Positions 1 to 64,000 of a stretch of DNA of 64,000 nt are shown in pieces (the first letter of the stretch is position 1; the number at the start of each line of letters is the position of its first letter). The notes below the pieces were generated by a model, which searched no databases, was not told the DNA's origin, and worked only from the letters and a program-made list of their open reading frames with translations. The DNA is taken from NCBI RefSeq assembly GCF_000236685.1, contig NC_016633.1:1984001-2048000 (forward strand), given 5' to 3'. The position numbers and the translations under genes were made by a program. Origin of the DNA: Sphaerochaeta pleomorpha str. Grapes. Its GTDB lineage: Bacteria > Spirochaetota > Spirochaetia > Sphaerochaetales > Sphaerochaetaceae.

Positions 1-1172
1 GAACTACCGGTGATATCGAAAGCCAGCCTTTTTTGGAGGCCATCAGGCAAATCGGGCATGAAGTCGGTCAAGGCAATTGCCTGTTCATCCATGTAACTTT
101 GATCCCTTACCTCCGCAGCAGCGGGGAACACAAGAGCAAGCCTACCCAGCACTCGGTAAAGGAACTGATGGCCTCGGGCATTTTCCCCGATATCATCGTC
201 ACGCGCAGCGATGAACCGATCGAACAGGGAATCAAAGACAAGATTGCCCTTTTCTGCAACGTCAAGGAAGATTGCGTAATCGAGAACAAGACCGTTCCCG
301 TCCTCTACCAGGCACCCATTATGCTCAAAGAAGAAAATCTTGACGATATCGTCTGCAGGGAATTGAACCTCAAGACAAAACAACCTGATCTGAAAGAATG
401 GAAAGCAATGCTCAGCCGCATCGAGAAAGCCGACAAATGTGTAAAGATTGCGTTGGTTGGTAAATATATCCAATTGCATGATGCCTATCTCTCTGTCATG
501 GAAGCCCTCAAACATGCCGGCTGGGAGAACGAGAGCCAAGTCGCCATCAAATGGGTCGACTCGGAAAGCGTGACCCCTGACACGGTCTCAATGTTGCTTG
601 CAGATGTACAGGGTATCCTTGTTCCCGGTGGTTTTGGAGACCGCGGTATCGAAGGCAAGATCGAGGCAGCAAGGTTTGCCAGGGAAAACAATATCCCCTA
701 TCTTGGGATTTGCCTGGGAATGCAGATTGCAGTAATCGAGTTTGCCCGGAATATTTTGCATATGGAAGATGCGAACTCCCGTGAATTCAACAAAAAGTCA
801 AAACACACGGTCATTGATTTGATGCCCGACCAGAAGGGAAACATTCCCAAGGGCGGCACCATGCGCCTGGGTTCCTATCCCTGTGCAATAGCTGACGGAA
901 CCCTTATGCAGAAAGCTTACAAACAAGAAGCCATAGACGAACGGCATAGACACCGATACGAATTCAACAACGAGTATCGCACCGAAATGACCGAAGCAGG
1001 TCTGATAATTTCCGGTACCAGTCCTGACGGCAACCTGGTAGAGGCTGTTGAGTTGAAGGATCATCCTTTCTATCTCGGCGTGCAATACCACCCCGAGTTC
1101 AAGAGCCGCCCGAACAGGGCCCATCCGGTATTCAGGGAATTCATCACTGCCTCCTTGAAGACGGTACTGTAG
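1..1172 (+). CDS. pyrG: CTP synthase, C-terminal part (5' truncated by window edge)
   Basis: The reading frame is open from base 3, so the gene begins before the window; 389 codons are visible and roughly the first 140-150 residues of a normal ~535-aa enzyme are missing. CTP synthase makes CTP from UTP, ATP and glutamine in the cytoplasm. The visible part opens inside the synthase domain (GDIESQPFLEAIRQ) and runs into the class-I glutamine amidotransferase domain. That domain carries GGFGDRGIEGK, the nucleophile-elbow motif YLGICLGMQ with the catalytic Cys, and the C-terminal catalytic motif QYHPEFKSRP. It ends normally. The identification is secure; only the upstream context is unknown. Confidence 0.97.
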   Translation, partial: TTGDIESQPFLEAIRQIGHEVGQGNCLFIHVTLIPYLRSSGEHKSKPTQHSVKELMASGIFPDIIVTRSDEPIEQGIKDKIALFCNVKEDCVIENKTVPVLYQAPIMLKEENLDDIVCRELNLKTKQPDLKEWKAMLSRIEKADKCVKIALVGKYIQLHDAYLSVMEALKHAGWENESQVAIKWVDSESVTPDTVSMLLADVQGILVPGGFGDRGIEGKIEAARFARENNIPYLGICLGMQIAVIEFARNILHMEDANSREFNKKSKHTVIDLMPDQKGNIPKGGTMRLGSYPCAIADGTLMQKAYKQEAIDERHRHRYEFNNEYRTEMTEAGLIISGTSPDGNLVEAVELKDHPFYLGVQYHPEFKSRPNRAHPVFREFITASLKTVL

Positions 1173-1183
1173 ATAAAGTTGAA

Positions 1184-1220
1184 AATCTGGATGGATTCTC
1201 AAAAAGGGTCTGTCCAGATT
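1184..1220 (+). other. Inverted repeat downstream of pyrG
   Basis: AATCTGGA at 1184-1191 and TCCAGATT at 1213-1220 form an 8-bp stem with a 21-nt loop just after the pyrG stop. It has no U-tract after it, so it is at best a weak terminator or 3'-end stabilising hairpin. Confidence 0.35.
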
Positions 1221-1280
1221 CCAAAACCCAACAGGGATATCCCTCGGGTAGGTATTCTTGTAGGACGACTCTTGTAATAG

Positions 1281-1309
1281 TTGACAGTTTTCACGCACTG
1301 CAGTAGTTT
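1281..1309 (+). promoter_or_regulatory. Putative sigma-70 promoter of tRNA-Ala
   Basis: A perfect -35 TTGACA (1281-1286) is followed after 17 bp by a weak -10 TAGTTT (1304-1309). This would start transcription a few bases before the tRNA 5' end at 1324. The spacing is canonical but the -10 is poor. Confidence 0.45.
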
Positions 1310-1323
1310 GTCAGTTGAAAGTC

Positions 1324-1396
1324 GGGGCCATAGCTCACCTGGTAGAGCGACTGGTTCGCAATCAGTAGGTAGAGGGTTCGAGTCCCTTTGGCTCCA
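1324..1396 (+). tRNA. tRNA-Ala (anticodon CGC)
   Basis: The sequence folds into a 73-nt cloverleaf. The acceptor stem GGGGCCA/TGGCTCC contains the G3:U70 wobble pair that marks alanine tRNAs. The anticodon stem ACTGG/TCAGT encloses loop TTCGCAA, giving anticodon CGC for the GCG codon. The T arm carries GGTTCGAGTC, and the discriminator base is A at 1396. CCA is not encoded. A terminator hairpin follows within 5 bp. Confidence 0.95.
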
Positions 1397-1400
1397 ACGC

Positions 1401-1431
1401 AGGAACTTCCTTACAGGAGGTTCCTTTTTTT
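1401..1431 (+). terminator. Rho-independent terminator of tRNA-Ala
   Basis: A 10-bp stem (AGGAACTTCC at 1401-1410, GGAGGTTCCT at 1416-1425, one G-T pair) with loop TTACA runs directly into a seven-T tract (1425-1431). Confidence 0.9.
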
Positions 1432-1441
1432 GCATAATAAA

Positions 1442-1460
1442 GCCCTCCGCAACGGAGGGC
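1442..1460. other. Second GC-rich hairpin after the tRNA terminator
   Basis: GCCCTCCG-CAA-CGGAGGGC is a perfect 8-bp stem with a 3-nt loop. It has no T-tract on the plus side. On the minus strand it is followed by TTTATTATGC, so it may act as a weak minus-strand terminator or a boundary element. Confidence 0.5.
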
Positions 1461-1577
1461 CCTCTGGCTACTCTGGGTGTTTCTTCGGTTATTCCCCTTC
1501 TTCGCCACCACAACTATATTCTAGCACTGAAACAGATTGCCGTCAAATAGTTGGGAATAATCAATGTTATTAATATA

Positions 1578-1607
1578 TTGACAATAATGTGTGTCATACA
1601 GTATAAA
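1578..1607 (+). promoter_or_regulatory. padR promoter with overlapping dyad (candidate PadR operator)
   Basis: TTGACA (1578-1583), an 18-bp spacer and TATAAA (1602-1607) form a good promoter 18 bp upstream of the padR start. The -35 overlaps a dyad TGACA-N8-TGTCA (1579-1596). The right half extends to GTGTCATAC, which recurs in the promoter of the CrtO-like gene at 3033-3041. PadR regulators are commonly autoregulatory, so this is a plausible operator; that role is inference. Confidence 0.55.
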
Positions 1608-1624
1608 TAAAACAGAGGGATCCT

Positions 1625-1969
1625 ATGGAAGAAGAACAGTTGATGAACAACCTGCTAACAGAATTGAACAGGGGAACCTTGTCACTTTGCGTACTCAGCC
1701 AGCTGAAAACGCCCCAATACGGATACTCGCTATTGCAAATCCTGAAGGGAAAACAGATCGACATCGAAGCAAATACACTCTATCCGTTACTCAGACGTCT
1801 GGAAACACAGGGATTGCTTGACAGCAGCTGGGACACAAATGAGAGCAGGCCAAGGAAATTCTACCAGCTCAATGAAAAAGGAAAGAACCTTTACGCACTG
1901 CTACTCTCTGAGTGGAAAGAAAATACCATGCATATCTCACAACTTATCAGGGGGAATTCCAATGAATAA
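1625..1969 (+). CDS. PadR family transcriptional regulator
   Basis: This 114-aa protein matches the usual length of small PadR repressors. It carries the winged-helix signature: LNRGTLSLCVLSQL, then YGYSLLQILKG, then ANTLYPLLRRLETQGLLDS, followed by a wing ending RKFYQLNEKGK and a C-terminal dimerisation helix. The start ATG at 1625 has a GAGGGA ribosome site upstream. It overlaps the next gene by 8 bp, the classic PadR plus HAAS-domain membrane protein pairing, so the two are translationally coupled. It probably represses its own promoter, whose -35 lies in a dyad. The ligand is unknown. Confidence 0.9.
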   Translation: MEEEQLMNNLLTELNRGTLSLCVLSQLKTPQYGYSLLQILKGKQIDIEANTLYPLLRRLETQGLLDSSWDTNESRPRKFYQLNEKGKNLYALLLSEWKENTMHISQLIRGNSNE

Positions 1970-2921
1970 TCTCATCAAACGCTATGTTTCGGAAGTAGTA
2001 CGTCATCTAAGTGAAAAAGACCGAAAAGAAGTATCCCTTGAACTGGAAAGCAGTATTCTGGATATGCTTCCCCCAGATTACAGCGAAGCTGATGTTGCAG
2101 AGGTGCTGAACTCGATGGGAGACCCTGGAAAACTTGCCGACACCTACCGGTCTAGGACAAGGTATCTTATCGGGCCCGACAACTTTGACCTGTACCTGTA
2201 CGTATTGAAACTGGTGGCTACGGTTTTAGCCTCTGTTACCATTACAATAAGCCTGATTACCATGTTCTTCAACTCAGAGCCGACGATAGCCTCGATCATC
2301 ACATCAATCATTACCAATACGGCAAGCGCCTTAAGCGGGGCCTTTCTCTGGGTGACCATCACGTTTGCCTTGATTGATTATTTCCAGGTAAAGACAAAGA
2401 ACGATTCATGGTCAGTCAAAGACCTTCCGGAGAGAATGGCCACGGAAAGTCTGGAGATCAAGAAATCCGAAAGCATAGCAGATATCATTGCCTCTGCGGT
2501 TTTCATCGCAATCCTGACAGGAATACTCTACCGCAACCCTGAGGTGTTTGCGGTATTTATCAATGGGCAAAAGACAATCCCGATGTTCCAGGCGGATCTT
2601 ATCAGACCGTACATCCTGATAATGGCAATTCTGATGGCCTTCTCAATGGTAAGGGGAATCGCGAAGATACAAATCGGGCAATGGACTGCAAAACTTTTAG
2701 CAGCCAGCACAGTTCTTGATATTACTGTCACTATATTCCTCATCTATGTGCTGAACCGACACGACTTGGTAAACCCTGCGTTTATCGATTTCATTCCAAA
2801 GGAAATGGGATCGTACGATCGCCTCACCACCCTTGCCTCGATATTTCTGGTAGCAATAACGTTGCTGGGTGCAGGAGGCACTATTTTAAAGGTGCTAAGG
2901 AATTCCAAAAAAGAAATATAG
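1962..2921 (+). CDS. HAAS-domain integral membrane protein, partner of PadR
   Basis: I place the start at ATG 1962, preceded by AGGGGGA and overlapping the padR stop, giving 319 aa. The first ~75 residues are a HAAS-type alpha-helical domain (IKRYVSEVVRHLSEKDRKEV, then VLNSMGDPGKLADTYR and RYLIGP). This domain is habitually encoded directly after padR. The rest holds about six hydrophobic segments separated by short polar loops, including a charged cytoplasmic stretch near residues 145-175. HAAS proteins are thought to be signalling or permease-like partners of PadR; the function here is unknown. Membrane location is clear from hydropathy. Confidence 0.8.
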   Translation: MNNLIKRYVSEVVRHLSEKDRKEVSLELESSILDMLPPDYSEADVAEVLNSMGDPGKLADTYRSRTRYLIGPDNFDLYLYVLKLVATVLASVTITISLITMFFNSEPTIASIITSIITNTASALSGAFLWVTITFALIDYFQVKTKNDSWSVKDLPERMATESLEIKKSESIADIIASAVFIAILTGILYRNPEVFAVFINGQKTIPMFQADLIRPYILIMAILMAFSMVRGIAKIQIGQWTAKLLAASTVLDITVTIFLIYVLNRHDLVNPAFIDFIPKEMGSYDRLTTLASIFLVAITLLGAGGTILKVLRNSKKEI

Positions 2922-3013
2922 ATGCTTGATCCTGAATATCCGCAATGTATCCCTGTTGGGTAAATCAGGAGAGTTGTCTCAGAGCAAAGTCTTTCCTACT
3001 AACTTTTTGTATT

Positions 3014-3042
3014 TTGACATATTTAATATATAGTGTCATACT
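3014..3042 (+). promoter_or_regulatory. Promoter of the CrtO-like gene with a dyad resembling the padR operator
   Basis: TTGACA (3014-3019) with a 17-bp spacer to CATACT (3037-3042) forms a promoter just upstream of the start at 3065. The same segment holds the dyad TGACA-N14-TGTCA (3015-3038), and its right half GTGTCATAC (3033-3041) is identical to the half-site at padR. The shared half-site suggests co-regulation by the PadR protein, although the spacer differs (14 versus 8). Confidence 0.5.
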
Positions 3043-3064
3043 TAAACCAAGTGGGGGGAAAACC

Positions 3065-3568
3065 ATGGATATAAACCCTGGGAAATTTGCCGCTGCTCTT
3101 GTTATGAGCCAGATTGTTGCATCGGTAGTAGTAGACCATCTCTGCAAAGAGTCCCTTCAGGTACTCAGAAAGAAATTGAAGAGTTACCAGTGGGAACAAA
3201 ACGGACAAATTTACCAACAGTATCTCCATATCAAGAGCTGGAAGAGCCGGGTACCTGAAATAGGGGACCAATTCTGCAAAGCCCACCTGCAGGAATCGTC
3301 ACAAGAATATCTTAGCCTATTCGTACTTGAGACTGTGAGGGCAGAGCTCTGCCATGAGATTGCCCTGTTTTTGGCAATTCCCCTCATTCTCAACGCAGAC
3401 CTGGCATATGCCAACTGGGCCATACTCTACTGCCTGCTGGCAAATATTCCCTTTATCATGATCCAACGCTATAACAGGCCGAGACTGGAAAAAATTATAG
3501 CCAGGAAAGTAAGGGAGAATACCGAACCGGCAATTTCCCAGAATTCATCCCCTATCCTTATACGCTAG
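3065..3568 (+). CDS. CrtO-like integral membrane acyltransferase family protein
   Basis: The start is ATG 3065 behind a strong GGGGGG ribosome site, giving 167 aa. The protein resembles the glycosyl-4,4'-diaponeurosporenoate acyltransferase (CrtO) family. It has an IKSWKSRVPE motif near residue 58, a conserved TVRAELCHEIALFLAIPL segment, and a C-terminal NIPFIMIQRYNRPRLEK motif. An N-terminal hydrophobic helix and one or two later membrane segments are visible. In staphylococci CrtO acylates a glycosylated carotenoid. No other carotenoid gene is visible here, so the acceptor is unknown and could be another glycolipid. Its stop lies 1 bp from the stop of the convergent DUF4954 gene. Confidence 0.65.
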   Translation: MDINPGKFAAALVMSQIVASVVVDHLCKESLQVLRKKLKSYQWEQNGQIYQQYLHIKSWKSRVPEIGDQFCKAHLQESSQEYLSLFVLETVRAELCHEIALFLAIPLILNADLAYANWAILYCLLANIPFIMIQRYNRPRLEKIIARKVRENTEPAISQNSSPILIR

Positions 3569-3569
3569 T

Positions 3570-5762
3570 TTAAAAAACAACCGAACGAACTTCTTCGATA
3601 ATTTGCTGGCTGATCTGCTTCGACTCCATTACAAAGGGGTTGTCATCTAGACACCCCAGAACAGCATCCCTCTCTGCATGATTTCGGTAGGTACTTTCCC
3701 GGAATTTGTTGTTAAAATCCTTTTCCTTGGTTTTGAACACTTGTTCCTCGATATAGGACCTTGTCTTCACCACTTTTTCCACCAACAGGGGCCAAGTCTC
3801 TGCATCAAGGAGAGTGAGACCCAGGACCTGCTTTAAAACACCAAGACCATTGAGAGCCTTATCCCTTGCATAGTCACAGAACCAAGTTTCATAGGCCTGG
3901 TGAACAGCATCCCAAGAAGTTATCGCCCCTTCCCTGACCTGGGTTTTCAGCGCCTCTACCTTTCTTTCGGGAACGAGCTGGCCACCGAGGTTCAGCCAAG
4001 GCTCGAGAAGCTCTCCCGCTTCCATCTGGAAATCTGAAACTGTGCAATGAGTCTGATGGCACCAGTTGCTGACAGCTATTGTTCCATAAAAAAGCAACAT
4101 GTCGGTATAGGAGCGGTAGGCTTCAACGGGTTTAAGGATTTCCATCGGCTCACTGCCATTTTCCAAAGAATCGGCAGTAACCCTTATGCTGGAAACCATG
4201 TTCCCCTGGGTCTGCAACAACAGCCTGCCTTGTTCGGCCAGTTGGGCTGGAGTATACAACAGGGCATCCCCTACTTGACGGTTCCAGCTTTCGGCTGTCC
4301 AAATCTGAATCAGCCTACGTGCCTCCAAAATCTCCATGCTAGTATCGGGGGCAAGGTAATCGGTCTCAATGTGCTGTCGGATAACTTTCCGTTTGTCCCT
4401 CTTGCGGTATTTATAACTGTTTCTTTCCAAGGCATACAGATTATACATCCACCAATAGGCTGGCATGATGACACGACGATCCTCTTTGTTATTCGCACTC
4501 AACAGGCTGAACGGAAGGGGTATATTCAATTCATAGGGATAATTCCCCTTGGCTATCAAGACATAACTGGCAAATTTGCAGTCGTATTTGAGTGTACTCG
4601 AAAGGGCTGGCCAGAACCCGCGCCCTGCCACCAGCTCTCCATCGGCACCCCTGCTATTATGGTTTGAACCAATATTAGCCCCTGCGGCCATATTGGACTG
4701 GCCCTTGATAAGGCTTGCAATGAGGAATGAGTTGTTATGGTGCTGCTCATGCCCTGGGAAAACCAGGTTACTGAGCATCTCGCAGCAACTTACTGTCGAA
4801 TTGTCACCCAGGATGGAATGGATCAGACGGGCTCCGTATTTAAGATTGCAGTTGTCACCCATAATGAAACGAATTGCTTTGCATCCATAGAAAACCCTGC
4901 TCCCGGCACCGATAATGCCGTTTACCAGTTCAACGCCTTCCCCAAGCTGAACAGGCTCTGCAAGTGTTGACCGAAGGGTCAGGTTCTTGAGTTTATTGGC
5001 TCCCTTGATATAGGAACCTTCGCCAATCCAGACATCCTTGATCGTATCGCACGATTTGATCACTGATTGCTGGCCAACAAAACCATACCAGCCCCTTTTC
5101 TTGTCATATTCTGCATCGGTCATGGCCTGGAAACGCTCCATCAAAGCACTATCGTCTCGATAGGTTCCCCAAATCCAGGCATCGCTGCAGCGCATGTCGG
5201 AAAAGGGATAGACAGTACGGCCTCCCGCCTCGTTCATGATGTCGATGGTAACCCGTACAGAGGGATCCTCCCCCTCTTTCACGATTCCGTTTCCGAATTT
5301 TGCATGGTTGGTAGCAAGCATCTCACCGATCCTATAGAGAATGACATTGCATTCGATGATATAGTGGCTCAAGTAAGAGCAGTCGAAAACTGCACATCCA
5401 TCACCTATATCACAGGAAATGATACGGCTGTTGCTGATTCCTACCGGGACGGAAAAGTCATGGAAACTCACAACCTTCTTTTCCATTTTCCCCAACCTGA
5501 CCAATCCAAAAAACTCGGAATTCTTTATCAGACTTGGGTCGAAAGGATCTGTAACAAGTAAATCTGACCAGTTCTGGCAGCTGTTGAGGTTCTGTTTCAA
5601 AACAAGGATTTCCTCTTCTTTCAATTGACGCCAGAGAGAGGAGGATGCAGATACCTGTCGGTTTCTCAGATAATATTCATCTTCCCCTTTGGGAAGAAAG
5701 GTCCCTGCTATGAAACCATAGCCAAATTTCTTGCTGTCGAGAAGATTTACGGTGTTTTCCAT
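3570..5762 (-). CDS. DUF4954 family protein with left-handed beta-helix repeats
   Basis: This 730-aa protein matches the DUF4954 family, seen mainly in Spirochaetes and Bacteroidetes. From about residue 95 to 330 it contains imperfect hexapeptide-like repeats of the left-handed beta-helix type, such as SNSRIISCDIGDGCAVFDCS, VWIGEGSYIKGANKLKN and GARLIHSILGDNSTVSC. These resemble sugar-nucleotide acyl- and nucleotidyltransferases. A conserved block rich in N, H and G follows (FPGHEQHHNNSFLIASLIKG, then AAGANIGSNHNSR). The C-terminal ~300 residues are helical. No catalytic activity has been established for the family that I can name. There is no signal peptide, so it is probably cytoplasmic. 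It appears monocistronic. Confidence 0.8.
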   Translation of the reverse strand: MENTVNLLDSKKFGYGFIAGTFLPKGEDEYYLRNRQVSASSSLWRQLKEEEILVLKQNLNSCQNWSDLLVTDPFDPSLIKNSEFFGLVRLGKMEKKVVSFHDFSVPVGISNSRIISCDIGDGCAVFDCSYLSHYIIECNVILYRIGEMLATNHAKFGNGIVKEGEDPSVRVTIDIMNEAGGRTVYPFSDMRCSDAWIWGTYRDDSALMERFQAMTDAEYDKKRGWYGFVGQQSVIKSCDTIKDVWIGEGSYIKGANKLKNLTLRSTLAEPVQLGEGVELVNGIIGAGSRVFYGCKAIRFIMGDNCNLKYGARLIHSILGDNSTVSCCEMLSNLVFPGHEQHHNNSFLIASLIKGQSNMAAGANIGSNHNSRGADGELVAGRGFWPALSSTLKYDCKFASYVLIAKGNYPYELNIPLPFSLLSANNKEDRRVIMPAYWWMYNLYALERNSYKYRKRDKRKVIRQHIETDYLAPDTSMEILEARRLIQIWTAESWNRQVGDALLYTPAQLAEQGRLLLQTQGNMVSSIRVTADSLENGSEPMEILKPVEAYRSYTDMLLFYGTIAVSNWCHQTHCTVSDFQMEAGELLEPWLNLGGQLVPERKVEALKTQVREGAITSWDAVHQAYETWFCDYARDKALNGLGVLKQVLGLTLLDAETWPLLVEKVVKTRSYIEEQVFKTKEKDFNNKFRESTYRNHAERDAVLGCLDDNPFVMESKQISQQIIEEVRSVVF

Positions 5763-6016
5763 TGCAAAAGTATAGCAACTGCATCAATTCTGTTCAATCT
5801 AAATTACCTTGAGCAATAAAAAACTCGTGCCTAAAACAATTGCCCTTACAGAAACCAAGAATCAAATGATACGGTAAAACTCATAGTAAAAAGTGTATAC
5901 CAATTCATCTAACAGTTGAATTCTAAACAAAATAGCAGTTTTCATACAGTTGTTGGATGCGTATCTTCATGGTAGGCTTTACAAGTAAGATCCAGAAAAG
6001 GGGAGGAAAAAGCCAA

Positions 6017-7042
6017 ATGGCCAGAAAAAGAAGCATGCTTGTTCTTGCATTATTCATGGTTGCTTTTTCCTTGGTTGCCTCCGGGAAGTCAGAAAACACT
6101 GGATTCCCCTATGATAAACGCAAGGTAATCACGGTCTACACCCCCCATGAGCAACAGCCAATGACAGCCGCGGTGAAAGAATTTCAGGAAACCAGTGGAA
6201 TTACAGTGCATATACTCTCTGCAGGGACAGGGTCCCTTCTGGAAAGGATACAGAACGAACAAAGAAACGGAAACAACCAATGTGATGTCTTTTGGGGCGG
6301 CGGTGCAGAATCGATAGAGGCCAATTCCGATTTATTCGAACCCTACATTTCACGGTTTGACTCTTTAGTCCCTGAAAACAGCAAAGACCCAAAGCACCGA
6401 TGGATAGGGGAATCCCCCTCCCCTGTAATCATTGCCTATAATACAAAATTACTTTCCCCCCAGGAAATACCTCTCGGCTGGAAAGACCTGCTTGACCCCA
6501 AATGGAAAGGTAAAATCGCTTTTGCAGACCCAGAGCATTCAGGGTCAGCCTATACCTTGCTCAATACCATGCTTAACGCCATGGGAGGAGAGGAAGGCGG
6601 CGGCTGGGAATATCTGGAACAACTTGTAGCCAATCTTGATGGGAACCTTCTTGCCAATTCATCGGAGGCCTACCTATTAGTGGAAACCGGGGAATATTAT
6701 ATTGGGCTCTCTCAGGAAAAGTCGATACAGACAGCTATAAACGGTGGAGCAAACCTAGCAATTGCCTATCCGGTCGAGGGAACTTCTGCGGTTCCTGATG
6801 CCATAGCAGTGGTGAAGGGTTGCAGCAATCCCGATGGCGCTTATGATTTTATCGACTTTATACTCGGCGAGGCAAACCAGAATATGATGAGCAACCTGTT
6901 CAACAGGAGACCCATCAGAGCGGACCTGCAACCTCCTCCGGGATTACCCCCGATACAAGCCATCCCCTTGATAGACTATGATCTCTATCAGGCGTCCATA
7001 TACAAGGCAAAAATTCTGGAACGCTGGCGCAGTATCCTCTGA
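6017..7042 (+). CDS. ABC transporter substrate-binding protein (AfuA/Fbp-like), paralogue 1
   Basis: The start at ATG 6017 follows GGGAGGAAAAAGCC; 341 aa. An N-terminal signal peptide (LVLALFMVAFSLVAS) without a lipobox precedes a mature periplasmic binding protein of the type-2 fold used by ferric, phosphonate and sugar-phosphate importers (AfuA/FbpA-like). Landmarks are ITVYTPHE, CDVFWGGGAES, KWKGKIAFADP and VEGTSAVPDAIAVVKG. It is a close paralogue of the next gene and probably arose by tandem duplication. The 250-bp upstream region holds a small dyad (AATTCA at 5902-5907, TGAATT at 5917-5922) but no clear promoter. The substrate cannot be read from sequence. Confidence 0.85.
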   Translation: MARKRSMLVLALFMVAFSLVASGKSENTGFPYDKRKVITVYTPHEQQPMTAAVKEFQETSGITVHILSAGTGSLLERIQNEQRNGNNQCDVFWGGGAESIEANSDLFEPYISRFDSLVPENSKDPKHRWIGESPSPVIIAYNTKLLSPQEIPLGWKDLLDPKWKGKIAFADPEHSGSAYTLLNTMLNAMGGEEGGGWEYLEQLVANLDGNLLANSSEAYLLVETGEYYIGLSQEKSIQTAINGGANLAIAYPVEGTSAVPDAIAVVKGCSNPDGAYDFIDFILGEANQNMMSNLFNRRPIRADLQPPPGLPPIQAIPLIDYDLYQASIYKAKILERWRSIL

Positions 7043-7166
7043 TACATTCCTTCAATCTATTTAAAAAAACAAAGATTCAATCCAGAGAACCTTCATGGGC
7101 GTGTCGAAACAAATCAGAGTTTTGCCTGTCCATGGTGTAGAACATATAATCACTAGGAGGATTTTC

Positions 7167-8186
7167 ATGAAAAAAGTACTTGCTTTGGTACTCTTGGTAG
7201 GCATTACCTCAATGGTATTTGCTTCAGGAACCCAAGAGACAACGGTCACCCCTGAGAAAAAGGGATCGGTTACGGTCTATTGCCCTCACGAAGCAGGACC
7301 GCTAAATGCCGGTGTCCAGGCTTTTGAGGAAGCTACCGGAATTACCGTAGATGTCGTAGCTGCAGGATCGGGAGAATTGCTCAAAAGAATCGAGGCAGAA
7401 TCGAACAACCCCCTGTGCGACGTTTTCTGGGGAGGCGGCGCAGAGTCTGCAGCAGCCTATTCGGAATATTTTGACTCATTTGTCTCTGAGTATGATTCAT
7501 TCATCCCTGAGACGGCAAAAGCCCAGAATGATAAATGGATCGGGGAATCCCCTGTTCCTGTGGTAATTATGTATAACAAATCCTTGGTTAGCGAACAGGA
7601 TGCCCCCAAGGGTTGGGAAGACTTGCTTGACCCCAAATGGAAAGGAAAGATTGCCTTTGCAGACCCGGCCAAGTCAGGTTCCGCTTATACCTTGCTCTGC
7701 ACAATGATTACAGCTTTCGGAAGGGATAATGGAAAAGGCTGGGATTTTGTAAAGAAACTGGTAGCGAACCTTGACGGCAAAATCCAGGGAAGCTCATCCA
7801 ATTCCTACAAGCTTGTTGCCGACGGTGAATATTATATTGGGTTGACCCAGGAGAAATCCGTGCAGACTTATTTGCTTGCAGGTGCCAATGTCGGCATGGT
7901 ATATGCCAAGGAAGGAACTTCCGCCGTTCCCGATTCAATTGCAATCGTAAAAAACAGCAAGAATCCGGAAAATGCCAGAATTTTCGTCAACTACATGCTG
8001 GGAAAAGAAAACCAAGACATGATGAGCAAGAATTTCAACAGAAGGCCAGCCCGAAAAGACTTGGAGCCACCAAAGGGTTTGATTGCAATGGCTGATATCA
8101 ATCTGGTGGATTATGACTTCCTTTGGGCTTCACAGAACAAAGGTGAAATCATCAACTCATGGAAGGATATTGTAGTAGGCAGATAA
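7167..8186 (+). CDS. ABC transporter substrate-binding protein (AfuA/Fbp-like), paralogue 2
   Basis: The start at ATG 7167 follows a textbook AGGAGG, which is stronger than that of paralogue 1; 339 aa. The signal peptide MKKVLALVLLVGITSMVFAS is followed by a mature domain with VTVYCPHE, CDVFWGGGAES, KWIGESPVPVV and GWEDLLDPKWKGKIAFADP. These motifs are nearly identical to those in the preceding gene. It lies 124 bp after paralogue 1 and is followed by a stem-loop and then the ATPase gene, so it is probably the main binding protein of this importer. Ferric iron, phosphonate or a sugar phosphate are all possible substrates. Confidence 0.88.
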   Translation: MKKVLALVLLVGITSMVFASGTQETTVTPEKKGSVTVYCPHEAGPLNAGVQAFEEATGITVDVVAAGSGELLKRIEAESNNPLCDVFWGGGAESAAAYSEYFDSFVSEYDSFIPETAKAQNDKWIGESPVPVVIMYNKSLVSEQDAPKGWEDLLDPKWKGKIAFADPAKSGSAYTLLCTMITAFGRDNGKGWDFVKKLVANLDGKIQGSSSNSYKLVADGEYYIGLTQEKSVQTYLLAGANVGMVYAKEGTSAVPDSIAIVKNSKNPENARIFVNYMLGKENQDMMSKNFNRRPARKDLEPPKGLIAMADINLVDYDFLWASQNKGEIINSWKDIVVGR

Positions 8187-8218
8187 CTGCCTGCACGATT
8201 CTCAAGATTGACACGGCA

Positions 8219-8253
8219 TCCAGGGAAAGGGGTCAGACAATCCCTTCCCTGGA
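8219..8253 (+). terminator. Intercistronic stem-loop after the binding-protein gene
   Basis: TCCAGGGAAAGGG (8219-8231) pairs with CCCTTCCCTGGA (8242-8253), giving 12 bp with one bulged A. No U-tract follows. Such hairpins between binding-protein and membrane-component genes typically attenuate transcription or stabilise the upstream message. Confidence 0.7.
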
Positions 8254-8277
8254 CGTTGCCAGCTATAAGGAACCGGT

Positions 8278-9342
8278 ATGGGCCAGAGTCATACTGTATT
8301 GATTAATAAAGCTATAAAGAAATATGGGGATTTCACTGCACTGAATGGTGTGGAGTTTTCCATCAAAACCGGCGAGTTTTTCACTCTGCTTGGACCCTCC
8401 GGCTGCGGCAAGACAACGCTGTTGAGGATGATTGCAGGATTCAACACTATCGACGGGGGAGAAATCCTATTCGATGACACTGTAATAAACTCAATCGAAG
8501 CCTATAAGCGCGACATCGGCATGGTTTTTCAGAACTATGCAATATTTCCTCATATGAGTGTTAGCGAAAACGTGGCCTATGGCCTCAAGGCAAGGAAAAT
8601 CCCTGCCTCGGAAATTCCAAAACTCGTGGAAAATGCACTGGACCTTGTCCAGATAAAAAATCTGGCAAACAGAAAACCCTCGGAACTTTCCGGAGGCCAG
8701 CAGCAGCGCGTTGCCTTGGCAAGAGCCGTTGTAATCGAACCCGGATTGCTTTTGATGGATGAACCTTTGTCCAATCTCGATGCAAAACTCCGGGTCCAGA
8801 TGAGAACAGTAATACGCAAATTGCAACGGAGACTGGCTATCACCACAATCTACGTGACCCATGACCAGGAGGAAGCCCTTGCCATCAGTGACAGGATTGC
8901 TGTCATGAAAGATGGAAAAATCATGCAGATTGACACTCCCGAAGAAATCTATACCCACCCTGCCAATCCTTTTGTTGCAGGCTTTATCGGCACTTCAAAC
9001 TTTCTTGCCTGCAAGATTACAGAAAACCAGGCATTGGTTGAAGGTTCTTTCTCCTGTCCGATAGCCCTCAACAAAGATTTTAGTGGCAATGCTATTATTT
9101 CCGTTCGTCCCGAGCATCTTTTCTTTGCTGGGACAGGTCTGCAGGGAACTATCACCATGTCTACCTTCCTTGGCGATTTCATAAACTATGAGATTGAACT
9201 TGATTCAGGAAACAGGATCGAACTGAATGAATACGCCAACGAAATGAATACAGTCAGGGAAATTACTAGCAGGGTTTCAGTCCAGTTCATTTCGAAAAAA
9301 GCCTGTGTCTATAATGCACAGACAGAGGAGTTGCTGTCATGA
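8278..9342 (+). CDS. ABC transporter ATP-binding protein (FbpC/PotA-like)
   Basis: This 354-aa ATPase energises the importer with the two upstream binding proteins and the downstream permease. It has Walker A GPSGCGKTTLL near residue 40, the Q-loop FQNYAIFPHMSV, signature LSGGQQQRVALARA, Walker B LLLMDEPLSNLDAKLR and the H-loop YVTHDQEEALAISDRI. A C-terminal TOBE-like domain (about 240-354) includes IISVRPEH. The organisation is that of the ferric/spermidine/sugar-phosphate ATPase class. AAGGA lies about 8 bp upstream of the ATG. It overlaps the permease gene by 4 bp (ATGA). Confidence 0.95.
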   Translation: MGQSHTVLINKAIKKYGDFTALNGVEFSIKTGEFFTLLGPSGCGKTTLLRMIAGFNTIDGGEILFDDTVINSIEAYKRDIGMVFQNYAIFPHMSVSENVAYGLKARKIPASEIPKLVENALDLVQIKNLANRKPSELSGGQQQRVALARAVVIEPGLLLMDEPLSNLDAKLRVQMRTVIRKLQRRLAITTIYVTHDQEEALAISDRIAVMKDGKIMQIDTPEEIYTHPANPFVAGFIGTSNFLACKITENQALVEGSFSCPIALNKDFSGNAIISVRPEHLFFAGTGLQGTITMSTFLGDFINYEIELDSGNRIELNEYANEMNTVREITSRVSVQFISKKACVYNAQTEELLS

Positions 9343-11003
9343 CAGGTCCCAATAGAAAGGCAAAGCACTTTTTTGGCTTCTGGAATATGTCCAGCATTCT
9401 CATTATCCTGACCGTTCTGTTATTTCTTGTGTACCCCTTCTCCTCGTTGATTTTCCAGAGTTTTTTCACTCCGAAAACCACCGGGGCCACCTTGCTCAAC
9501 TATCAGGATTTCTTCACCCTTCCCTATTACTTCAATGCATTGGCCAGAAGTCTGTCAGTGGCTTTTACCACTATGCTAACTGCTCTGATTATTGGCATTC
9601 CCATGGCCTATCTCATGACGAGATACAATATCTATGGAAAAAAGGTAATGCATGTACTGATGATAATGTCCTTGATGTCCCCACCTTTTATCGGGGCCTA
9701 CTCTTGGATAATTATGTTCGGAAGGGCAGGCTTTTTGACCAAGGCGCTTGCAGCCATCGGGCTGAGGTTCCCTACGATATACGGAAGAGGGGGTATCATC
9801 GTTGTCTTCACCCTGATGATGTATCCTTATATTTACCTGTATGTCTCAGGCGCACTTTCCAATATCGACAGCTCCCTTGAGGAAGCGGCCGAAAGCCTAG
9901 GTTCAAGCAAGTTCAAACGTTTGATCACCATAACGCTTCCGGTTGTCCTTCCATCCATCGCATCAGGGGCTGTTATTGTTTTCATGACTTCACTTGCAGA
10001 TTTCGGAACCCCGATGCTCATTGGAGAAGGCTACAAGGTATTGCCTGTCCTCATCTATGAAGAATACATGTCCGAGATGGGTGGCAATGCAAACCTTGCC
10101 AGTGCATTGAGTGTAGTTATGATTTTCTGCTCTACCATGATATTGCTTATCCAAAAATGGATTGTATCCAAAAAAAACTACGTAATGACAGCCAGCAGAC
10201 CTCCGAAGGTCATTCAATTATCCGGGGCGAAGCGTTTCTTTGCATCACTACCAGTGTATATCGTAGCCTGTCTGGCAATCCTTCCCCAGGTAGTCGTATT
10301 GATTACTTCGTTTGTCAAAACCCGTGGGCCGATCTTCCAGAAGGGTTTCAGCCTGGACAGTTACAAAAACGTCCTGTACCGGCTTTCCAAACCGATTACC
10401 AACACCTATCTGTACTCGATATCGGCAATAGTGTTCATTGTGTTGTTCGGAATGATCATCGCCTATTTGATAGTAAGGAAGAAAGGTGCACTGGGTTCCC
10501 TTTTGGATATCCTGGTAATGTTCCCCTACGTCATTCCGGGTTCGGTTCTCGGTATCAGTCTCCTGGTAGCTTTCAACAAGCAACCTTTGCTGCTCACCGG
10601 AACCCCTTTGATACTCATCATTTCCTATGTAGTCAGGAAAATGCCCTACACGGTACGCTCTAGCAGCGCCTTTCTCCAACAGATGGACCCTGGGATAGAG
10701 GAAGCCTCCATTAGCCTGGGAGTTTCACCGATGAAGACTTTCTTCAAGATTACGGCCAGGCTCATGATCCCTGGGGTTATCTCGGGCGCAATTCTTAGCT
10801 GGATTACCTGTATCAATGAATTGAGCTCCAGTATTATGCTCTATACAGGAAAGACGGCTACCATTTCAGTAGCAATCTACACAGAGGTTGTCAGAAATAG
10901 TTTCGGTACCGCAGCTGCTTTGGCTTCTATACTCTCAGTTTCCACGGCGCTCTCCCTGTTCATCTTCATGAAGGTTAGCAAAGGGAAGATGTCCGTTGTA
11001 TGA
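9339..11003 (+). CDS. ABC transporter permease, two fused membrane domains (FbpB-like)
   Basis: This 554-aa inner-membrane protein has about twelve hydrophobic segments. The binding-protein-dependent transport signature is present twice: EEAAESLGSSKFKRLITITLP near residue 185 and EEASISLGVSPMKTFFKITAR near residue 455. It is therefore a fused permease dimer like FbpB and related ferric or phosphonate permeases. Its ATG overlaps the ATPase stop by 4 bp, so the two are coupled. The operon may continue into the kinase gene 51 bp downstream. Confidence 0.93.
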   Translation: MTGPNRKAKHFFGFWNMSSILIILTVLLFLVYPFSSLIFQSFFTPKTTGATLLNYQDFFTLPYYFNALARSLSVAFTTMLTALIIGIPMAYLMTRYNIYGKKVMHVLMIMSLMSPPFIGAYSWIIMFGRAGFLTKALAAIGLRFPTIYGRGGIIVVFTLMMYPYIYLYVSGALSNIDSSLEEAAESLGSSKFKRLITITLPVVLPSIASGAVIVFMTSLADFGTPMLIGEGYKVLPVLIYEEYMSEMGGNANLASALSVVMIFCSTMILLIQKWIVSKKNYVMTASRPPKVIQLSGAKRFFASLPVYIVACLAILPQVVVLITSFVKTRGPIFQKGFSLDSYKNVLYRLSKPITNTYLYSISAIVFIVLFGMIIAYLIVRKKGALGSLLDILVMFPYVIPGSVLGISLLVAFNKQPLLLTGTPLILIISYVVRKMPYTVRSSSAFLQQMDPGIEEASISLGVSPMKTFFKITARLMIPGVISGAILSWITCINELSSSIMLYTGKTATISVAIYTEVVRNSFGTAAALASILSVSTALSLFIFMKVSKGKMSVV

Positions 11004-11054
11004 TACAATCGAAGTTCCTGTTGGAGAAACCTTCAGCAGGAACAATCGTAACTA

Positions 11055-12857
11055 GTGAAGGAAAGGAAACCTTTGGCGAACAAAAGCTTTTTCTCCAAGC
11101 TCCTGTTGAGTTTCATGATGGTTGCCATCATCCCGATTGTATTGCTCGGGATCCTTTCGATGCGAATTTCCATAGGGGCAACACGCAAACAGTTGGAAAA
11201 ACAAGTCTCCTCTGCGGCCATTCGCGCAGGGGAAACATTGGCCCTTACGTTCACAGACCTGCAAGACAGGCTCGACCTTTTCTGCCAAGATCCGCAACTT
11301 CTTTCTGTTTTGACATCCCCGACGAAAGGAGAGAGCGAAAAACAACAGATCTATCAGAAAATTTTCTTTCTACTTGCTGGAAAATCTTCTCGTTTTGAAA
11401 TGCATGTCATTGCAATGGATTCGACAATAGCTGTATCGACAGCCTATTTACCAAAAACCTACAACCCAAAAGAATTTTCATCCTGGGGTTTACTCAGAAC
11501 GTTAGGTGAAGTCCAAGGTACCAAGGTTTATGCAAACAGGTTCTCCTCGGAATCGGGAACGGAAATGATTGCCTCTATCGGGAGTGCCATCAGGGACACA
11601 AAGGGAACAATCCTTGGATATGCAATTATAGATATTCCCTACCAGAGAATCCAGGAGATCTTGGATTCAGTAGCCACCGAGCTCCCCCTTTCCTATACTA
11701 TCCTCGATACTTGTCAGTATCTTCTGTATGATGACCTCTCCCTTGGTGAAGGATTGCCGTTTATAACCCCTGCCAACCAATCAAAGATAACCAGCGAATC
11801 GCCTTCTGGGTTCCTGCAGGATTTCAGTGACAAAAAATACTTGCTCTCCTCCGCACCGTTTCTAGACAACCAATTCACCCTCCTTTCTGCAGTTCCTATG
11901 GACTTGGTGTTCCAAAGTAACAATCTTATTGCAATCATAGCTGTTGCAATGGCGTTTATTGCTTTGTTGTTCTGCCTGTTGTTTTCGTGGCTTCTTGCTA
12001 AAAATTTCAGCACCTCTTTGTCAAAGATTGTCTTGGTGATGGGAGAGGCTGAGCAAGGAAACCTGAAAGCAAGGACGGATGTTGTTCGTGACGATGAGTT
12101 GGGAGACCTTGCAAACGGGCTGAATAAAATGATTGAAAACCTCGATGAATTATTCGAAGAGAACCTACAGAAGCAAGACAACCTGAGACTCGCGGAAATC
12201 AAACAACTCCAAGCCCAGATCAACCCCCATTTCCTTTACAACACGCTCGACAGCATTAAATATCTCGCTAAATTGAAAATGACTGATGAAATAGACACCG
12301 TAATCTCCCGGCTGGGAACCCTGCTTAAAAGCAGTATTAACAGTAAGGGAGGGGTTGAAACCGTCAAGGAAACCATGTTCATTATCAAGAGCTACCTGGA
12401 ACTGCAACAAATCTGCTACCCTGGCAAATTCGACTTTTCCATGGATCTCGACCCTGATATATATTCCTTTGTATTGCCAAAACTTATTATACAGCCAATA
12501 GTTGAAAATGCAATAATCCATGGGATGGGTTACAAGTTGGGGAAATGTACGCTTTTGATAAAGGGGAAGGTCTATGCAGAATCAATCATTTTTGAAATCA
12601 TCGACGATGGTATCGGAATGGATGAGGAGCTGGTCGCCTCTGTCCTTTCTCCTACTTCCGTCAGAAAAGAAACAGAGGGTATGAGCATAGGGCTTAAGAA
12701 TATCCACCGGAGGATACAGTTGTTTTTCGGAAACGAATACGGCCTGGAAATCGAAAGCTCAGAAACCTTTGGGACAACGGTAAGAATCAGACTTCCCATA
12801 AGTAGACAAACAGGGCACGCTGACCCGGTTTTACCAACCGGCATTTTTTTAAGTTGA
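11055..12857 (+). CDS. YesM-type sensor histidine kinase
   Basis: A 600-aa membrane kinase. A first membrane helix lies near residues 15-35, then an extracytoplasmic sensor of about 250 residues, a second helix (LIAIIAVAMAFIALLFCLLFSWLLA), a HAMP region, and a His_kinase domain with QINPHFLYNTLD and phospho-acceptor H392. An HATPase domain follows (IIQPIVENAIIHG, DDGIGMD, GIGL-type loop MSIGLKN). The start is GTG 11055; a TTG at 11073 preceded by AAGGAAAGG is a good alternative. Its location right after the AfuA/Fbp-like importer suggests it senses the same substrate class and signals to the adjacent regulator. Confidence 0.9.
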   Translation: MKERKPLANKSFFSKLLLSFMMVAIIPIVLLGILSMRISIGATRKQLEKQVSSAAIRAGETLALTFTDLQDRLDLFCQDPQLLSVLTSPTKGESEKQQIYQKIFFLLAGKSSRFEMHVIAMDSTIAVSTAYLPKTYNPKEFSSWGLLRTLGEVQGTKVYANRFSSESGTEMIASIGSAIRDTKGTILGYAIIDIPYQRIQEILDSVATELPLSYTILDTCQYLLYDDLSLGEGLPFITPANQSKITSESPSGFLQDFSDKKYLLSSAPFLDNQFTLLSAVPMDLVFQSNNLIAIIAVAMAFIALLFCLLFSWLLAKNFSTSLSKIVLVMGEAEQGNLKARTDVVRDDELGDLANGLNKMIENLDELFEENLQKQDNLRLAEIKQLQAQINPHFLYNTLDSIKYLAKLKMTDEIDTVISRLGTLLKSSINSKGGVETVKETMFIIKSYLELQQICYPGKFDFSMDLDPDIYSFVLPKLIIQPIVENAIIHGMGYKLGKCTLLIKGKVYAESIIFEIIDDGIGMDEELVASVLSPTSVRKETEGMSIGLKNIHRRIQLFFGNEYGLEIESSETFGTTVRIRLPISRQTGHADPVLPTGIFLS

Positions 12858-12867
12858 GGGAAAAGAC

Positions 12868-13680
12868 ATGAATCGCATTGTAGTTGTAGAAGATTCGCTT
12901 CTGCTTAGGAAAGGTATCATCTATACCACAGACTGGAAAAAGCTCAATTGCGAAGTTGTGGGGGAAGCTGACAATGGCTATGGAGGCTGTGCTGTCATCG
13001 AAGAACTTCAACCTGATATCGTGATCACAGATATCAGGATGCCGGGAATCGACGGGATCAAAATGATTGAGAATTTGCAGGGGAAAACAAACGCAATGTT
13101 TGTAATCATCACTGCATTCAATGAATTCGAATATGCTTGCAAGGCCCTGAAAATGGGAGTTGTGGACTACCTTTCAAAACCAATAGATGATGTGGAATTC
13201 TATTCTGTCATGAAACAGACGTGCGAGAAGGTCGAAAAAATAAAGCAATATGAAAAACTCCAAAACCAGCTTGATATGATGGAAGACAGTCGAATCATGT
13301 TTTTCAAGGAATATATGGCAGGGGATCAATCTCCTCAGGGAAACTATGTGCAGGCGGCAGTCCAGTTTATAAAAGAGAACTACCAGAAGGATATAGGAAT
13401 ACGAGAGATAGCAGAAAACCTTACCATAAGCGAAAGCCGCCTGAGCCATGTATTCAAGCAGAATACTGGCTATACCCTAGGCGATTACATCCAGAATTTT
13501 CGCATGAAGCAGGCTTGCCTCCTACTTTCCGACCCTACAGTAAAAGTATATGAGGTAGCGGGTCAGGTTGGGTTCAAGGACCAGAGGTATTTCAGTGTTA
13601 TGTTCAAAAAACTGGTGGGATTGTCCCCAAGGGAGTTTCAGAACACGTTCACAAAGCTGGAAGGAGATATCGATGCATGA
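12868..13680 (+). CDS. YesN-type response regulator with AraC DNA-binding domain
   Basis: A 270-aa protein with an N-terminal receiver domain (VVVEDS, phospho-acceptor D55 in VITDIRMPGIDG, K in YLSKPID) and a C-terminal AraC-type double helix-turn-helix. The latter spans residues ~165-265 (IREIAENLTISESRLSHVFK and VAGQVGFKDQRYFSVMFKK). It lacks the long linker usual in YesN proteins, which makes it compact. It begins 10 bp after the kinase gene and overlaps the next gene by 8 bp. It probably controls the importer operon; I could not identify its binding site. Confidence 0.92.
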   Translation: MNRIVVVEDSLLLRKGIIYTTDWKKLNCEVVGEADNGYGGCAVIEELQPDIVITDIRMPGIDGIKMIENLQGKTNAMFVIITAFNEFEYACKALKMGVVDYLSKPIDDVEFYSVMKQTCEKVEKIKQYEKLQNQLDMMEDSRIMFFKEYMAGDQSPQGNYVQAAVQFIKENYQKDIGIREIAENLTISESRLSHVFKQNTGYTLGDYIQNFRMKQACLLLSDPTVKVYEVAGQVGFKDQRYFSVMFKKLVGLSPREFQNTFTKLEGDIDA

Positions 13681-14752
13681 AATAGATTGGAAACAGTTTT
13701 CTGCAATGACCATGATAGAAAAACCACTGCAAGAAAGGCTTTCGGCGTGGTTTGATTTTCTGAAAAGCGAAACGGGAATAGTAACTATCCTTGAACAGGG
13801 AGAGTTGGCAATAACACAACAAGCAGAGAAAGAAGCTGCGCTTTGCATCAAACAGGGGTGCTCCCTAGTCGAGCAAGAAAACCAGTCTTTGTTCCCCTTG
13901 GTCTTCCTTGCCTATGTCTTGCCAGCCTCCCTTGCGTTGTTTGCAGAGAAAAAAATCCCGGACATGATTGTCAAAGATACCTTTTCCGATGTCGGACGTT
14001 GGGTTGCCGCATATGGGAAAACACACCAAGGGGCTTATGGATTTGACCGATATTACTGGATCCTGCACCATTTCTGCGCACACCTTTTCCAAATCGGAAG
14101 ATTGCAATATGAGGTAGGGACGTTTGCTTTCCCGTACACCATCTATCGTTGTAAACAGGACAATTCGCTGGTTTGCCTTGCCGATAAAAACCTCCAGGTT
14201 AATGCTAGCGGCCATCTTTGCGGGACAAATGGAAACTATGCAGGAAAATGGGAAACCCTTTGGTCGGTACAAGGGGGAAGCCTTTTAGCCAACAGGGTAG
14301 ACCTGGAGACCGGGACGATAGTGCAAACACCCGTGCAGTTTTCCTATGATGACCTTGATTTGCTGGTTCAAAAAGGCTCGCCGGTTCTCCATCTCCATAT
14401 TAGCGAGGGGTCACCCCTTACCCCTGCAGAAGTAACGGAATCCATCAAGAAAGCCAAGACTTTCTTCTCTGACCTACACATCACTTTTAACGCTTTGCTG
14501 TGTGATTCCTGGTTGCTCGACCCAAACCTCTCGAAATTCCTGCCAGAAGAGGGAAATATCTGCTCATTCATGAGACGCTTCTCAAAGTTCCCGGTACTCC
14601 ATGAACATCCCCAGATTCTTGAACGGGTCTTGGGACCCCTTGCCCCTACCACAGGGTCTTCGCTGGGAAGACTTCTGATCGAATATCTGCAAAAAGGTGG
14701 TAGCGTCTACACTACAGGTGGGTTCCTTACCGAAGAGATGTTTATGCAATAG
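13673..14752 (+). CDS. Acyltransferase-like protein (NAT_N / GNAT-like C-terminal architecture)
   Basis: The start is ATG 13673, inside the regulator's stop region and behind GGAAGGAG; 359 aa. The N-terminal ~150 residues are helical. The C-terminal part resembles the GNAT-like C-terminal domain of bacterial 'acyltransferase domain-containing' proteins: QIGRLQYE, VLHLHISEGSPLTPAEVTES, FFSDLHITFNALLCDSWLL and SNI-like GNICSFMRRF. No signal peptide or membrane segment is present, so it is cytoplasmic. Translational coupling to a two-component regulator implies a role in processing the importer's substrate or in signalling. Family assignment is from recalled motifs; the substrate is unknown. Confidence 0.6.
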   Translation: MHEIDWKQFSAMTMIEKPLQERLSAWFDFLKSETGIVTILEQGELAITQQAEKEAALCIKQGCSLVEQENQSLFPLVFLAYVLPASLALFAEKKIPDMIVKDTFSDVGRWVAAYGKTHQGAYGFDRYYWILHHFCAHLFQIGRLQYEVGTFAFPYTIYRCKQDNSLVCLADKNLQVNASGHLCGTNGNYAGKWETLWSVQGGSLLANRVDLETGTIVQTPVQFSYDDLDLLVQKGSPVLHLHISEGSPLTPAEVTESIKKAKTFFSDLHITFNALLCDSWLLDPNLSKFLPEEGNICSFMRRFSKFPVLHEHPQILERVLGPLAPTTGSSLGRLLIEYLQKGGSVYTTGGFLTEEMFMQ

Positions 14753-14846
14753 ATATTCTATACTCAAAGCGAACATTCTATATTATTTTACAGGATAGAT
14801 GCATTTATTTATTTGTTTTATATGTAGTTATATTAATTTTTAAAGT

Positions 14847-14863
14847 AAAGAAACCGTTTCTTT
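14847..14863. promoter_or_regulatory. LacI-family-type operator palindrome
   Basis: AAAGAAACCGTTTCTTT is a 17-bp palindrome, perfect apart from its single central base. It has the central CG-flanked GAAAC/GTTTC form common to LacI-family operators. It lies about 107 bp upstream of the esterase start, in an AT-rich 217-bp gap, and a LacI-family gene is two genes downstream. Its role as that regulator's site is inference. Confidence 0.55.
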
Positions 14864-14969
14864 CCATCTTGCAAAACCTGTATATTTTGTAACTGGCTAT
14901 GCAAAATAACCTTCACATCCGAAGTTATACCTTGCACGCCAAACAATGTTATACTACCATGTATTTATT

Positions 14970-16043
14970 ATGGTTAATTACGATCTGTCTCCAAAGATGA
15001 AACGACTGGTGGCACTTCTCGATAGAGTTTCCCTAAACGATCCTGAAGACCTGACTCCAAAACGCATCCAAGAGATTAACGATATTTCGATTCCCAACAA
15101 TGCAGTTATGAGAAGGCTTCTTGGCAAGAAAGCCTCAAATATTGACAGCAAAACGTTTATCATACCTGTCACCGATGGGGTTGTTACCGGGTACTACTTT
15201 GAAAAGCGGGGAACCAGGGAACTTTCCGACCTTACTCCTTTGATTATTTTCTATCATGGGGGCGGTTGGGTATGGGGAAACATGAACCTGTATAACTTTT
15301 TCTGTGCCCGGCTCGCCGACATAACCCATGCCTCGGTGCTTTCCGTCGACTACCGGCTTGCCCCGAAATACAAGTTCCCCACGGCTGTCGAGGATTGCTA
15401 CGACACCCTTATCTGGGCAGCGGCGGGTTGCCGTTACTGGAAAACAGACCCCGACAGAATCTATCTGGTAGGAGACAGTGCAGGGGGAAACCTTGCCGCG
15501 GTGGTAAGCCGTCTGGCAAGGGACCGCAAAGGACCAGCCATTGCAGGACAGGTTCTTCTCTACCCGGTAACAGACGGACGGATGCGTACAACAAGTTACG
15601 CCAAATACAAGGACTCACCAACACTTACCGACAAGCAGATGGCGTTCTTTATCAACAACTACCAACGGGAACCCAAGGATATCCTAAACCCCAGCTTCTC
15701 ACCGCTTCTGGGCAAGGACCATTCCCGTTTACCCCAAACCCTTATTATCGGAGCTGAGTACGATCCCCTTCATGATGACGGGATGCTCTATGCAGATGCC
15801 TTGGCCTCGGCAGATACCCCTGTCAAATACCTTGAAGTGAAAAAGACAATCCACGGGTTTATCAACTATCCGAATGCAACAGGATCTGAAGAAACCGAAT
15901 GTGCACTTATTCAGTTCATCGGGGGCAGACCGGTACAACAAGTTGCGCTCATCACCCGTAGGGAATGGAACAAGGCAATGAAAAAAGAACTCCGAAATAT
16001 TAAGAAACAGAGCAAGTATCATATTTCGGCAGAGGTGCAATAG
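14970..16043 (+). CDS. Alpha/beta hydrolase, HSL-type esterase/lipase
   Basis: A 357-aa cytoplasmic esterase of the hormone-sensitive-lipase family. It shows the oxyanion-hole motif YHGGGWVWG, the nucleophile elbow VGDSAGGNLAA with the catalytic Ser, an acid in EYDPLHDDG and the catalytic His in TIHGFINYP. The best start is uncertain: ATG 14970 (MVNYDLSPKMKRL) looks natural, while an in-frame ATG at 14946 would add eight residues; neither has a clear ribosome site. It probably deacylates small esters. It precedes the LacI-controlled sugar importer and may remove acyl groups from imported glycosides. Confidence 0.85.
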   Translation: MVNYDLSPKMKRLVALLDRVSLNDPEDLTPKRIQEINDISIPNNAVMRRLLGKKASNIDSKTFIIPVTDGVVTGYYFEKRGTRELSDLTPLIIFYHGGGWVWGNMNLYNFFCARLADITHASVLSVDYRLAPKYKFPTAVEDCYDTLIWAAAGCRYWKTDPDRIYLVGDSAGGNLAAVVSRLARDRKGPAIAGQVLLYPVTDGRMRTTSYAKYKDSPTLTDKQMAFFINNYQREPKDILNPSFSPLLGKDHSRLPQTLIIGAEYDPLHDDGMLYADALASADTPVKYLEVKKTIHGFINYPNATGSEETECALIQFIGGRPVQQVALITRREWNKAMKKELRNIKKQSKYHISAEVQ

Positions 16044-16132
16044 ATTATCGTTAACCCTGTTTTACCCTAGATAATCCCGTCATTATCCCATCTTTACCTT
16101 GAAAATCACACTTTCCATGTTAACCTTAACCT

Positions 16133-17131
16133 GTGAGTATACTATTAAAAGATATTGCAGCGGCAACAGGCTTTTCAATTAACACAGTCTCCCGGGCGTT
16201 AAGGGGAGACCAGAAGATTTCTGCTGAATCACGAACCAAAATTCAAGAATCAGCAAAAATGCTCGGGTATATGCCTAACTCAATCGCTGCCAGTATGCGA
16301 TCAAACCATTCCAAGATGGTCGGTATCATTTCCGCAGATTCTGCAAACCCGTTTTTCAGTGAGGTTGTCCGAGGAATTGAGGAAATGGCAAGCAAGGCCG
16401 ATTATCATATACTCCTGGCCAGTACCGAAGAATCGATGCAGAAGGAATGCGACCTCATCAGGATGTTTCTCTGCCGGAAAGTCGATGGGATAATCTCAAT
16501 GCCCGTGTTTGACACCAATAGCAAACACCTCCAGCTCTACCAGGGACTCGATATCCCGTTCATTTTCCCGGGTCGACGCCTTGAGGGACTCGGGGGGCAC
16601 AGCATCCTGCACAATGACAGGGATGGACAACGGCAAGTCATCTCCCATTTCATTTCAAACGGCCATACAAAGATACTGTATATCGCAGGGCCAAAAAAAA
16701 TAAGCAATACTATCGACAGGCTTGCAGGACTTGCAGAAGCCTATTCAAACGCAGAGCTCGAGCTTGACCCTGACTATATCGTCGAAGCCTCAGGACATAT
16801 AGAGGATGGATATTATCTGACGAACCAAGCATTGAACAGGGGAATGGGGTTTACAGCCGTAGCCTGTTTTAATGATATGCTGGCCATGGGCGTGCTTAAA
16901 AGCCTCTATGAAAACAATTTGAGGGTTCCAGAGGATATTGAGGTCTTCGGTTATGACAATCTCTACATGTCACAGTTCATGCAACCGAGTCTCAGTACTG
17001 TTGATGTTCCTAAATATAGATTGGGGTACGTTGCAATGGAGACCCTGATCGAACACATCCAAGATCCGAGTCTGGAATATATAACAAAGGATTTTCCAAC
17101 GAGGTTGATTTTCAGGGAAACTACCCGTTAG
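16133..17131 (+). CDS. LacI family transcriptional regulator
   Basis: A 332-aa repressor starting at GTG 16133. The N-terminal helix-turn-helix is LLKDIAAATGFSINTVSRALRGD followed by the hinge helix region NSIAASMRSNHS. A periplasmic-binding-protein-like sugar-binding core follows (VGIISADSANPFFSEVVRGI, DGIISMPVF, ILYIAGP, VFGYDNLYMSQFMQPSLSTVD). No Shine-Dalgarno is visible before the GTG. It lies 42 bp upstream of a sugar-importer operon that it probably controls. A short dyad GTTAA-CC-TTAAC at 16119-16130 just before the gene could serve autoregulation. Confidence 0.93.
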   Translation: MSILLKDIAAATGFSINTVSRALRGDQKISAESRTKIQESAKMLGYMPNSIAASMRSNHSKMVGIISADSANPFFSEVVRGIEEMASKADYHILLASTEESMQKECDLIRMFLCRKVDGIISMPVFDTNSKHLQLYQGLDIPFIFPGRRLEGLGGHSILHNDRDGQRQVISHFISNGHTKILYIAGPKKISNTIDRLAGLAEAYSNAELELDPDYIVEASGHIEDGYYLTNQALNRGMGFTAVACFNDMLAMGVLKSLYENNLRVPEDIEVFGYDNLYMSQFMQPSLSTVDVPKYRLGYVAMETLIEHIQDPSLEYITKDFPTRLIFRETTR

Positions 17132-17173
17132 GAAAAAATATGTCAACTGTGTGTCTTAATAAGGAGGATCCAC

Positions 17174-18439
17174 ATGAGAAAGAACATTCTGTTGGTTGTG
17201 TTGGTGGCGTTGCTTGCCTCAAACATGTTGTTTGCACAAGCTGCACCCGAACAAAAAAAAGCGGAAGGACCTATAGAAATCACATTCTGGTCTTTATTCA
17301 CCGGAGGGGATGGAGAATTCTTTGACGCTATGGTCAAGCAATTCAATGCATCCCAAGATAAAATCATCATGAAGAATGACATGGTCAAGTTTGACAATTA
17401 TTACACCAAACTAACCACTGCCCTTGCAGCAAAGACAGCTCCTGATGTTGTAGTCGTACACCAAGGCAATTTGCTCAACTATGTTCCAAGCGGTTCATTG
17501 CTTGCCTTGGATGGCCTCTTTGACGAAGCCACGCTTGCAGATTTCCAGAAAGCACCCTTGGATGGATGCCGCTTCGAAGGAAAGCTTTATTCGATTCCGT
17601 TTGATGTACATCCTATAGTTATGTACTATAACAAGGATTTGCTTGCAAAAGCTGGCATTACAACAATACCCCAGAGTGGGGAGGATTTGGTAAAGGCAGC
17701 CATCGCAGTGAAGAATGCTACAGGAAAGTGGGGATTTGCTATAGACAATACGACAGGAACCTATAAAGCGTATACGCTGACCAGATTGTTCATGTCTTTG
17801 ATTGCACAGCAAGGGGGAAGCCTCCTCAACGCCGATAGCACTGCACCGAATTTCAATAATGCATATGGTCAAAATGCTTTGAAATGGCTGCAGGACCTAG
17901 TCAACGTCTATAAAGTAAACCCGACCGAACTCGATTATGATGGTGCCATGAATACGTTCAAGCTTGGCGATGCGGCCTTCTACTTCAATGGTGTCTGGGC
18001 AACAGGAACCCTTGAGAACCAGGCAGGTTTGAACTTCGGAGCCGCTCCGCTTCCTGCAATCATGGGCGGAAAGGCTGCTTGGGCTGGATCTCACACACTT
18101 GCTATCCCGGTACAGAAAAACCAAGATCCTAAAAAAGTCGAGGCTGCTGTAACCTTTATCAAGTGGATGACTGCCAATGGTGAACTCTGGGCAAAGGCAG
18201 GGCATATTCCTACCAGAAAGAGCGTTGCAGAGAAAGCTACCTTCAAGGCTTTGCCTTACAGGGCAGATTACGCAGCAGCCGCTGCATTTGCCTTGCCTAC
18301 TCCCAGAACTGCTGCCTGGGAAGAAATCTATGGGACGCTCAGTGACAAACTGGAGTATGCGGTGACCAAGAACCAGAATACCACCCAGGCTCTTGCCGAT
18401 ATGGAAAAAACGGTAAAAGACATTATCGCAACCTATTGA
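17174..18439 (+). CDS. Carbohydrate ABC transporter substrate-binding protein (MalE/UgpB-like)
   Basis: A 421-aa family-1 solute-binding protein with a strong AAGGAGG ribosome site. The signal peptide (LLVVLVALLASNMLFAQA) leads into EITFWSLFTGGDGEFFDAMVKQFN, typical of oligosaccharide-binding proteins. Further landmarks are PDVVVVHQGNLLNYV, YSIPFDVHPIVMYYNKDLL and AWAGSHTLAIPVQKN. It has no lipobox cysteine. It feeds the two permeases encoded next. A GC-rich hairpin after the gene probably raises its level relative to the membrane parts. The sugar is unknown. Confidence 0.93.
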   Translation: MRKNILLVVLVALLASNMLFAQAAPEQKKAEGPIEITFWSLFTGGDGEFFDAMVKQFNASQDKIIMKNDMVKFDNYYTKLTTALAAKTAPDVVVVHQGNLLNYVPSGSLLALDGLFDEATLADFQKAPLDGCRFEGKLYSIPFDVHPIVMYYNKDLLAKAGITTIPQSGEDLVKAAIAVKNATGKWGFAIDNTTGTYKAYTLTRLFMSLIAQQGGSLLNADSTAPNFNNAYGQNALKWLQDLVNVYKVNPTELDYDGAMNTFKLGDAAFYFNGVWATGTLENQAGLNFGAAPLPAIMGGKAAWAGSHTLAIPVQKNQDPKKVEAAVTFIKWMTANGELWAKAGHIPTRKSVAEKATFKALPYRADYAAAAAFALPTPRTAAWEEIYGTLSDKLEYAVTKNQNTTQALADMEKTVKDIIATY

Positions 18440-18458
18440 TTTGCATTTCAGTATTTCC

Positions 18459-18488
18459 CCCTCCCCTGCCTGAGGGGAGGGAATTTTT
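18459..18488 (+). terminator. Attenuator-like terminator after the binding-protein gene
   Basis: CCCTCCCC (18459-18466), a 7-nt loop and GGGGAGGG (18474-18481) are followed by AATTTTT. It looks like a full rho-independent terminator, yet the permease gene starts 16 bp later with its own GGAGG. This fits partial termination between binding protein and permeases. Confidence 0.8.
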
Positions 18489-18503
18489 GGAGGCACGTAT
18501 ACC

Positions 18504-19376
18504 ATGATACCCGGAAACAAAGACAACAGAGATGGAATTCTTTTCTCACTTCCATTCCTACTCGTATATTTCGCCTTTATGGTATATCCATTGCTGTATG
18601 GGTTTTATATAAGTTTTTTCAATTGGGACATTCTCTCAACGGCAAAATTTATTGGTTTGAAGAACTACTCTACCCTTTTTTCCGATGTAAAATTCTACAC
18701 CTCACTCTGGCATACCCTTCAGTTTGTACTCATTACTACGCCAAGCTTACTTTTGGTCGGGTTTATAATGGCTCTGGCAGTCACTTCAAAGTCACCTTTG
18801 ACCAGAATCATGGAAAACGCATTCTTCTTTCCCTATATTTTCTCAATGACTGTTGTCAGCACGCTATGGGCATGGATCATGCAAAAGGATTTCGGGATAT
18901 TCAACCAGGCATTGATGGCGATGGGAAGACAACCTATCAGCTGGCTGACCAACGAAAACTTTGCTATGTGGTCGGTAGCCTTGACGACCCTCTGGTGGAC
19001 TGCAGGATTCAATATGGTCCTGTTTAGCGCCGGTATCAAGCAAATTCCCAAGGAAGTCTTTGAATCGGCAGCAATAGACGGTGCGAACTATTTTCAGAGA
19101 ATCACCTATATTACCGTTCCTTTGGTGTCTTCCACGACGGTGCTTTGCCTAATCCTCCAGATTATTGCTTCTTTCAATGTATTCGGCCAAGTCTATGTAA
19201 TGACCGGGGGAGGTCCACATGGAACTACAAGGGTGCTGGTACAGTATATCTATGAGACAGGGTTCAAATATTACAAAATGGGATATAGCGCAGCTATGAG
19301 CTACATCCTATTCGCAATCATCATGGTTGTATCAGTTGTCCAATACCTGACACTCACCAGGAGGGAACAGGTATGA
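18504..19376 (+). CDS. Carbohydrate ABC transporter permease (MalF/UgpA-like)
   Basis: A 290-aa inner-membrane permease with six hydrophobic segments and the transport signature EVFESAAIDGANYFQRITYITVP near residue 190, which contacts the ATPase. It has a GGAGG ribosome site. It overlaps the following permease by 4 bp. No ATPase is encoded in this operon, so the complex must use a shared MsiK/UgpC-type ATPase from elsewhere in the genome. Confidence 0.94.
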   Translation: MIPGNKDNRDGILFSLPFLLVYFAFMVYPLLYGFYISFFNWDILSTAKFIGLKNYSTLFSDVKFYTSLWHTLQFVLITTPSLLLVGFIMALAVTSKSPLTRIMENAFFFPYIFSMTVVSTLWAWIMQKDFGIFNQALMAMGRQPISWLTNENFAMWSVALTTLWWTAGFNMVLFSAGIKQIPKEVFESAAIDGANYFQRITYITVPLVSSTTVLCLILQIIASFNVFGQVYVMTGGGPHGTTRVLVQYIYETGFKYYKMGYSAAMSYILFAIIMVVSVVQYLTLTRREQV

Positions 19377-20200
19377 AAAGACATCCTTTGAAACAAAAGA
19401 CAGGAATCACGATTCTTTCCCTGCTATTCATAGCTATTTGGTTTTTCCCTCTTATATGGATGGTCATAACCTCCATGAAATTGGAAAATGAAGTCATTAC
19501 CAAGACGTTCTCCTTTTTCCCGGCTAATCCAACCTTTGCAAACTATACCAAGGCATTTACCTCAACCTATATCCTCAACTGGATGGTCAATTCTGCAATT
19601 GTTTCCTTGGGGGCCATGGTCCTTACCCTTATCATCGATGCCCCAATTGCCTATGCGTTTGCAAAAATCCAGTTCAAGGGCAAGAACCTGCTTTTCTGGA
19701 TTGTCATGGGAGGAATGATGGTTCCCTTCCAGGTTCTCATAGTCCCGCTCTATCTGCAATTCAATTCCTATGGGATGATCAATACACTAGCCTCTGTAGT
19801 TCTACCCCGCATTGCTCTTCCCATAGGGATATTTATTCTCAAACAATTTTATGAAGGAATCCCTGTCGACTTGGAAGAGGCAGCCTTTATAGATGGGTCT
19901 TCTCGGTTGAGAATATTCCTACGAATTATCCTTCCCTTGGGGCAGTCAGCTATGGCTACGGTAATCATTCTGTCATTCATAAACACTTGGAATGATTTCC
20001 TTTGGCCGCTTATCGCAATCAATGATACTATTAAGTATACGATCACTGTCGGAATAGCGAACTTCCAGGGAACCCATGGAACCCAGTATTCCTTGATTAT
20101 GGCAGGGGCTACCATAGCATCCATCCCCCAGATACTTTTCTATATCTTTTTTAGGAAAAAAATTATCGCAGGCATCGCAACTAGCGGAATGAAAGGTTAA
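19373..20200 (+). CDS. Carbohydrate ABC transporter permease (MalG/UgpE-like)
   Basis: A 275-aa partner permease with six membrane helices. Its ATPase-contact motif is LEEAAFIDGSSRLRIFLRIILP near residue 165, and it has the typical MalG-type ending (GIATSGMKG). Its ATG overlaps the stop of the MalF-like gene (ATGA), so the two are produced in equal amounts. Only 4 bp separate it from the next gene, which is therefore in the same operon. Confidence 0.94.
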   Translation: MKRHPLKQKTGITILSLLFIAIWFFPLIWMVITSMKLENEVITKTFSFFPANPTFANYTKAFTSTYILNWMVNSAIVSLGAMVLTLIIDAPIAYAFAKIQFKGKNLLFWIVMGGMMVPFQVLIVPLYLQFNSYGMINTLASVVLPRIALPIGIFILKQFYEGIPVDLEEAAFIDGSSRLRIFLRIILPLGQSAMATVIILSFINTWNDFLWPLIAINDTIKYTITVGIANFQGTHGTQYSLIMAGATIASIPQILFYIFFRKKIIAGIATSGMKG

Positions 20201-20204
20201 TACC

Positions 20205-22256
20205 ATGCATATACAATCAATCGGAAACGATAAGATCGAAGTGACCCTGGAAGAACCAACCTGTATCATTTCCTACAGCCTCAGTTACGGGGGAAGTCGA
20301 ATCCACTGTTCCTCATTGGATATTTCTCCCGATCAAAACAGTGTTTCTGCCAGTTTTGGGGAGATTGGCACCATTACTGACGTATTTACTTCTGCAAAAG
20401 GATTGCTTACTGTCGAACGAACCTGGAATCTGTTGATAAAAGGGGACTACAGGCTACAGGCTTCGTTTTCCTACCGCGATGGAAACCTTGAGAACAAATT
20501 GCTGGTCCCTTCTGTATGGTATCGTGACAATACCCAAGGGAAAGGTGTATTTCCCTCATCTCACTATGCAAACGTATGGTCGTTTTTGGAAACAAGGATT
20601 CCCGTACCCTGTTGTGAGCAACTATTCAATGGGAACCGATGTTTCACCTGTGCAACTGAAAAAGCATCCGAAGAACAATTCCTAGCTTCAGTGACCAATG
20701 AACGCCACGGGATTATCATCTCAATTCCCGGAAGTGAATGGCCTTATAGCTACCAAGGGAAAAAATCCTTGATCGATACTTCAAAGGTTTTGCTTCCAAG
20801 ACTTAAAATCGATGAGGTTCCCTTCACCTATAAGCGAAAATTCTATGTGCATAACCAAGCGGAGAATGATAGCCTGGATGGTTATCGAGCTTTTGTCCGG
20901 GTCCTTCCAAAAGAATTGGCCCTGGGCAAAGGGGCATTAATGCCCTGGGAAACCTGGTACGAATACAAGCTCACCCGTCTGCTCAACCTCATACGAAAAG
21001 ATAGCAGAGGCTTGGCCTATCTGGCGATGGGTGCAGGAAACGGAGAAGTACAGCAAGTATATGAATATACCGCTGCATCTTTTTTAGTCAAAAGTCTTGA
21101 GGCTGCCTATGAATTGGCAGTATGCACACAAAGGGAGTGTAAAACAGAATTTCTCAATCAAGCGAGAAAGGATGTTGCACTCCTATTCGGCCTAGACAAT
21201 GACCTGATGCTTTTTGCCAACCTTGCAATCAAGATAGGTCAGTTCTTTCTCGATGCAGAACATCCCGGCGGGGTATTTCAGGATTGTTATGATTTGCAGG
21301 AGCATATCTGGGGTGGCTATCTTGGCATAGGGGAACATGAGGAGTTCCGTTATCTGGTAAACAGCCGTTGCAACGGGGAAGCCATGCGATATTATGTGCT
21401 GCTCTACTCACAGCTAAAGGCCAAGGGAATCGACAAACCCCAGTTCCTCGGCATTGCGAAAAGAGTAGCCAGGTTCTATTGCAACTGTCAGCTTTCCAGT
21501 GGTTCTTTCGGTCGCTGGTGGACTACAAAAGGAAAACCTGTAGATATACAAGGGACCAACGGGGCATATATCGCCTCGTTTTTCGCTACACTCGTTCCCT
21601 ACCTCGATAGTGCAGAACCGCTTCATAGTGAAATCCTTGCCGCCCTTCACCAGTCCTACTGGTATTATGGGGAAATGGCGAATGAGGGTAGCTTCTATGG
21701 GGACACCCTGGATGCAGATTCTTGCGACAAAGAAGCAGGGGTTGCCTTGCTTTCCCTGTTTCTTGATCTCTATGAGCTGGAAAAGGACAAACGCCAGCTG
21801 GAAAGTGCCCGCCTTGCCGCCAATTTCATTCTTTTATGGATATGGCAGACTGATAGTTTCATCCCTTTGGAGAGCCCTTTGGGGAAAGAGGGTTTCCACA
21901 CTACAGGCATGACCTCTGTATCGGTAGCCCACCACCATCTCGATTTCTATGGCATGGCCATCGCATTCCAGTTCCTTAGGCTCTCAGAAGCCACAGGAGA
22001 TCTTTTCTATCAGGAGCAGGCCATTCTTATGGTCAATGCCTGTCGCCAACTCATAGCTACAAAAGACAACGGGCTTGGAAGAGATGCCAGCTTTATCGGC
22101 TGGCAACCGGAACAAATCAATCATACCTGTTGGGAATATTTTGACCGGAAAGAAAAAATGAATGGCTTCTATGAAATTGATATAGCTTGGGTTACCGTAC
22201 TTACACTTGGCTCTTATTTGCAGATCCAAGAAAGATTTCCCCAAATATTGCAATAA
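20205..22256 (+). CDS. Unrecognised 683-aa protein, probably an alpha/alpha-barrel carbohydrate-active enzyme
   Basis: I cannot assign this to a named family. The N-terminal ~230 residues look beta-rich (a possible sandwich domain, e.g. ITDVFTSAKGLLTVERTWNL). Residues ~260-680 are helical with repeated aromatic, Gly- and acid-rich turns (GGVFQDCYDLQEHIWGGYLG, SSGSFGRWWTTKG, GSFYGDTLDADSCDKEAG, HTTGMTSVSVAHHHLDFYG). This layout is typical of alpha/alpha-toroid glycosidases and lyases. The Asp/Glu in GDTLDADSCDKEAG are candidate catalytic residues. There is no signal peptide, so it acts in the cytoplasm, presumably on the sugar brought in by the importer encoded 4 bp upstream. AAAGG precedes the ATG. 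Confidence 0.6.
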   Translation: MHIQSIGNDKIEVTLEEPTCIISYSLSYGGSRIHCSSLDISPDQNSVSASFGEIGTITDVFTSAKGLLTVERTWNLLIKGDYRLQASFSYRDGNLENKLLVPSVWYRDNTQGKGVFPSSHYANVWSFLETRIPVPCCEQLFNGNRCFTCATEKASEEQFLASVTNERHGIIISIPGSEWPYSYQGKKSLIDTSKVLLPRLKIDEVPFTYKRKFYVHNQAENDSLDGYRAFVRVLPKELALGKGALMPWETWYEYKLTRLLNLIRKDSRGLAYLAMGAGNGEVQQVYEYTAASFLVKSLEAAYELAVCTQRECKTEFLNQARKDVALLFGLDNDLMLFANLAIKIGQFFLDAEHPGGVFQDCYDLQEHIWGGYLGIGEHEEFRYLVNSRCNGEAMRYYVLLYSQLKAKGIDKPQFLGIAKRVARFYCNCQLSSGSFGRWWTTKGKPVDIQGTNGAYIASFFATLVPYLDSAEPLHSEILAALHQSYWYYGEMANEGSFYGDTLDADSCDKEAGVALLSLFLDLYELEKDKRQLESARLAANFILLWIWQTDSFIPLESPLGKEGFHTTGMTSVSVAHHHLDFYGMAIAFQFLRLSEATGDLFYQEQAILMVNACRQLIATKDNGLGRDASFIGWQPEQINHTCWEYFDRKEKMNGFYEIDIAWVTVLTLGSYLQIQERFPQILQ

Positions 22257-22270
22257 AGAAGGTTAGTATC

Positions 22271-23008
22271 ATGGAACGCATAAGCCTAATAACATTGAAT
22301 CTTTGGAATACTGAACATTGGGAAAAACGTAAAGAATGTGTCATCTCTTTTGTGCTGAAATACGCAAGTGATATTTTCTGTTTCCAGGAAGTCAGGGAAG
22401 AAACCCTGGCTGTTTTGGACCAAGCATTACCCAGATATACACGAATCGAAGGAGTCGAGCCAGGGTGGAAATGCGAAAACAGCATATATATACGGAGTGA
22501 CCTATTCACCGTACAGGATTTCGGAAGGATAGACCTTTCCATGCCAGAGCAAAACAGAGGGGTGTTCTGGGTAAAGCTCAAGACCCTTGAGGGCAAAACG
22601 CTGTTTGTAGCAACAATGCATCTTACCCATCAATTGAATGCAGATGAGATTCGAACGGGGGTTCCCTACAGGCATGCTGAGGCCCATATGGCAGCAAAGG
22701 AATTGAATCTCCTGGTAAAAGGGGAACGGGCCATTGTCTGCGGGGATTTCAACGACCCGGTACATCCTTCCAGAATTCTCCAACAGGAAGCGCAATTCGT
22801 AGATGTCTTCGAATTTCTTCGTCTCTGTGCCCCGGTGACCTTTCCCTGCCCATTTCTGAGCGAGGAACGATATCTTGTTGAGGCAATTGACAAAATCATG
22901 ACTCGAGGACCGCTCAAACCACTATTGGCTACCTCCCCGCAGTACTTCCATAACGGGAGCGTCCTCTCAGACCATTGGCCGGTAATGGCAATCTTTGAAA
23001 TCGAGTAA
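22271..23008 (+). CDS. Endonuclease/exonuclease/phosphatase (EEP) superfamily hydrolase
   Basis: ATG 22271 starts a 245-aa protein, 14 bp after the previous stop. EEP motifs are in order: LNLWNTEHWEKR (metal-site Asn), FQEVREE (metal-binding Glu), MHLTHQLNADE, CGDFNDPVH (catalytic Asp/Asn) and SDHWPVMAIFEIE (catalytic Asp-His). The family covers DNA repair nucleases, sphingomyelinases and sugar- or inositol-phosphatases. With no signal peptide and sugar-transport neighbours, a phosphodiesterase or phosphatase on an imported glycoside is plausible, but that is inference. Its stop lies 5 bp from that of the convergent SGNH gene. Confidence 0.85.
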   Translation: MERISLITLNLWNTEHWEKRKECVISFVLKYASDIFCFQEVREETLAVLDQALPRYTRIEGVEPGWKCENSIYIRSDLFTVQDFGRIDLSMPEQNRGVFWVKLKTLEGKTLFVATMHLTHQLNADEIRTGVPYRHAEAHMAAKELNLLVKGERAIVCGDFNDPVHPSRILQQEAQFVDVFEFLRLCAPVTFPCPFLSEERYLVEAIDKIMTRGPLKPLLATSPQYFHNGSVLSDHWPVMAIFEIE

Positions 23009-23013
23009 GAGAG

Positions 23014-23841
23014 TTAGTCGCCCTTTTTCTTCGAGAACCCCGGGATTCTGAAAGTAAGCCCCCTATGGGCTTTTTTTCCCTGTGGTTCGATAGGTGCTAT
23101 CTGCAGGGAAGTGATAGACTCTTCTTCGGCAGAAGGAATCTCCAGGGTCTCGATTTCTTGTTCCGATTCACTTTCAGGGAGTTCTTCTTCCAAGAAAAGC
23201 TGTCGCTCATCACCAAATAGCTGTTGCAGGATTGGAACGAGAGCCTTTGCCAGATTCTCATGGCCTTGTGCATCCATATGAAGCTGGTCAATGGTACTGG
23301 GACTCGCAACCAAAGACGCATCGAGAAACAAACAACCATACGACTGGGCTACCTGCTCGAATAAGGGAGCCAAAGCCAGGCTTTTCCTATAGGAACTTTG
23401 GTCAAAGCTGACAAAGGGTGAATGTTCTATATCCGCTCCAATATGAATGGGGGAGATGACAAGTACCTTGGGAAGGGGATACCCTTCTCCATACGGAAAT
23501 TGCAAGATTGTCTTTACCAAGGTTTCCATACCTTTGGCAATAACCCGTGCATTTGCATTGAAATGTACCTTACAATCGTTGGTACCCAGACTTAAAATCA
23601 CCAAGTCTAGGGGTTTGTGACTTTTCAATGACACCGGCAATAGGGCCAAACCATTCCGACCAGGTTCCAAAGGATCATCAAAAAGCGTATTTCTCCCCCC
23701 CAATCCTTCTTCTATGAGGTAATAATCACTTCCCAGATAATCCTGTAGAAGACCCGTCCACCGAACAGTGCGAGCCCATCGACCTCCACTGGGGTTTGTC
23801 CCAAACGTATTAGAATCACCAAAGCAAAGAATGTTATACAT
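23014..23841 (-). CDS. SGNH/GDSL hydrolase
   Basis: I place the start at ATG 23841, behind GAGAGGG, giving 275 aa. The SGNH blocks are all visible: block I ILCFGDSNTFGTNP (Ser), block II Gly in EEGLGGRNT, block III LSLGTNDCK (Asn) and block V STIDQLHMDAQGHENLA (Asp-x-x-His). It is like small arylesterases and acyl-carbohydrate esterases. A ~75-residue C-terminal tail is unusual: very acidic (EEELPESESEQEIETLE) and then basic (GKKAHRG...FSKKKGD). There is no signal peptide. It is the last gene of the minus-strand cluster and could remove ester groups from the imported glycoside. Confidence 0.88.
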   Translation of the reverse strand: MYNILCFGDSNTFGTNPSGGRWARTVRWTGLLQDYLGSDYYLIEEGLGGRNTLFDDPLEPGRNGLALLPVSLKSHKPLDLVILSLGTNDCKVHFNANARVIAKGMETLVKTILQFPYGEGYPLPKVLVISPIHIGADIEHSPFVSFDQSSYRKSLALAPLFEQVAQSYGCLFLDASLVASPSTIDQLHMDAQGHENLAKALVPILQQLFGDERQLFLEEELPESESEQEIETLEIPSAEEESITSLQIAPIEPQGKKAHRGLTFRIPGFSKKKGD

Positions 23842-23968
23842 GCATACCCTCTCTCGTACAGTCTCACAGATTTTACCCAGCAAAGTCCCTTTGTACAACA
23901 CGATTCGCAACAGATAGTTCCTAGCTTGGAGGTATACCTGACAATACTGCTTTTGTGACTTTTATCTG

Positions 23969-25732
23969 TTAAAAAGGCTTGGTTTTCAAAAGTTGTACCT
24001 GATAGGGGTTTAGCACCAGTTCCTTTGCTGTAATGGTTATAGGTTTTTCCAAAAGATCGATACAAGCATCAAAGGGGAACGGGCAATCCAATTTGCTCCA
24101 GACTTCTTCAATCGAAATCCTCTGTAAATGGGGAGTAACATTTATGAGAACAAGGATTTTATCGGAATCATCAGAGGATCCTCTCAGAAATACAAAACAA
24201 GCAGAATTCGTCAGGGCTAAGATTCTTTGCTCAGAGGAAGGGGAAAAAGCAGGTTCCCTTTTTCTGACCCGAAGCAATTCCACATGAAAACCAAGGACAG
24301 CACTTCTCAAAGAATTGGGATCATCCAATTCCTTTGACAAGGTTTTAAAGGATACCTTCTCTCTATTAATCCTTCGAGGATACAAAGTAAGCTCAGGATC
24401 CCCATACCAATTCTGCGAACCTATCAGACTATTGATATAGATTCCGGGTATCCCCTTGAGAAAAACCATGATCGCAGTCGCTGCCTTGAATCGGGAAACC
24501 AGCAGGGAACGAGGTTCGTTCTCGGTAAAACCAGAAAGGGCGGATAGATAATTGATATTCAATTCGTACGGACTTTCCGTTCCATCACCTTTGCTTCTGC
24601 GTGAGACAAATCCTCCTTGTTTGACAGTATGCAAACACATTTTTTCAACATCCCCATCGGAAAGGAGGTTTTTCACTGGCATCAGTCCAATCCCATCATG
24701 AGAAGCAAGAAAATTAAAGAATGCAACGGAAGAAGAAGGGAGCACAAGCGTCTTGGCCCAAGCACCTAAAACCGAAGCATCCTGGGAAAGAAAGGTGTGG
24801 AAAACAAGGGGGGGCAGGGAAAAGTTGTATACCAGGGTAGCCTCATCACTACCGTCTCCAAAATATGCTACGTTTTCGTTATGGGGAACATTGGTTTCGG
24901 TAATAATAAAACTTTGCTTGGTAAGGTTCTTGGTCAGCCAACAGAAAAGCCTGACTATAGCGTGGGTCTTTTCATGATGGATACAATTCGTTCCTATTTC
25001 TTTCCATAGGTAAGCCACGGCATCAAGCCGAATAATCGAGGCACCCCTCTGCAATACATAAGCAAGCAGAACATCCATCATACAGTACAGAACCTCAGGG
25101 TTATGATAATTGACATCCACCTGGTCTTTGCTGAAGGTAGTCCAGACATACCGTTTTCCCCTATCGGTGTCGACTTGGGTTATCAGGGGTAGATTCCTAG
25201 GCCTGAACACCTGCGTGAGATCTTCAGTTCCCTCGAGAAAAATTGCAAAATCCTTATATTCGGGATTACCTGCAAAACATTCCCTGATCCAGATATTCGA
25301 ACGGGAAAGATGGTTTGCAACGAAATCAAACATAAGTGCATAAAAAGCTTGCAAATCATTGATATGATCCCAGGTTCCCAGTCCTGTATCGACCGAAAAG
25401 GGGTCAATGACAGAAAACCCATCATCAGAGGATGAGGGATAAAAAGGAAGCAGATGAATAGTTGAAACAGCATCGCCAACCCATTTTCTCAAGAATTCGT
25501 GCAACACAACTAGAGGAGCACAATGGGGACTCTGTATTGAATCCCCATAGGTTATCAATAGAGAATAATGTTTTTCCAACCTCGAGGCAGGATGATTTAT
25601 AAAGCTATTATCTTTTGGCAGGTATTTTTTAATACATAGGAAAAACCTATTTGTCCAAGTTTTGGCAACCTGCTTACCGTAAATTTCCTCAAGACTGCTA
25701 CGAATACCGTTTTTGAGGGAGGCTTCATTCAT
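23969..25732 (-). CDS. GH13_18 glycoside phosphorylase (sucrose / glucosylglycerate phosphorylase-like)
   Basis: ATG 25732 behind GAGGT gives 587 aa. A GH13 barrel is evident: HLLPFYPSSSDDGFSVIDP, MFDFVANHLS, nucleophile D237 in IIRLDAVAYLWK, acid/base E279 in IITETNVPHNENVAYFG, and stabiliser D346 in LASHDGIGL. The TETNVPH-type acid/base segment is, as I recall, shared with the YcjM (glucosylglycerate phosphorylase) branch of GH13_18 rather than classical sucrose phosphorylases. Such enzymes cleave an alpha-glucoside with phosphate to glucose-1-phosphate, saving ATP. It is cytoplasmic and downstream of a GT4 gene and a sugar importer. The exact acceptor remains open. Confidence 0.85.
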   Translation of the reverse strand: MNEASLKNGIRSSLEEIYGKQVAKTWTNRFFLCIKKYLPKDNSFINHPASRLEKHYSLLITYGDSIQSPHCAPLVVLHEFLRKWVGDAVSTIHLLPFYPSSSDDGFSVIDPFSVDTGLGTWDHINDLQAFYALMFDFVANHLSRSNIWIRECFAGNPEYKDFAIFLEGTEDLTQVFRPRNLPLITQVDTDRGKRYVWTTFSKDQVDVNYHNPEVLYCMMDVLLAYVLQRGASIIRLDAVAYLWKEIGTNCIHHEKTHAIVRLFCWLTKNLTKQSFIITETNVPHNENVAYFGDGSDEATLVYNFSLPPLVFHTFLSQDASVLGAWAKTLVLPSSSVAFFNFLASHDGIGLMPVKNLLSDGDVEKMCLHTVKQGGFVSRRSKGDGTESPYELNINYLSALSGFTENEPRSLLVSRFKAATAIMVFLKGIPGIYINSLIGSQNWYGDPELTLYPRRINREKVSFKTLSKELDDPNSLRSAVLGFHVELLRVRKREPAFSPSSEQRILALTNSACFVFLRGSSDDSDKILVLINVTPHLQRISIEEVWSKLDCPFPFDACIDLLEKPITITAKELVLNPYQVQLLKTKPF

Positions 25733-25797
25733 TTTATTACCTCGTTTCAAGAATCCATGGGATTCCTCTCAGGCGATAATGCAAATACAGGAAACCC

Positions 25798-27225
25798 CTA
25801 AGGGATTGCATTAGGACCAGAACCTTTTTTTTCATTGCTCCAAAGCTCAAGGTACGGTTCCAGAAACCTGCGCAAGGCTTCAAGTGAAAATTGTCTCTGT
25901 GCAATCTCGAAATTCATCTCAACCATATGGGTTCTATATTTTCTATCAAACAACACCTCTGCCATCTGTTTCGATGCCCTTTTCAGTCGTGAGATCTTCA
26001 CCGAGGCCAGCCCATCTGCCGGGGAAAATTCGACAGTATCACCCAGAGAGATAGTCAAAAACCCTTGTGGACGAATATCTTTTTTATATACAGGGTATTC
26101 AAACAAGACAATGGGTAATTTTGCCTGGACCGCCTCCAGAAACTGATTTCCCCACCCTTCCCAGTAGGAAGGGTACGAAACAAGGTCTGCATGGACATAG
26201 GAATCCCAAAGGGAATAGGTTTTTCTGTTGTTTATCTGATGTCTCCTGGAAGAAATCCTATCTCCGATATGAATCATCTCAACTCCCATTTGCTTTGCTT
26301 TTTCCACCAAACGCGAAAAATAGAAATACTGGTCATCTTTCAAATCCCCGGCAAGCAGCAGGACTATCCTGCTTTTTTGGGAAAACCTCTTTCCGTTGTA
26401 CAAACGCCTACCGATAAACTCTTTCTTCTTGGTTGCAAGACAGGCCACCACGTCAATCGCAAGCTCTATCCCTTTTCTGGGAATAATCCGGGTTGCCTGA
26501 AGAATAACAATATCATTTGGATTAATACCAAAGGACTGCCGAAAATCAGCATTGAAATCATCGACAACCCAAGGGGCCTGGTAAAAATCAAAGACATTGG
26601 GAATTACAGCAGCCTCTATCCCTTTTCGTTTTGCAAGCACATCACAGGTGAGTCTATTAATTACAACATGGGAATACCCCTTGGTATGGGGGGGAATAAA
26701 GCAATCGACAATCTCCATCGCTGTCTTACAGGTCATCCCAAGCCCAATGACACGCTCCCAGTAGAAATCATGTTCATGGGAAAGAATCGAAAGATGATGC
26801 CCCTGAATGGCTAAACTGAGGGCAATGGCAGCCGCAGGATGCAACCCTACAGACCAGACATTCTCAACAATGATTACATCGAGAAGGTTGTTTTCTATCC
26901 ACTCATCCAACTTCCCTTTTATACCTTCGGCACTTTGAAACAGGGCTTCCCTGTATTTTGCTTCATCACCGAAGGGCAACAAAGAATGAAAGGTTGCTTT
27001 ATCGAGGTCCCGGGACAAAGGAAGATGATAAGAGAGCTCCTCTATGATAGTGATGTTTGAAAAAGAACTATAGGGGGATTTTTCCCCACTGCATAAAAAC
27101 ACCGAATGCCCAGCATTTTCCAGTACTTGTTTCCATTTTTCCATTTCCAAAGAAACCCCGTCTGTCCCAAATATCTCAAAATGGAGCATTCCAATCCTTA
27201 ATGGCTCTTTTCCCCCTTCACTCAT
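25798..27225 (-). CDS. GT4 family glycosyltransferase
   Basis: A 475-aa cytoplasmic glycosyltransferase with a GT-B layout. The N-terminal domain starts LRIGMLHFEIFGTDGVSLEMEKWKQVLENAGHSV, where GTDGVSLEM is the glycine-rich acceptor loop. The C-terminal donor domain contains VILQATRIIPRKGIELAIDV and YPSYWEGWGNQFLEAVQAKLPIVLFEYPVY, whose E-x7-E-type region binds the nucleotide sugar. The start overlaps the upstream permease stop by 4 bp. The loop resembles GT4 enzymes of the mannosylglucosylglycerate type, but this is a weak recollection. Its presence in a transport and phosphorylase operon is unusual, since it makes rather than breaks glycosidic bonds. Confidence 0.8.
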   Translation of the reverse strand: MSEGGKEPLRIGMLHFEIFGTDGVSLEMEKWKQVLENAGHSVFLCSGEKSPYSSFSNITIIEELSYHLPLSRDLDKATFHSLLPFGDEAKYREALFQSAEGIKGKLDEWIENNLLDVIIVENVWSVGLHPAAAIALSLAIQGHHLSILSHEHDFYWERVIGLGMTCKTAMEIVDCFIPPHTKGYSHVVINRLTCDVLAKRKGIEAAVIPNVFDFYQAPWVVDDFNADFRQSFGINPNDIVILQATRIIPRKGIELAIDVVACLATKKKEFIGRRLYNGKRFSQKSRIVLLLAGDLKDDQYFYFSRLVEKAKQMGVEMIHIGDRISSRRHQINNRKTYSLWDSYVHADLVSYPSYWEGWGNQFLEAVQAKLPIVLFEYPVYKKDIRPQGFLTISLGDTVEFSPADGLASVKISRLKRASKQMAEVLFDRKYRTHMVEMNFEIAQRQFSLEALRRFLEPYLELWSNEKKGSGPNAIP

Positions 27226-28184
27226 TCTTTCACCCCCCCTGCGGCTAAACCGCTGGTAAGGTTTTTCTGTATTGCCATGAACAGAACCATAACAGGGACT
27301 GCAGTCAGCATTGAAGCAGCCATGATCCTATCCCAGATAGCGTTTTTCGATACAAACAGAGTTTTCAATCCTATCGGCAGGGTATAGAGTCCTTTGAAAC
27401 TTTTCAAAAAAACCGAAGCAAACATATATTCATTCCACGCTATCATGAAACAATAGATAAATACCGTAAAGATAGCCGAAAGTGAAAGAGGAATGATAAT
27501 CCTAACCAGTGTCCCAAACCTGCTCAATCCTTCGATCAAGGCAGCTTCCTCAATGGAAAAGGGAATCGTGCGAAAATAATTCCCCAACATATAGAGTGAA
27601 ACGGGAAGTGTCTGTACCACATAGACAATAATAAGGCTTCCCATAGTCCCTGCCGGGGAGCTGAGCAATCCCACCATGGCAAAAATGCGATACAGGGGGA
27701 TCAACAAAAGGATGCCACCGAACATGTAGACAAACAAAACCCCCCGCTGAATAACCGAACGACCGATGAATTTCAAACGGCTGAATGCATAGGCCCCCAG
27801 GATGGCCAGACAAACAGAAACGAAAGAGGCAAGCATGGCAACAAATACCGAGTTCCTGAAATACGTAAGGAATGGAAAAACATCCCCTGTGTCCTGATAC
27901 TTCGCCACAATTGCCTTCTTCTGTGCAGCTGAAAGTTGAGGGGATTCCTCAAGCAGTGTTCGCACGGAATCGGGGACAGCCTTCAAGTCACTGCCTATGT
28001 TGAGCAATTCCTTATAGGCTTCCAGATTCACCAAAGAAGGGATCAAAGAAGGATTTCCCCATTCCCAGGGATATTTCAACGACAGGGAAAGCATCTGGGC
28101 AAAGGGAAAAAGGCAAAAGAACACAATGGACAGGACAAGGAGCAAAAAGAGCAGGCTTTTTAGGAAATTCTTTCTCTTTACCAT
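27222..28184 (-). CDS. Carbohydrate ABC transporter permease (MalG-like, with extended periplasmic loop)
   Basis: A 320-aa inner-membrane permease with the contact motif IEEAALIEGLSRFGTLVRIIIP near residue 210 and a MalG-type C-terminus (GLAAGGVKE). Compared with the 275-aa MalG-like paralogue at 19373-20200 it has about 45 extra residues. These lie between the first and second membrane helices (roughly residues 40-110, GSDLKAVPDSVRTLLEESPQ). The loop is polar and periplasmic and may contact the binding protein. It overlaps both its upstream partner (7 bp) and the downstream GT4 gene (4 bp). Confidence 0.93.
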   Translation of the reverse strand: MVKRKNFLKSLLFLLLVLSIVFFCLFPFAQMLSLSLKYPWEWGNPSLIPSLVNLEAYKELLNIGSDLKAVPDSVRTLLEESPQLSAAQKKAIVAKYQDTGDVFPFLTYFRNSVFVAMLASFVSVCLAILGAYAFSRLKFIGRSVIQRGVLFVYMFGGILLLIPLYRIFAMVGLLSSPAGTMGSLIIVYVVQTLPVSLYMLGNYFRTIPFSIEEAALIEGLSRFGTLVRIIIPLSLSAIFTVFIYCFMIAWNEYMFASVFLKSFKGLYTLPIGLKTLFVSKNAIWDRIMAASMLTAVPVMVLFMAIQKNLTSGLAAGGVKE

Positions 28185-29092
28185 TTGAGGACCTTCTTTA
28201 CATAAAACAAGATAAATCCTATCAATAAAACAAATTGGATTACTGCCAAGGTTGCTCCTTGGCTTAGATCCATTGTCCCTGTAAATGCTTTGAGATATGT
28301 ATATACGGAGAAAACCTTCACATTGCTGCTGAGCAGGTAGACCTCATCGAATTTGTTAAAATTCCAAATAACCCTAAGCAGGATAAGGGCATTTACTACA
28401 AAATAGATTTCAGGCAGAGTAATTGCCTTGAATTGCTGCCATCCGTTTGCGCCATCTACTTCCGCTGCCTCATAGAGATTCTGGTCGATGGCCTGCAGAC
28501 GCGAAAGCACCATAAGATAGGTAAAAGGAAAGTTTTTCCATACACTAAAAAGAATTGCAGCCCATACAGCGGTCTTGGGATCACCGACTACATTCATACG
28601 TTGGGAAAACCAGCCAAGCTTGGAATAGAACACATCCATGAACACCCCGTTTACCGGGTCAAACACAAACTGCCACGCAAAAACAACGGAAATGACAGGG
28701 GCAACATAGGGTAATAAGACAATGCTCCTTACAAGACCACGCAAGGGAAATTTCTTATTCAGCGTCAATGCAACAATAATGCCAAGCAACGTGGTACCGA
28801 TGGTCGTACAGGTTACATAGAGGATAGTCGTACCCAAGGCGTACAAAAATTCCTTGTCCTGCAATACCTGAAGGTAATTAGAGAACCCCACAAACGTACG
28901 TTCCCCGGTAAGATCGAAATCAAAAAGGCTCAAATAGCAATTATAGAGAACCGGATAGAGAATAAGAACCACGATGATGAGTGCAGAGGGAAGAACCAAG
29001 GCCCAACCCAAATGCTGTTCCTGTTGGGCCCTGGTCAGGTATCTCTGTCTTTTCATCGTTTCGGCATCACGTGTGCCTGTTCTTCGAATCAT
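28178..29092 (-). CDS. Carbohydrate ABC transporter permease (MalF-like)
   Basis: I choose ATG 29092 (MIRRTGTRD), preceded by AGAGG, giving 304 aa; an in-frame ATG at 29122 lacks a ribosome site. There are six membrane helices, with the ATPase-contact motif NLYEAAEVDGANGWQQFKAITLP near residue 205. It lies 33 bp after the binding-protein gene and overlaps the MalG-like gene by 7 bp. No ATPase gene is present in the cluster. Confidence 0.93.
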   Translation of the reverse strand: MIRRTGTRDAETMKRQRYLTRAQQEQHLGWALVLPSALIIVVLILYPVLYNCYLSLFDFDLTGERTFVGFSNYLQVLQDKEFLYALGTTILYVTCTTIGTTLLGIIVALTLNKKFPLRGLVRSIVLLPYVAPVISVVFAWQFVFDPVNGVFMDVFYSKLGWFSQRMNVVGDPKTAVWAAILFSVWKNFPFTYLMVLSRLQAIDQNLYEAAEVDGANGWQQFKAITLPEIYFVVNALILLRVIWNFNKFDEVYLLSSNVKVFSVYTYLKAFTGTMDLSQGATLAVIQFVLLIGFILFYVKKVLKW

Positions 29093-29125
29093 TGAGAAAC
29101 CTCTGGAGAAAACCCCTGCCATCGA

Positions 29126-30502
29126 TTACATAAGCTTACGCATCTCGGCCTCCGCCCAGCTCATGGCAGCGTCGATTGGCATATTCTCCTGGGTAATCTT
29201 ATAGAGCATCTGGGGAATAATCTGTTTTGCGGTTATTTCACTTGCTTCTTCAATCCTGGTGCCGTCGACGATACTGAACGTACGGACATTTTCCAGACCA
29301 TCGATTATTTCCGCCATTTTTTTCTGGCCATAGCGTTTGAACAAACCGGAAGGATCATTCTGGAACCTTGGATTCGTTGCAATTTCCTTCAGCATAGGGT
29401 TCATTCCTCCAGGAGCCATATGCAAGAAAGTAATATAGGCATTCTGGGTATAGAGGTACTCAATGAATTTTCTCGCTGCCTCCGTCTTTGCCTTGTCGGT
29501 CTGGTTGAATAAACCGAGTGCGACTACGGTACCGTACCCAGCAGGGAATCTGTGGTAGACCATCGAGGCAATTTCCGTATTGGTAACCAGTTCGGGATCA
29601 AAACTTGTCCCCTGCAAGTTGCTGAAGTTTTCTCCGGTGAGAGACCCTGCGGCTACCTCCTGCACTGCAAGATCATCCATGATGTACGTGGAATAGAAGA
29701 ACATGGCCATTTTCCCCTGCAAATAATAGTCACGGGCTCTCCAGGTCTGAGGTCCAGGAGGATTGTATTTTGCCAGTTCGGCATAGAACGTAACGGCTTC
29801 CTTCATTTGGGGAGAATTGAAGACCAAAGTTTTGTCGGCGGTGAACAAAGCAGCACCATTTGACATGGCAATCGGTGTAAAACATTGCTCGGTATAGGCT
29901 TCAGGCAACGTTCCTACCAAAATGCCATATTGGTTCTTTTCCGGCTTATAGAAGTATTTGGCAGCGGCGAGAATGTCTTCCCAGGATTCGGGGGGAGCCA
30001 GCCCTGCCTCTTTGAACCAGTCAGAGCGATACCATAAGCCCTGTACCCAGCCATGGTAGGGAAGTGCATAGTACTGGCCTTTTGTGGTCGTTTCCAAGAC
30101 CCTCAGTGGCCCGGAATAGAATCGATCAGTCCCGATCGATTTGATAAGTTGTGTCGTTGTTGCAATGTCAAGCATGTTCTGGGTGCCAAAAGAGACCACC
30201 GTTTCTGCTGGCCCTTCAAACAAGGCCGGCAACGTACCCGTGGCTTTTGCTGTCTGGGCCTGGGTGGCAAGATCATTTTCATCGACAGGGATTACGTTGA
30301 TGGAAATGTTGGGATTCAAAGCGGTAAAAGTATCAACCAGAACTTGGATTGTAGCCATTCTGTCTGATTGTGTCTCCGTGGTCCAGAATTCAATGGACAC
30401 AGGTCCTTTTCCCGTTGTTTCCGTTTGAGCTTGGGCAAAGACTCCGCCCGGGATCCAGAGTACCAGAATGAGGGCAATAAGTAAAAAGGCTCCTTTTTTC
30501 AT
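29126..30502 (-). CDS. Carbohydrate ABC transporter substrate-binding protein
   Basis: ATG 30502 behind GGAG starts a 458-aa family-1 binding protein; the longer open frame upstream is not credible because the signal peptide begins here (KKGAFLLIALILVLWIPGGVFAQ). The mature part opens PVSIEFWTTETQSDRM and has typical features: LPALFEGPAETVVSFG, YYALPYHGWVQGLWYRSDWF and GKMAMFFYSTYIM. No lipobox is present. It is first in a six-gene minus-strand operon (binding protein, two permeases, GT4, GH13_18, SGNH). The GH13_18 enzyme suggests an alpha-glucoside such as glucosylglycerate or sucrose. Confidence 0.93.
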   Translation of the reverse strand: MKKGAFLLIALILVLWIPGGVFAQAQTETTGKGPVSIEFWTTETQSDRMATIQVLVDTFTALNPNISINVIPVDENDLATQAQTAKATGTLPALFEGPAETVVSFGTQNMLDIATTTQLIKSIGTDRFYSGPLRVLETTTKGQYYALPYHGWVQGLWYRSDWFKEAGLAPPESWEDILAAAKYFYKPEKNQYGILVGTLPEAYTEQCFTPIAMSNGAALFTADKTLVFNSPQMKEAVTFYAELAKYNPPGPQTWRARDYYLQGKMAMFFYSTYIMDDLAVQEVAAGSLTGENFSNLQGTSFDPELVTNTEIASMVYHRFPAGYGTVVALGLFNQTDKAKTEAARKFIEYLYTQNAYITFLHMAPGGMNPMLKEIATNPRFQNDPSGLFKRYGQKKMAEIIDGLENVRTFSIVDGTRIEEASEITAKQIIPQMLYKITQENMPIDAAMSWAEAEMRKLM

Positions 30503-30941
30503 TTGATTTCTCCTTGCATCATCTAAGAAGGGAGAAGAATTTTTGGATAGAGAAACATCCAAAAAACATTTTAGCTGCACATAATTCTATTCTCCAAAAG
30601 TGTTAAAAGTCAATGCAACCAAATTATGCCCACAAATTTCAGCGGTGCAGGTATAAAAAAAATCCAATATCCATACTAGCAGAGGCAACAGGTAAACTAT
30701 GGGTTTAGGCCCAAAAGTAGGCTTGAAATATAATATGTAAATATTCTTATTAAAATATATATTGTATAATTATTAAGTATTTTTGCTTATTAATAATACT
30801 GTTTTCACATTATTTTCGCTTTATACTCCAGAAACTCCCTATTTTTTAGAAAAAACTAACTCATCCCTTGACGCCCATTTCTATCTGGCCTATATTTGTC
30901 TTAAGCAATATTTGCTAGTGAGAATTATATGGGAGTATCAA
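30503..30941. other. 439-bp AT-rich divergent intergenic region
   Basis: This gap separates the minus-strand sugar-importer operon from the plus-strand MarR/CoA-disulfide-reductase genes, so it must hold divergent promoters. It is conspicuously AT-rich between about 30720 and 30800. I see no convincing -35/-10 pair, operator dyad, RNA gene or coding sequence. A short open frame from 30783 is only the upstream extension of the MarR frame. Confidence 0.6.
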
Positions 30942-31289
30942 ATGCTTGACCTTTGTTCCATACGGAAATTACAGACCTCTATCAGAACCTTTGAGGAGAC
31001 CCTCAAGAAAGAAACCGGATTATCCTTGAACGACGCCCTCCTTCTTTGTGCCACCCACAAAGGCATTCATGAACCGAGTGCCCTTGCCAAAGAGCTTTAG
31101 TTATCACCATCCAGACTCACCCGCATTCTTGACACCCTGGAAAAAAGGAATCTCATTGCCAGGACAATTTCCGACGCAGACAGAAGAGGAGTTCTGGTTT
31201 CCTTGACTGTAGATGGGGACAAGTTGATCGAACGCTACAGCTGTAGCGGAATTACGATTCCAGAAGAACTTTCCTTTATCCAGAAATAA
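30942..31289 (+). pseudogene. MarR family regulator interrupted by an in-frame TAG
   Basis: The frame starts at ATG 30942 behind GGGAG and reads 52 codons to a TAG at 31098-31100. It then continues in the same frame to TAA at 31287-31289 with perfect MarR homology. Before the stop: GLSLNDALLLCATHKGIHEPSALAKEL. After it: LSPSRLTRILDTLEKRNLIARTISDADRRGV, the recognition helix and wing. The stop falls in the helix-turn-helix, so a truncated product could not bind DNA. No ATG follows the stop for reinitiation. Full length would be 115 residues plus the stop position. It lies 30 bp before the CoA-disulfide reductase gene it presumably regulated. Confidence 0.8.
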
Positions 31290-31319
31290 ATTAAAAGATA
31301 ACCTTTAGGAGGATAGTAT

Positions 31320-33824
31320 ATGGCCAAATACGTTATTGTCGGAGGAGTTGCAGGAGGAGCAGGAACAGCTGCACGACTGAGAAGACTCGATGAGAAAGCA
31401 GACATCATCATGTTTGAACGCGGGGAATACATCAGCTACGCAAACTGCGGGCTTCCTTATTATTCAGGAAATGTGATAACCGAACGGTCTCGTCTGTTTG
31501 TAATGACGCCAGAAAAATTCAAACAATCCCTCAATGTCGAGGCAAGGGTTTTGTCCGAGGTAGTATCCATCAACAGGAAAGAGAAATCTGTCCATATAAA
31601 GAATCTCAAAGACAACACTGAATATGATGAAAGATATGATACTTTGATTCTCAGTCCCGGGGCGAGCCCGATCAAACCTCCGATCCCAGGCATTGACAAC
31701 CCCTCTATCATGTCCCTCCGCTCTGTTACCGATATTGATAACATCAAGGAAAAAATCGACAACCCTGCAACCAAACGGGCAGTTGTGGTCGGTGGTGGTT
31801 TCATCGGCCTTGAGATGGCGGAAAACCTCAAGGAACGAGGCTTGGAAGTCTCAGTAGTGGAAGCCCTCGAACAGGTGATGAATGTCATCGACTATGACCT
31901 GGCAGCAGAAGTGCAGCAGCATATGCGCTCAAAGGGCGTTAATTTATATCTCAAGGACGGCGTCTCTGCCTTTGAGAAACATGGCTCTCTGATAACCGTA
32001 CGCCTTGCCTCAGGAACCCTCATTGACACGGATCTCGTCATCCTCTCCATCGGGGTCAGGCCCGACACAGCTTTCGCCAGGGAAGCCGGGATTGAATTGG
32101 CAAAGAACGGGGCAATAAAGGTAGACCAGTATTTCACCACCAATGACAAAAACATCCGTGCAGTTGGCGATGCCATTGAATATACCAGCCCACTTACAAA
32201 AAGTGCCCTTACTGTTCCCCTTGCAGGTCCTGCAAACAAGCAGGCAAGACTCTGTGCCGATAATATCGTCAATGGCAATAAACGCCCTTACGGCGGAACC
32301 ATTGCTACCAGTATTGCAAAGATTTTCGACTTGACCATTGCTTCGACAGGACTGACCGAAAAAAGCCTGAGAAAAGCCGAACTCCCCTTCCGTGAGGCAG
32401 TAACCCATGCAGGAAGCCATGCAGGCTACTATCCTGGGTCGAAGCAGATGACCTTGAAGGTTCTGTATCATCCAACAACTGGAAAGGTCTGGGGAGCCCA
32501 GGCAGTAGGCTATGTCGGGGTAGACAAGCGTATTGATGTCATTTCCGCCCTCATTGGCAAGGAAGGTACCGTACATGACCTTGCAGAATTTGAACAGGCG
32601 TATGCCCCACCGTTCTCCAGTGCAAAAGATCCAACGAATATGGTTGGGTTCATTGGGGAAAATGTTCTCGATGGCCTATCGGACACGATTACCTGGGAAG
32701 AAGCCGCAGAGAAGAAAGCTGCAGGTGCCTTTATGCTCGATGTGCGTAGCCCGGAGGAATTTGCCCTTGGGAAAATCGAAGGCGCTCTCAACATTGCCCA
32801 TACAGATTTAAGAAATAGACTTGCAGAGGTTCCCAAAGACAAGGAAGTTGTCATCAACTGTGCCATCGGACTTAGAGGATACCTTGCCGAACGGACACTC
32901 AGGCAGAATGGCTTTACAAAAGTCTACAACCTCACCGGAGGGTTCAAGACCTGGGAAGTGGCAATGCGTGAACGCGAGCTTCTTGAAAACAGGGGAAAGG
33001 GACCGATTGTTGTAACAGGAGCTCCTTCAGTACTCAATGAAGACGGCAGTTTCCGCAAACCCACAGTAGGCAAGCTTTTCGAAGTTGATGCCTGCGGCCT
33101 GCAATGCCCTGGCCCGATTATCAGGCTGAAGAAGGAAATTGACAAACTCGAACAGGGTGATCGCCTTTCGATCAAGGCCTCTGACCCCGGGTTTGCCGCG
33201 GATGTCCAATCCTGGTGTACCCTCACGGGTAACGACCTTGTCTCTCTTGTTACCAAGGAAGGCAATGTCATCGCTGTCATCGGTAAAGGCAACCCGGAAA
33301 TCTGTTCGATGCCCGATTCTGTTACCGGAACAAAACCGGCTATCTGCAACCCTGACAATGGAGCTACCTTAATTGTATTCTCCAATGACCTGGACAAAGC
33401 CCTTGCTTCGTTCGTACTCGCCAATGGGGCTGCGGCAACAGGAAAAACCGTAACAATGTTCTACACCTTCTGGGGTCTCTCGGTACTCCGTAAGAAACCT
33501 GCAAAGAAGGTAAAGAAAGATATTGTTGCAAAAATGTTCGGGGCAATGCTCCCTAAGGGAATGGAAGACCTCTCCCTCTCGTCAATGAATTTCGGAGGCA
33601 TGGGAGCCAGCATGATGAAAGGAAGAATGAAGAAAAAGAATGTCGATCAGGTCCAGCAGATGTTCGCCCAGGCGAAGGATGCGGGAGTGCGAATGATTGC
33701 CTGCCAGATGTCGATGGATATCATGGGAATCACCAAAGAAGAATTGCTTGACGGAGTCGAAATCGGTGGTGTGGCAACCTATATGGGCGCCGCCTCACAG
33801 AGTAAGGTCAATCTGTTCGTTTAA
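31320..33824 (+). CDS. CoA-disulfide reductase-like flavoprotein fused to rhodanese, TusA and DsrE-like domains
   Basis: An 834-aa cytoplasmic sulfur-handling protein with a TAGGAGGA ribosome site. Modules in order: an FAD/NAD(P)H disulfide reductase (GGVAGGAGTAARLRRL at the N-terminus, active-site C43 in SYANCGLPY, second nucleotide fold VVVGGGFIGLEMAENL, FAD motif VGDAIEY); a rhodanese domain with C514 in NCAIGLRGY; a TusA/SirA domain with C596 in QCPGPIIRLK; and a C-terminal DsrE/DsrF-like domain with C795 in MIACQMSMDIMG. All four thiol sites are intact. The chain suggests reduction of CoA disulfide or persulfide with relay of sulfane sulfur between modules. It follows a broken MarR gene, so expression may be derepressed. 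Confidence 0.93.
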   Translation: MAKYVIVGGVAGGAGTAARLRRLDEKADIIMFERGEYISYANCGLPYYSGNVITERSRLFVMTPEKFKQSLNVEARVLSEVVSINRKEKSVHIKNLKDNTEYDERYDTLILSPGASPIKPPIPGIDNPSIMSLRSVTDIDNIKEKIDNPATKRAVVVGGGFIGLEMAENLKERGLEVSVVEALEQVMNVIDYDLAAEVQQHMRSKGVNLYLKDGVSAFEKHGSLITVRLASGTLIDTDLVILSIGVRPDTAFAREAGIELAKNGAIKVDQYFTTNDKNIRAVGDAIEYTSPLTKSALTVPLAGPANKQARLCADNIVNGNKRPYGGTIATSIAKIFDLTIASTGLTEKSLRKAELPFREAVTHAGSHAGYYPGSKQMTLKVLYHPTTGKVWGAQAVGYVGVDKRIDVISALIGKEGTVHDLAEFEQAYAPPFSSAKDPTNMVGFIGENVLDGLSDTITWEEAAEKKAAGAFMLDVRSPEEFALGKIEGALNIAHTDLRNRLAEVPKDKEVVINCAIGLRGYLAERTLRQNGFTKVYNLTGGFKTWEVAMRERELLENRGKGPIVVTGAPSVLNEDGSFRKPTVGKLFEVDACGLQCPGPIIRLKKEIDKLEQGDRLSIKASDPGFAADVQSWCTLTGNDLVSLVTKEGNVIAVIGKGNPEICSMPDSVTGTKPAICNPDNGATLIVFSNDLDKALASFVLANGAAATGKTVTMFYTFWGLSVLRKKPAKKVKKDIVAKMFGAMLPKGMEDLSLSSMNFGGMGASMMKGRMKKKNVDQVQQMFAQAKDAGVRMIACQMSMDIMGITKEELLDGVEIGGVATYMGAASQSKVNLFV

Positions 33825-33831
33825 TTTTCAA

Positions 33832-34038
33832 TCAATAATGGGGCGGTCTCCGGCTTGGACGGAGACCGTCTCCAGCTTCCTCCACCAAATCAGATATTTT
33901 CTTTTCAAGCTTCTCCAGATGAATTTGCAACAAGGTAATTTCTTTTGCCTGTTCGGTTACCACCTTGTTCAAGGTTTCAACGGTCTCCTCAGAATAGGCC
34001 AGTTTCATTTCCAGTTTATCAAGTCGATCTTCAATCAT
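33832..34038 (-). CDS. slyX: SlyX family protein
   Basis: A 68-aa coiled-coil protein. Residues 1-55 (IEDRLDKLEMKLAYSEETVE and on) form heptads typical of SlyX, and the C-terminus has the Arg/Pro-rich ending RPSRRPPHY characteristic of the family. SlyX is widespread but its role is unclear. It sits on the minus strand, 7 bp from the stop of the convergent reductase gene. Its last codons lie within a perfect hairpin. Confidence 0.75.
   Translation of the reverse strand: MIEDRLDKLEMKLAYSEETVETLNKVVTEQAKEITLLQIHLEKLEKKISDLVEEAGDGLRPSRRPPHY
33844..33868. terminator. Hairpin in the 3' end of slyX between convergent genes
   Basis: CGGTCTCCG (33844-33852), loop GCTTGGA and CGGAGACCG (33860-33868) form a perfect 9-bp GC-rich stem. 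It lies 20 bp after the plus-strand reductase stop and inside the last codons of slyX. It lacks a clear T-tract on either side, so it may be a bidirectional terminator or processing site. Confidence 0.5.
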
Positions 34039-34202
34039 ATATAATCCTTTGCCCCTATCGTATCACGTGTGGCGATACCCGTACAATGTCTTTTTTTTGT
34101 TGCATTTTTTCCAATCCATGCGTTTTTTTTATTGTCTCAGAATAGTTTCATGCTATACTGACACAAGTTTTGTTGCGAAATGGTGCATATAAGAGGTAAC
34201 AC

Positions 34203-35171
34203 ATGAAAGGCGAACGAGTAGCACAACTCGAACCATTATTACATTCACATCCTGAAGGTCTGCGTAGGGCTGAAATTGCACGCCGACTGGGAGTACACCG
34301 ATCGACCATCAGCAGGTATGTCGACGAGTTGAAACAGTATATCGATATCTATGAAGAGAATAATCTCATAAAAATAAAAGACAAGGAAGGCGATGAAAAC
34401 ATTGCCCTCAGTGTATATGAAAGCTTGGCTTTCAATCTCTCAGCCGAGATATTGGCAACAAACTCTGAATTCCAGAACCCGCATCTCGCTTCAGGGTTGA
34501 GAAAGATTGCCATGAATATGCGTTCCTATGCGCCTAAGATCAGTGACAATGTCATCAACCTTGCCGAACAGATCGATAAACAAGTCCAACAAAAGAAGGA
34601 AAGCAGTAAATTCAACTCTATCCTGGAAGTCCTTATCGACTCATGGGTTTCGGGACGAATCGTAAGGATTATCCAGATGCCCAATGGCTTTGAACCGGTA
34701 GAAACAGAACTTGCACCCTATTTTATCGGATTCAGGGAAGAAGACAGCGGAGGCAGAAACCCTATAAGCGTTACAGGAAGACTCAGGCATACCACAGAGA
34801 TTATTACCATCGATATCAGCACGATAACCAGTGCAACGATCCTTGATGAAACCTATACGATCCCTGACAACCTGAAGCCTTTCAAATTACGGGAAAACAC
34901 GGAGCAATATGCAAGTATTGATATGATTCCCTTGCGCTTGAAACTCAAGGAACGGTCGGCAATGAATGTTTTTCATACGGTGGTACATGGAACCCCTGAA
35001 TTTGATAAACTTGAGGATGGAACACTCATCTGTTCTATGGATGTAGAAAATTCCATTGAATTGTTTTTGAGAATCATACAATGTGGCGATTCTGTAGAAA
35101 TTCTCTCCCCTGAGAGTTTCAAAAAGAAGTTCTGCAAGATGCTCAACAAGATTCTTGTGATATACCAATAA
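34203..35171 (+). CDS. HTH/WYL-type transcriptional regulator
   Basis: A 322-aa protein with a GAGG ribosome site. The N-terminal DeoR-like winged helix (EGLRRAEIARRLGVHRSTISRYVDEL) is clear. The rest resembles a WYL ligand-sensing region (RIVRIIQMPNGFEPVETELAPYFIGFREE) with a C-terminal WCX-like extension. WYL regulators respond to nucleic-acid or stress ligands. The canonical W-Y-L triplet is not obvious, so the WYL call is moderate. Rubredoxin lies 56 bp downstream in the same direction and may be co-transcribed. Confidence 0.75.
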   Translation: MKGERVAQLEPLLHSHPEGLRRAEIARRLGVHRSTISRYVDELKQYIDIYEENNLIKIKDKEGDENIALSVYESLAFNLSAEILATNSEFQNPHLASGLRKIAMNMRSYAPKISDNVINLAEQIDKQVQQKKESSKFNSILEVLIDSWVSGRIVRIIQMPNGFEPVETELAPYFIGFREEDSGGRNPISVTGRLRHTTEIITIDISTITSATILDETYTIPDNLKPFKLRENTEQYASIDMIPLRLKLKERSAMNVFHTVVHGTPEFDKLEDGTLICSMDVENSIELFLRIIQCGDSVEILSPESFKKKFCKMLNKILVIYQ

Positions 35172-35227
35172 GTTTTTCTTGCTCATGAAGTATAATATCT
35201 GTATTGTATTGATAGGAGGAAACGTCA

Positions 35228-35389
35228 ATGAAAGAATATGAATGCGACCTTTGTGGCTATATTTACGATCCCAAAGTAGGGGATCCTGACAATGGAATCA
35301 AAGCGGGAACAGCCTTCGAAGATCTTCCAGAAGATTGGGTATGTCCTCTCTGTGGAGCTCCTAAATCTGATTTCTCACCTCGTGAATAG
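35228..35389 (+). CDS. Rubredoxin
   Basis: A 53-aa electron carrier starting at ATG 35228 behind a TAGGAGG. Both rubredoxin iron-binding knuckles are present: CDLCGY near residue 6 and [13 protein letters not shown] near residue 38, with [19 protein letters not shown] between them. The single Fe(Cys)4 protein transfers electrons to oxygen- or superoxide-detoxifying enzymes in anaerobes. It is preceded by a WYL regulator and followed at once by a terminator. Confidence 0.97.
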
Positions 35390-35408
35390 GCATACAAAAT
35401 TACTAAGG

Positions 35409-35437
35409 GGGAATTGTGAAAGCAATTCCCTTTTTTT
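35409..35437 (+). terminator. Rho-independent terminator after rubredoxin
   Basis: GGGAATTG (35409-35416), loop TGAAAG and CAATTCCC (35423-35430) form a perfect 8-bp stem followed by seven T residues. Confidence 0.93.
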
Positions 35438-35571
35438 GCATTCAGCCCTAAGAAATCCTTTTTTTACTATCCTATACCTCAATTGTGTTTCCTAAAATCA
35501 CCAACCCCAACAATTAATTATTGATTAAATGAAAAAGCATGGTAAGGTTGTTAGATACATCGAGGAAAACC

Positions 35572-38160
35572 ATGATTGACTCATCCAACAACATACTAGA
35601 GGTAATCCTTTTATTTGGGGAAATTCCCGAGAATACTACGGTTGCGGAAAACCTTCCGAAACAGATTATGGTAACATTCTTACAATCAGCTGAAGACTCC
35701 TTAAAGTATCTGTCAAAAGCAACTGTAATAACAAGACTTGTCATTTTGGACCTCATTCACTATAAAAAACAAGGTTTGGATTTTCTGAGACTGAGAAAAG
35801 ACAATTCCCTGGTAAAAGACATCCCGGTACTCTCCATGACATTACCCAATGATTTGGATAGTGTAATCAAAGCCTTCGAACTCGGGTCCTCGGACTATTT
35901 CACCTATCCCATCTCTCCCGAACTATTAAATACCAGGATCTTGGAGCTCCTGGAGAATAAGAAAAAACAAAAAGAATGTTTTCTCCTTGAAGAACCAAAT
36001 TTCGGGAATTCAGAAAATGGAGTTGCTTTTTTTACCTATACCCGTCATTGCCTAACCCCTCTTTATGCCAATTCCAAAGTACTGGAGCAACACCAGTTCC
36101 CCAGCTCCGAGGAATTCTGTTCCGGCATTCCCAATGCCCTGGACTTGTTTGGAGCTGATATCAGGCCTCAGCTGGAAAGCAAAATCGAGAAAGCTATCGA
36201 AACGCAAGGATCTTTTACTTTTTTCATGAAGGCCCATTCTCTGCAGGTGCAGATGTCCTGGCTTCCTTATCTGTACTCTGGGGCCCCTGTGTTCCTGCTG
36301 GTGTCAATCAATAACTACGAACAGGATGCAAAACAAAAAGAGCTTGTGACAATGCTCGAACTCGATTCTTTGACCGGGCTGTACAACAGGGAAGCCTTCT
36401 ACAGGAAAACCGAAAACCTTATCAAAGAAAATCCTGAAACTACTTATCTGTATATCCGATGGAATGTTGTCCGCTTTAAAATGATAAATGACAGATTTGG
36501 CAATACGAAAGGAAACTCCGTTTTACGCCATCTTGCCAAAGGATTCTTGAACTGGGTCAACCAACGGGGAGTCTGCGGGAGATTCTATTCCGACCAGTTT
36601 GCCATCTGTATGCCAAAAAACGAATTCGATCCTGAACAGTTCTCAAGGTTTTCCGTCGAACTCCTGCACGAGACCTGCCTTACTATGAATCTCCAGATGT
36701 CCTTCGGTATGTATGAGATCCAAGATATTTCACTTCCAGTGGAACGTATGAATGACCGGGCTAAGCTGGCTATGCGCAGTATCAAGGAGAATGATACTGA
36801 CCCCTATTGCTACTATAGCGAAGCAATGAGAAACAAGGTCCTTTCCGCACAGAAAATCATGGATTCCTTTGAAAATGCCTTGAACACAAAACAATTCATC
36901 ATTTATTTGCAGCCAATCTATAATATACACGAAAACAAATTCATCTCTGCAGAAGCCTTGGTCAGATGGATTACCCCTGAGAATGGGATGGTTGCTCCTT
37001 TGGAATTCATTCCTCTCTTTGAAGAAAATGGATTTATCCAAAAACTTGACCTGTATGTCCTGGAACAGGTCTGCATTCTCCAGCGATCCCTGCTTACCGA
37101 AGGGAAAAAACCAATCCCGATATCGTCAAACCTCTCAAGGGTAGACTTCTTCAACCCGGACCTTTACAAGGAAATCATTGCAATTGTTGATACATATGAA
37201 TTACCCCACTCACTTATCAAGCTTGAAATCACCGAAACAGCCTATATGGACAACCCAAAACAATTGCTTCAGACTATTTCAGTTCTCCAGAAGCACGGAT
37301 TTGAGATATTGATGGATGATTTTGGTTCCGGCTATTCATCACTCAATACGCTTCAGAAGGTACCGATAGACATTCTGAAACTTGATCAACTCTTTACCAG
37401 TGAGATAGGAACTTCGAATAAGGCGGAGACAATCATCCAGAACATCGTGAACATGGCTCTGGGTATAAACCTACAGGTTGTTGCAGAAGGAATTGAAACG
37501 CAAGAGCAGGCTAATTTCTACAGATCCATCGGGTGCAATACGCTGCAGGGATACTTTTTCTCGAAACCGATATCAGAAAACGATTACCGGTTGCTTGTTG
37601 ATTCTGATGCAATCAAACAGCCTATCCCAAAACATTTAAAAAGCCTTACACTTCCAACTAGCAACCTTTTTTTTCGACGATATGGAAAATTACTACAAAC
37701 TGTTTTTCTTACTATATTTGAATTGAATACGTCACGTGACACCTTCAAAACAATCTATGCAAACAGTAGTTTCACAGCACTGCCGTTTGGAACTGCAGGT
37801 GCTCTTTCGGAAATGGAATCAAAAGTAATCGAAAAGCTTATACATGCGGACGACCAGAAGCATTACCATGAGGAAACCACCCTTTTCCTTTCCAAAAACA
37901 AAGGAAAGACAGGTAGTTACCACACATCGGAATTTCGGATGCTCAATTGCAATGGATTCTATATATCGGTTTTTCGGATTATCGTGAAAACCAAGAATAC
38001 GAATGGGGAAAACCTGTTTCTCACGCTACTGGCAAAAAAAGAAGATCGAAAACTTGCTTCGGCCATCATGGAATCCATCAAAGATCTTGAAGACAAGAAG
38101 AAAAAGGATTTTTCCTATAGCATGCTTCACGAAGAGCCAGAAACCCAAGCCTTAGGATAG
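35572..38160 (+). CDS. c-di-GMP phosphodiesterase: receiver-like, degenerate GGDEF, EAL domains
   Basis: ATG 35572 behind GAGG gives 862 aa. Residues ~1-135 are receiver-like, with D60 at the phospho-acceptor position but Tyr where the conserved Lys should be (YFTYPIS). A GGDEF domain follows (LDSLTGLYNREAFYRK) whose active motif is degenerate: YSDQF at 339-343. The EAL domain is intact: E461-A-L in AEALVRW, then LEITETAYMD, MDDFGSGYSSLN, KLDQLF and VVAEGIETQEQ. The C-terminal ~220 residues after the EAL domain match nothing I recognise. The likely role is hydrolysis of cyclic di-GMP, with the GGDEF domain as a GTP sensor. No membrane segment is seen. Confidence 0.9.
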   Translation: MIDSSNNILEVILLFGEIPENTTVAENLPKQIMVTFLQSAEDSLKYLSKATVITRLVILDLIHYKKQGLDFLRLRKDNSLVKDIPVLSMTLPNDLDSVIKAFELGSSDYFTYPISPELLNTRILELLENKKKQKECFLLEEPNFGNSENGVAFFTYTRHCLTPLYANSKVLEQHQFPSSEEFCSGIPNALDLFGADIRPQLESKIEKAIETQGSFTFFMKAHSLQVQMSWLPYLYSGAPVFLLVSINNYEQDAKQKELVTMLELDSLTGLYNREAFYRKTENLIKENPETTYLYIRWNVVRFKMINDRFGNTKGNSVLRHLAKGFLNWVNQRGVCGRFYSDQFAICMPKNEFDPEQFSRFSVELLHETCLTMNLQMSFGMYEIQDISLPVERMNDRAKLAMRSIKENDTDPYCYYSEAMRNKVLSAQKIMDSFENALNTKQFIIYLQPIYNIHENKFISAEALVRWITPENGMVAPLEFIPLFEENGFIQKLDLYVLEQVCILQRSLLTEGKKPIPISSNLSRVDFFNPDLYKEIIAIVDTYELPHSLIKLEITETAYMDNPKQLLQTISVLQKHGFEILMDDFGSGYSSLNTLQKVPIDILKLDQLFTSEIGTSNKAETIIQNIVNMALGINLQVVAEGIETQEQANFYRSIGCNTLQGYFFSKPISENDYRLLVDSDAIKQPIPKHLKSLTLPTSNLFFRRYGKLLQTVFLTIFELNTSRDTFKTIYANSSFTALPFGTAGALSEMESKVIEKLIHADDQKHYHEETTLFLSKNKGKTGSYHTSEFRMLNCNGFYISVFRIIVKTKNTNGENLFLTLLAKKEDRKLASAIMESIKDLEDKKKKDFSYSMLHEEPETQALG

Positions 38161-38222
38161 CAGAACAACATTGAAAAGGTTTTTCAAAGCTCTGGTCCCA
38201 AACTGTCCTTGGCTTGGAGAGC

Positions 38223-38696
38223 CTAGTTCTCAGAAAAAGAGTGTAAAGCAAGACCAGTAAGACGAAAGACCGACCAATCTTCCATAGGTTTTGCCCCGAG
38301 GCTTTTATAGAAATCTATACTACTTTGGTTCCAGTCAAGGCAAGCCCATTCAACGCGGGCACAGCCTTCCTTGTTTGCAATTTGGGCGATACGGGTAATC
38401 AACCCTTTCCCAAAACCCTTTCCCCTGTATGCTTTCTGCACATAAAGATCTTCAATATAGATTCCGCAACAACCTTTCCATGTCGAGTAGTTATAGAAAT
38501 ACAGTGCAAAACCAACTTCTAGGCCATCGTGACAGCAAAATAGTACCGAGGCCTTTTTCTGTTCGAAAATCCAATATCTCATTAATTGCGGGGTAGCGAC
38601 TACTTCGTTTTCGAGATGTTCATACATGGCCAATTCTTTGACAAATTGCAGTATCAATGGGATGTCTTCTTCGGTTGCTTCTCGTAGGGTCATCAT
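38223..38696 (-). CDS. GNAT family N-acetyltransferase
   Basis: A 157-aa GNAT enzyme: LREATEEDIPLILQFVKELA at the N-terminus, IYIEDLYVQKAYRGKGFGKGLITRIAQIA as the acetyl-CoA binding motif A near residues 85-110, and WACLDWNQSSIDFYKSLGA as motif B. This pattern is close to diamine/spermidine acetyltransferase-like GNATs; the substrate is not certain. The ATG overlaps the upstream MFS gene's stop, so it is translationally coupled to that transporter. Confidence 0.9.
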   Translation of the reverse strand: MMTLREATEEDIPLILQFVKELAMYEHLENEVVATPQLMRYWIFEQKKASVLFCCHDGLEVGFALYFYNYSTWKGCCGIYIEDLYVQKAYRGKGFGKGLITRIAQIANKEGCARVEWACLDWNQSSIDFYKSLGAKPMEDWSVFRLTGLALHSFSEN

Positions 38697-40006
38697 TGCA
38701 GGTGTACTATTTCCTTTTCAATTACGGTAGTGAGCCTTTCCTCTTCTGTTACTATCAAAGGGGATTCCTTCAGGAACGTACTCCCGATCATAGCCGCAAA
38801 CAACAAGGTAGCCAACACAACCAGTAACCGTTCTGTATAGAGCCCCTCACTAAAAATGGTAACTAGCATGATTATTGCACCGAAGGCCTGGGAACAAAGC
38901 ATCAGAATCGCCTGGATTATTTCCTCTGAGACTCCTTGCCCCAACTCTGCCGCATATTGAAGCCCGATAGGGATCGTGCTCAAGACACAGAACCCGAAAA
39001 TGGCAACTCCGATAATGGAGATAATCCAAGGGGAAAAAACAACCTGCCCTATATTTTGGCTAAACAGTAACATAAGCAGCCCTGGAATTGAGCAGATACT
39101 GCACAAAACGTAGAAAAACTTGCGCTTGCGAAACCTATCCGAAAGAGAAGGCATTACAATTGCGCCAACCATTCCCCCTCCGAGCAAGGAGATTCCGATA
39201 ATTCCATTTGAGTCAGGAAAACCCATCAAGGAACTTACAAGGTCAACTTTACTGAGAAAGGTCATAAGGACGCCCCAGCCAATGGAAAATATGACTATCA
39301 AACCCCTCAGGGAGGGATTTGCCTTTATCACAAGAAGCGAACGGAAGAATGATGATTGATCATCTGTTTGAAACAGAGAGGAAGGTGTAGGGGGTTTTTC
39401 CCTGATCAGTAATGCAGCTATCAAGGCAAACACACTACAGATAATCGAATAGATCAATATCATTCTCTCAAACCCATTCCCATACAATGCGGAATCGGCT
39501 TCGGTTACTACCCACAGGGGAGAAAAAACCATGACTACTCCCAAAGAAAGATACTGGGAAGCTGAAACGATACCAACAGCCATCCCCCTCTCCCTGATAG
39601 AGAACCAACGGGATACAATTTCTGTGATGCTGTTCAAAACCAAAGCCTGTGCAATGGCCATTACAAACTGGCTGAAAAGGAATATCGTAAAACTTGATAC
39701 ATAGATTGCTTTGCTCAAGCTGGCAAAGATGATGAGGGAACATGCAATCCTGATACTGACATTGATTCCAAAGCGATGGATGGCATACGAAGAAGGGATA
39801 CTGGCAAAGACAAATACCAGCATATAGGTTAAAGAAAGAAGGTCTACCGGTGAAGAGAATTTTACGTAAAGCTGTCCGGTATAATACAAATTGGCAACCC
39901 TGCCGATAGGGGCCAGATTCATCCATTGGATTTCTACGGCCAACACCAAAAGCATGAGTGAAAAAAGGATGAGCCATCTATATCGATAAACCTTAACGCT
40001 TTTCAT
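38693..40006 (-). CDS. MFS transporter
   Basis: A 437-aa membrane protein with about twelve hydrophobic helices. The MFS loop motifs are recognisable: AIHRFGINVSIRIACS in the first half and GAIVMPSLSDRFRKRKFFYV in the second. A central cytoplasmic loop lies near residues 205-220. It resembles broad MFS families of nitrate or organic-acid type; the substrate is unknown. It is co-transcribed with the GNAT gene and diverges from the nitroreductase across an 80-bp gap. Confidence 0.88.
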   Translation of the reverse strand: MKSVKVYRYRWLILFSLMLLVLAVEIQWMNLAPIGRVANLYYTGQLYVKFSSPVDLLSLTYMLVFVFASIPSSYAIHRFGINVSIRIACSLIIFASLSKAIYVSSFTIFLFSQFVMAIAQALVLNSITEIVSRWFSIRERGMAVGIVSASQYLSLGVVMVFSPLWVVTEADSALYGNGFERMILIYSIICSVFALIAALLIREKPPTPSSLFQTDDQSSFFRSLLVIKANPSLRGLIVIFSIGWGVLMTFLSKVDLVSSLMGFPDSNGIIGISLLGGGMVGAIVMPSLSDRFRKRKFFYVLCSICSIPGLLMLLFSQNIGQVVFSPWIISIIGVAIFGFCVLSTIPIGLQYAAELGQGVSEEIIQAILMLCSQAFGAIIMLVTIFSEGLYTERLLVVLATLLFAAMIGSTFLKESPLIVTEEERLTTVIEKEIVHLQ

Positions 40007-40086
40007 ACCGGTTATAATAAACTAACTCATCAGCTTTGTATATCTTCATCTTGGCATTGGATGAAGATGGAGATTATAATTCCCTC

Positions 40087-40872
40087 ATGAACAATATGTT
40101 GGATATGCTAGCAAACAGAAGGACTGTACGATCCTTCCAGGAAAGGGAAATCACAAAAGAAGACATACGAGCCATCAAGGAAGCAACCCTTCGCTCACCT
40201 AGTGCAGGGAATATGGCTCTCTACTCAGTCATCGATGTCACCGATGCTACAGAAAAAGAAACATTGGCAAAGCTCTGCGACAACCAAGACATGATTGCAA
40301 AAGCCCCCATGGTCTGGATTTTTCTTGCCGATATGCAAAAGTGGGTCAATTACTATGAGGAAGGTGGATCGAGAGCCCGTGGTGAAAAAGAAAAAACCGC
40401 CAGCTGGAGAGCCCCAGGATTGGGGGATCTGCACCTCTGTTTGCAGGATGCTATCATCGCTGCCCAGACAGCTGTTATCGCAGCCGAGTCGCTGGATATT
40501 GGCTCCTGCTATATCGGCGATATCCTGGAAAATTTTGAGCAAACAAAGACGCTTTTGCATTTGGGAAAATTTACCATTCCTGCATGCATGGTTATATTTG
40601 GATACAAAAAGAACCAGGGAAACCTGAAACTTACCGCAAGATGTCCCGAAAATGCAATCTTCATGGAAAATCACTACAGGGAACCCCATTTAGAGCAATT
40701 GAAACAGGATTTTGCTTCCCATGAAGAGAACAGAAGGAAGACGAACAGCCTGCCTTTTTCCAATACAGGTTCGATAGCTGACTATTATTATTTCAGAAAA
40801 CACACAAGCTCTTTCATGGAAGAAATGAACCGATCCACCAAGCTGATGTTCGATACTTGGACAGACAGGTAA
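40087..40872 (+). CDS. Nitroreductase family protein
   Basis: I use ATG 40087 (MNNMLDMLANRR), giving 261 aa; an in-frame ATG at 40036 would add 17 unlikely residues. FMN-binding landmarks are NRRTVRSFQEREIT near the N-terminus, SPSAGNMALYSVIDV, the middle segment DAIIAAQTAVIAAESLDIGSCYIGDI and VIFGYKKNQ. The family reduces nitro compounds, quinones or flavins with NAD(P)H. It is cytoplasmic. The C-terminal ~60 residues (SIADYYYFRKHTSSFMEEMN) are common in clostridial and spirochaetal homologues. Confidence 0.88.
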   Translation: MNNMLDMLANRRTVRSFQEREITKEDIRAIKEATLRSPSAGNMALYSVIDVTDATEKETLAKLCDNQDMIAKAPMVWIFLADMQKWVNYYEEGGSRARGEKEKTASWRAPGLGDLHLCLQDAIIAAQTAVIAAESLDIGSCYIGDILENFEQTKTLLHLGKFTIPACMVIFGYKKNQGNLKLTARCPENAIFMENHYREPHLEQLKQDFASHEENRRKTNSLPFSNTGSIADYYYFRKHTSSFMEEMNRSTKLMFDTWTDR

Positions 40873-40915
40873 AGGACTTTGGATTTCCTTGCATGCTGGC
40901 GTTTTTCATACTACC

Positions 40916-42541
40916 ATGTACAATATGCCTTACAAAATACTACTAGTGGATGACGAAACCCCAGTACGTGAGGGGATACGTGCGAGAACCCCTTGGGAAC
41001 GTTATGGATTTACCGTCATAGGAGAAGCCGGGAACGGCATCGAAGCCCTTGAAATCATTGATGAGTTTCATCCTGATGTCGTCATAACCGATATCAGGAT
41101 GCCCTACCTCGATGGGATGGAGCTTATCAAACAAATCAGATACTCGTATCCCCCGATTAACATCATTATCCTTAGCGGATATGATGAGTTTACCTATGCC
41201 CAGCAGGCCATCAGATACGATGTGAGCGAATATGTCCTCAAACCGGTATCGGTCGAAGACCTCTGCAACCTTTTGGAACGTACGGCAAAACGTCTTGACG
41301 AAGACATCATCAGGATGCAGGACCAGGACCGGTTGCAAAACGCCTATAAACAAGCGCTCCCCCTGATCAAGGAAAAATTCCTGGTTTCCCTGCTTACCTC
41401 GGTCCAGAAGGTCTCCGAAGATTCCGCAATTGCAAAGGCACAGGAATATGGCATTGACCTGAGTGGTGATGAATTCATCGTAGCAACCTTTGAAACAGAA
41501 CACAAACAGGAAGAATCACCGTTACAGACCATGGCCATGCTTCAGGTCACTGAGGAAGTACTACTAAAAGAAAAAGGCCCACTCGTCTTCCAGTTCGAAA
41601 ACCAAATCATAGCAATTATAACGGATAACAGTTTTTCCCAAAAACAGTATGATTCTGTTTTCCTGAAAAAAGCCTTTAGGCTTGCAGAACAGCTGTATGC
41701 GTATCTGAGTAAATATTTCTCGATACCCATAACCATAGGGCTGGGCACCTTGGAGCATTCCCCTTCTGCAATTGCATTGTCCTATAGACAAGCCTTGGCG
41801 GCTTTGAATTACAGTACCTTTTACCCAGAGCAACATATTCTTTTTATCAATGATCTGGAAAAACCCAATGCAGAGCTGAACAAAACCAATTTTGAATCTC
41901 TTTGCAGCACGTTCATAGCATCGGTAAAAATGGGAACCGAAGAACAGGTCATTGCAAACATTGACAAACTATTCGGGGAACAGGCAGCAGGTCTTACTGC
42001 AGAAGGATTGCAATCCTATATACTTGAAATCATAGCTTCACTCAACGAATTGGTTTCAAATTATGGCTATTCCCTATCATCTCTCAATGAAGAACAGGAT
42101 CCGATAAATATTTTCTCTGAACTAGGAACACTCACTACACTGGGAAAAGCCCGGCGTTGGTTTTCCCGTCTTGCCTGCACGATTCACAAGGTAATCAGTG
42201 GACAGAGGCAGAATTCCCATATTCAATTCGTTGAACAGGCAAAGTCCCTTATTGGCACCCATTTTCAGGAATCTGGGTTTGGCCTGGACCAAGTCTGCGA
42301 CATGATTGCTGTAAGCCCTGCCTATTTCAGCACGACCTTCAAACGGGAAACGGGCGTTTCCTTTGTCCAGTATCTCACCAATACCAGAATATCCCGGGCT
42401 AAAGAGCTCTTGGAAAGAACTGAGGAAAAAACCTATGAAATAGCCCGTGCAGTAGGTTTTGCAGAACCAAATTATTTTAGTTTCTGCTTCAAACGATATG
42501 AAGGTGTCTCACCCTCACAGTATCGGCAGAGTCATAGGTAG
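40916..42541 (+). CDS. YesN-type response regulator with AraC DNA-binding domain
   Basis: A 541-aa regulator. The receiver domain has LLVDDE, phospho-acceptor D59 in VITDIRMPYLDGME and K in YVLKPVS. A ~290-residue linker follows, then an AraC double helix-turn-helix at the C-terminus (LDQVCDMIAVSPAYFSTTFKRETG and IARAVGFAEPNYFSFCFKRYEG). It is the first gene of a three-gene unit with a YesM-type kinase 4 bp downstream and a sugar-binding lipoprotein. The convergent mglBAC genes are the obvious target. Confidence 0.93.
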   Translation: MYNMPYKILLVDDETPVREGIRARTPWERYGFTVIGEAGNGIEALEIIDEFHPDVVITDIRMPYLDGMELIKQIRYSYPPINIIILSGYDEFTYAQQAIRYDVSEYVLKPVSVEDLCNLLERTAKRLDEDIIRMQDQDRLQNAYKQALPLIKEKFLVSLLTSVQKVSEDSAIAKAQEYGIDLSGDEFIVATFETEHKQEESPLQTMAMLQVTEEVLLKEKGPLVFQFENQIIAIITDNSFSQKQYDSVFLKKAFRLAEQLYAYLSKYFSIPITIGLGTLEHSPSAIALSYRQALAALNYSTFYPEQHILFINDLEKPNAELNKTNFESLCSTFIASVKMGTEEQVIANIDKLFGEQAAGLTAEGLQSYILEIIASLNELVSNYGYSLSSLNEEQDPINIFSELGTLTTLGKARRWFSRLACTIHKVISGQRQNSHIQFVEQAKSLIGTHFQESGFGLDQVCDMIAVSPAYFSTTFKRETGVSFVQYLTNTRISRAKELLERTEEKTYEIARAVGFAEPNYFSFCFKRYEGVSPSQYRQSHR

Positions 42542-42545
42542 GCCC

Positions 42546-44312
42546 ATGCATAAGAGCCAACAGGACAGGAGCATAAAAACTATTGTAACGGTGGCAATTG
42601 CCGTCGTTTCTATCTCATTCACATTACTTATAGCTACTATACTGTACCATGAATTCTCCAACACAATCAGGGAGAATGCAACAGTATCAACTCGTGAAAT
42701 TGTCCGGCAGGTTAACGCAAACCTCAGCTATTATATTAACGATATCATTACAGTATCAGGATATGCGCGCGAACTGGCAAAACAGACTACCCAGTATTCG
42801 ACAGATACCATCGAGGGCAAACTCAAATCAATCCTTGCAAGCCGCCAGGATATCGTATCTCTCATCCTGTTTGATATGGAAGGAAACAAACTGTTCAGTA
42901 CCTCCCAGGCCCCGTTCAGGGATGCCAAGGATATCAGCTCACAACAATGGTTCACCAGGGCAATCGGGGGAGAGGGAAACTTCTATTTCACAGGTCCTCA
43001 CGTGCAACAACTGTTCCCAAGCCAATATCCTTGGGTTATCACCTACAGCCAGCAGATCAGCTATACCAAACAAGATGGGGAACTTGGTCAAGGCCTTCTA
43101 CTCATCGACATGAACTTCTCGGCAGTAAGCGAGCTGTGCCAGAGTGCCAAACTAGGGAATACGGGTTATGTGTATTTTATCGATAACAACGGCAAAATTG
43201 TCTATCACCCCCTTCAACAACTCATCAATTCCAATATCTTCAATGAAGACCTAGAGGCTGTAAACAACCATATTTTCGGGACCTTTACCAGCAATTTCGA
43301 AGGCCGGGAAAGACTGACTATCATCGACACCGTCAACAATTGCAGATGGAGAATCGTAGGGGTGGCCTTCATGGATGAGTTGATGAGTGGTTTGGAGCAG
43401 TTTACCTCCGTCATGATATTCCTCGTTCTTTTCTGTATTATCGTCACCATTTTACTGGCAAGGGTGGTTTCCTCTTGGATCAGCAGGCCAATAAAACAAC
43501 TGGAAAAATTGATGCTTTCCGTTGAAAACGGGAATCTGTCAGCACCTCCCCACGTCGGGGGAAACAAAGAAGTGGCAGCCCTCTCCCTATCCTTTGGCAT
43601 GATGATCCAAAGAATCAGGCAACTGATGGACGACATTGTAAAATCACAGGAAATGAAGAGAAAATTCGAACTTGATGCCCTGCAAGCGAAGATCAACCCT
43701 CATTTTCTCTACAACACCCTCGATTCGGTCGTCTGGATGGCTGAACAGGGAAATACTGAGGGTGTCATAAAAATGATTACTGCCTTGGCAAAACTCTTTC
43801 GTATTTCCATTAGCAAGGGACATGATATCATCACTCTCGCCGAAGAAATCGAGCATGTCCGCAATTATTTGATCATCCAGCAAACCCGTTACCAGGGGAA
43901 ATTCGAGTTTTCCATTGACCTCCCTGAAGATTTGGAGAAACTTCCTACCATCAAGTTGATCATCCAGCCGATTGTGGAAAATGCAATCTATCATGGAATC
44001 AAATACTTACAGGAGATGGGTCATATTGATATTACAGTGTCAAGGAGAAAACCTGGGGCAATACTCATTCAGATTCGAGACAATGGCATTGGGATGGATG
44101 AAGAAACACTGGATAACATCCTCAGATTCTCGGCAAGTCATCTCCCCGATGGAAGCGGCATCGGCGTCAAGAATGTACATCAGAGGGTTCAACTCTATTA
44201 TGGCTCTGATTTCGGTCTTGAAATCTCAAGCGAAATGGATGTAGGGACTCTGGTCAACATCGTCATTCCTGAAGGAAATCCTCTTTCCCAAATCAAGGTG
44301 GAAAAGAAATGA
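42546..44312 (+). CDS. YesM-type sensor histidine kinase
   Basis: ATG 42546, 4 bp after the regulator stop, gives 588 aa. A first membrane helix lies near residues 15-35, then an extracytoplasmic dCache-like sensor (to ~300), a second helix (SVMIFLVLFCIIVTILLARV), HAMP, and a His_kinase domain with H386 in KINPHFLYNTLDSV. An HATPase domain follows (IIQPIVENAIYHG, DNGIGMD, GSGIGVKNVHQR). It is typical of sugar-sensing YesM/LytS-like kinases. Its stop overlaps the start of the binding-protein gene (ATGA), implying a physical partnership between kinase and binding protein. Confidence 0.92.
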   Translation: MHKSQQDRSIKTIVTVAIAVVSISFTLLIATILYHEFSNTIRENATVSTREIVRQVNANLSYYINDIITVSGYARELAKQTTQYSTDTIEGKLKSILASRQDIVSLILFDMEGNKLFSTSQAPFRDAKDISSQQWFTRAIGGEGNFYFTGPHVQQLFPSQYPWVITYSQQISYTKQDGELGQGLLLIDMNFSAVSELCQSAKLGNTGYVYFIDNNGKIVYHPLQQLINSNIFNEDLEAVNNHIFGTFTSNFEGRERLTIIDTVNNCRWRIVGVAFMDELMSGLEQFTSVMIFLVLFCIIVTILLARVVSSWISRPIKQLEKLMLSVENGNLSAPPHVGGNKEVAALSLSFGMMIQRIRQLMDDIVKSQEMKRKFELDALQAKINPHFLYNTLDSVVWMAEQGNTEGVIKMITALAKLFRISISKGHDIITLAEEIEHVRNYLIIQQTRYQGKFEFSIDLPEDLEKLPTIKLIIQPIVENAIYHGIKYLQEMGHIDITVSRRKPGAILIQIRDNGIGMDEETLDNILRFSASHLPDGSGIGVKNVHQRVQLYYGSDFGLEISSEMDVGTLVNIVIPEGNPLSQIKVEKK

Positions 44313-45268
44313 ATAAAAAAGCACTCAGTTATCTTTGTATATTCTTTCTCCTTGTCCTTTTCTTTTCAGGATGCGAGAAGCGAAATGAACGGGATAACCC
44401 TTATCGCATTGCGGTAATAACCATGATGCAGGGAGGAGAGTTCTGGGGAGAAGTCAAGAACGGAGCCAGGAATGCCAGAACAGAAACCGGTGCGGTTTTG
44501 GAATTTTTCGCCCCGGTAAACGAATCAGACTATGAGGAACAGATTGCCTGTGTAGAGAAAGCCATTACCCAAAAGTTCGATGCCATCGTATTGACCCCGA
44601 GTCACAGTACAAAGCTGGAAGAAGTCGTGCGGAAGGCGCAGGCAAAGGGCATCGAGGTGGTGCTTGCGGACACATCCCTCAAAAACAGGCTTGGCGATTT
44701 TTCAGTTACTGCCGATTATCATGCAATCGGCAAAAAAATGGGTTACCATGCATTCTCCCTCTTTGATGCGGATGAGCCCATCAATGCAATGGTACTCGGA
44801 TCTCTTCCCAATACTACGGCAATGACAAACATGGTTGAAGGACTTGTTGAAGCTTTCGGGGAAAACGACAAGGCAACTATCCGCTATGCAACCTATAGCT
44901 TCACCGATGAATCAATCGCGAGGAAAATAACGCAGAAAACCATCGGGGATGATCCCTCTGTAAACGTAATTTTTGCCTTGGAGGAAAACACCGCACATGG
45001 GGCAATAGATGCCCTTGGTGAAAATAGCAAAGTTCGTTTCATTGCCTTGGGTACAACCCAGTATGAAATACAACTACTTGAGAACAATACAATCGATGCA
45101 CTGGTTGTGGTAAACACCTTTAACATGGGATATCGTTCGGTAAAGGCGGCAATAGATCTTCTCAACGGTAAAAAACCCATTGAGAAGCTGGTAGATTACG
45201 CTTTGGTCACCAAACAGACAATGTTTAGCGAAGAACACCAGAGGCTCTTGTTCCAGTCGCTGAACTGA
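44309..45268 (+). CDS. Sugar-binding lipoprotein (type-1 periplasmic binding protein), likely kinase partner
   Basis: A 319-aa lipoprotein: the signal peptide ends in the lipobox FFSGC (Cys near residue 22). A ribose/galactose-type binding fold follows (YRIAVITMMQGGEFWGEVKNGA, KFDAIVLTPSHSTKLEEVV, VVLADTSLK, NVIFALEENTAHGAIDALG, DALVVVNTFNMGYRSVKAAID). No transporter gene lies directly beside it on this strand, and it is translationally coupled to a histidine kinase. This resembles the XylFII-LytS arrangement, where a binding protein presents sugar to the kinase. The convergent mgl operon has its own MglB, so this copy is most likely the sensor. Confidence 0.88.
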   Translation: MNKKALSYLCIFFLLVLFFSGCEKRNERDNPYRIAVITMMQGGEFWGEVKNGARNARTETGAVLEFFAPVNESDYEEQIACVEKAITQKFDAIVLTPSHSTKLEEVVRKAQAKGIEVVLADTSLKNRLGDFSVTADYHAIGKKMGYHAFSLFDADEPINAMVLGSLPNTTAMTNMVEGLVEAFGENDKATIRYATYSFTDESIARKITQKTIGDDPSVNVIFALEENTAHGAIDALGENSKVRFIALGTTQYEIQLLENNTIDALVVVNTFNMGYRSVKAAIDLLNGKKPIEKLVDYALVTKQTMFSEEHQRLLFQSLN

Positions 45269-45321
45269 ATCGGAAAAACCTTCTGTAACCTTGAAATGAA
45301 GAATACCGTTCTTTAACAGAA

Positions 45322-45350
45322 AGAGGCCATCGCTTTTGGCGATAGCCTCT
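45322..45350 (-). terminator. Terminator between convergent sensor and mgl operons
   Basis: AGAGGC-C-ATCGC (45322-45333) pairs with GCGAT-A-GCCTCT (45339-45350), an 11-bp stem with one mismatch and a 5-nt loop. On the minus strand it is followed by TTTCTGTT, so it ends mglBAC; it may also stop plus-strand transcripts. Confidence 0.8.
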
Positions 45351-45375
45351 ATACCATGCAATTTTAAAATAGGAA

Positions 45376-46407
45376 CTATTTCTTCTGTACGTATTTGCGG
45401 ATATCAAAGGAAACTGCAGATACGATGATCAAGCCCTTGATAATGTTCTGCCAGTACGGATTGATGCCGATAAACGTCAAACCGTAGTTGATGAAGGAGA
45501 AGATGATAACACCGGCTATTACACCGCTTACCGTTCCCACACCACCTGTGGTAGAGACACCACCGACAACGCAAGAGGCAATGGCATCAAGCTCATAGCC
45601 GTTTCCGTAGTTGTTTGTAGCTCCACCGGTTCTCGCAGCTTCTAGGACACCCGAGAAAGCAATAAGACCACCGCAAAGCCCAAAAAGCCCGACCAGCGTT
45701 TTGGTAATATTGATACCAGAAACTGCCGCTGCCTCAGGGTTTCCTCCTACTGCATAAATGTTCTTGCCAAATACCGTCTTGTTGAGAATAACCCATACAA
45801 TGACAGCAACAACCGCTGCAAAGATACATATAACCGGAATAAAACCAATCGAACCGGAACCAAGGAATGTGAAATCGTTCCTCAATCCTCCGATAGGCTG
45901 GCTATTGTTTGGAGGCATATTGAAATAAATGGAAGTCACACCATAAATAATCAACATAGAGGAAAGGGTTGCAATGAATGCAGGTACCTTGAATTTTGCA
46001 ACAATCATTCCGTTCAGCATCCCAAAGAGCGTACCGACCATAACAGCAATCAAAATGGGAATAAAGATTGAAATCTGCCCCATCTCAGGATAGAAACGCC
46101 TTACATAGTCAGGATTCTGTAAGAAGGAAGCTGAAATAACAGCTGCCATGCCAACCATACGGCCACCGCCAAGGTCAACACCACCGGTCAAGATGACAAA
46201 CATCATGCCCAAGGCCATGATGATTTTCGTCGAACTCATCATCAAGATATCACGCACAACCCGCATGCTCAGAATCCTAGGGTTGATTATTGCAATGACA
46301 ATGACTAAAAGCAAAAGAACCAGGAAAATAGCTTTTTCCATGGCAAATTGCCTGAGCGTTTTCTTGTCGCTCACCATATTTTCATTCGTAATACTGTTAC
46401 TGCTCAT
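45376..46407 (-). CDS. mglC: Galactose/methyl-galactoside ABC transporter permease
   Basis: A 343-aa permease with about ten hydrophobic helices and a GAGGAG ribosome site. Family landmarks include GMMFVILTGGVDLGGGRMVGMAAV, GMLNGMIVAKFKVPAFIATLSS, YAVGGNPEAAAVSGINI and IASCVVGGVSTTGGVGTVSGV. These place it in the RbsC/MglC group. It is the last gene of mglBAC, 13 bp after mglA. Together with MglA and MglB it imports galactose or glucose across the inner membrane. Confidence 0.95.
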   Translation of the reverse strand: MSSNSITNENMVSDKKTLRQFAMEKAIFLVLLLLVIVIAIINPRILSMRVVRDILMMSSTKIIMALGMMFVILTGGVDLGGGRMVGMAAVISASFLQNPDYVRRFYPEMGQISIFIPILIAVMVGTLFGMLNGMIVAKFKVPAFIATLSSMLIIYGVTSIYFNMPPNNSQPIGGLRNDFTFLGSGSIGFIPVICIFAAVVAVIVWVILNKTVFGKNIYAVGGNPEAAAVSGINITKTLVGLFGLCGGLIAFSGVLEAARTGGATNNYGNGYELDAIASCVVGGVSTTGGVGTVSGVIAGVIIFSFINYGLTFIGINPYWQNIIKGLIIVSAVSFDIRKYVQKK

Positions 46408-46420
46408 ATTGACTCCTCAC

Positions 46421-47926
46421 CTAGCCGACATATTTCGTCGCCAGTTGCATTATTTCTTCCTGGTTGGTCTTCTTGCTATCCACCGTGCCTGCGACACGCC
46501 CTTCGCTCATCACAACAATCCTATCAGTCATTCCAATCAATTCCGGCATTTCAGAACTGATCATAATCACCCCTTTCCCTTGGGCTGCCAAGGCGGACAT
46601 GATTACGTAGATCTCATATTTTGCCCCGACATCAATACCTCTGGTAGGTTCATCCAGAATGAGGATATCAGGGGTCGTAAGCAACCAACGGGCAATCAGG
46701 ACCTTCTGCTGGTTTCCCCCGCTCAGACTCTTGATAAGCGTCTTTGCCGAAGGGGTTTTTACATCCAGCTCCTTGAGGCTTTTCTTTACATCGGCAGTCA
46801 TACGCGAACTGGTAAGTAGCCGGGCTTTATTTACATATGAGGACATATTGGCTATGAGAAGGTTTTCCTGTACGGAAAGGACCGGGAAAATTCCCGTTGC
46901 ACGTCTTTCTTCGGTAAGCAGGGCCATTCCGAGCTTTTTCCCCTCATAGGCGCTATTACAGGTTTTTTCTTCACCCTTTACATACAGATGCCCTTCACTG
47001 TGCAGACGAAGACCGAAGACGGCTTCCATAACTTCTGTACGCTGGGCCCCTACAAGGCCTCCGATACCGAGAATCTCTCCACGGTGCAATGTCATGGAAA
47101 CATTCTGGAAACTTCTTGGGTTCGGGGAGGTATAATTATCAATCCGCAGCAATTCTTCTCCGATCTTCGATTCTCGCAGAGGAAAGCGATGGGTAAGGTC
47201 TCGGCCGACCATCTTTTTGATAATCATTGCCGTAGTCAGTTCACTGGCTGCCCAGGTACCAACGTACTTTCCATCTCGCATGATGGTCACTTCGTCGGAA
47301 ATCTGGAGGATTTCTTCCATCTTATGGGAGATATAAATGATAGCGACCCCACGCGCTTTCAGCGCACGGATAATAGTAAACAAATGGGCGACTTCGTTTT
47401 CCGTCAAGGAAGAACTCGGTTCATCCATAATGATTATTTTCGAAGCATAGGAGACAGCTTTTGCTATCTCGACACTCTGAGCTTTGGAGACTGAAAGCAT
47501 GCGAAGTTTGTCTTCCGGTTTGATGGTGAGGTTGAGCTCCTTGAGCAATTCCTCGGTTTTCTTATACATCAGCGCATGGTCGACAAAAGGGCTATTCTTC
47601 CCTCCTATGCGGGGGAATCTGCCAAGCCAGATATTTTCCATGACAGATCGATACGGAATCGAATGCAATTCCTGGTGAATCATAGAAATACCAAGATGCA
47701 AAGCCTCTTTTACGCTTTCAATCTTGACCGGTTGTTCGTTGAAAAGGATTTCACCTTGATCCATCGAATATAAGCCAAACAGACATTTCATGAGCGTAGA
47801 TTTTCCGGCACCGTTCTCGCCCATGAGTGCATGTACCGTTCCCGGTCTCACTTTCAGGGTAACATCATCCAAAGCCTTAACACCGGGAAAGGATTTGGAA
47901 ACATGGTTCATTTCTAATATGTACAT
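46421..47926 (-). CDS. mglA: Galactose/methyl-galactoside ABC transporter ATP-binding protein (two ATPase domains)
   Basis: ATG 47926 behind AAGGA gives 501 aa. There are two ATPase domains: the first with Walker A GENGAGKSTLMKCL, signature-like LSVSKAQSVEIAKAV and Walker B IIIMDEPSSSLTE; the second with a degenerate Walker A (GGLVGAQRTEV), signature LSGGNQQKVLIARWL and Walker B ILILDEPTRGIDVG. This asymmetry is normal for RbsA/MglA proteins. It is preceded by a stem-loop separating it from mglB. Confidence 0.96.
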   Translation of the reverse strand: MYILEMNHVSKSFPGVKALDDVTLKVRPGTVHALMGENGAGKSTLMKCLFGLYSMDQGEILFNEQPVKIESVKEALHLGISMIHQELHSIPYRSVMENIWLGRFPRIGGKNSPFVDHALMYKKTEELLKELNLTIKPEDKLRMLSVSKAQSVEIAKAVSYASKIIIMDEPSSSLTENEVAHLFTIIRALKARGVAIIYISHKMEEILQISDEVTIMRDGKYVGTWAASELTTAMIIKKMVGRDLTHRFPLRESKIGEELLRIDNYTSPNPRSFQNVSMTLHRGEILGIGGLVGAQRTEVMEAVFGLRLHSEGHLYVKGEEKTCNSAYEGKKLGMALLTEERRATGIFPVLSVQENLLIANMSSYVNKARLLTSSRMTADVKKSLKELDVKTPSAKTLIKSLSGGNQQKVLIARWLLTTPDILILDEPTRGIDVGAKYEIYVIMSALAAQGKGVIMISSEMPELIGMTDRIVVMSEGRVAGTVDSKKTNQEEIMQLATKYVG

Positions 47927-47974
47927 ACAGTTCCTTGGCGGCACCGGAACACCAGTGCACTTCTTCGAAAGAAA

Positions 47975-48003
47975 CCCCCCGGATTTTTCTAGAACCCGGA
48001 GGG
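47975..48003 (-). terminator. Intercistronic hairpin between mglB and mglA
   Basis: On the minus strand CCCTCCGGGTT pairs with AATCCGGGGGG (11 pairs, two of them G-U), followed by TTTCTTTC. It lies 22 bp after the mglB stop and probably causes partial termination or protects mglB mRNA, giving excess binding protein. Confidence 0.7.
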
Positions 48004-48024
48004 AGAATTTACATCCAACCAGCC

Positions 48025-49041
48025 CTATTTAAACTGCTTGTAGTTTTCTTTGGTGACCTTCTGGTAGGGAACCCATACATACTTGCCATCGGTAATGGTG
48101 TAACCGATAGAAGCAGAAGTCGGGGTCTTGCCTTTGGCCAGATCATAGGAAAGCATGAAGGTTGCACGGCCCTGGTTGTTCGCATCGTTCAATACGGTTC
48201 CGAGCAAAGTGCCTTCTTCGAGAGCCTGGAGAGCAGGAGCGGTAGCATCAACACCTACGACAGGCATGAATTTACCATCTTTGAAATAACCGGCAGCCTT
48301 GAGGGCTTCGATGGCACCGAGGGCCATGTCGTCGTTATTTGCAAATACAGCTTCAATCTTGTCGCCCTGTGAAGCGATGAAAGCAGCCATTTTCTCTTGG
48401 CCCTTTACACGGTCCCACATACCAGTATCTTCAGCAAGTTTCTCGACCTTCATTCCATTGTCCTTGAGGCACTTGATGGAATATTCGGTGCGAAGCTCTG
48501 CATCCTGGTGTCCGGGTTCGCCTTTGAGCATGACATACTGGAGAACTCCATCACCATTGCGGTCCATGGTAGCTTGATTGGCTTTCCAGTAATCAGCAAT
48601 AATCTGACCACTCATGGTACCTGACTCTTCAGCCTTTGCACCAACATAATATACCTTGTCCCATTTTGCCATATCTTCGGCAAGTGGTTCACGATTGAAG
48701 AATACTACAGGAATGCTGGCCTTTTTTGCCTTGTCGATGATAACACCGGCAGCAGTGCGGTCAACGGGGTTGATCTGCATAGCTTTTACACCCTTGGTAA
48801 TAAAAAGGTCAACCTTTTCATTCTGGGTGGCCTGGATGTTCATTGAGTCTACAACATCAACCTTTGCATCGGTTGTCGCTGCTGCTGCAACGATTGCATT
48901 CTTTACACCAGTCATGAAGGTGTCATCAAACTTGTAGATAGCACACCCGATCGAAACAGTGCTGCTTTCACTCTGCCCTTGGGCAAAGACCGGCATTACG
49001 AGCGTGAGTGCCAGACACGTAACAATAGCGAATTTTTTCAT
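48025..49041 (-). CDS. mglB: Galactose/glucose-binding periplasmic protein
   Basis: A 338-aa binding protein with a TAGGAGG ribosome site and signal peptide KKFAIVTCLALTLVMPVFAQ. The mature sequence follows E. coli MglB closely in key places: IGCAIYKFDDTFMTGVKNAI, ITKGVKAMQINPVDRTAAGVI, IPVVFFNREP, WDKVYYVGAKAEESG, and the hinge region EAVFANNDDMALGAIEAL. The substrate is therefore probably galactose or glucose. It is the first gene of mglBAC, and its upstream region contains interleaved palindromes. Confidence 0.95.
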   Translation of the reverse strand: MKKFAIVTCLALTLVMPVFAQGQSESSTVSIGCAIYKFDDTFMTGVKNAIVAAAATTDAKVDVVDSMNIQATQNEKVDLFITKGVKAMQINPVDRTAAGVIIDKAKKASIPVVFFNREPLAEDMAKWDKVYYVGAKAEESGTMSGQIIADYWKANQATMDRNGDGVLQYVMLKGEPGHQDAELRTEYSIKCLKDNGMKVEKLAEDTGMWDRVKGQEKMAAFIASQGDKIEAVFANNDDMALGAIEALKAAGYFKDGKFMPVVGVDATAPALQALEEGTLLGTVLNDANNQGRATFMLSYDLAKGKTPTSASIGYTITDGKYVWVPYQKVTKENYKQFK

Positions 49042-49068
49042 GTAATCCTCCTAAATGGATTTTCTCTA

Positions 49069-49108
49069 TGCTAAGTTTTGCATGACCTTAGCAAACCGTA
49101 CATGCAAA
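49069..49108 (-). promoter_or_regulatory. Interleaved inverted repeats upstream of mglB
   Basis: TGCTAAG (49069-49075)/CTTAGCA (49087-49093) and TTTGCATG (49077-49084)/CATGCAAA (49101-49108) are two perfect dyads, 7 and 8 bp, interlocked within 40 bp and lying 28-67 bp before the mglB start. They are candidate operators. An alternative is two mutually exclusive RNA stems in the 5' leader. Confidence 0.55.
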
Positions 49109-49211
49109 TTTTTTCGGATATTCTTGGTTTTTTTTGGATAGTCAGGGGAAAAAGAAAAAAAACCTTCAACTGAAAACCCACTGGCAAGTGAATGGATTTG
49201 TTTACAGTAGG

Positions 49212-50213
49212 TCAAAATACCTTCAATCTTTTACATAAGGAAATCCAATAAGGAGACTGCAGGCCCAAAACAGATGGCAACTGTTCTTTGGCAATCGATA
49301 CTCGAGGTGGAATCGGAGAGGCAACAGATCCAGGACCATAACTGTGCGATTCAAAGAATTTTGACTGACTTGGCGTAAACTCTATCTGGCTTCCGTCTGC
49401 ACAGTTTGCATGCATCGAAGTCCAACCTTCAAAGCAGATGTGTCCATCGAGAAAGCAATCAACAAGAACTGCACAGGGAACCAGGGAAGGGTCTGCCTTG
49501 GGATGCCAAGGCCTTCCCAGGTAGACAGAAGAAAGGGGAACCCCTGTATCGGCACATACGAACCGACAGCAATAAAACAGAAAACCCAGATCACCGCTTT
49601 TTGTGGAGGGAGCGCAGATATAGCCTTTCCCCCTTGAGACAACCAAACAATGGAGAAACAGGCAGCTTCCAGAACCAAAAATGAAATCAACCAGTCCTTC
49701 AATGGTACAGGAATCGATTTGATGCGACCCATGGTCAAGGAACAAAGTATCCTGATACCCCAGAAACCGACAATGGGAAAGGTATACACAGTCAGAAAAG
49801 CCTGTCGTTCGTAGCGCAACAGCCTGCAACCCTGTGATTTTTCCAAAATCCCTATCGCTTTCTTTCCTGTGCATGGGATAATCGAAGTCATTGGCAATCG
49901 TAATATGCTCGGCACGAAAGCCAGGTGCTGATACTGTTACGGTTGCACTTGCAAAAGTGCCCATGGGCACCCCACCACAAAGAGAGGAAGCACTATCGCC
50001 GTACACAATGCTGGTTGTATCCTCTGAATCGCCCCTGATTGTTACATCTGGGTGATCAATATACAATTTTTCACGGTAAACCCCTGGTTGGAGAAAAAAA
50101 ACCAACGGGGACAACTCCCCTTTCTTTGCATCGAGGCCCTCTTGTATGGTTCTGAACTCTCCATCTGGCCCGATGGTAATCAATTGTGCTTCCATACTCA
50201 GATTATACGACAT
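49212..50213 (-). CDS. Pectinesterase (carbohydrate esterase family 8), apparently cytoplasmic
   Basis: A 333-aa pectin methylesterase with the CE8 signature in order: GPDGEFRTIQEGLDA, LQPGVYREKLYI, LQAVALRTTGFSDCVYLSHC, GYQDTLF (catalytic Asp), GLVDFIFGSGSC (catalytic Asp) and VYLGRPWHP (catalytic Arg). It lacks a signal peptide, so it would demethylate short, imported methyl-oligogalacturonides inside the cell. The start is uncertain: ATG 50213 or the downstream MEAQ start six codons later. No pectin lyase or transporter is next to it. Confidence 0.9.
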   Translation of the reverse strand: MSYNLSMEAQLITIGPDGEFRTIQEGLDAKKGELSPLVFFLQPGVYREKLYIDHPDVTIRGDSEDTTSIVYGDSASSLCGGVPMGTFASATVTVSAPGFRAEHITIANDFDYPMHRKESDRDFGKITGLQAVALRTTGFSDCVYLSHCRFLGYQDTLFLDHGSHQIDSCTIEGLVDFIFGSGSCLFLHCLVVSRGKGYICAPSTKSGDLGFLFYCCRFVCADTGVPLSSVYLGRPWHPKADPSLVPCAVLVDCFLDGHICFEGWTSMHANCADGSQIEFTPSQSKFFESHSYGPGSVASPIPPRVSIAKEQLPSVLGLQSPYWISLCKRLKVF

Positions 50214-50274
50214 CCTGCTTGTAGAATGGAGTCATCCCTTTCTCTTTTTCTTACGACTTTGCCCCATACCATAT

Positions 50275-50304
50275 AAAGGGCCCTTCCTTACGGAAAGACC
50301 CTTT
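50275..50304 (-). terminator. Probable terminator after nifJ
   Basis: AAAGGG (50275-50280) pairs with CCCTTT (50299-50304), with inner pairing CTTCC/GGAAAG around a TTAC loop. It lies about 48 bp after the nifJ stop; the following minus-strand bases TATATGG give only a weak T-tract. Confidence 0.6.
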
Positions 50305-50351
50305 GGTTAGAATCAGACACTATTTGGCCGGAGAACCAGCCAAATCATGGT

Positions 50352-53300
50352 TTACATAAGAGGACCAAGCTTCTCGTAGAAACTCATGCGGTTCTTGGCA
50401 TCTTCCTCAGCTTTTGCAAACAACTCATCAGCATGTTCGGGGTTTGTCTTATACAATGAAGTATAGCGAACCTCGCCCTTGATGAAGTCCTGGAATGAGG
50501 AAGTAGCAGGCTTGGTGTCCCATGCAAACTTCTTGCCTTCTTCCATGGCAGGGTTGAAGCGATACATCGGCCAGTAACCTGCGTCAACAGCCTTCTTCTC
50601 TTCGACCTGGCTGAAACGCATGTTCATTCCGTGGTTGATACAAGGAGCATAGCAGAATACGATCGAAGGACCGTTCCATGCGATAGCTTCCTGCAGAGCC
50701 TTCTGGGCATGAGCCCTGTTGGCGCCCAAGGAAATGGATGCAACATAAGCATGTCCGTAGGTCATGCACATGAAGCCCATGTTCTTCTTGCCAATCTGCT
50801 TGCCTGCATTTGCAAACTTTGCAACTGCTGCAATCGGGGTTGCCTTTGAAGCCTGTCCGCCGGTGTTGGAGTAAACCTCGGTGTCGAGCACCAGAATGTT
50901 TACGTTCTTGCCGGAAGCGACAACATGGTCAACACCACCGTATCCGATATCGTAAGCCCAACCGTCACCACCGATGATAAAGACTGTCTTGTCGGAGAAG
51001 TAATCCTTCAGTTCGACAATCTTGCCCAGTACTTCTTTTTCCTCGGCAGTCTTTGCAGCTGCCAGAGCATCGGGAAGCAAAGCCTGAACTTCTTTCTGTG
51101 CCTGTACGGCAGCATCGGAAGACTCAGCCCAGAGAGTAAGAGATTTCTCGATGGCAGACTTCAACGCAGCAGTGGTTCCAAGGGCAAACAAACGGTTGAT
51201 ATAGATCTTCAACTGGTTGCGGTTGCTGTCTACAGCAAGCCTCATACCAAGACCATACTCGGCGTTGTCCTCGAAAAGACTGTTTCCCCATGCTGGACCA
51301 CGACCATCAGAGGTACGGGTAGTATAAGGAATGGAGGGGAAGGTACCGCTATAGATGGAGGAACAACCAGTTGCGTTTGCAACAATCATCCGGTCACCGC
51401 AAATCTGCGATACCATCTTGACATACGGGGTTTCACCACAACCGGCACAGGCACCGGAGAACTCAAACAGCGGCTGCTTGAACTGGAGACCCTTGATTGA
51501 AGTTTCGAGGGTACCGTCAAGTACATCATACGGCAACTGTTCGAAGAATTCAGAGTTGATTGTCTCACCCTTCTCTCTTTCTTCGGCAATCGGGCTCAAC
51601 TCCAAAGCCTTGTTCTTTGCAGGACAAGTCTCTACGCAGACACCACAACCCTGGCAGTCTTCAGTGTAAACCTGAATCTTGAAAAGCAGACCGCGGTCAT
51701 TCTTGGTGTTTGACTTGAGTGTATTGAAAGTCTCAGGTGCACCGGCGAGATCTGCGGGATCAATCTGCTTTGCGCGGATTGCAGCGTGTGGGCAGGACTG
51801 TACACACTGGTTACACTGGATACAGTTTTCTGCAATCCAATGAGGAATGAACGGTGCTACACCGCGCTTCTCGTACTTTGCAGTACCGGTAGGCAGGGTA
51901 CCATCGAAAGACATCTTGGAAACAGGAATATCATTGCCCTTGAGGTGCATGATGGGTTCCATGATATCTTTTGCAAAATCAGAGGCATCGGAAGGAAGCA
52001 GAGCCTTAGGCACGAAGCTTTTGGTAATCTGAGCTGGAATAACAACCTGGTGCAAAGCATCGCTTGCGCCATCTACAGCTGCCCAGTTCTTCTTGACGAT
52101 TTCTTCGCCCTTCTTGAGGAAGGTCTTCTTGATGTACTTCTTGATCAAGTCGATAGCTTCCTGTTCAGGAAGGATTTCGCTGATTTTGAAGAATGCTGCC
52201 TGCATAACCGTGTTGATACGGGAACCCAGACCGGCATTTTCTGCAATGGCCAGTGCATCGATGTTATAGAAACGGATTTTCTTGCTGATAATCTGTTCCT
52301 GCATCTCACGAGTCAAGTGCTCGAATACCTCATCGGAAGGAATCTGGCTGTTCAAAAGGAATACACCATTCTTCTTCAAAGGACCAAGCATGTCGTAACG
52401 CCCGATATAGGCTGGATTGTGACAGGCGACAAAGTCTGCATTGTCGATCAACCACGGCATGTCCAAGGAACTCTTACCGAAGCGGAGGTGACTGATTGTG
52501 ATACCACCGGACTTCTTGGAGTCATATGCGAAATAAGCCTGTGCATTCTGGTCGGTATTGTCGCCGATGATCTTGATGGAGTTCTTGTTTGCACCGACAG
52601 TACCGTCAGAGCCAAGACCCCAGAACATGCAGGAAACAACTCCGGCGGGAGAAACGTCAATCTGTTCATTTACTGGAATCGAACGGTTGGTTACATCGTC
52701 GTTGATACCGACGGTGAAATTGTTGAAAGCAGCACCGCTGAGATGATCATAGACAGCCTTTGCATGGGAAGGAGTGAAATCCTTGCTGCTGAGGCCGAAA
52801 CGACCGCCAATTACCTTGATACCGGTGCGGCCAGCCTGGCTGAGAGCAGTTACGATATCGAGATAGAGGGGTTCGCCGATGCTTCCGGGTTCTTTGGTAC
52901 GGTCAAGCACGGCAATGCGCTTGGTCGACTCAGGAAGAGCTGCAATGAAATGATCAACACTGAACGGACGATAGAGACGGATTTTCAGGACACCGGTCTT
53001 TCCACCCTTCTTGTTGATGTATTCACTTGCCCATTCCATGGTATCTGCACCACTGCCCATGACAATTACGACATCGGTAGCGTTTGGATCGCCGACATAG
53101 TCGAACAAGTGATAGGCACGACCGGTAACGGTTGCGACCTGATCCATGTACTTCTGAACTATTGCAGGAACTACTTCATAGTACGGGTTGACAGTCTCAC
53201 GACCCTGGAAGTAAACGTCTTCGTTCTGGGCGGCAACCTTGATCTTGGGTTGCTCAGGACGCTGGGCTCTTTCGCGGAAGCGAAGAATGTATTCCTCGTT

Positions 53301-53888
53301 TACAAGGGGACGGATGTCGTCATAGGAGATTTCCTCGACCTTCTGGATTTCATGGGAGGTACGGAAACCATCAAAGAAACTGAGGAACGGAACCTGGCTT
53401 TCCAAAGTTGCAAGGTGGGCAACAAGAGCCAAATCCATGGTCTCCTGGATGCTTGAGGCTGCAGTCATTGCAAAACCGGTATTACGACAAGACATTACAT
53501 CAGAATGGTCACCGAAAATGGACAGGGACTGAGCAGCGAGGGACCTGGCAGACACATGGAAAACGGTTGGGATCATCTCACCCGCAATCTTGTGCATGTT
53601 AGGAATCATCAGAAGCAAACCTTGGCTGGCAGTAAAAGTCGTAGTGAGAGCACCTGCAGCGAGAGCACCGTGTACAGCACCGGCGGCACCTGCTTCAGAT
53701 TGCATTTCCATGATCTCTACCTTTTTGCCCCACAGGTTCTCTCTGCCAGTGCTGGCCCAGGAATCTGCATATTCGCCCATCGGCGAAGAGGGGGTGATAG
53801 GATAGATTGCGGCTACTTCGCTGAACGCATAGGCAATATGCGCGGCAGCGGTGTTTCCGTCAATAGTAACCATTTTTTTGTTACCCAT
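50352..53888 (-). CDS. nifJ: Pyruvate:ferredoxin (flavodoxin) oxidoreductase
   Basis: ATG 53888 behind GGAG gives 1178 aa, the full length of single-chain enzymes. It converts pyruvate and CoA to acetyl-CoA, CO2 and reduced ferredoxin, the central oxidative step of anaerobic sugar fermentation. Visible features: the N-terminal pyruvate-binding domain (YPITPSSPMGEYAD), two 4Fe-4S motifs (CIQCNQCVQSCPH and CQGCGVCVETCPAK), the proximal cluster motif CAGCGETPYVK with ANATGCSSIY, and the thiamine-diphosphate motif GGDGWAYDIGYGG...NTGGQASKATP. Codon use is even and the gene stands alone. Confidence 0.98.
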   Translation of the reverse strand: MGNKKMVTIDGNTAAAHIAYAFSEVAAIYPITPSSPMGEYADSWASTGRENLWGKKVEIMEMQSEAGAAGAVHGALAAGALTTTFTASQGLLLMIPNMHKIAGEMIPTVFHVSARSLAAQSLSIFGDHSDVMSCRNTGFAMTAASSIQETMDLALVAHLATLESQVPFLSFFDGFRTSHEIQKVEEISYDDIRPLVNEEYILRFRERAQRPEQPKIKVAAQNEDVYFQGRETVNPYYEVVPAIVQKYMDQVATVTGRAYHLFDYVGDPNATDVVIVMGSGADTMEWASEYINKKGGKTGVLKIRLYRPFSVDHFIAALPESTKRIAVLDRTKEPGSIGEPLYLDIVTALSQAGRTGIKVIGGRFGLSSKDFTPSHAKAVYDHLSGAAFNNFTVGINDDVTNRSIPVNEQIDVSPAGVVSCMFWGLGSDGTVGANKNSIKIIGDNTDQNAQAYFAYDSKKSGGITISHLRFGKSSLDMPWLIDNADFVACHNPAYIGRYDMLGPLKKNGVFLLNSQIPSDEVFEHLTREMQEQIISKKIRFYNIDALAIAENAGLGSRINTVMQAAFFKISEILPEQEAIDLIKKYIKKTFLKKGEEIVKKNWAAVDGASDALHQVVIPAQITKSFVPKALLPSDASDFAKDIMEPIMHLKGNDIPVSKMSFDGTLPTGTAKYEKRGVAPFIPHWIAENCIQCNQCVQSCPHAAIRAKQIDPADLAGAPETFNTLKSNTKNDRGLLFKIQVYTEDCQGCGVCVETCPAKNKALELSPIAEEREKGETINSEFFEQLPYDVLDGTLETSIKGLQFKQPLFEFSGACAGCGETPYVKMVSQICGDRMIVANATGCSSIYSGTFPSIPYTTRTSDGRGPAWGNSLFEDNAEYGLGMRLAVDSNRNQLKIYINRLFALGTTAALKSAIEKSLTLWAESSDAAVQAQKEVQALLPDALAAAKTAEEKEVLGKIVELKDYFSDKTVFIIGGDGWAYDIGYGGVDHVVASGKNVNILVLDTEVYSNTGGQASKATPIAAVAKFANAGKQIGKKNMGFMCMTYGHAYVASISLGANRAHAQKALQEAIAWNGPSIVFCYAPCINHGMNMRFSQVEEKKAVDAGYWPMYRFNPAMEEGKKFAWDTKPATSSFQDFIKGEVRYTSLYKTNPEHADELFAKAEEDAKNRMSFYEKLGPLM

Positions 53889-54043
53889 TTTGACACTCCA
53901 TAAAACAATATTTGATGAGACCCATGGGGGCCACACTTTGCAAAAACTAAAATTGAACTAAGCCAATTCCAAGGAAGAATGATAAACCAATAGGCTTTCG
54001 ATTGCAACCTTGGCGGATTGGTTTTGCCCTTGATTCTTGGAAC

Positions 54044-55291
54044 CTATCCTTTTTTTTGCGCACCAAATCTACGATCCATTTGGAAATAACAAAAAACAAG
54101 AAAGAGACAAATTCCAGACATCACGCCCCAGAGAAGTGAATAGTTACCTTTTCCAAGCAACAAAGCCCCAAGACTAGGGCCCAAAGCATGCCCCAGGCCA
54201 CCAGCAGTAATGGAGACAGCATTAAACCTTGCCCTATAACGAACCGGTGCATACGCGTTGAGAAAAACATTGCCATTCGTAGCAACCAATATTTCCCCTA
54301 TGGTCCAGATAAACGTTGCGAACAACAATAGCATATAGTCGCTACATACTGCATACATCCCAAATCCAACAACATAGAACCACATGGCAAGACGCATGTT
54401 TTTCAACTGATGGCGATGATCGGTAAGCCTGGTAATCACTGGGGTAAGGGCCAAAACCGTCAAAGCATTCACTGTCATAAGATATCCAAACCGGGCAGCC
54501 CCTGTGTTTACTCCAAAGAGAGAGGAGAATTGCAAGGGAAGGGCAAAGCTGTTCTGTTCGTAGGCAAAGCAATACAGTACAAAGAAAACCAGATACCACA
54601 CAATAGCGGGTTTCTTAAGCAACTCCTTGAGAAAATGTGTTTTCACTTCCTGTTTTTCAGACTGGAAAGCCTCTACCTTAACCAGTGGAATCTGCAATAC
54701 CAGCATCAAGGTGGAGAGGGCAATCAAAAAGGCTGAACCGCCAAACAAAAGGGGCAACGAACGGGCATATAAAAACGCAGCCGCCATAGGACCAAGGGCA
54801 ACCCCGATATTCGTTCCCAGATAGAGCAGTGAAAACGCACGACCACGGTCGGCTTCGGAAGTAAAATCTGCAACCATGGTATTTGAAACCGGGGAGGTAG
54901 CTCCCCGAAAGGGGGAACAGACAAGGATCAAGGTAGGGACAAGGTTCGAATGGGAACTGCCGATTGCAAAGGAGCAGGCTAGGTAACAGACAGAAACCAT
55001 ACCCTGACAAAAGGCAAGGACACGCTTACGGGGAAACCTATCCGCTATTTCGCCACCTGCAAGCTGTCCAATTGAAGTGCAAATCAAGACAAAGGTAATG
55101 AAAAGTCCTGTTGCCTTGCTGTCCATCCCAAATTTTCCTGTCAAAATCAGAACCAGGAGAAGTTGCACAAAATCGCCAAACCGGTTGATTACCCGTATGG
55201 CAAAGAGAATATAAATATTTTTCCCGAGGCCCTTGTACAAGGAAAACCCCGCATTCAAGGGAAAGCGGGGTTCGGTTTTTGCATTAATCAT
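54044..55291 (-). CDS. MFS transporter
   Basis: A 415-aa protein with about twelve membrane helices. MFS signatures: GGEIADRFPRKRVLAFCQG after helix 2, LGTNIGVALGPMAAAFLYARS in helix 5, and ITRLTDHRHQLKN in the second half. It resembles multidrug or sugar-efflux MFS proteins; no substrate can be named. It lies 46 bp downstream of nrdJ in the same direction and may be co-transcribed. Confidence 0.88.
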   Translation of the reverse strand: MINAKTEPRFPLNAGFSLYKGLGKNIYILFAIRVINRFGDFVQLLLVLILTGKFGMDSKATGLFITFVLICTSIGQLAGGEIADRFPRKRVLAFCQGMVSVCYLACSFAIGSSHSNLVPTLILVCSPFRGATSPVSNTMVADFTSEADRGRAFSLLYLGTNIGVALGPMAAAFLYARSLPLLFGGSAFLIALSTLMLVLQIPLVKVEAFQSEKQEVKTHFLKELLKKPAIVWYLVFFVLYCFAYEQNSFALPLQFSSLFGVNTGAARFGYLMTVNALTVLALTPVITRLTDHRHQLKNMRLAMWFYVVGFGMYAVCSDYMLLLFATFIWTIGEILVATNGNVFLNAYAPVRYRARFNAVSITAGGLGHALGPSLGALLLGKGNYSLLWGVMSGICLFLVFCYFQMDRRFGAQKKG

Positions 55292-55337
55292 TCACCCAGT
55301 ATCTCCGTCGCAAGGGTAAACAAGCAAGCTCTATTGG

Positions 55338-57842
55338 TCAACACTCACTATGGCCACAGGAGAAACATTTCTTGCATCCTTCGATATTGACGAACGTCAC
55401 ATTTCCACAAATCGGGCAAATATCGGGTTTCACACTGTTCACAGAGGCAGGAAGCCCAAGATCAAGCTGCCCGGCATCCACAGGCTCATCTTCCTCGTCG
55501 GGAAGATTCGAGGCATGGGTGCTCTGGATTCCGCTTTGACCAAGATGCTGTTGCAAAACCTGTGCCACGGCATCGGCAAGGCTCATTACCCTGTTTTTTC
55601 CAAAGCCCATCGACCGTCCGCTTCCAATCCCTGCGAGTTGCGCAATGATCGATTGCGCCCGCTGTTCGGGGGTAAGAGGGGAAGGCATCCTGAGAATCAG
55701 GCTGATCAAACGACCGATACCCTCTGCATCTGCAGCGACATCGGAGCCAACCTTCGCTACATTGATAAACACCTCAAACAAATCGGAAGGATTCGGGCCA
55801 TCGCAATTGACCGTAATATAGGCAGTCCCGATCGGAGTCGCCTTACGATAGGTAGTCCCTCTGAGAACCGTAGAGCGAACCCTCGGTTTCGGCTCGGAGA
55901 AAGAAATTGCAGGGGCGACCTTCTCTATCGGCTTTTCTTCTTCTTCCTTCCTTGCAGTCAAAACCTGGGTATCCCTGGAACCATCACGATACGTAGTACC
56001 ACCCTTGCATCCCAGATCATAGAGAAGCTCATAGAGCTTCGCAGTTTGCTCAACCGTATACTCTTTGGGGGTATTGCCGGTCTTGGAAATCGAAGAATCA
56101 ACCCATTTCTGAATTGCAGCCTGTACTTTGACATGCCCTTCAGGAGCCAAATCCATGGCAGAGACAAAGTAGTCCGGGCGTTTCTGGCCAGGATGGGCCT
56201 TCACCCATTCATCATATACTTGGACCCGCTCGATATTGGAGCCCATGCGTCCGGTCCGTTCCCATTCCCAGAAATAGTACGGTTCGATACCGGTACTGGT
56301 ATTTACCATAGTCCCAGTGGTTCCCGTGGGGGCCTGGGTAAGGAGCGTAACATTGCGAAGACCCTTCTTTTTTACATCCTTGCGGATTTTTTCGGGCATC
56401 TGTTTCATGAAACCGCTCTGCAAAAGCTTATCGGCATCAAAATAGGAGAAACTTCCCTTCTCCTGTGCCAAGTCCGCGCTTTCTTTGTAAGCCTCTTCAC
56501 AAATGAACTTATAGAGTTCATCAATGAACACCAGAGAGTCTTCACTCCCATAGGCAAGTTCCATCTTTATCAACATATCGGCAAGGCCCATCGTTCCAAG
56601 ACCGATACGTCTTTCCGACTGTTGCTGCTTTCTGTTTTCCTCGAAGAAATAGGGGGTATCATCGATTACATCATCCAGGAAACGGACAGCATCCCTGACA
56701 GTCCTCCCCAGGTCCTCGAACAAAACTTTTTTATTCTCGACGAATTTACTCAGGTTAATCGAACCAAGATTGCAGACGCCCCAAGGTGGAAGCCCTTGTT
56801 CCCCGCAGGGATTAGTACTCTGGATTGAGCAGTAATACCAAGAGTTGGACATTTTGTTATACCGGTCGATAAAGAAAACCCCTGGTTCAGCTGATGCCCA
56901 GGCACTCTCGATAATCGCATTCCAGATATCCCTGGCTTTCAAGGTCTGATAGGGAATCACTTTCTTGCCTGCAGCCTTCCATGCGTTGATGTCACCGTTC
57001 CAAACCACATTGTATTCCGGATCCGTAGTATCGGGGAAACAGGTTTCCCAATCGCCATTGTTTTTCACAGCTTCCATGAAATCATCGGTAATGCCAACGC
57101 TGATATTCGCATTGGTAATCTTTCCCATCTCACGCTTACTGTTGATAAAATCAACGATATCTGGATGCCAGACATTGAGAATGAGCATCAGGGCCCCCCG
57201 ACGGGAACCACCCTGCTCGATAAGACCGGTCACGAAGCTGAAAAGCCCACCCCAGCTCACAGACCCGCTCGACCTACCGTTTACACCCTTTACGTAGCAA
57301 TGCCTTGGCCTGAGGGAGGAAATGTTCATACCAACCCCGCCACCACGACTCATGATCTCGGTCATCTGACCAAGGGAAGCAATGATTCCGCCACGGCTAT
57401 CCTTCGGGGAAGGAATCACATAGCAGTTAAAATAGGTCAAGCTCTGATCGGTGCCGGCACCGGTAAGGATTCTACCCCCGGGGACAAATTTCCAATCCTC
57501 AAGCAACCAGTTGAACTCTTTCTCCCATTTCTCCCTTTCCTCGGGTTTTTCCTGGGAGGCAATCCCCTTTGCGACACGGGAAAGCATTTGGGCTGGATCT
57601 GTTTCAAGAGGTTTGTCAACTTCGTCTTTTTTGACATTCAAGATGGTCCCATCGTCAAGTTTAACAATAATGGAATCACCTTCTCCAAGTCCGGTAACTA
57701 CGCCGATTTCTCTCTGACCGGTCTGGGTATTGCTTACAGCGACGACAATGTCACCCTCAACCAGGGTTTCTTTCTGGACGTCCTTCAAAGCATATCTGTC
57801 AAGGAAAATCTTGCGCCCCAACGGACTCAGTTCATTTTTCAT
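55338..57842 (-). CDS. nrdJ: Adenosylcobalamin-dependent ribonucleoside-diphosphate reductase (class II)
   Basis: An 834-aa class II ribonucleotide reductase, oxygen-independent and B12-dependent, starting at ATG 57842 behind GAGAGGGG. It has the catalytic-core motifs NPCGEQGLPPWGVCNLGSINLSKF (active-site region), LTQAPTGTTGTMVNTSTGIEP and the glycine-rich GGRILTGAGTDQSLTYFNCYV. C-terminally there is a zinc-ribbon (CPICGNVTFVNIEGCKKCFSCG) that holds the redox-active cysteines. The ~85-residue N-terminus carries a small beta-domain (VEGDIVVAVSNTQTGQREIG). An NrdR box and two other dyads lie in the leader, so it is probably NrdR-repressed. Confidence 0.97.
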   Translation of the reverse strand: MKNELSPLGRKIFLDRYALKDVQKETLVEGDIVVAVSNTQTGQREIGVVTGLGEGDSIIVKLDDGTILNVKKDEVDKPLETDPAQMLSRVAKGIASQEKPEEREKWEKEFNWLLEDWKFVPGGRILTGAGTDQSLTYFNCYVIPSPKDSRGGIIASLGQMTEIMSRGGGVGMNISSLRPRHCYVKGVNGRSSGSVSWGGLFSFVTGLIEQGGSRRGALMLILNVWHPDIVDFINSKREMGKITNANISVGITDDFMEAVKNNGDWETCFPDTTDPEYNVVWNGDINAWKAAGKKVIPYQTLKARDIWNAIIESAWASAEPGVFFIDRYNKMSNSWYYCSIQSTNPCGEQGLPPWGVCNLGSINLSKFVENKKVLFEDLGRTVRDAVRFLDDVIDDTPYFFEENRKQQQSERRIGLGTMGLADMLIKMELAYGSEDSLVFIDELYKFICEEAYKESADLAQEKGSFSYFDADKLLQSGFMKQMPEKIRKDVKKKGLRNVTLLTQAPTGTTGTMVNTSTGIEPYYFWEWERTGRMGSNIERVQVYDEWVKAHPGQKRPDYFVSAMDLAPEGHVKVQAAIQKWVDSSISKTGNTPKEYTVEQTAKLYELLYDLGCKGGTTYRDGSRDTQVLTARKEEEEKPIEKVAPAISFSEPKPRVRSTVLRGTTYRKATPIGTAYITVNCDGPNPSDLFEVFINVAKVGSDVAADAEGIGRLISLILRMPSPLTPEQRAQSIIAQLAGIGSGRSMGFGKNRVMSLADAVAQVLQQHLGQSGIQSTHASNLPDEEDEPVDAGQLDLGLPASVNSVKPDICPICGNVTFVNIEGCKKCFSCGHSEC

Positions 57843-57882
57843 GTAACCCCTCTCTATTTGCTATGCCTGTAATCGACATATG

Positions 57883-57918
57883 TATATCTACGTATAAGCA
57901 AGCTTATATGTAGGTATA
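57883..57918. repeat. 36-bp inverted repeat in the nrdJ leader
   Basis: TATATCTACGTATAAGC (57883-57899) and GCTTATATGTAGGTATA (57902-57918) are 17-bp arms around AA. Fifteen of 17 positions are complementary in DNA, and all 17 pair in a plus-strand RNA (two G-U). It ends 41 bp before the nrdJ start and may be an operator or RNA hairpin. Confidence 0.75.
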
Positions 57919-57961
57919 ACGATAGCATGGGTTGGTTTTCTTTGCAATACAGATTACAACA

Positions 57962-57978
57962 TTTGTAGCGCATACAAA
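57962..57978. promoter_or_regulatory. Small dyad upstream of nrdJ
   Basis: TTTGTA (57962-57967), 5-bp spacer GCGCA, TACAAA (57973-57978): a perfect 6-bp dyad adjacent to the NrdR box. The regulator is unknown. Confidence 0.4.
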
Positions 57979-57987
57979 ACTTTAACA

Positions 57988-58003
57988 ACACTATATATGG
58001 TGT
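57988..58003. promoter_or_regulatory. NrdR box
   Basis: ACACTATATATGGTGT matches the 16-bp NrdR recognition consensus (ACACWATATATWGTGT-like) with one deviation. NrdR represses ribonucleotide reductase genes in response to dATP/ATP. NrdR boxes usually come in pairs; a second one at helical spacing (around 58019-58034) is very degenerate. Confidence 0.8.
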
Positions 58004-58303
58004 TATATAGATTTAATAGCATATAGATATCAGTTAAAAAATCGCCATTTATTTACGATAAAACGGCCAGAAAAACTCTCTGTATTTCCCACCCAAATTG
58101 TTATCCGGACAAGGGGAAAGGATTTCATCGAAGAAAAACTTGAATGCAAGTTATTGTAAAATATTCTCCTTTCGAAAAGGGCAGAGCCAGCGTCTCAGCC
58201 ACAATTCTTCCCACCCCCTAGTGTGGAATTTTTTTTTCCTGCCAAGACCACGCCCTTGACAACAGGCTCCCCAAAAACAAAGAATTCCAACAGGAGTATA
58301 GCA

Positions 58304-58963
58304 ATGAAAATTCAACCTATAACCAATGTAACCCAGCTTTCACAAGTAGTAGATTCCCTTGGTTTTCTTCCCTTTTTCCCAAACTCAATCGAAGGATTCT
58401 CCTTGAAGGAAGCAACTCCCAGGGAATACTGGTTTGTCAAAGGTGTCGAAGGCCCTTGGGAATGGAAGGAACAGATTGCCAAAGAAGGAATACGAGCCTA
58501 TGCAAAGCTGTTCAACGGAAAGGCTGGTTTTGTAAGCAGTGAATGGTATCCGTATCTCGCAAACTACCGAAGAGGAGGGGACGATTTTCAGACTTGTTAT
58601 CAAAAAGGCAGAGTTGGACACAAGGAGAAATTGATTTTCGATGCATTACAGCAAAAAGGTCCCTTGTTATCCTCCGAACTAAAATACATGTTTGGAAAAT
58701 CAGGATTTGACCAGGCAGTTACGAAATTGCAGATGAAAACCTTCGTTACCAACATGGATTTCGAATACAAAACAGATCGTTTTGGAAAGAGCTATGGCTG
58801 GGGCATAGCGCTTTTTTCATTGAGTGAGGAACAATATGGGGAGGATTTTCTTGTAGGTCAAAGTGATCTGCTTCCTGATGAATCGTTTTTCATCATGCTA
58901 ACCCACTTGTCCAAACAGTTGGGCTCTGTATTCGAAAAAGAAATTGCAAGGATATTACGATAA
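58304..58963 (+). CDS. AlkZ-related protein
   Basis: ATG 58304 behind CAGGAGT gives 219 aa. The sequence fits the AlkZ-related group, relatives of the HTH-42 DNA glycosylases that unhook interstrand crosslinks: PREYWFVKGVEGPWEWKEQIA near residue 40, AYAKLFNGKAGFVSSEWYPYLANYRR, and LLSSELKYMFGKSGFDQAVTKLQMKTFV, a winged-helix segment. The catalytic QxQ/QxD motif of true AlkZ is not visible, so activity is uncertain. It is cytoplasmic and monocistronic. Confidence 0.65.
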   Translation: MKIQPITNVTQLSQVVDSLGFLPFFPNSIEGFSLKEATPREYWFVKGVEGPWEWKEQIAKEGIRAYAKLFNGKAGFVSSEWYPYLANYRRGGDDFQTCYQKGRVGHKEKLIFDALQQKGPLLSSELKYMFGKSGFDQAVTKLQMKTFVTNMDFEYKTDRFGKSYGWGIALFSLSEEQYGEDFLVGQSDLLPDESFFIMLTHLSKQLGSVFEKEIARILR

Positions 58964-58968
58964 AAGAA

Positions 58969-59000
58969 AAGAGAGACACCGGTTACGATGCCTCTCTCTT
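58969..59000. terminator. Bidirectional terminator between convergent genes
   Basis: AAGAGAG (58969-58975) pairs with CTCTCTT (58994-59000) around a long loop. AAAAGAAAA on the left supplies a T-tract for minus-strand transcripts coming from gdhA. Confidence 0.65.
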
Positions 59001-59026
59001 GATACACACCCCAACGGGGAAAACCA

Positions 59027-60364
59027 CTAATAACCCATCTGAACCATGGCATCGGCAACTTTCTTGAAGCCAGCGATATTCGCTCCCTTCGCGTAGTTGA
59101 TATAGCCATCGGACTCGGTACCCTCGGCAACACAAGCAGTATGGATGCTCACCATGATGGCATGGAGCTTCTCATCGACTTCCTCAGCAGTCCAGCTAAG
59201 GTGCATCGCATTCTGGCTCATCTCGAGCCCCGAAACGGCCACGCCACCCGCATTTGCCGCCTTGCCCGGGCCAAAGGGAATCTTATGCTCGAGCAAATAG
59301 GCAACGGCATCCGCCTGGCAACCCATATTGGAAGTCTCGACGATGTACTTGGCCCCATTGGCGACGAGTTTCTTTGCATCCTCGAGGGAAAGCTCGTTCT
59401 GGATGGCACAGGGGAAAGCCATATCTACGGGAACTTCCCAAGGCTTTTTGCCGGCGACGAACTTTGCGCCGAACCTCTTCGCATAGGGCTCGACCACATC
59501 GTTGTTAGAAGATCTCAGATAGGTCATGTAGGCCCATTTTTCCTCAGTCCCAACACCTTCTTCATCATAAATGTACCCGTCGGGCCCGCTGATGGTGACA
59601 ACCTTGGCGCCGAGCTGGGAAGCCTTCATGGCAGCCCCCCAGGCAACATTGCCGAAGCCGCTGACAGAAATCCGTTTGCCCTCCATGGTATCTCCATGGG
59701 CCTTGAGCATCTCGTTTGCGAAATACATGGTACCGAAGCCCGTAGCCTCCGGGCGCACCAGGGAACCGCCGAAACCGAGGCCCTTGCCGGTAAGAACCCC
59801 GGTATTCTCATCGCGTATCCTCTTGTACTGGCCATAGAGGAACCCGATCTCACGGGCACCGACGCCGATATCCCCGGCAGGGACATCCGTGTTCGGGCCG
59901 ATATATTTCTGCAGCTCGGTCATGAAGGACCTGCAGAAACGCATGATCTCCGCATCGCTCTTGCCACGGGGGTTGAAATCGCTTCCGCCCTTGCCGCCAC
60001 CCATGGGGAGGGTCGTGAGACTATTCTTCAAAGTCTGTTCGAACCCAAGGAATTTCAGTCCGCCGAGGGTTACGCTTGCATGGAACCGCAGGCCGCCCTT
60101 GTAGGGGCCGAGCGCATTGTTAAACTGCACACGGTATCCGCGGTTAACCTGGATGTTGCCCAAGTCGTCTTCCCAGTCGACACGGAACATAAAGGTCCTG
60201 TCCGGTTCGGTAATGCGTTCCAAGATCCTGTTCTTTTCATAGACAGGGTTGTCATTTACCATTTCTATCACACTTTCCAGTACTTCCCTGGCTGCCTGGA
60301 TGAATTCCGGCTGTGCGGGGTTCTTCCTTTCAAGTTCTGCCATCAAGGGCTCAAGCTCATACAT
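59027..60364 (-). CDS. gdhA: NADP-specific glutamate dehydrogenase
   Basis: ATG 60364, 10 bp after AAGGAG, gives 445 aa, the normal size of hexameric bacterial enzymes. It assimilates ammonia onto 2-oxoglutarate to make glutamate. Landmarks: VNRGYRVQFNNALGPYKGGLRFH, the catalytic-lysine glycine-rich loop LPMGGGKGGSDFNPRG, GPNTDVPAGDIGVGAREIGFLYG, and the nucleotide-binding fold VSGFGNVAWGAAMKA with VVTISGPDGYI. The start further upstream is rejected because it lacks homology and a ribosome site. Confidence 0.97.
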   Translation of the reverse strand: MYELEPLMAELERKNPAQPEFIQAAREVLESVIEMVNDNPVYEKNRILERITEPDRTFMFRVDWEDDLGNIQVNRGYRVQFNNALGPYKGGLRFHASVTLGGLKFLGFEQTLKNSLTTLPMGGGKGGSDFNPRGKSDAEIMRFCRSFMTELQKYIGPNTDVPAGDIGVGAREIGFLYGQYKRIRDENTGVLTGKGLGFGGSLVRPEATGFGTMYFANEMLKAHGDTMEGKRISVSGFGNVAWGAAMKASQLGAKVVTISGPDGYIYDEEGVGTEEKWAYMTYLRSSNNDVVEPYAKRFGAKFVAGKKPWEVPVDMAFPCAIQNELSLEDAKKLVANGAKYIVETSNMGCQADAVAYLLEHKIPFGPGKAANAGGVAVSGLEMSQNAMHLSWTAEEVDEKLHAIMVSIHTACVAEGTESDGYINYAKGANIAGFKKVADAMVQMGY

Positions 60365-60543
60365 ATTGTTCTGTCTCCTTTTCATCGGAAGAAAGTCATT
60401 GCTCTTTCGAAGGCAGGGTAAACCCACAACAACAATCTGTCAACTTATTTTCATTAACGAAACCGCAATATTTTTCTACAATTTTTGATGCATGTATCAA
60501 TAAATTTAAAAATTTCTGTTTTTATGCACAAAAAAACAAAAAA

Positions 60544-63537
60544 ATGGAAGAATTACTTTTTTCTTCCCAGTGTCCCCCTGCTCATGATAAAATGCATGAT
60601 ATGTATAAGTTAGACCCAACTTGGTTGCCATTCAGCAATTTAATGCTCCGCCATATTTACAACGTACTGCTCATATGCAGCGACTATGATCGTTTTTTGC
60701 TTGAGGAAGACGGCCGGGTAGAAGAAGAACTCTACCTGGAGTACACCCAGCTGGGGTTGAACAACCCCCCGAAAATAACCCATACGAATACAGGAGAAGA
60801 GGCTCTCCAACTCCTGAAGGAACGAAAATTCGATTTGGTCATAACCATGCTCGATCTAGGTTCCGACCCAGTGGAGCAGCTCGCCTTTGATATCAAGGCC
60901 ATCCAAAGTGATATGCCAATCATTGTACTCTCCCCATCCTCAAGTCATAGACGAAACAAAACCATCAAAGGAGCCTTATGTCCTGCAATTGACTATTTCT
61001 TCTATTGGCAGGGCGACCCTACGATATTTTTGGCAATGATCAAGCTGGTGGAAGACAGTATGAATGTCGAGCACGATACACAAGAGGCAGATGTCCAGGT
61101 AATCATCCTCGTTGAAGACTCTATCCGTTTCTATTCCTCCTATCTCCCTTTGATGTATACCTGCCTTATCCAGCAAAACCGTTCAAGTATCCTTGAAGCC
61201 CTGAATAATTGGGGGAAAACCCTGAGAATGAGAGGTAGACCAAAAATCGTGCTTGCAAGGACCTATGAGGAAGCCATTGGTCTCTACACAAAGTACAAAC
61301 ACAATATACTGGGAGTCATAACCGACATGTCCTATTCCCGTGAAGGGAAGCAAGATACCGAGGCAGGCCTGGAGCTTTCGAGGACGATTTTTTTCGACAA
61401 CCCGGAGATACCCATACTTATCCAAAGCACTGACCTTACCCTTCGGGAGGAATGTGAAAATCTTGGGGTAAGCTTTATCTGGAAACTTAGTCCAACCCTC
61501 CTTGCCGAGTTGAATAAATTCATGAACATCCAGTTTGGTTTCGGCCCCTTCATTTTCCGGGACCCAACCACGTTCAAAGAGCTGGCACGGGCAGAGACGA
61601 TGCGTGACCTGCAAAGGATGCTTCCCTCAATACCTCCTGACAGTTTTGCTTTCCATTGCAGGAGAAACGAATTTTCCCGCTGGCTCCGGGCCCAAAGCCT
61701 CTATGTCCTCGCTTCAAAGATCAAAGGTCTCCAAATCCCTGAAAAAGGTGATTCTGGAGAAGTACAGCAGCAGTTGATAGAAATCATCCGCAGTTACCGC
61801 ACAGAACGGACAAAGGGAGTCATTGCCCAGTTCAGCAGAAACAACTATGACGAAACCTTGTTTTTCAGTCGCATAGGAAGCGGTTCGCTTGGGGGCAAAG
61901 GAAGAGGACTGGCCTTCATTGACATGGAACTTCGTTCCAGTGGGATTTTGGACAAATATCCAAACATTTACCTGTCCATTCCCAGAACAGTCGTTGTCAC
62001 CACAGACCAATTCTCCCAGTTCCTCGAAGACAATGCCTTGACTGATATCATTTCCAGCGAAATGCCTGACAATAACCTTCTGAAAATATTTCTGTCAAAG
62101 CCCTTGTCCTCGGAATTGGTTCTCAACCTGAGCGAAATCATACAGGTAATCCGTCAGCCAATCTCAGTGAGGTCCTCCTCATTACTCGAAGACTCCCACT
62201 TCCAGCCGTTTGCCGGAGTATACGAAACCTGCATGATTCCTAATTGCGGGAATGATAAGCAACGCCTGGACGAGCTTTGCGATGCAATCCGGTGTGTCTG
62301 GGCCTCGACCTTTTTCCGCAGGGCCAAGGAATACCTGAAAGCAACCGACCATATGATGGAAGACGAGAAAATGGCGGTTGTCATCCAGCAGGTAATCGGG
62401 AGCGAACATGGGTCCTACTGGTATCCCAACATCAGTGGGGTTGCCCGATCCTTGAACTATTATCCGATCGGAGGAGAAAAACCCGAGGACGGGGTTGGAA
62501 TGCTCTCCTTCGGCTTTGGAAAATCCGTTGTCGACAATGGCTCGGTCTTCCGGTTCTCCCCAACCCATCCAAAACGACCGGTTCAGTTCCTTGGGGGCAC
62601 CCAGTCCAGCGCGCAGAACAATTTCTACGCATTGAATCTGAACACCGGATACCACCCGCTGGAAAAAGACGGTCCGGAAAACCTTGAACTCTTGGATCTG
62701 GAAGAAGCCGAGAAACACCCTGAGTCACTTCGGTATATCGCAAGCACCTATGACAGGGAAACAGGTTCGCTTACAGAGAGCATCAGAAGTGTGGGCCACA
62801 AGGTCATTACGTTCAATGGCATCCTCAAATATGATGCATTCCCCCTTGCCTCTATCGTAAAAGACATCCTGGAGCTGGGAACCCATGCAATGAGCACTCC
62901 TATCGAGATTGAGTTTGCTGTCAATCTAAACAGAAAAGCTCCCAAAAAACCTGAGTTCAGCCTCCTGCAGATCCGCCCGATTGCACAGGGAAACGAAGAA
63001 AACGATGTACAGATTTCCGATATGGAAAGAAAAGAATCAATTGTATATTCAAATGTCATCATGGGGAACGGAAAGATTACCGATATAAAAGACCTGATTT
63101 ATATTAAACAGGAAACCTTTGACCCCGCAAAAATGCATGCAATGGCTTTGGAACTGGATATGCTCAATGCAAACATGGTACTCGAGGAGAAAGACTACGC
63201 CCTCATCGTGGCAGGGAGGCTCGGTTCCTGCGACCCTTGGCTGGGAATCCCCGTATCGTGGTCGCAGATTTCCCGCTCCAGGGTAATCGTCGAGACAGGA
63301 TTCCCGGGGTTTCAGGTAGAACCGAGCCAAGGGACCCATTTCTTTCAGAATATGACCTCCCTGGGTTGCATCTACATGACAGTAAACCCTTCTTACAAGG
63401 CAGGGAAACTGGATTTCGAAAAACTCAAGGATTATCCGGTTTTCGAACAAACCAACCATTTCCTCCATATACGGACAGAAAAGCCGCTTACCATCAAGGT
63501 AAACGGCTTCAAAGGAGAAGGGGTGCTCTGCCTATAA
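60544..63537 (+). CDS. Tandem receiver-like domains fused to a PEP/pyruvate-binding (PPDK N-terminal) domain
   Basis: The start is uncertain (ATG 60544, 60592 or 60601, none with a good ribosome site); from 60544 it is 997 aa. Two receiver-like regions lie at about residues 35-185 (IYNVLLICSDYDRFLLEEDGR) and 195-345 (VQVIILVEDSIRFYSSYLPLM). Around residue 440 the ATP-grasp domain of PPDK/PEP synthase begins: SGSLGGKGRGLAFIDMEL, then QPISVRSSSLLEDSHFQPFAGVYET and VVIQQVIGSEHGSYWYPNISGV. The swivelling phospho-histidine domain and the PEP-binding barrel are not seen. The family is known in Bacteroidetes and spirochaetes; its role is not established. Confidence 0.82.
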   Translation: MEELLFSSQCPPAHDKMHDMYKLDPTWLPFSNLMLRHIYNVLLICSDYDRFLLEEDGRVEEELYLEYTQLGLNNPPKITHTNTGEEALQLLKERKFDLVITMLDLGSDPVEQLAFDIKAIQSDMPIIVLSPSSSHRRNKTIKGALCPAIDYFFYWQGDPTIFLAMIKLVEDSMNVEHDTQEADVQVIILVEDSIRFYSSYLPLMYTCLIQQNRSSILEALNNWGKTLRMRGRPKIVLARTYEEAIGLYTKYKHNILGVITDMSYSREGKQDTEAGLELSRTIFFDNPEIPILIQSTDLTLREECENLGVSFIWKLSPTLLAELNKFMNIQFGFGPFIFRDPTTFKELARAETMRDLQRMLPSIPPDSFAFHCRRNEFSRWLRAQSLYVLASKIKGLQIPEKGDSGEVQQQLIEIIRSYRTERTKGVIAQFSRNNYDETLFFSRIGSGSLGGKGRGLAFIDMELRSSGILDKYPNIYLSIPRTVVVTTDQFSQFLEDNALTDIISSEMPDNNLLKIFLSKPLSSELVLNLSEIIQVIRQPISVRSSSLLEDSHFQPFAGVYETCMIPNCGNDKQRLDELCDAIRCVWASTFFRRAKEYLKATDHMMEDEKMAVVIQQVIGSEHGSYWYPNISGVARSLNYYPIGGEKPEDGVGMLSFGFGKSVVDNGSVFRFSPTHPKRPVQFLGGTQSSAQNNFYALNLNTGYHPLEKDGPENLELLDLEEAEKHPESLRYIASTYDRETGSLTESIRSVGHKVITFNGILKYDAFPLASIVKDILELGTHAMSTPIEIEFAVNLNRKAPKKPEFSLLQIRPIAQGNEENDVQISDMERKESIVYSNVIMGNGKITDIKDLIYIKQETFDPAKMHAMALELDMLNANMVLEEKDYALIVAGRLGSCDPWLGIPVSWSQISRSRVIVETGFPGFQVEPSQGTHFFQNMTSLGCIYMTVNPSYKAGKLDFEKLKDYPVFEQTNHFLHIRTEKPLTIKVNGFKGEGVLCL

Positions 63538-63541
63538 CAGC

Positions 63542-64000
63542 CTAACGCTCGACCTGCTGCAAAAAAGCATCCCAAAGGTTGTCATGCTGCGGGTCGGCAA
63601 CAATCTCTACTTCTGTTTTCTTCACCGGATGTAAAAAAGAAATCTTTCTTGCATGCAGGCAGATTCCCCCGTCAGGATTGCTTCTCGATGCCCCATATTT
63701 CAAGTCACCCTTGATATGCAGGCCAATTGCTGCCAACTGCGCCCTTATCTGATGGTGGCGCCCTGTATGCAATTGGATTTCCAAAAGGAAATAGGTCTTG
63801 GAAGAAGCAATCAACCGGTAGTCCAGCTTTGCAAGCTTACTACCTTTCCTTTCGACGGGAGTGGCAATGCTCTTGTTCGGCTTGGGGTCCCGTATGAGAT
63901 AATGGACAAGTGTCCCTTCATCCTGTGGGGGAACCTTATCGACTATAGCCCAGTAGATTTTCTTAACTGCACTACCTTTGAACATTTCATTGAGCCGGAC
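63542..64000 (-). CDS. RluA family pseudouridine synthase, C-terminal part (truncated by window edge)
   Basis: The frame is open to base 64000 and continues beyond it; 152 codons are visible. The sequence matches the C-terminal half of RluA/RluD-type enzymes: RLNEMFKGSAVKKIYWAIVDKVP, then ASSKTYFLLEIQLHTGRHHQIRAQLAAIGLHIKGDLKYGA, and the end ICLHARKISFLHPV. The catalytic Asp (HRLDxxTSG motif) lies before the window. It isomerises uridine to pseudouridine in rRNA or tRNA. Its stop lies 4 bp from the convergent PEP-binding gene. Confidence 0.93.
   Translation of the reverse strand, partial: VRLNEMFKGSAVKKIYWAIVDKVPPQDEGTLVHYLIRDPKPNKSIATPVERKGSKLAKLDYRLIASSKTYFLLEIQLHTGRHHQIRAQLAAIGLHIKGDLKYGASRSNPDGGICLHARKISFLHPVKKTEVEIVADPQHDNLWDAFLQQVER

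Follow-up and report, generated by a model that had tools for sequence, protein, structure and literature searches.

Among carbohydrate enzymes, a beta supersandwich followed by an (alpha/alpha)6 barrel is the architecture of the GH94 phosphorylases, the bacterial glucoamylase of GH15 and the PL27 L-rhamnose-alpha-1,4-D-glucuronate lyase (BACCELL_00875, PDB 5no8). Enzymes with this type of barrel differ in their catalytic residues: lyases of the (alpha/alpha)6-type fold normally use a tyrosine or a histidine, the catalytic base of GH15 is a glutamate in the loop that leads into the last inner helix, and catalysis by AGE enzymes, which to our knowledge lack an N-terminal supersandwich, relies on two histidines. 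The former family GH154 was a supposed glycosidase family that turned out to hold dehydratases with a Tyr/Arg/Asn active site; its PUL-linked uronate dehydratases (BcGDH), which have conserved arginines, had first been taken for glycosidases (PMC12269599).

The locus described here lies in a window of 64,000 nucleotides (NC_016633.1, 1,984,001–2,048,000; all positions below refer to the window) of the 3.59-Mb, single-contig genome of Sphaerochaeta pleomorpha str. Grapes, the nearest relatives of which are Sphaerochaeta genomes. Positions 16133–23008 form a tight operon on the forward strand, coding for a LacI-family regulator (16133–17131, 332 aa, Pfam LacI and Peripla_BP_3), a MalE-type sugar-binding protein with a signal peptide (SBP; 17174–18439, 421 aa, Pfam SBP_bac_8/1), two ABC permeases overlapping by 4 nt (18504–19376 and 19373–20200, both Pfam BPD_transp_1), an unclassified enzyme of 683 aa in which no signal peptide was seen (20205–22256; hereafter X), and a hydrolase of the endonuclease/exonuclease/phosphatase superfamily (EEP; 22268–23008, 246 aa, Pfam Exo_endo_phos). 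The gap between the end of permease 2 and the start of X is 4 nt, as the initial annotation had it, and its other gene positions were matched by the ORF coordinates, with Pfam upholding the LacI, SBP, permease and EEP identities. For the EEP protein, the match to PF03372 scored 47.8 bits (gathering cut-off 24.5) and the superfamily motifs FQEV, GDFND and SDHW were present; its start should be the ATG at 22268, which is preceded by AGAAGG and lies 11 nt past the stop codon of X, in preference to the TTG at 22187. In the intergenic region between the SBP and permease genes, a 9-bp GC-rich stem-loop (18459–18481, a consensus match alone) may act as an attenuator.

The regions upstream of lacI share the palindrome RGRTTAACGTTAAYCY near position -91 and a weaker copy at -16, and this conserved operator pair supports the initial description of the importer as LacI-controlled. 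In S. pleomorpha the operator O1, AGATTATCGTTAACCC (16042–16057, forward strand), lies 91 nt before lacI and has one mismatch to the palindrome, while the weaker O2, ATGTTAACCTTAACCT (16117–16132, forward strand), abuts the lacI start; O1 is kept in most orthologous loci at about -76 to -93, and O2 is found at -16 in most loci. O1 was the best match in the whole genome and the sole site there with one mismatch, and sites with up to three mismatches occurred in just 1.5% of random 210-bp window segments. The operon has the attributes of a LacI-controlled carbohydrate ABC operon, namely DNA-binding and ligand domains together with a palindromic operator with a central CG at the promoter. The two operators are 75 bp apart, about seven helical turns, a spacing that would suit looping by a LacI tetramer. 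In 21 of 138 genomes of the bacterial family a perfect operator was present as one site per genome, and in the genomes checked it sat at the expected position upstream of X; one of the 21 genomes (G070) had no X match. Since there is a single perfect operator per genome, the regulator looks dedicated to the X operon and no other operon need be invoked, and a search for a wider LacI regulon in the S. pleomorpha genome returned eight sites with up to two mismatches versus nine in the reversed control.

The arrangement of LacI, importer and X is a conserved unit that recurs in other spirochaetes and is not due to chance. In the 35 X loci for which 4.5 kb or more of upstream sequence was available, genes for LacI (26), SBP (25), permease 1 (23) and permease 2 (26) were found near X, compared with 12 loci for EEP and six for an esterase, and of the 29 loci in which X adjoins permease 2, 25 had X starting between -4 and +7 nt from the end of the permease gene. 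Loci without the importer were mostly from non-spirochaetes and Brevinematales, plus a few others. In Dehalococcoidia X lies beside genes for an FGGY kinase, an aldolase and a sugar MFS transporter (MFS_2), and distant relatives of X were encoded beside GH43, GH88, GH130, GH2 and SusCD-type genes in several cases in Bacteroidota, beside GH28 and GH78 genes in Streptomyces, and beside an ABC importer and an FGGY kinase in Deinococcus. Between species (L053–L057, L060), X (59–61% identity) and EEP (60–68%) have diverged faster than LacI, SBP and the permeases (76–87%). In another locus (L082), a protein whose start resembles, by eye, a 4-alpha-glucanotransferase is encoded directly 5' of X.

Searches with X gave no match in Pfam (E ≤ 1) or NCBIfam, in line with its initial placement outside the recognised glycosidase families, and nothing beyond chance among PDB sequences. 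Searches of Pfam, NCBIfam and PDB with a narrow (A2) and a broad (A3) profile and with distant relatives likewise identified no family, the best PDB profile match being to a short barrel stretch of 4mu9 (E = 0.0016). In the literature we found no paper on X, on the S. pleomorpha locus tags or naming the X family, and no known activity was found among its members. X is present as a single copy in its own genome, in 40 of 139 genomes of the bacterial family and in 20 of 393 sampled genomes of the phylum. A contig scan yielded 43 X loci, mostly from spirochaetes including Brevinematales, together with Chloroflexota/Dehalococcoidia and Myxococcota, and a plasmid protein search added distant relatives from Streptomyces, Nonomuraea, Deinococcus, Catenovulum, Segatella and Bacteroides finegoldii, which are annotated as 'hypothetical protein' or not at all. 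The A2 profile recovered the distant members tested with E-values of 6e-16 to 8e-41, none of the matches listed being a reversed or shuffled decoy, and in a Segatella member both domains matched. The family has the signature [ST]TLDA[DN]xxDKEA ... GxxPE and no Pfam or NCBIfam entry. The Bacteroidota relatives start, as judged by eye, with hydrophobic leader sequences. One Myxococcota homologue (L132) contains a single in-frame TAG, for which a pseudogene, an assembly error and recoding are candidate explanations.

The AlphaFold2 model of X (pLDDT 91.6, pTM 0.93) consists of a mutarotase-like beta supersandwich (residues 1–222) and an (alpha/alpha)6 barrel with six inner and six outer helices (residues about 240–683), which bears out an earlier guess of an alpha/alpha barrel and reproduces the domain types and order of GH94, GH15 and PL27 enzymes. 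Foldseek ranked PL27 first (E = 7.6e-10, TM 0.39), followed by GH94, GH116, cellobiose 2-epimerase and GH63, and VIA aligned the barrel with many (alpha/alpha)6 enzymes (GH76, MmpH, cellobiose 2-epimerase, UGL) at Z-scores of 23–27, tied in part. The N-domain modelled alone (pLDDT 92.5) matched the supersandwiches of GH31, GH36, GH38, GH94, bacterial glucoamylase (GH15) and PL26 (Z 10.6–13.8), with Z about 10.6–11.5 to GH94-type enzymes and 10.8 to 1lf6. A shared fold by itself shows no function. Each inner helix is preceded by a long conserved loop, and judging from the secondary structure the active site is expected at these loops. The structure-based searches matched (alpha/alpha)6 carbohydrate enzymes, and neither they nor the Pfam, NCBIfam and PDB comparisons led to a clear assignment of X to a characterised GH or PL family.

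Several families were considered individually, of which GH15 and GH127 were rejected. GH15 came into question because of the PEQ motif of X, which places a glutamate in the loop leading into the last inner helix, just as in GH15, and hhalign gave a probability of 0.1% and no sequence relationship. With the GH127 beta-L-arabinofuranosidases, hhalign detected weak barrel similarity when the broad alignment was used (82–93%, reversed and shuffled controls below 1%), which was absent with the narrow alignment. There is no invariant cysteine in the broad alignment, and the narrow one has C613 as its single conserved cysteine, in conflict with the Cys/Glu metal site of GH127; moreover, X did not match the GH127 Pfam entry PF07944, for which the best distant relative scored 24.0 bits (cut-off 24.9), and the domain order of GH127 differs from that of X. 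Profile searches with X gave no match to the former GH154 in the PDB copy used, from which its solved members may be absent.

In a broad alignment of 17 diverse members of the X family, R131, P135, R388, D508, E510, E636 and several glycines and tryptophans were invariant in all 17, and no tyrosine or histidine was; some distant members lack H578 and Y582 or have other residues in their place. R131 (codon 20595–20597) is located in a supersandwich loop (E-x-R-x-x-x-P), R388 (codon 21366–21368) where the second inner helix begins, D508 and E510 in the motif DTLDADSCDKEAG (residues 500–512, 21702–21740) before inner helix 4, and E636 in the motif WQPEQINH (residues 633–640, 22101–22124) in the loop before inner helix 6. 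D508, E510 and E636 are the sole invariant residues fit for carboxylate acid/base chemistry. These invariant carboxylates, together with the lack of an invariant Tyr or His, favour, rather than prove, hydrolysis by carboxylate chemistry as against a lyase or epimerase reaction, and X is most likely an exo-acting glycoside hydrolase that works in the cytosol and represents an undescribed family.

On balance, we lean towards a dedicated uptake-and-processing operon, in which an imported oligosaccharide or glycoside would be cleaved in the cytosol by X, probably acting as an exo-glycoside hydrolase. LacI would repress the operon by binding both operators at its own promoter, and this repression would be lifted by an inducer, for which the imported sugar or something made from it is the probable candidate. 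The SBP and the two permeases, powered by an ATPase encoded elsewhere, would bring in the intact compound, which X would then cut in a pocket at the mouth of the barrel, with loops from the N-terminal supersandwich closing it off. Candidates for the acid/base residues are D508 or E510, facing E636 on the opposite side, and R131 and R388 may be binding or charge-stabilising residues. EEP could be an optional helper, perhaps taking a phosphate group off a subset of substrates; it is missing from most X operons, which places it outside the core.

It is unlikely that X is instead a lyase or uronate dehydratase, which would remove a proton next to a carboxylate and cleave or dehydrate a uronic-acid oligosaccharide, with R131 and R388 neutralising the carboxylate. 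The two invariant arginines would suit such chemistry, the PL26 and PL33 sandwiches also match the N-domain of X, one distant homologue was clustered with GH88 and another with GH28, and the GH154 precedent warns that a supposed glycosidase family such as that of X can hold dehydratases. The PL27 lyase, as the top full-length Foldseek match, aligned with X over 486 residues in VIA (Z 27), but the rmsd was 7.5, the identity 9–11% and the overall superposition poor (TM about 0.4), and although X has the sandwich and barrel, phmmer and profile searches gave no match to the 5no8 chain, which is present in the PDB, at E ≤ 10. X also differs from PL27 in its invariant carboxylates and in having no signal peptide, and its invariant Asp and Glu set it apart from the Tyr/Arg/Asn site of the former GH154 enzymes. 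The variable H578 and Y582 speak against a lyase as well, and no unsaturated-uronate hydrolase was seen beside X in the partly annotated neighbourhoods of the spirochaete operons.

Still less probable is a GH94-like glycoside phosphorylase that uses inorganic phosphate and releases a sugar 1-phosphate in the cytosol. The GH94 cellobiose phosphorylases were the next-best full-length Foldseek matches (E = 7e-8), X is probably cytosolic behind an ABC importer, and the invariant arginines could bind phosphate, but TM-scores between X and GH94 were just 0.2–0.3, no sequence relationship was found, and the presence of at least two invariant carboxylates points rather to hydrolysis, since inverting phosphorylases use a single acid.

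From the esterase, the barrel enzyme and EEP, the initial annotation had suggested an esterified or phosphodiester-linked glycan; that the whole neighbourhood, including a GDSL/SGNH hydrolase, degrades such a glycan we consider improbable. The hormone-sensitive-lipase-type esterase (14946–16043, forward strand, Pfam Abhydrolase_3) is an optional neighbour, as is EEP (6 and 12 of the 35 loci, respectively), which leaves the idea unsupported, and O1 overlaps its stop codon, so that the esterase gene lies upstream of the regulated promoter. The GDSL/SGNH gene (23014–23910) is on the reverse strand, converging on EEP, and its place is kept in L054, L055, L057 and L060. On the other hand, several Sphaerochaeta loci keep the esterase and GDSL genes in synteny, an esterase gene is found directly 5' of X in a locus without the importer (L058), and the EEP subfamily is a rare one that hardly occurs outside X operons (2 of 247 sampled genomes of the phylum), its neighbours elsewhere giving no hint of a substrate. 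A near-palindrome, AAGAAACCGTTTCTT, which is unlike the O1 motif, was found upstream of the esterase gene (14752–14945), and the esterase may have its own regulator.

Finally, a sugar 2-epimerase or isomerase of the AGE/YihS type, converting the imported sugar without cleavage, is very improbable, because X has one well-conserved histidine, H578, which is itself missing in some distant members, instead of the two required for AGE catalysis, and carries invariant residues in its N-terminal supersandwich, even though AGE-type enzymes align with the barrel at Z 23–26, tied with other barrels; membership in this family was therefore rejected.

The SBP offers a direct route to the substrate of X, as its ligand, once found, would point to it. 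The nearest solved relatives of the SBP (8art, CMMBP 7bvt, Lmo0181 5f7v and TmMalE3) bind mostly alpha-gluco-oligosaccharides. Key stacking residues appear to differ, with Trp204 of CMMBP apparently not conserved in the alignment, and an alpha-glucan substrate is therefore not claimed. As judged by Pfam, NCBIfam and PDB comparison, X is a reasonable candidate for a CAZy family that is new, though of known fold; the earlier proposal of a new carbohydrate-active family is plausible, while conservation lends no support to an esterified or phosphodiester-linked substrate. We suggest, more tentatively and with less than even confidence, that this family spans at least seven phyla, is apparently secreted in Bacteroidota and cytosolic behind a dedicated importer in spirochaetes, and attacks a linkage without a known enzyme. 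Annotated only as 'hypothetical protein', the X family turns up repeatedly in loci for glycan use in bacteria from gut, soil and sea, and its spirochaete form should be unusually easy to decode: at its smallest it comprises a single regulator, importer and enzyme, its operator has been mapped, and a genome has one such operon.

Several other genes in the window were noted. A reverse-strand cluster (23969–30580) combines an SBP and two permeases with a glycosyltransferase, which reached 371 of the 640 bits set as cut-off for mannosylglucosylglycerate synthase, and with a GH13 protein that resembles sucrose phosphorylase but scores under the cut-off of that family; the cluster is possibly involved in glucosylglycerate-type solute metabolism. 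A GNAT_C/NAT_N acyltransferase-like protein (13676–14749) is encoded between a response regulator and the esterase, and two ORFs (34203–35171, 322 aa, and 3570–5762, 730 aa) had no NCBIfam match. A 1074-aa protein (60313–63537) showed partial PEP-synthase-like matches (residues about 550–740) and no full-length family, and an 834-aa protein (31320–33824) combines a CoA-disulfide-reductase-like N-terminal part with a C-terminal DsrE2-like sulfur carrier domain.
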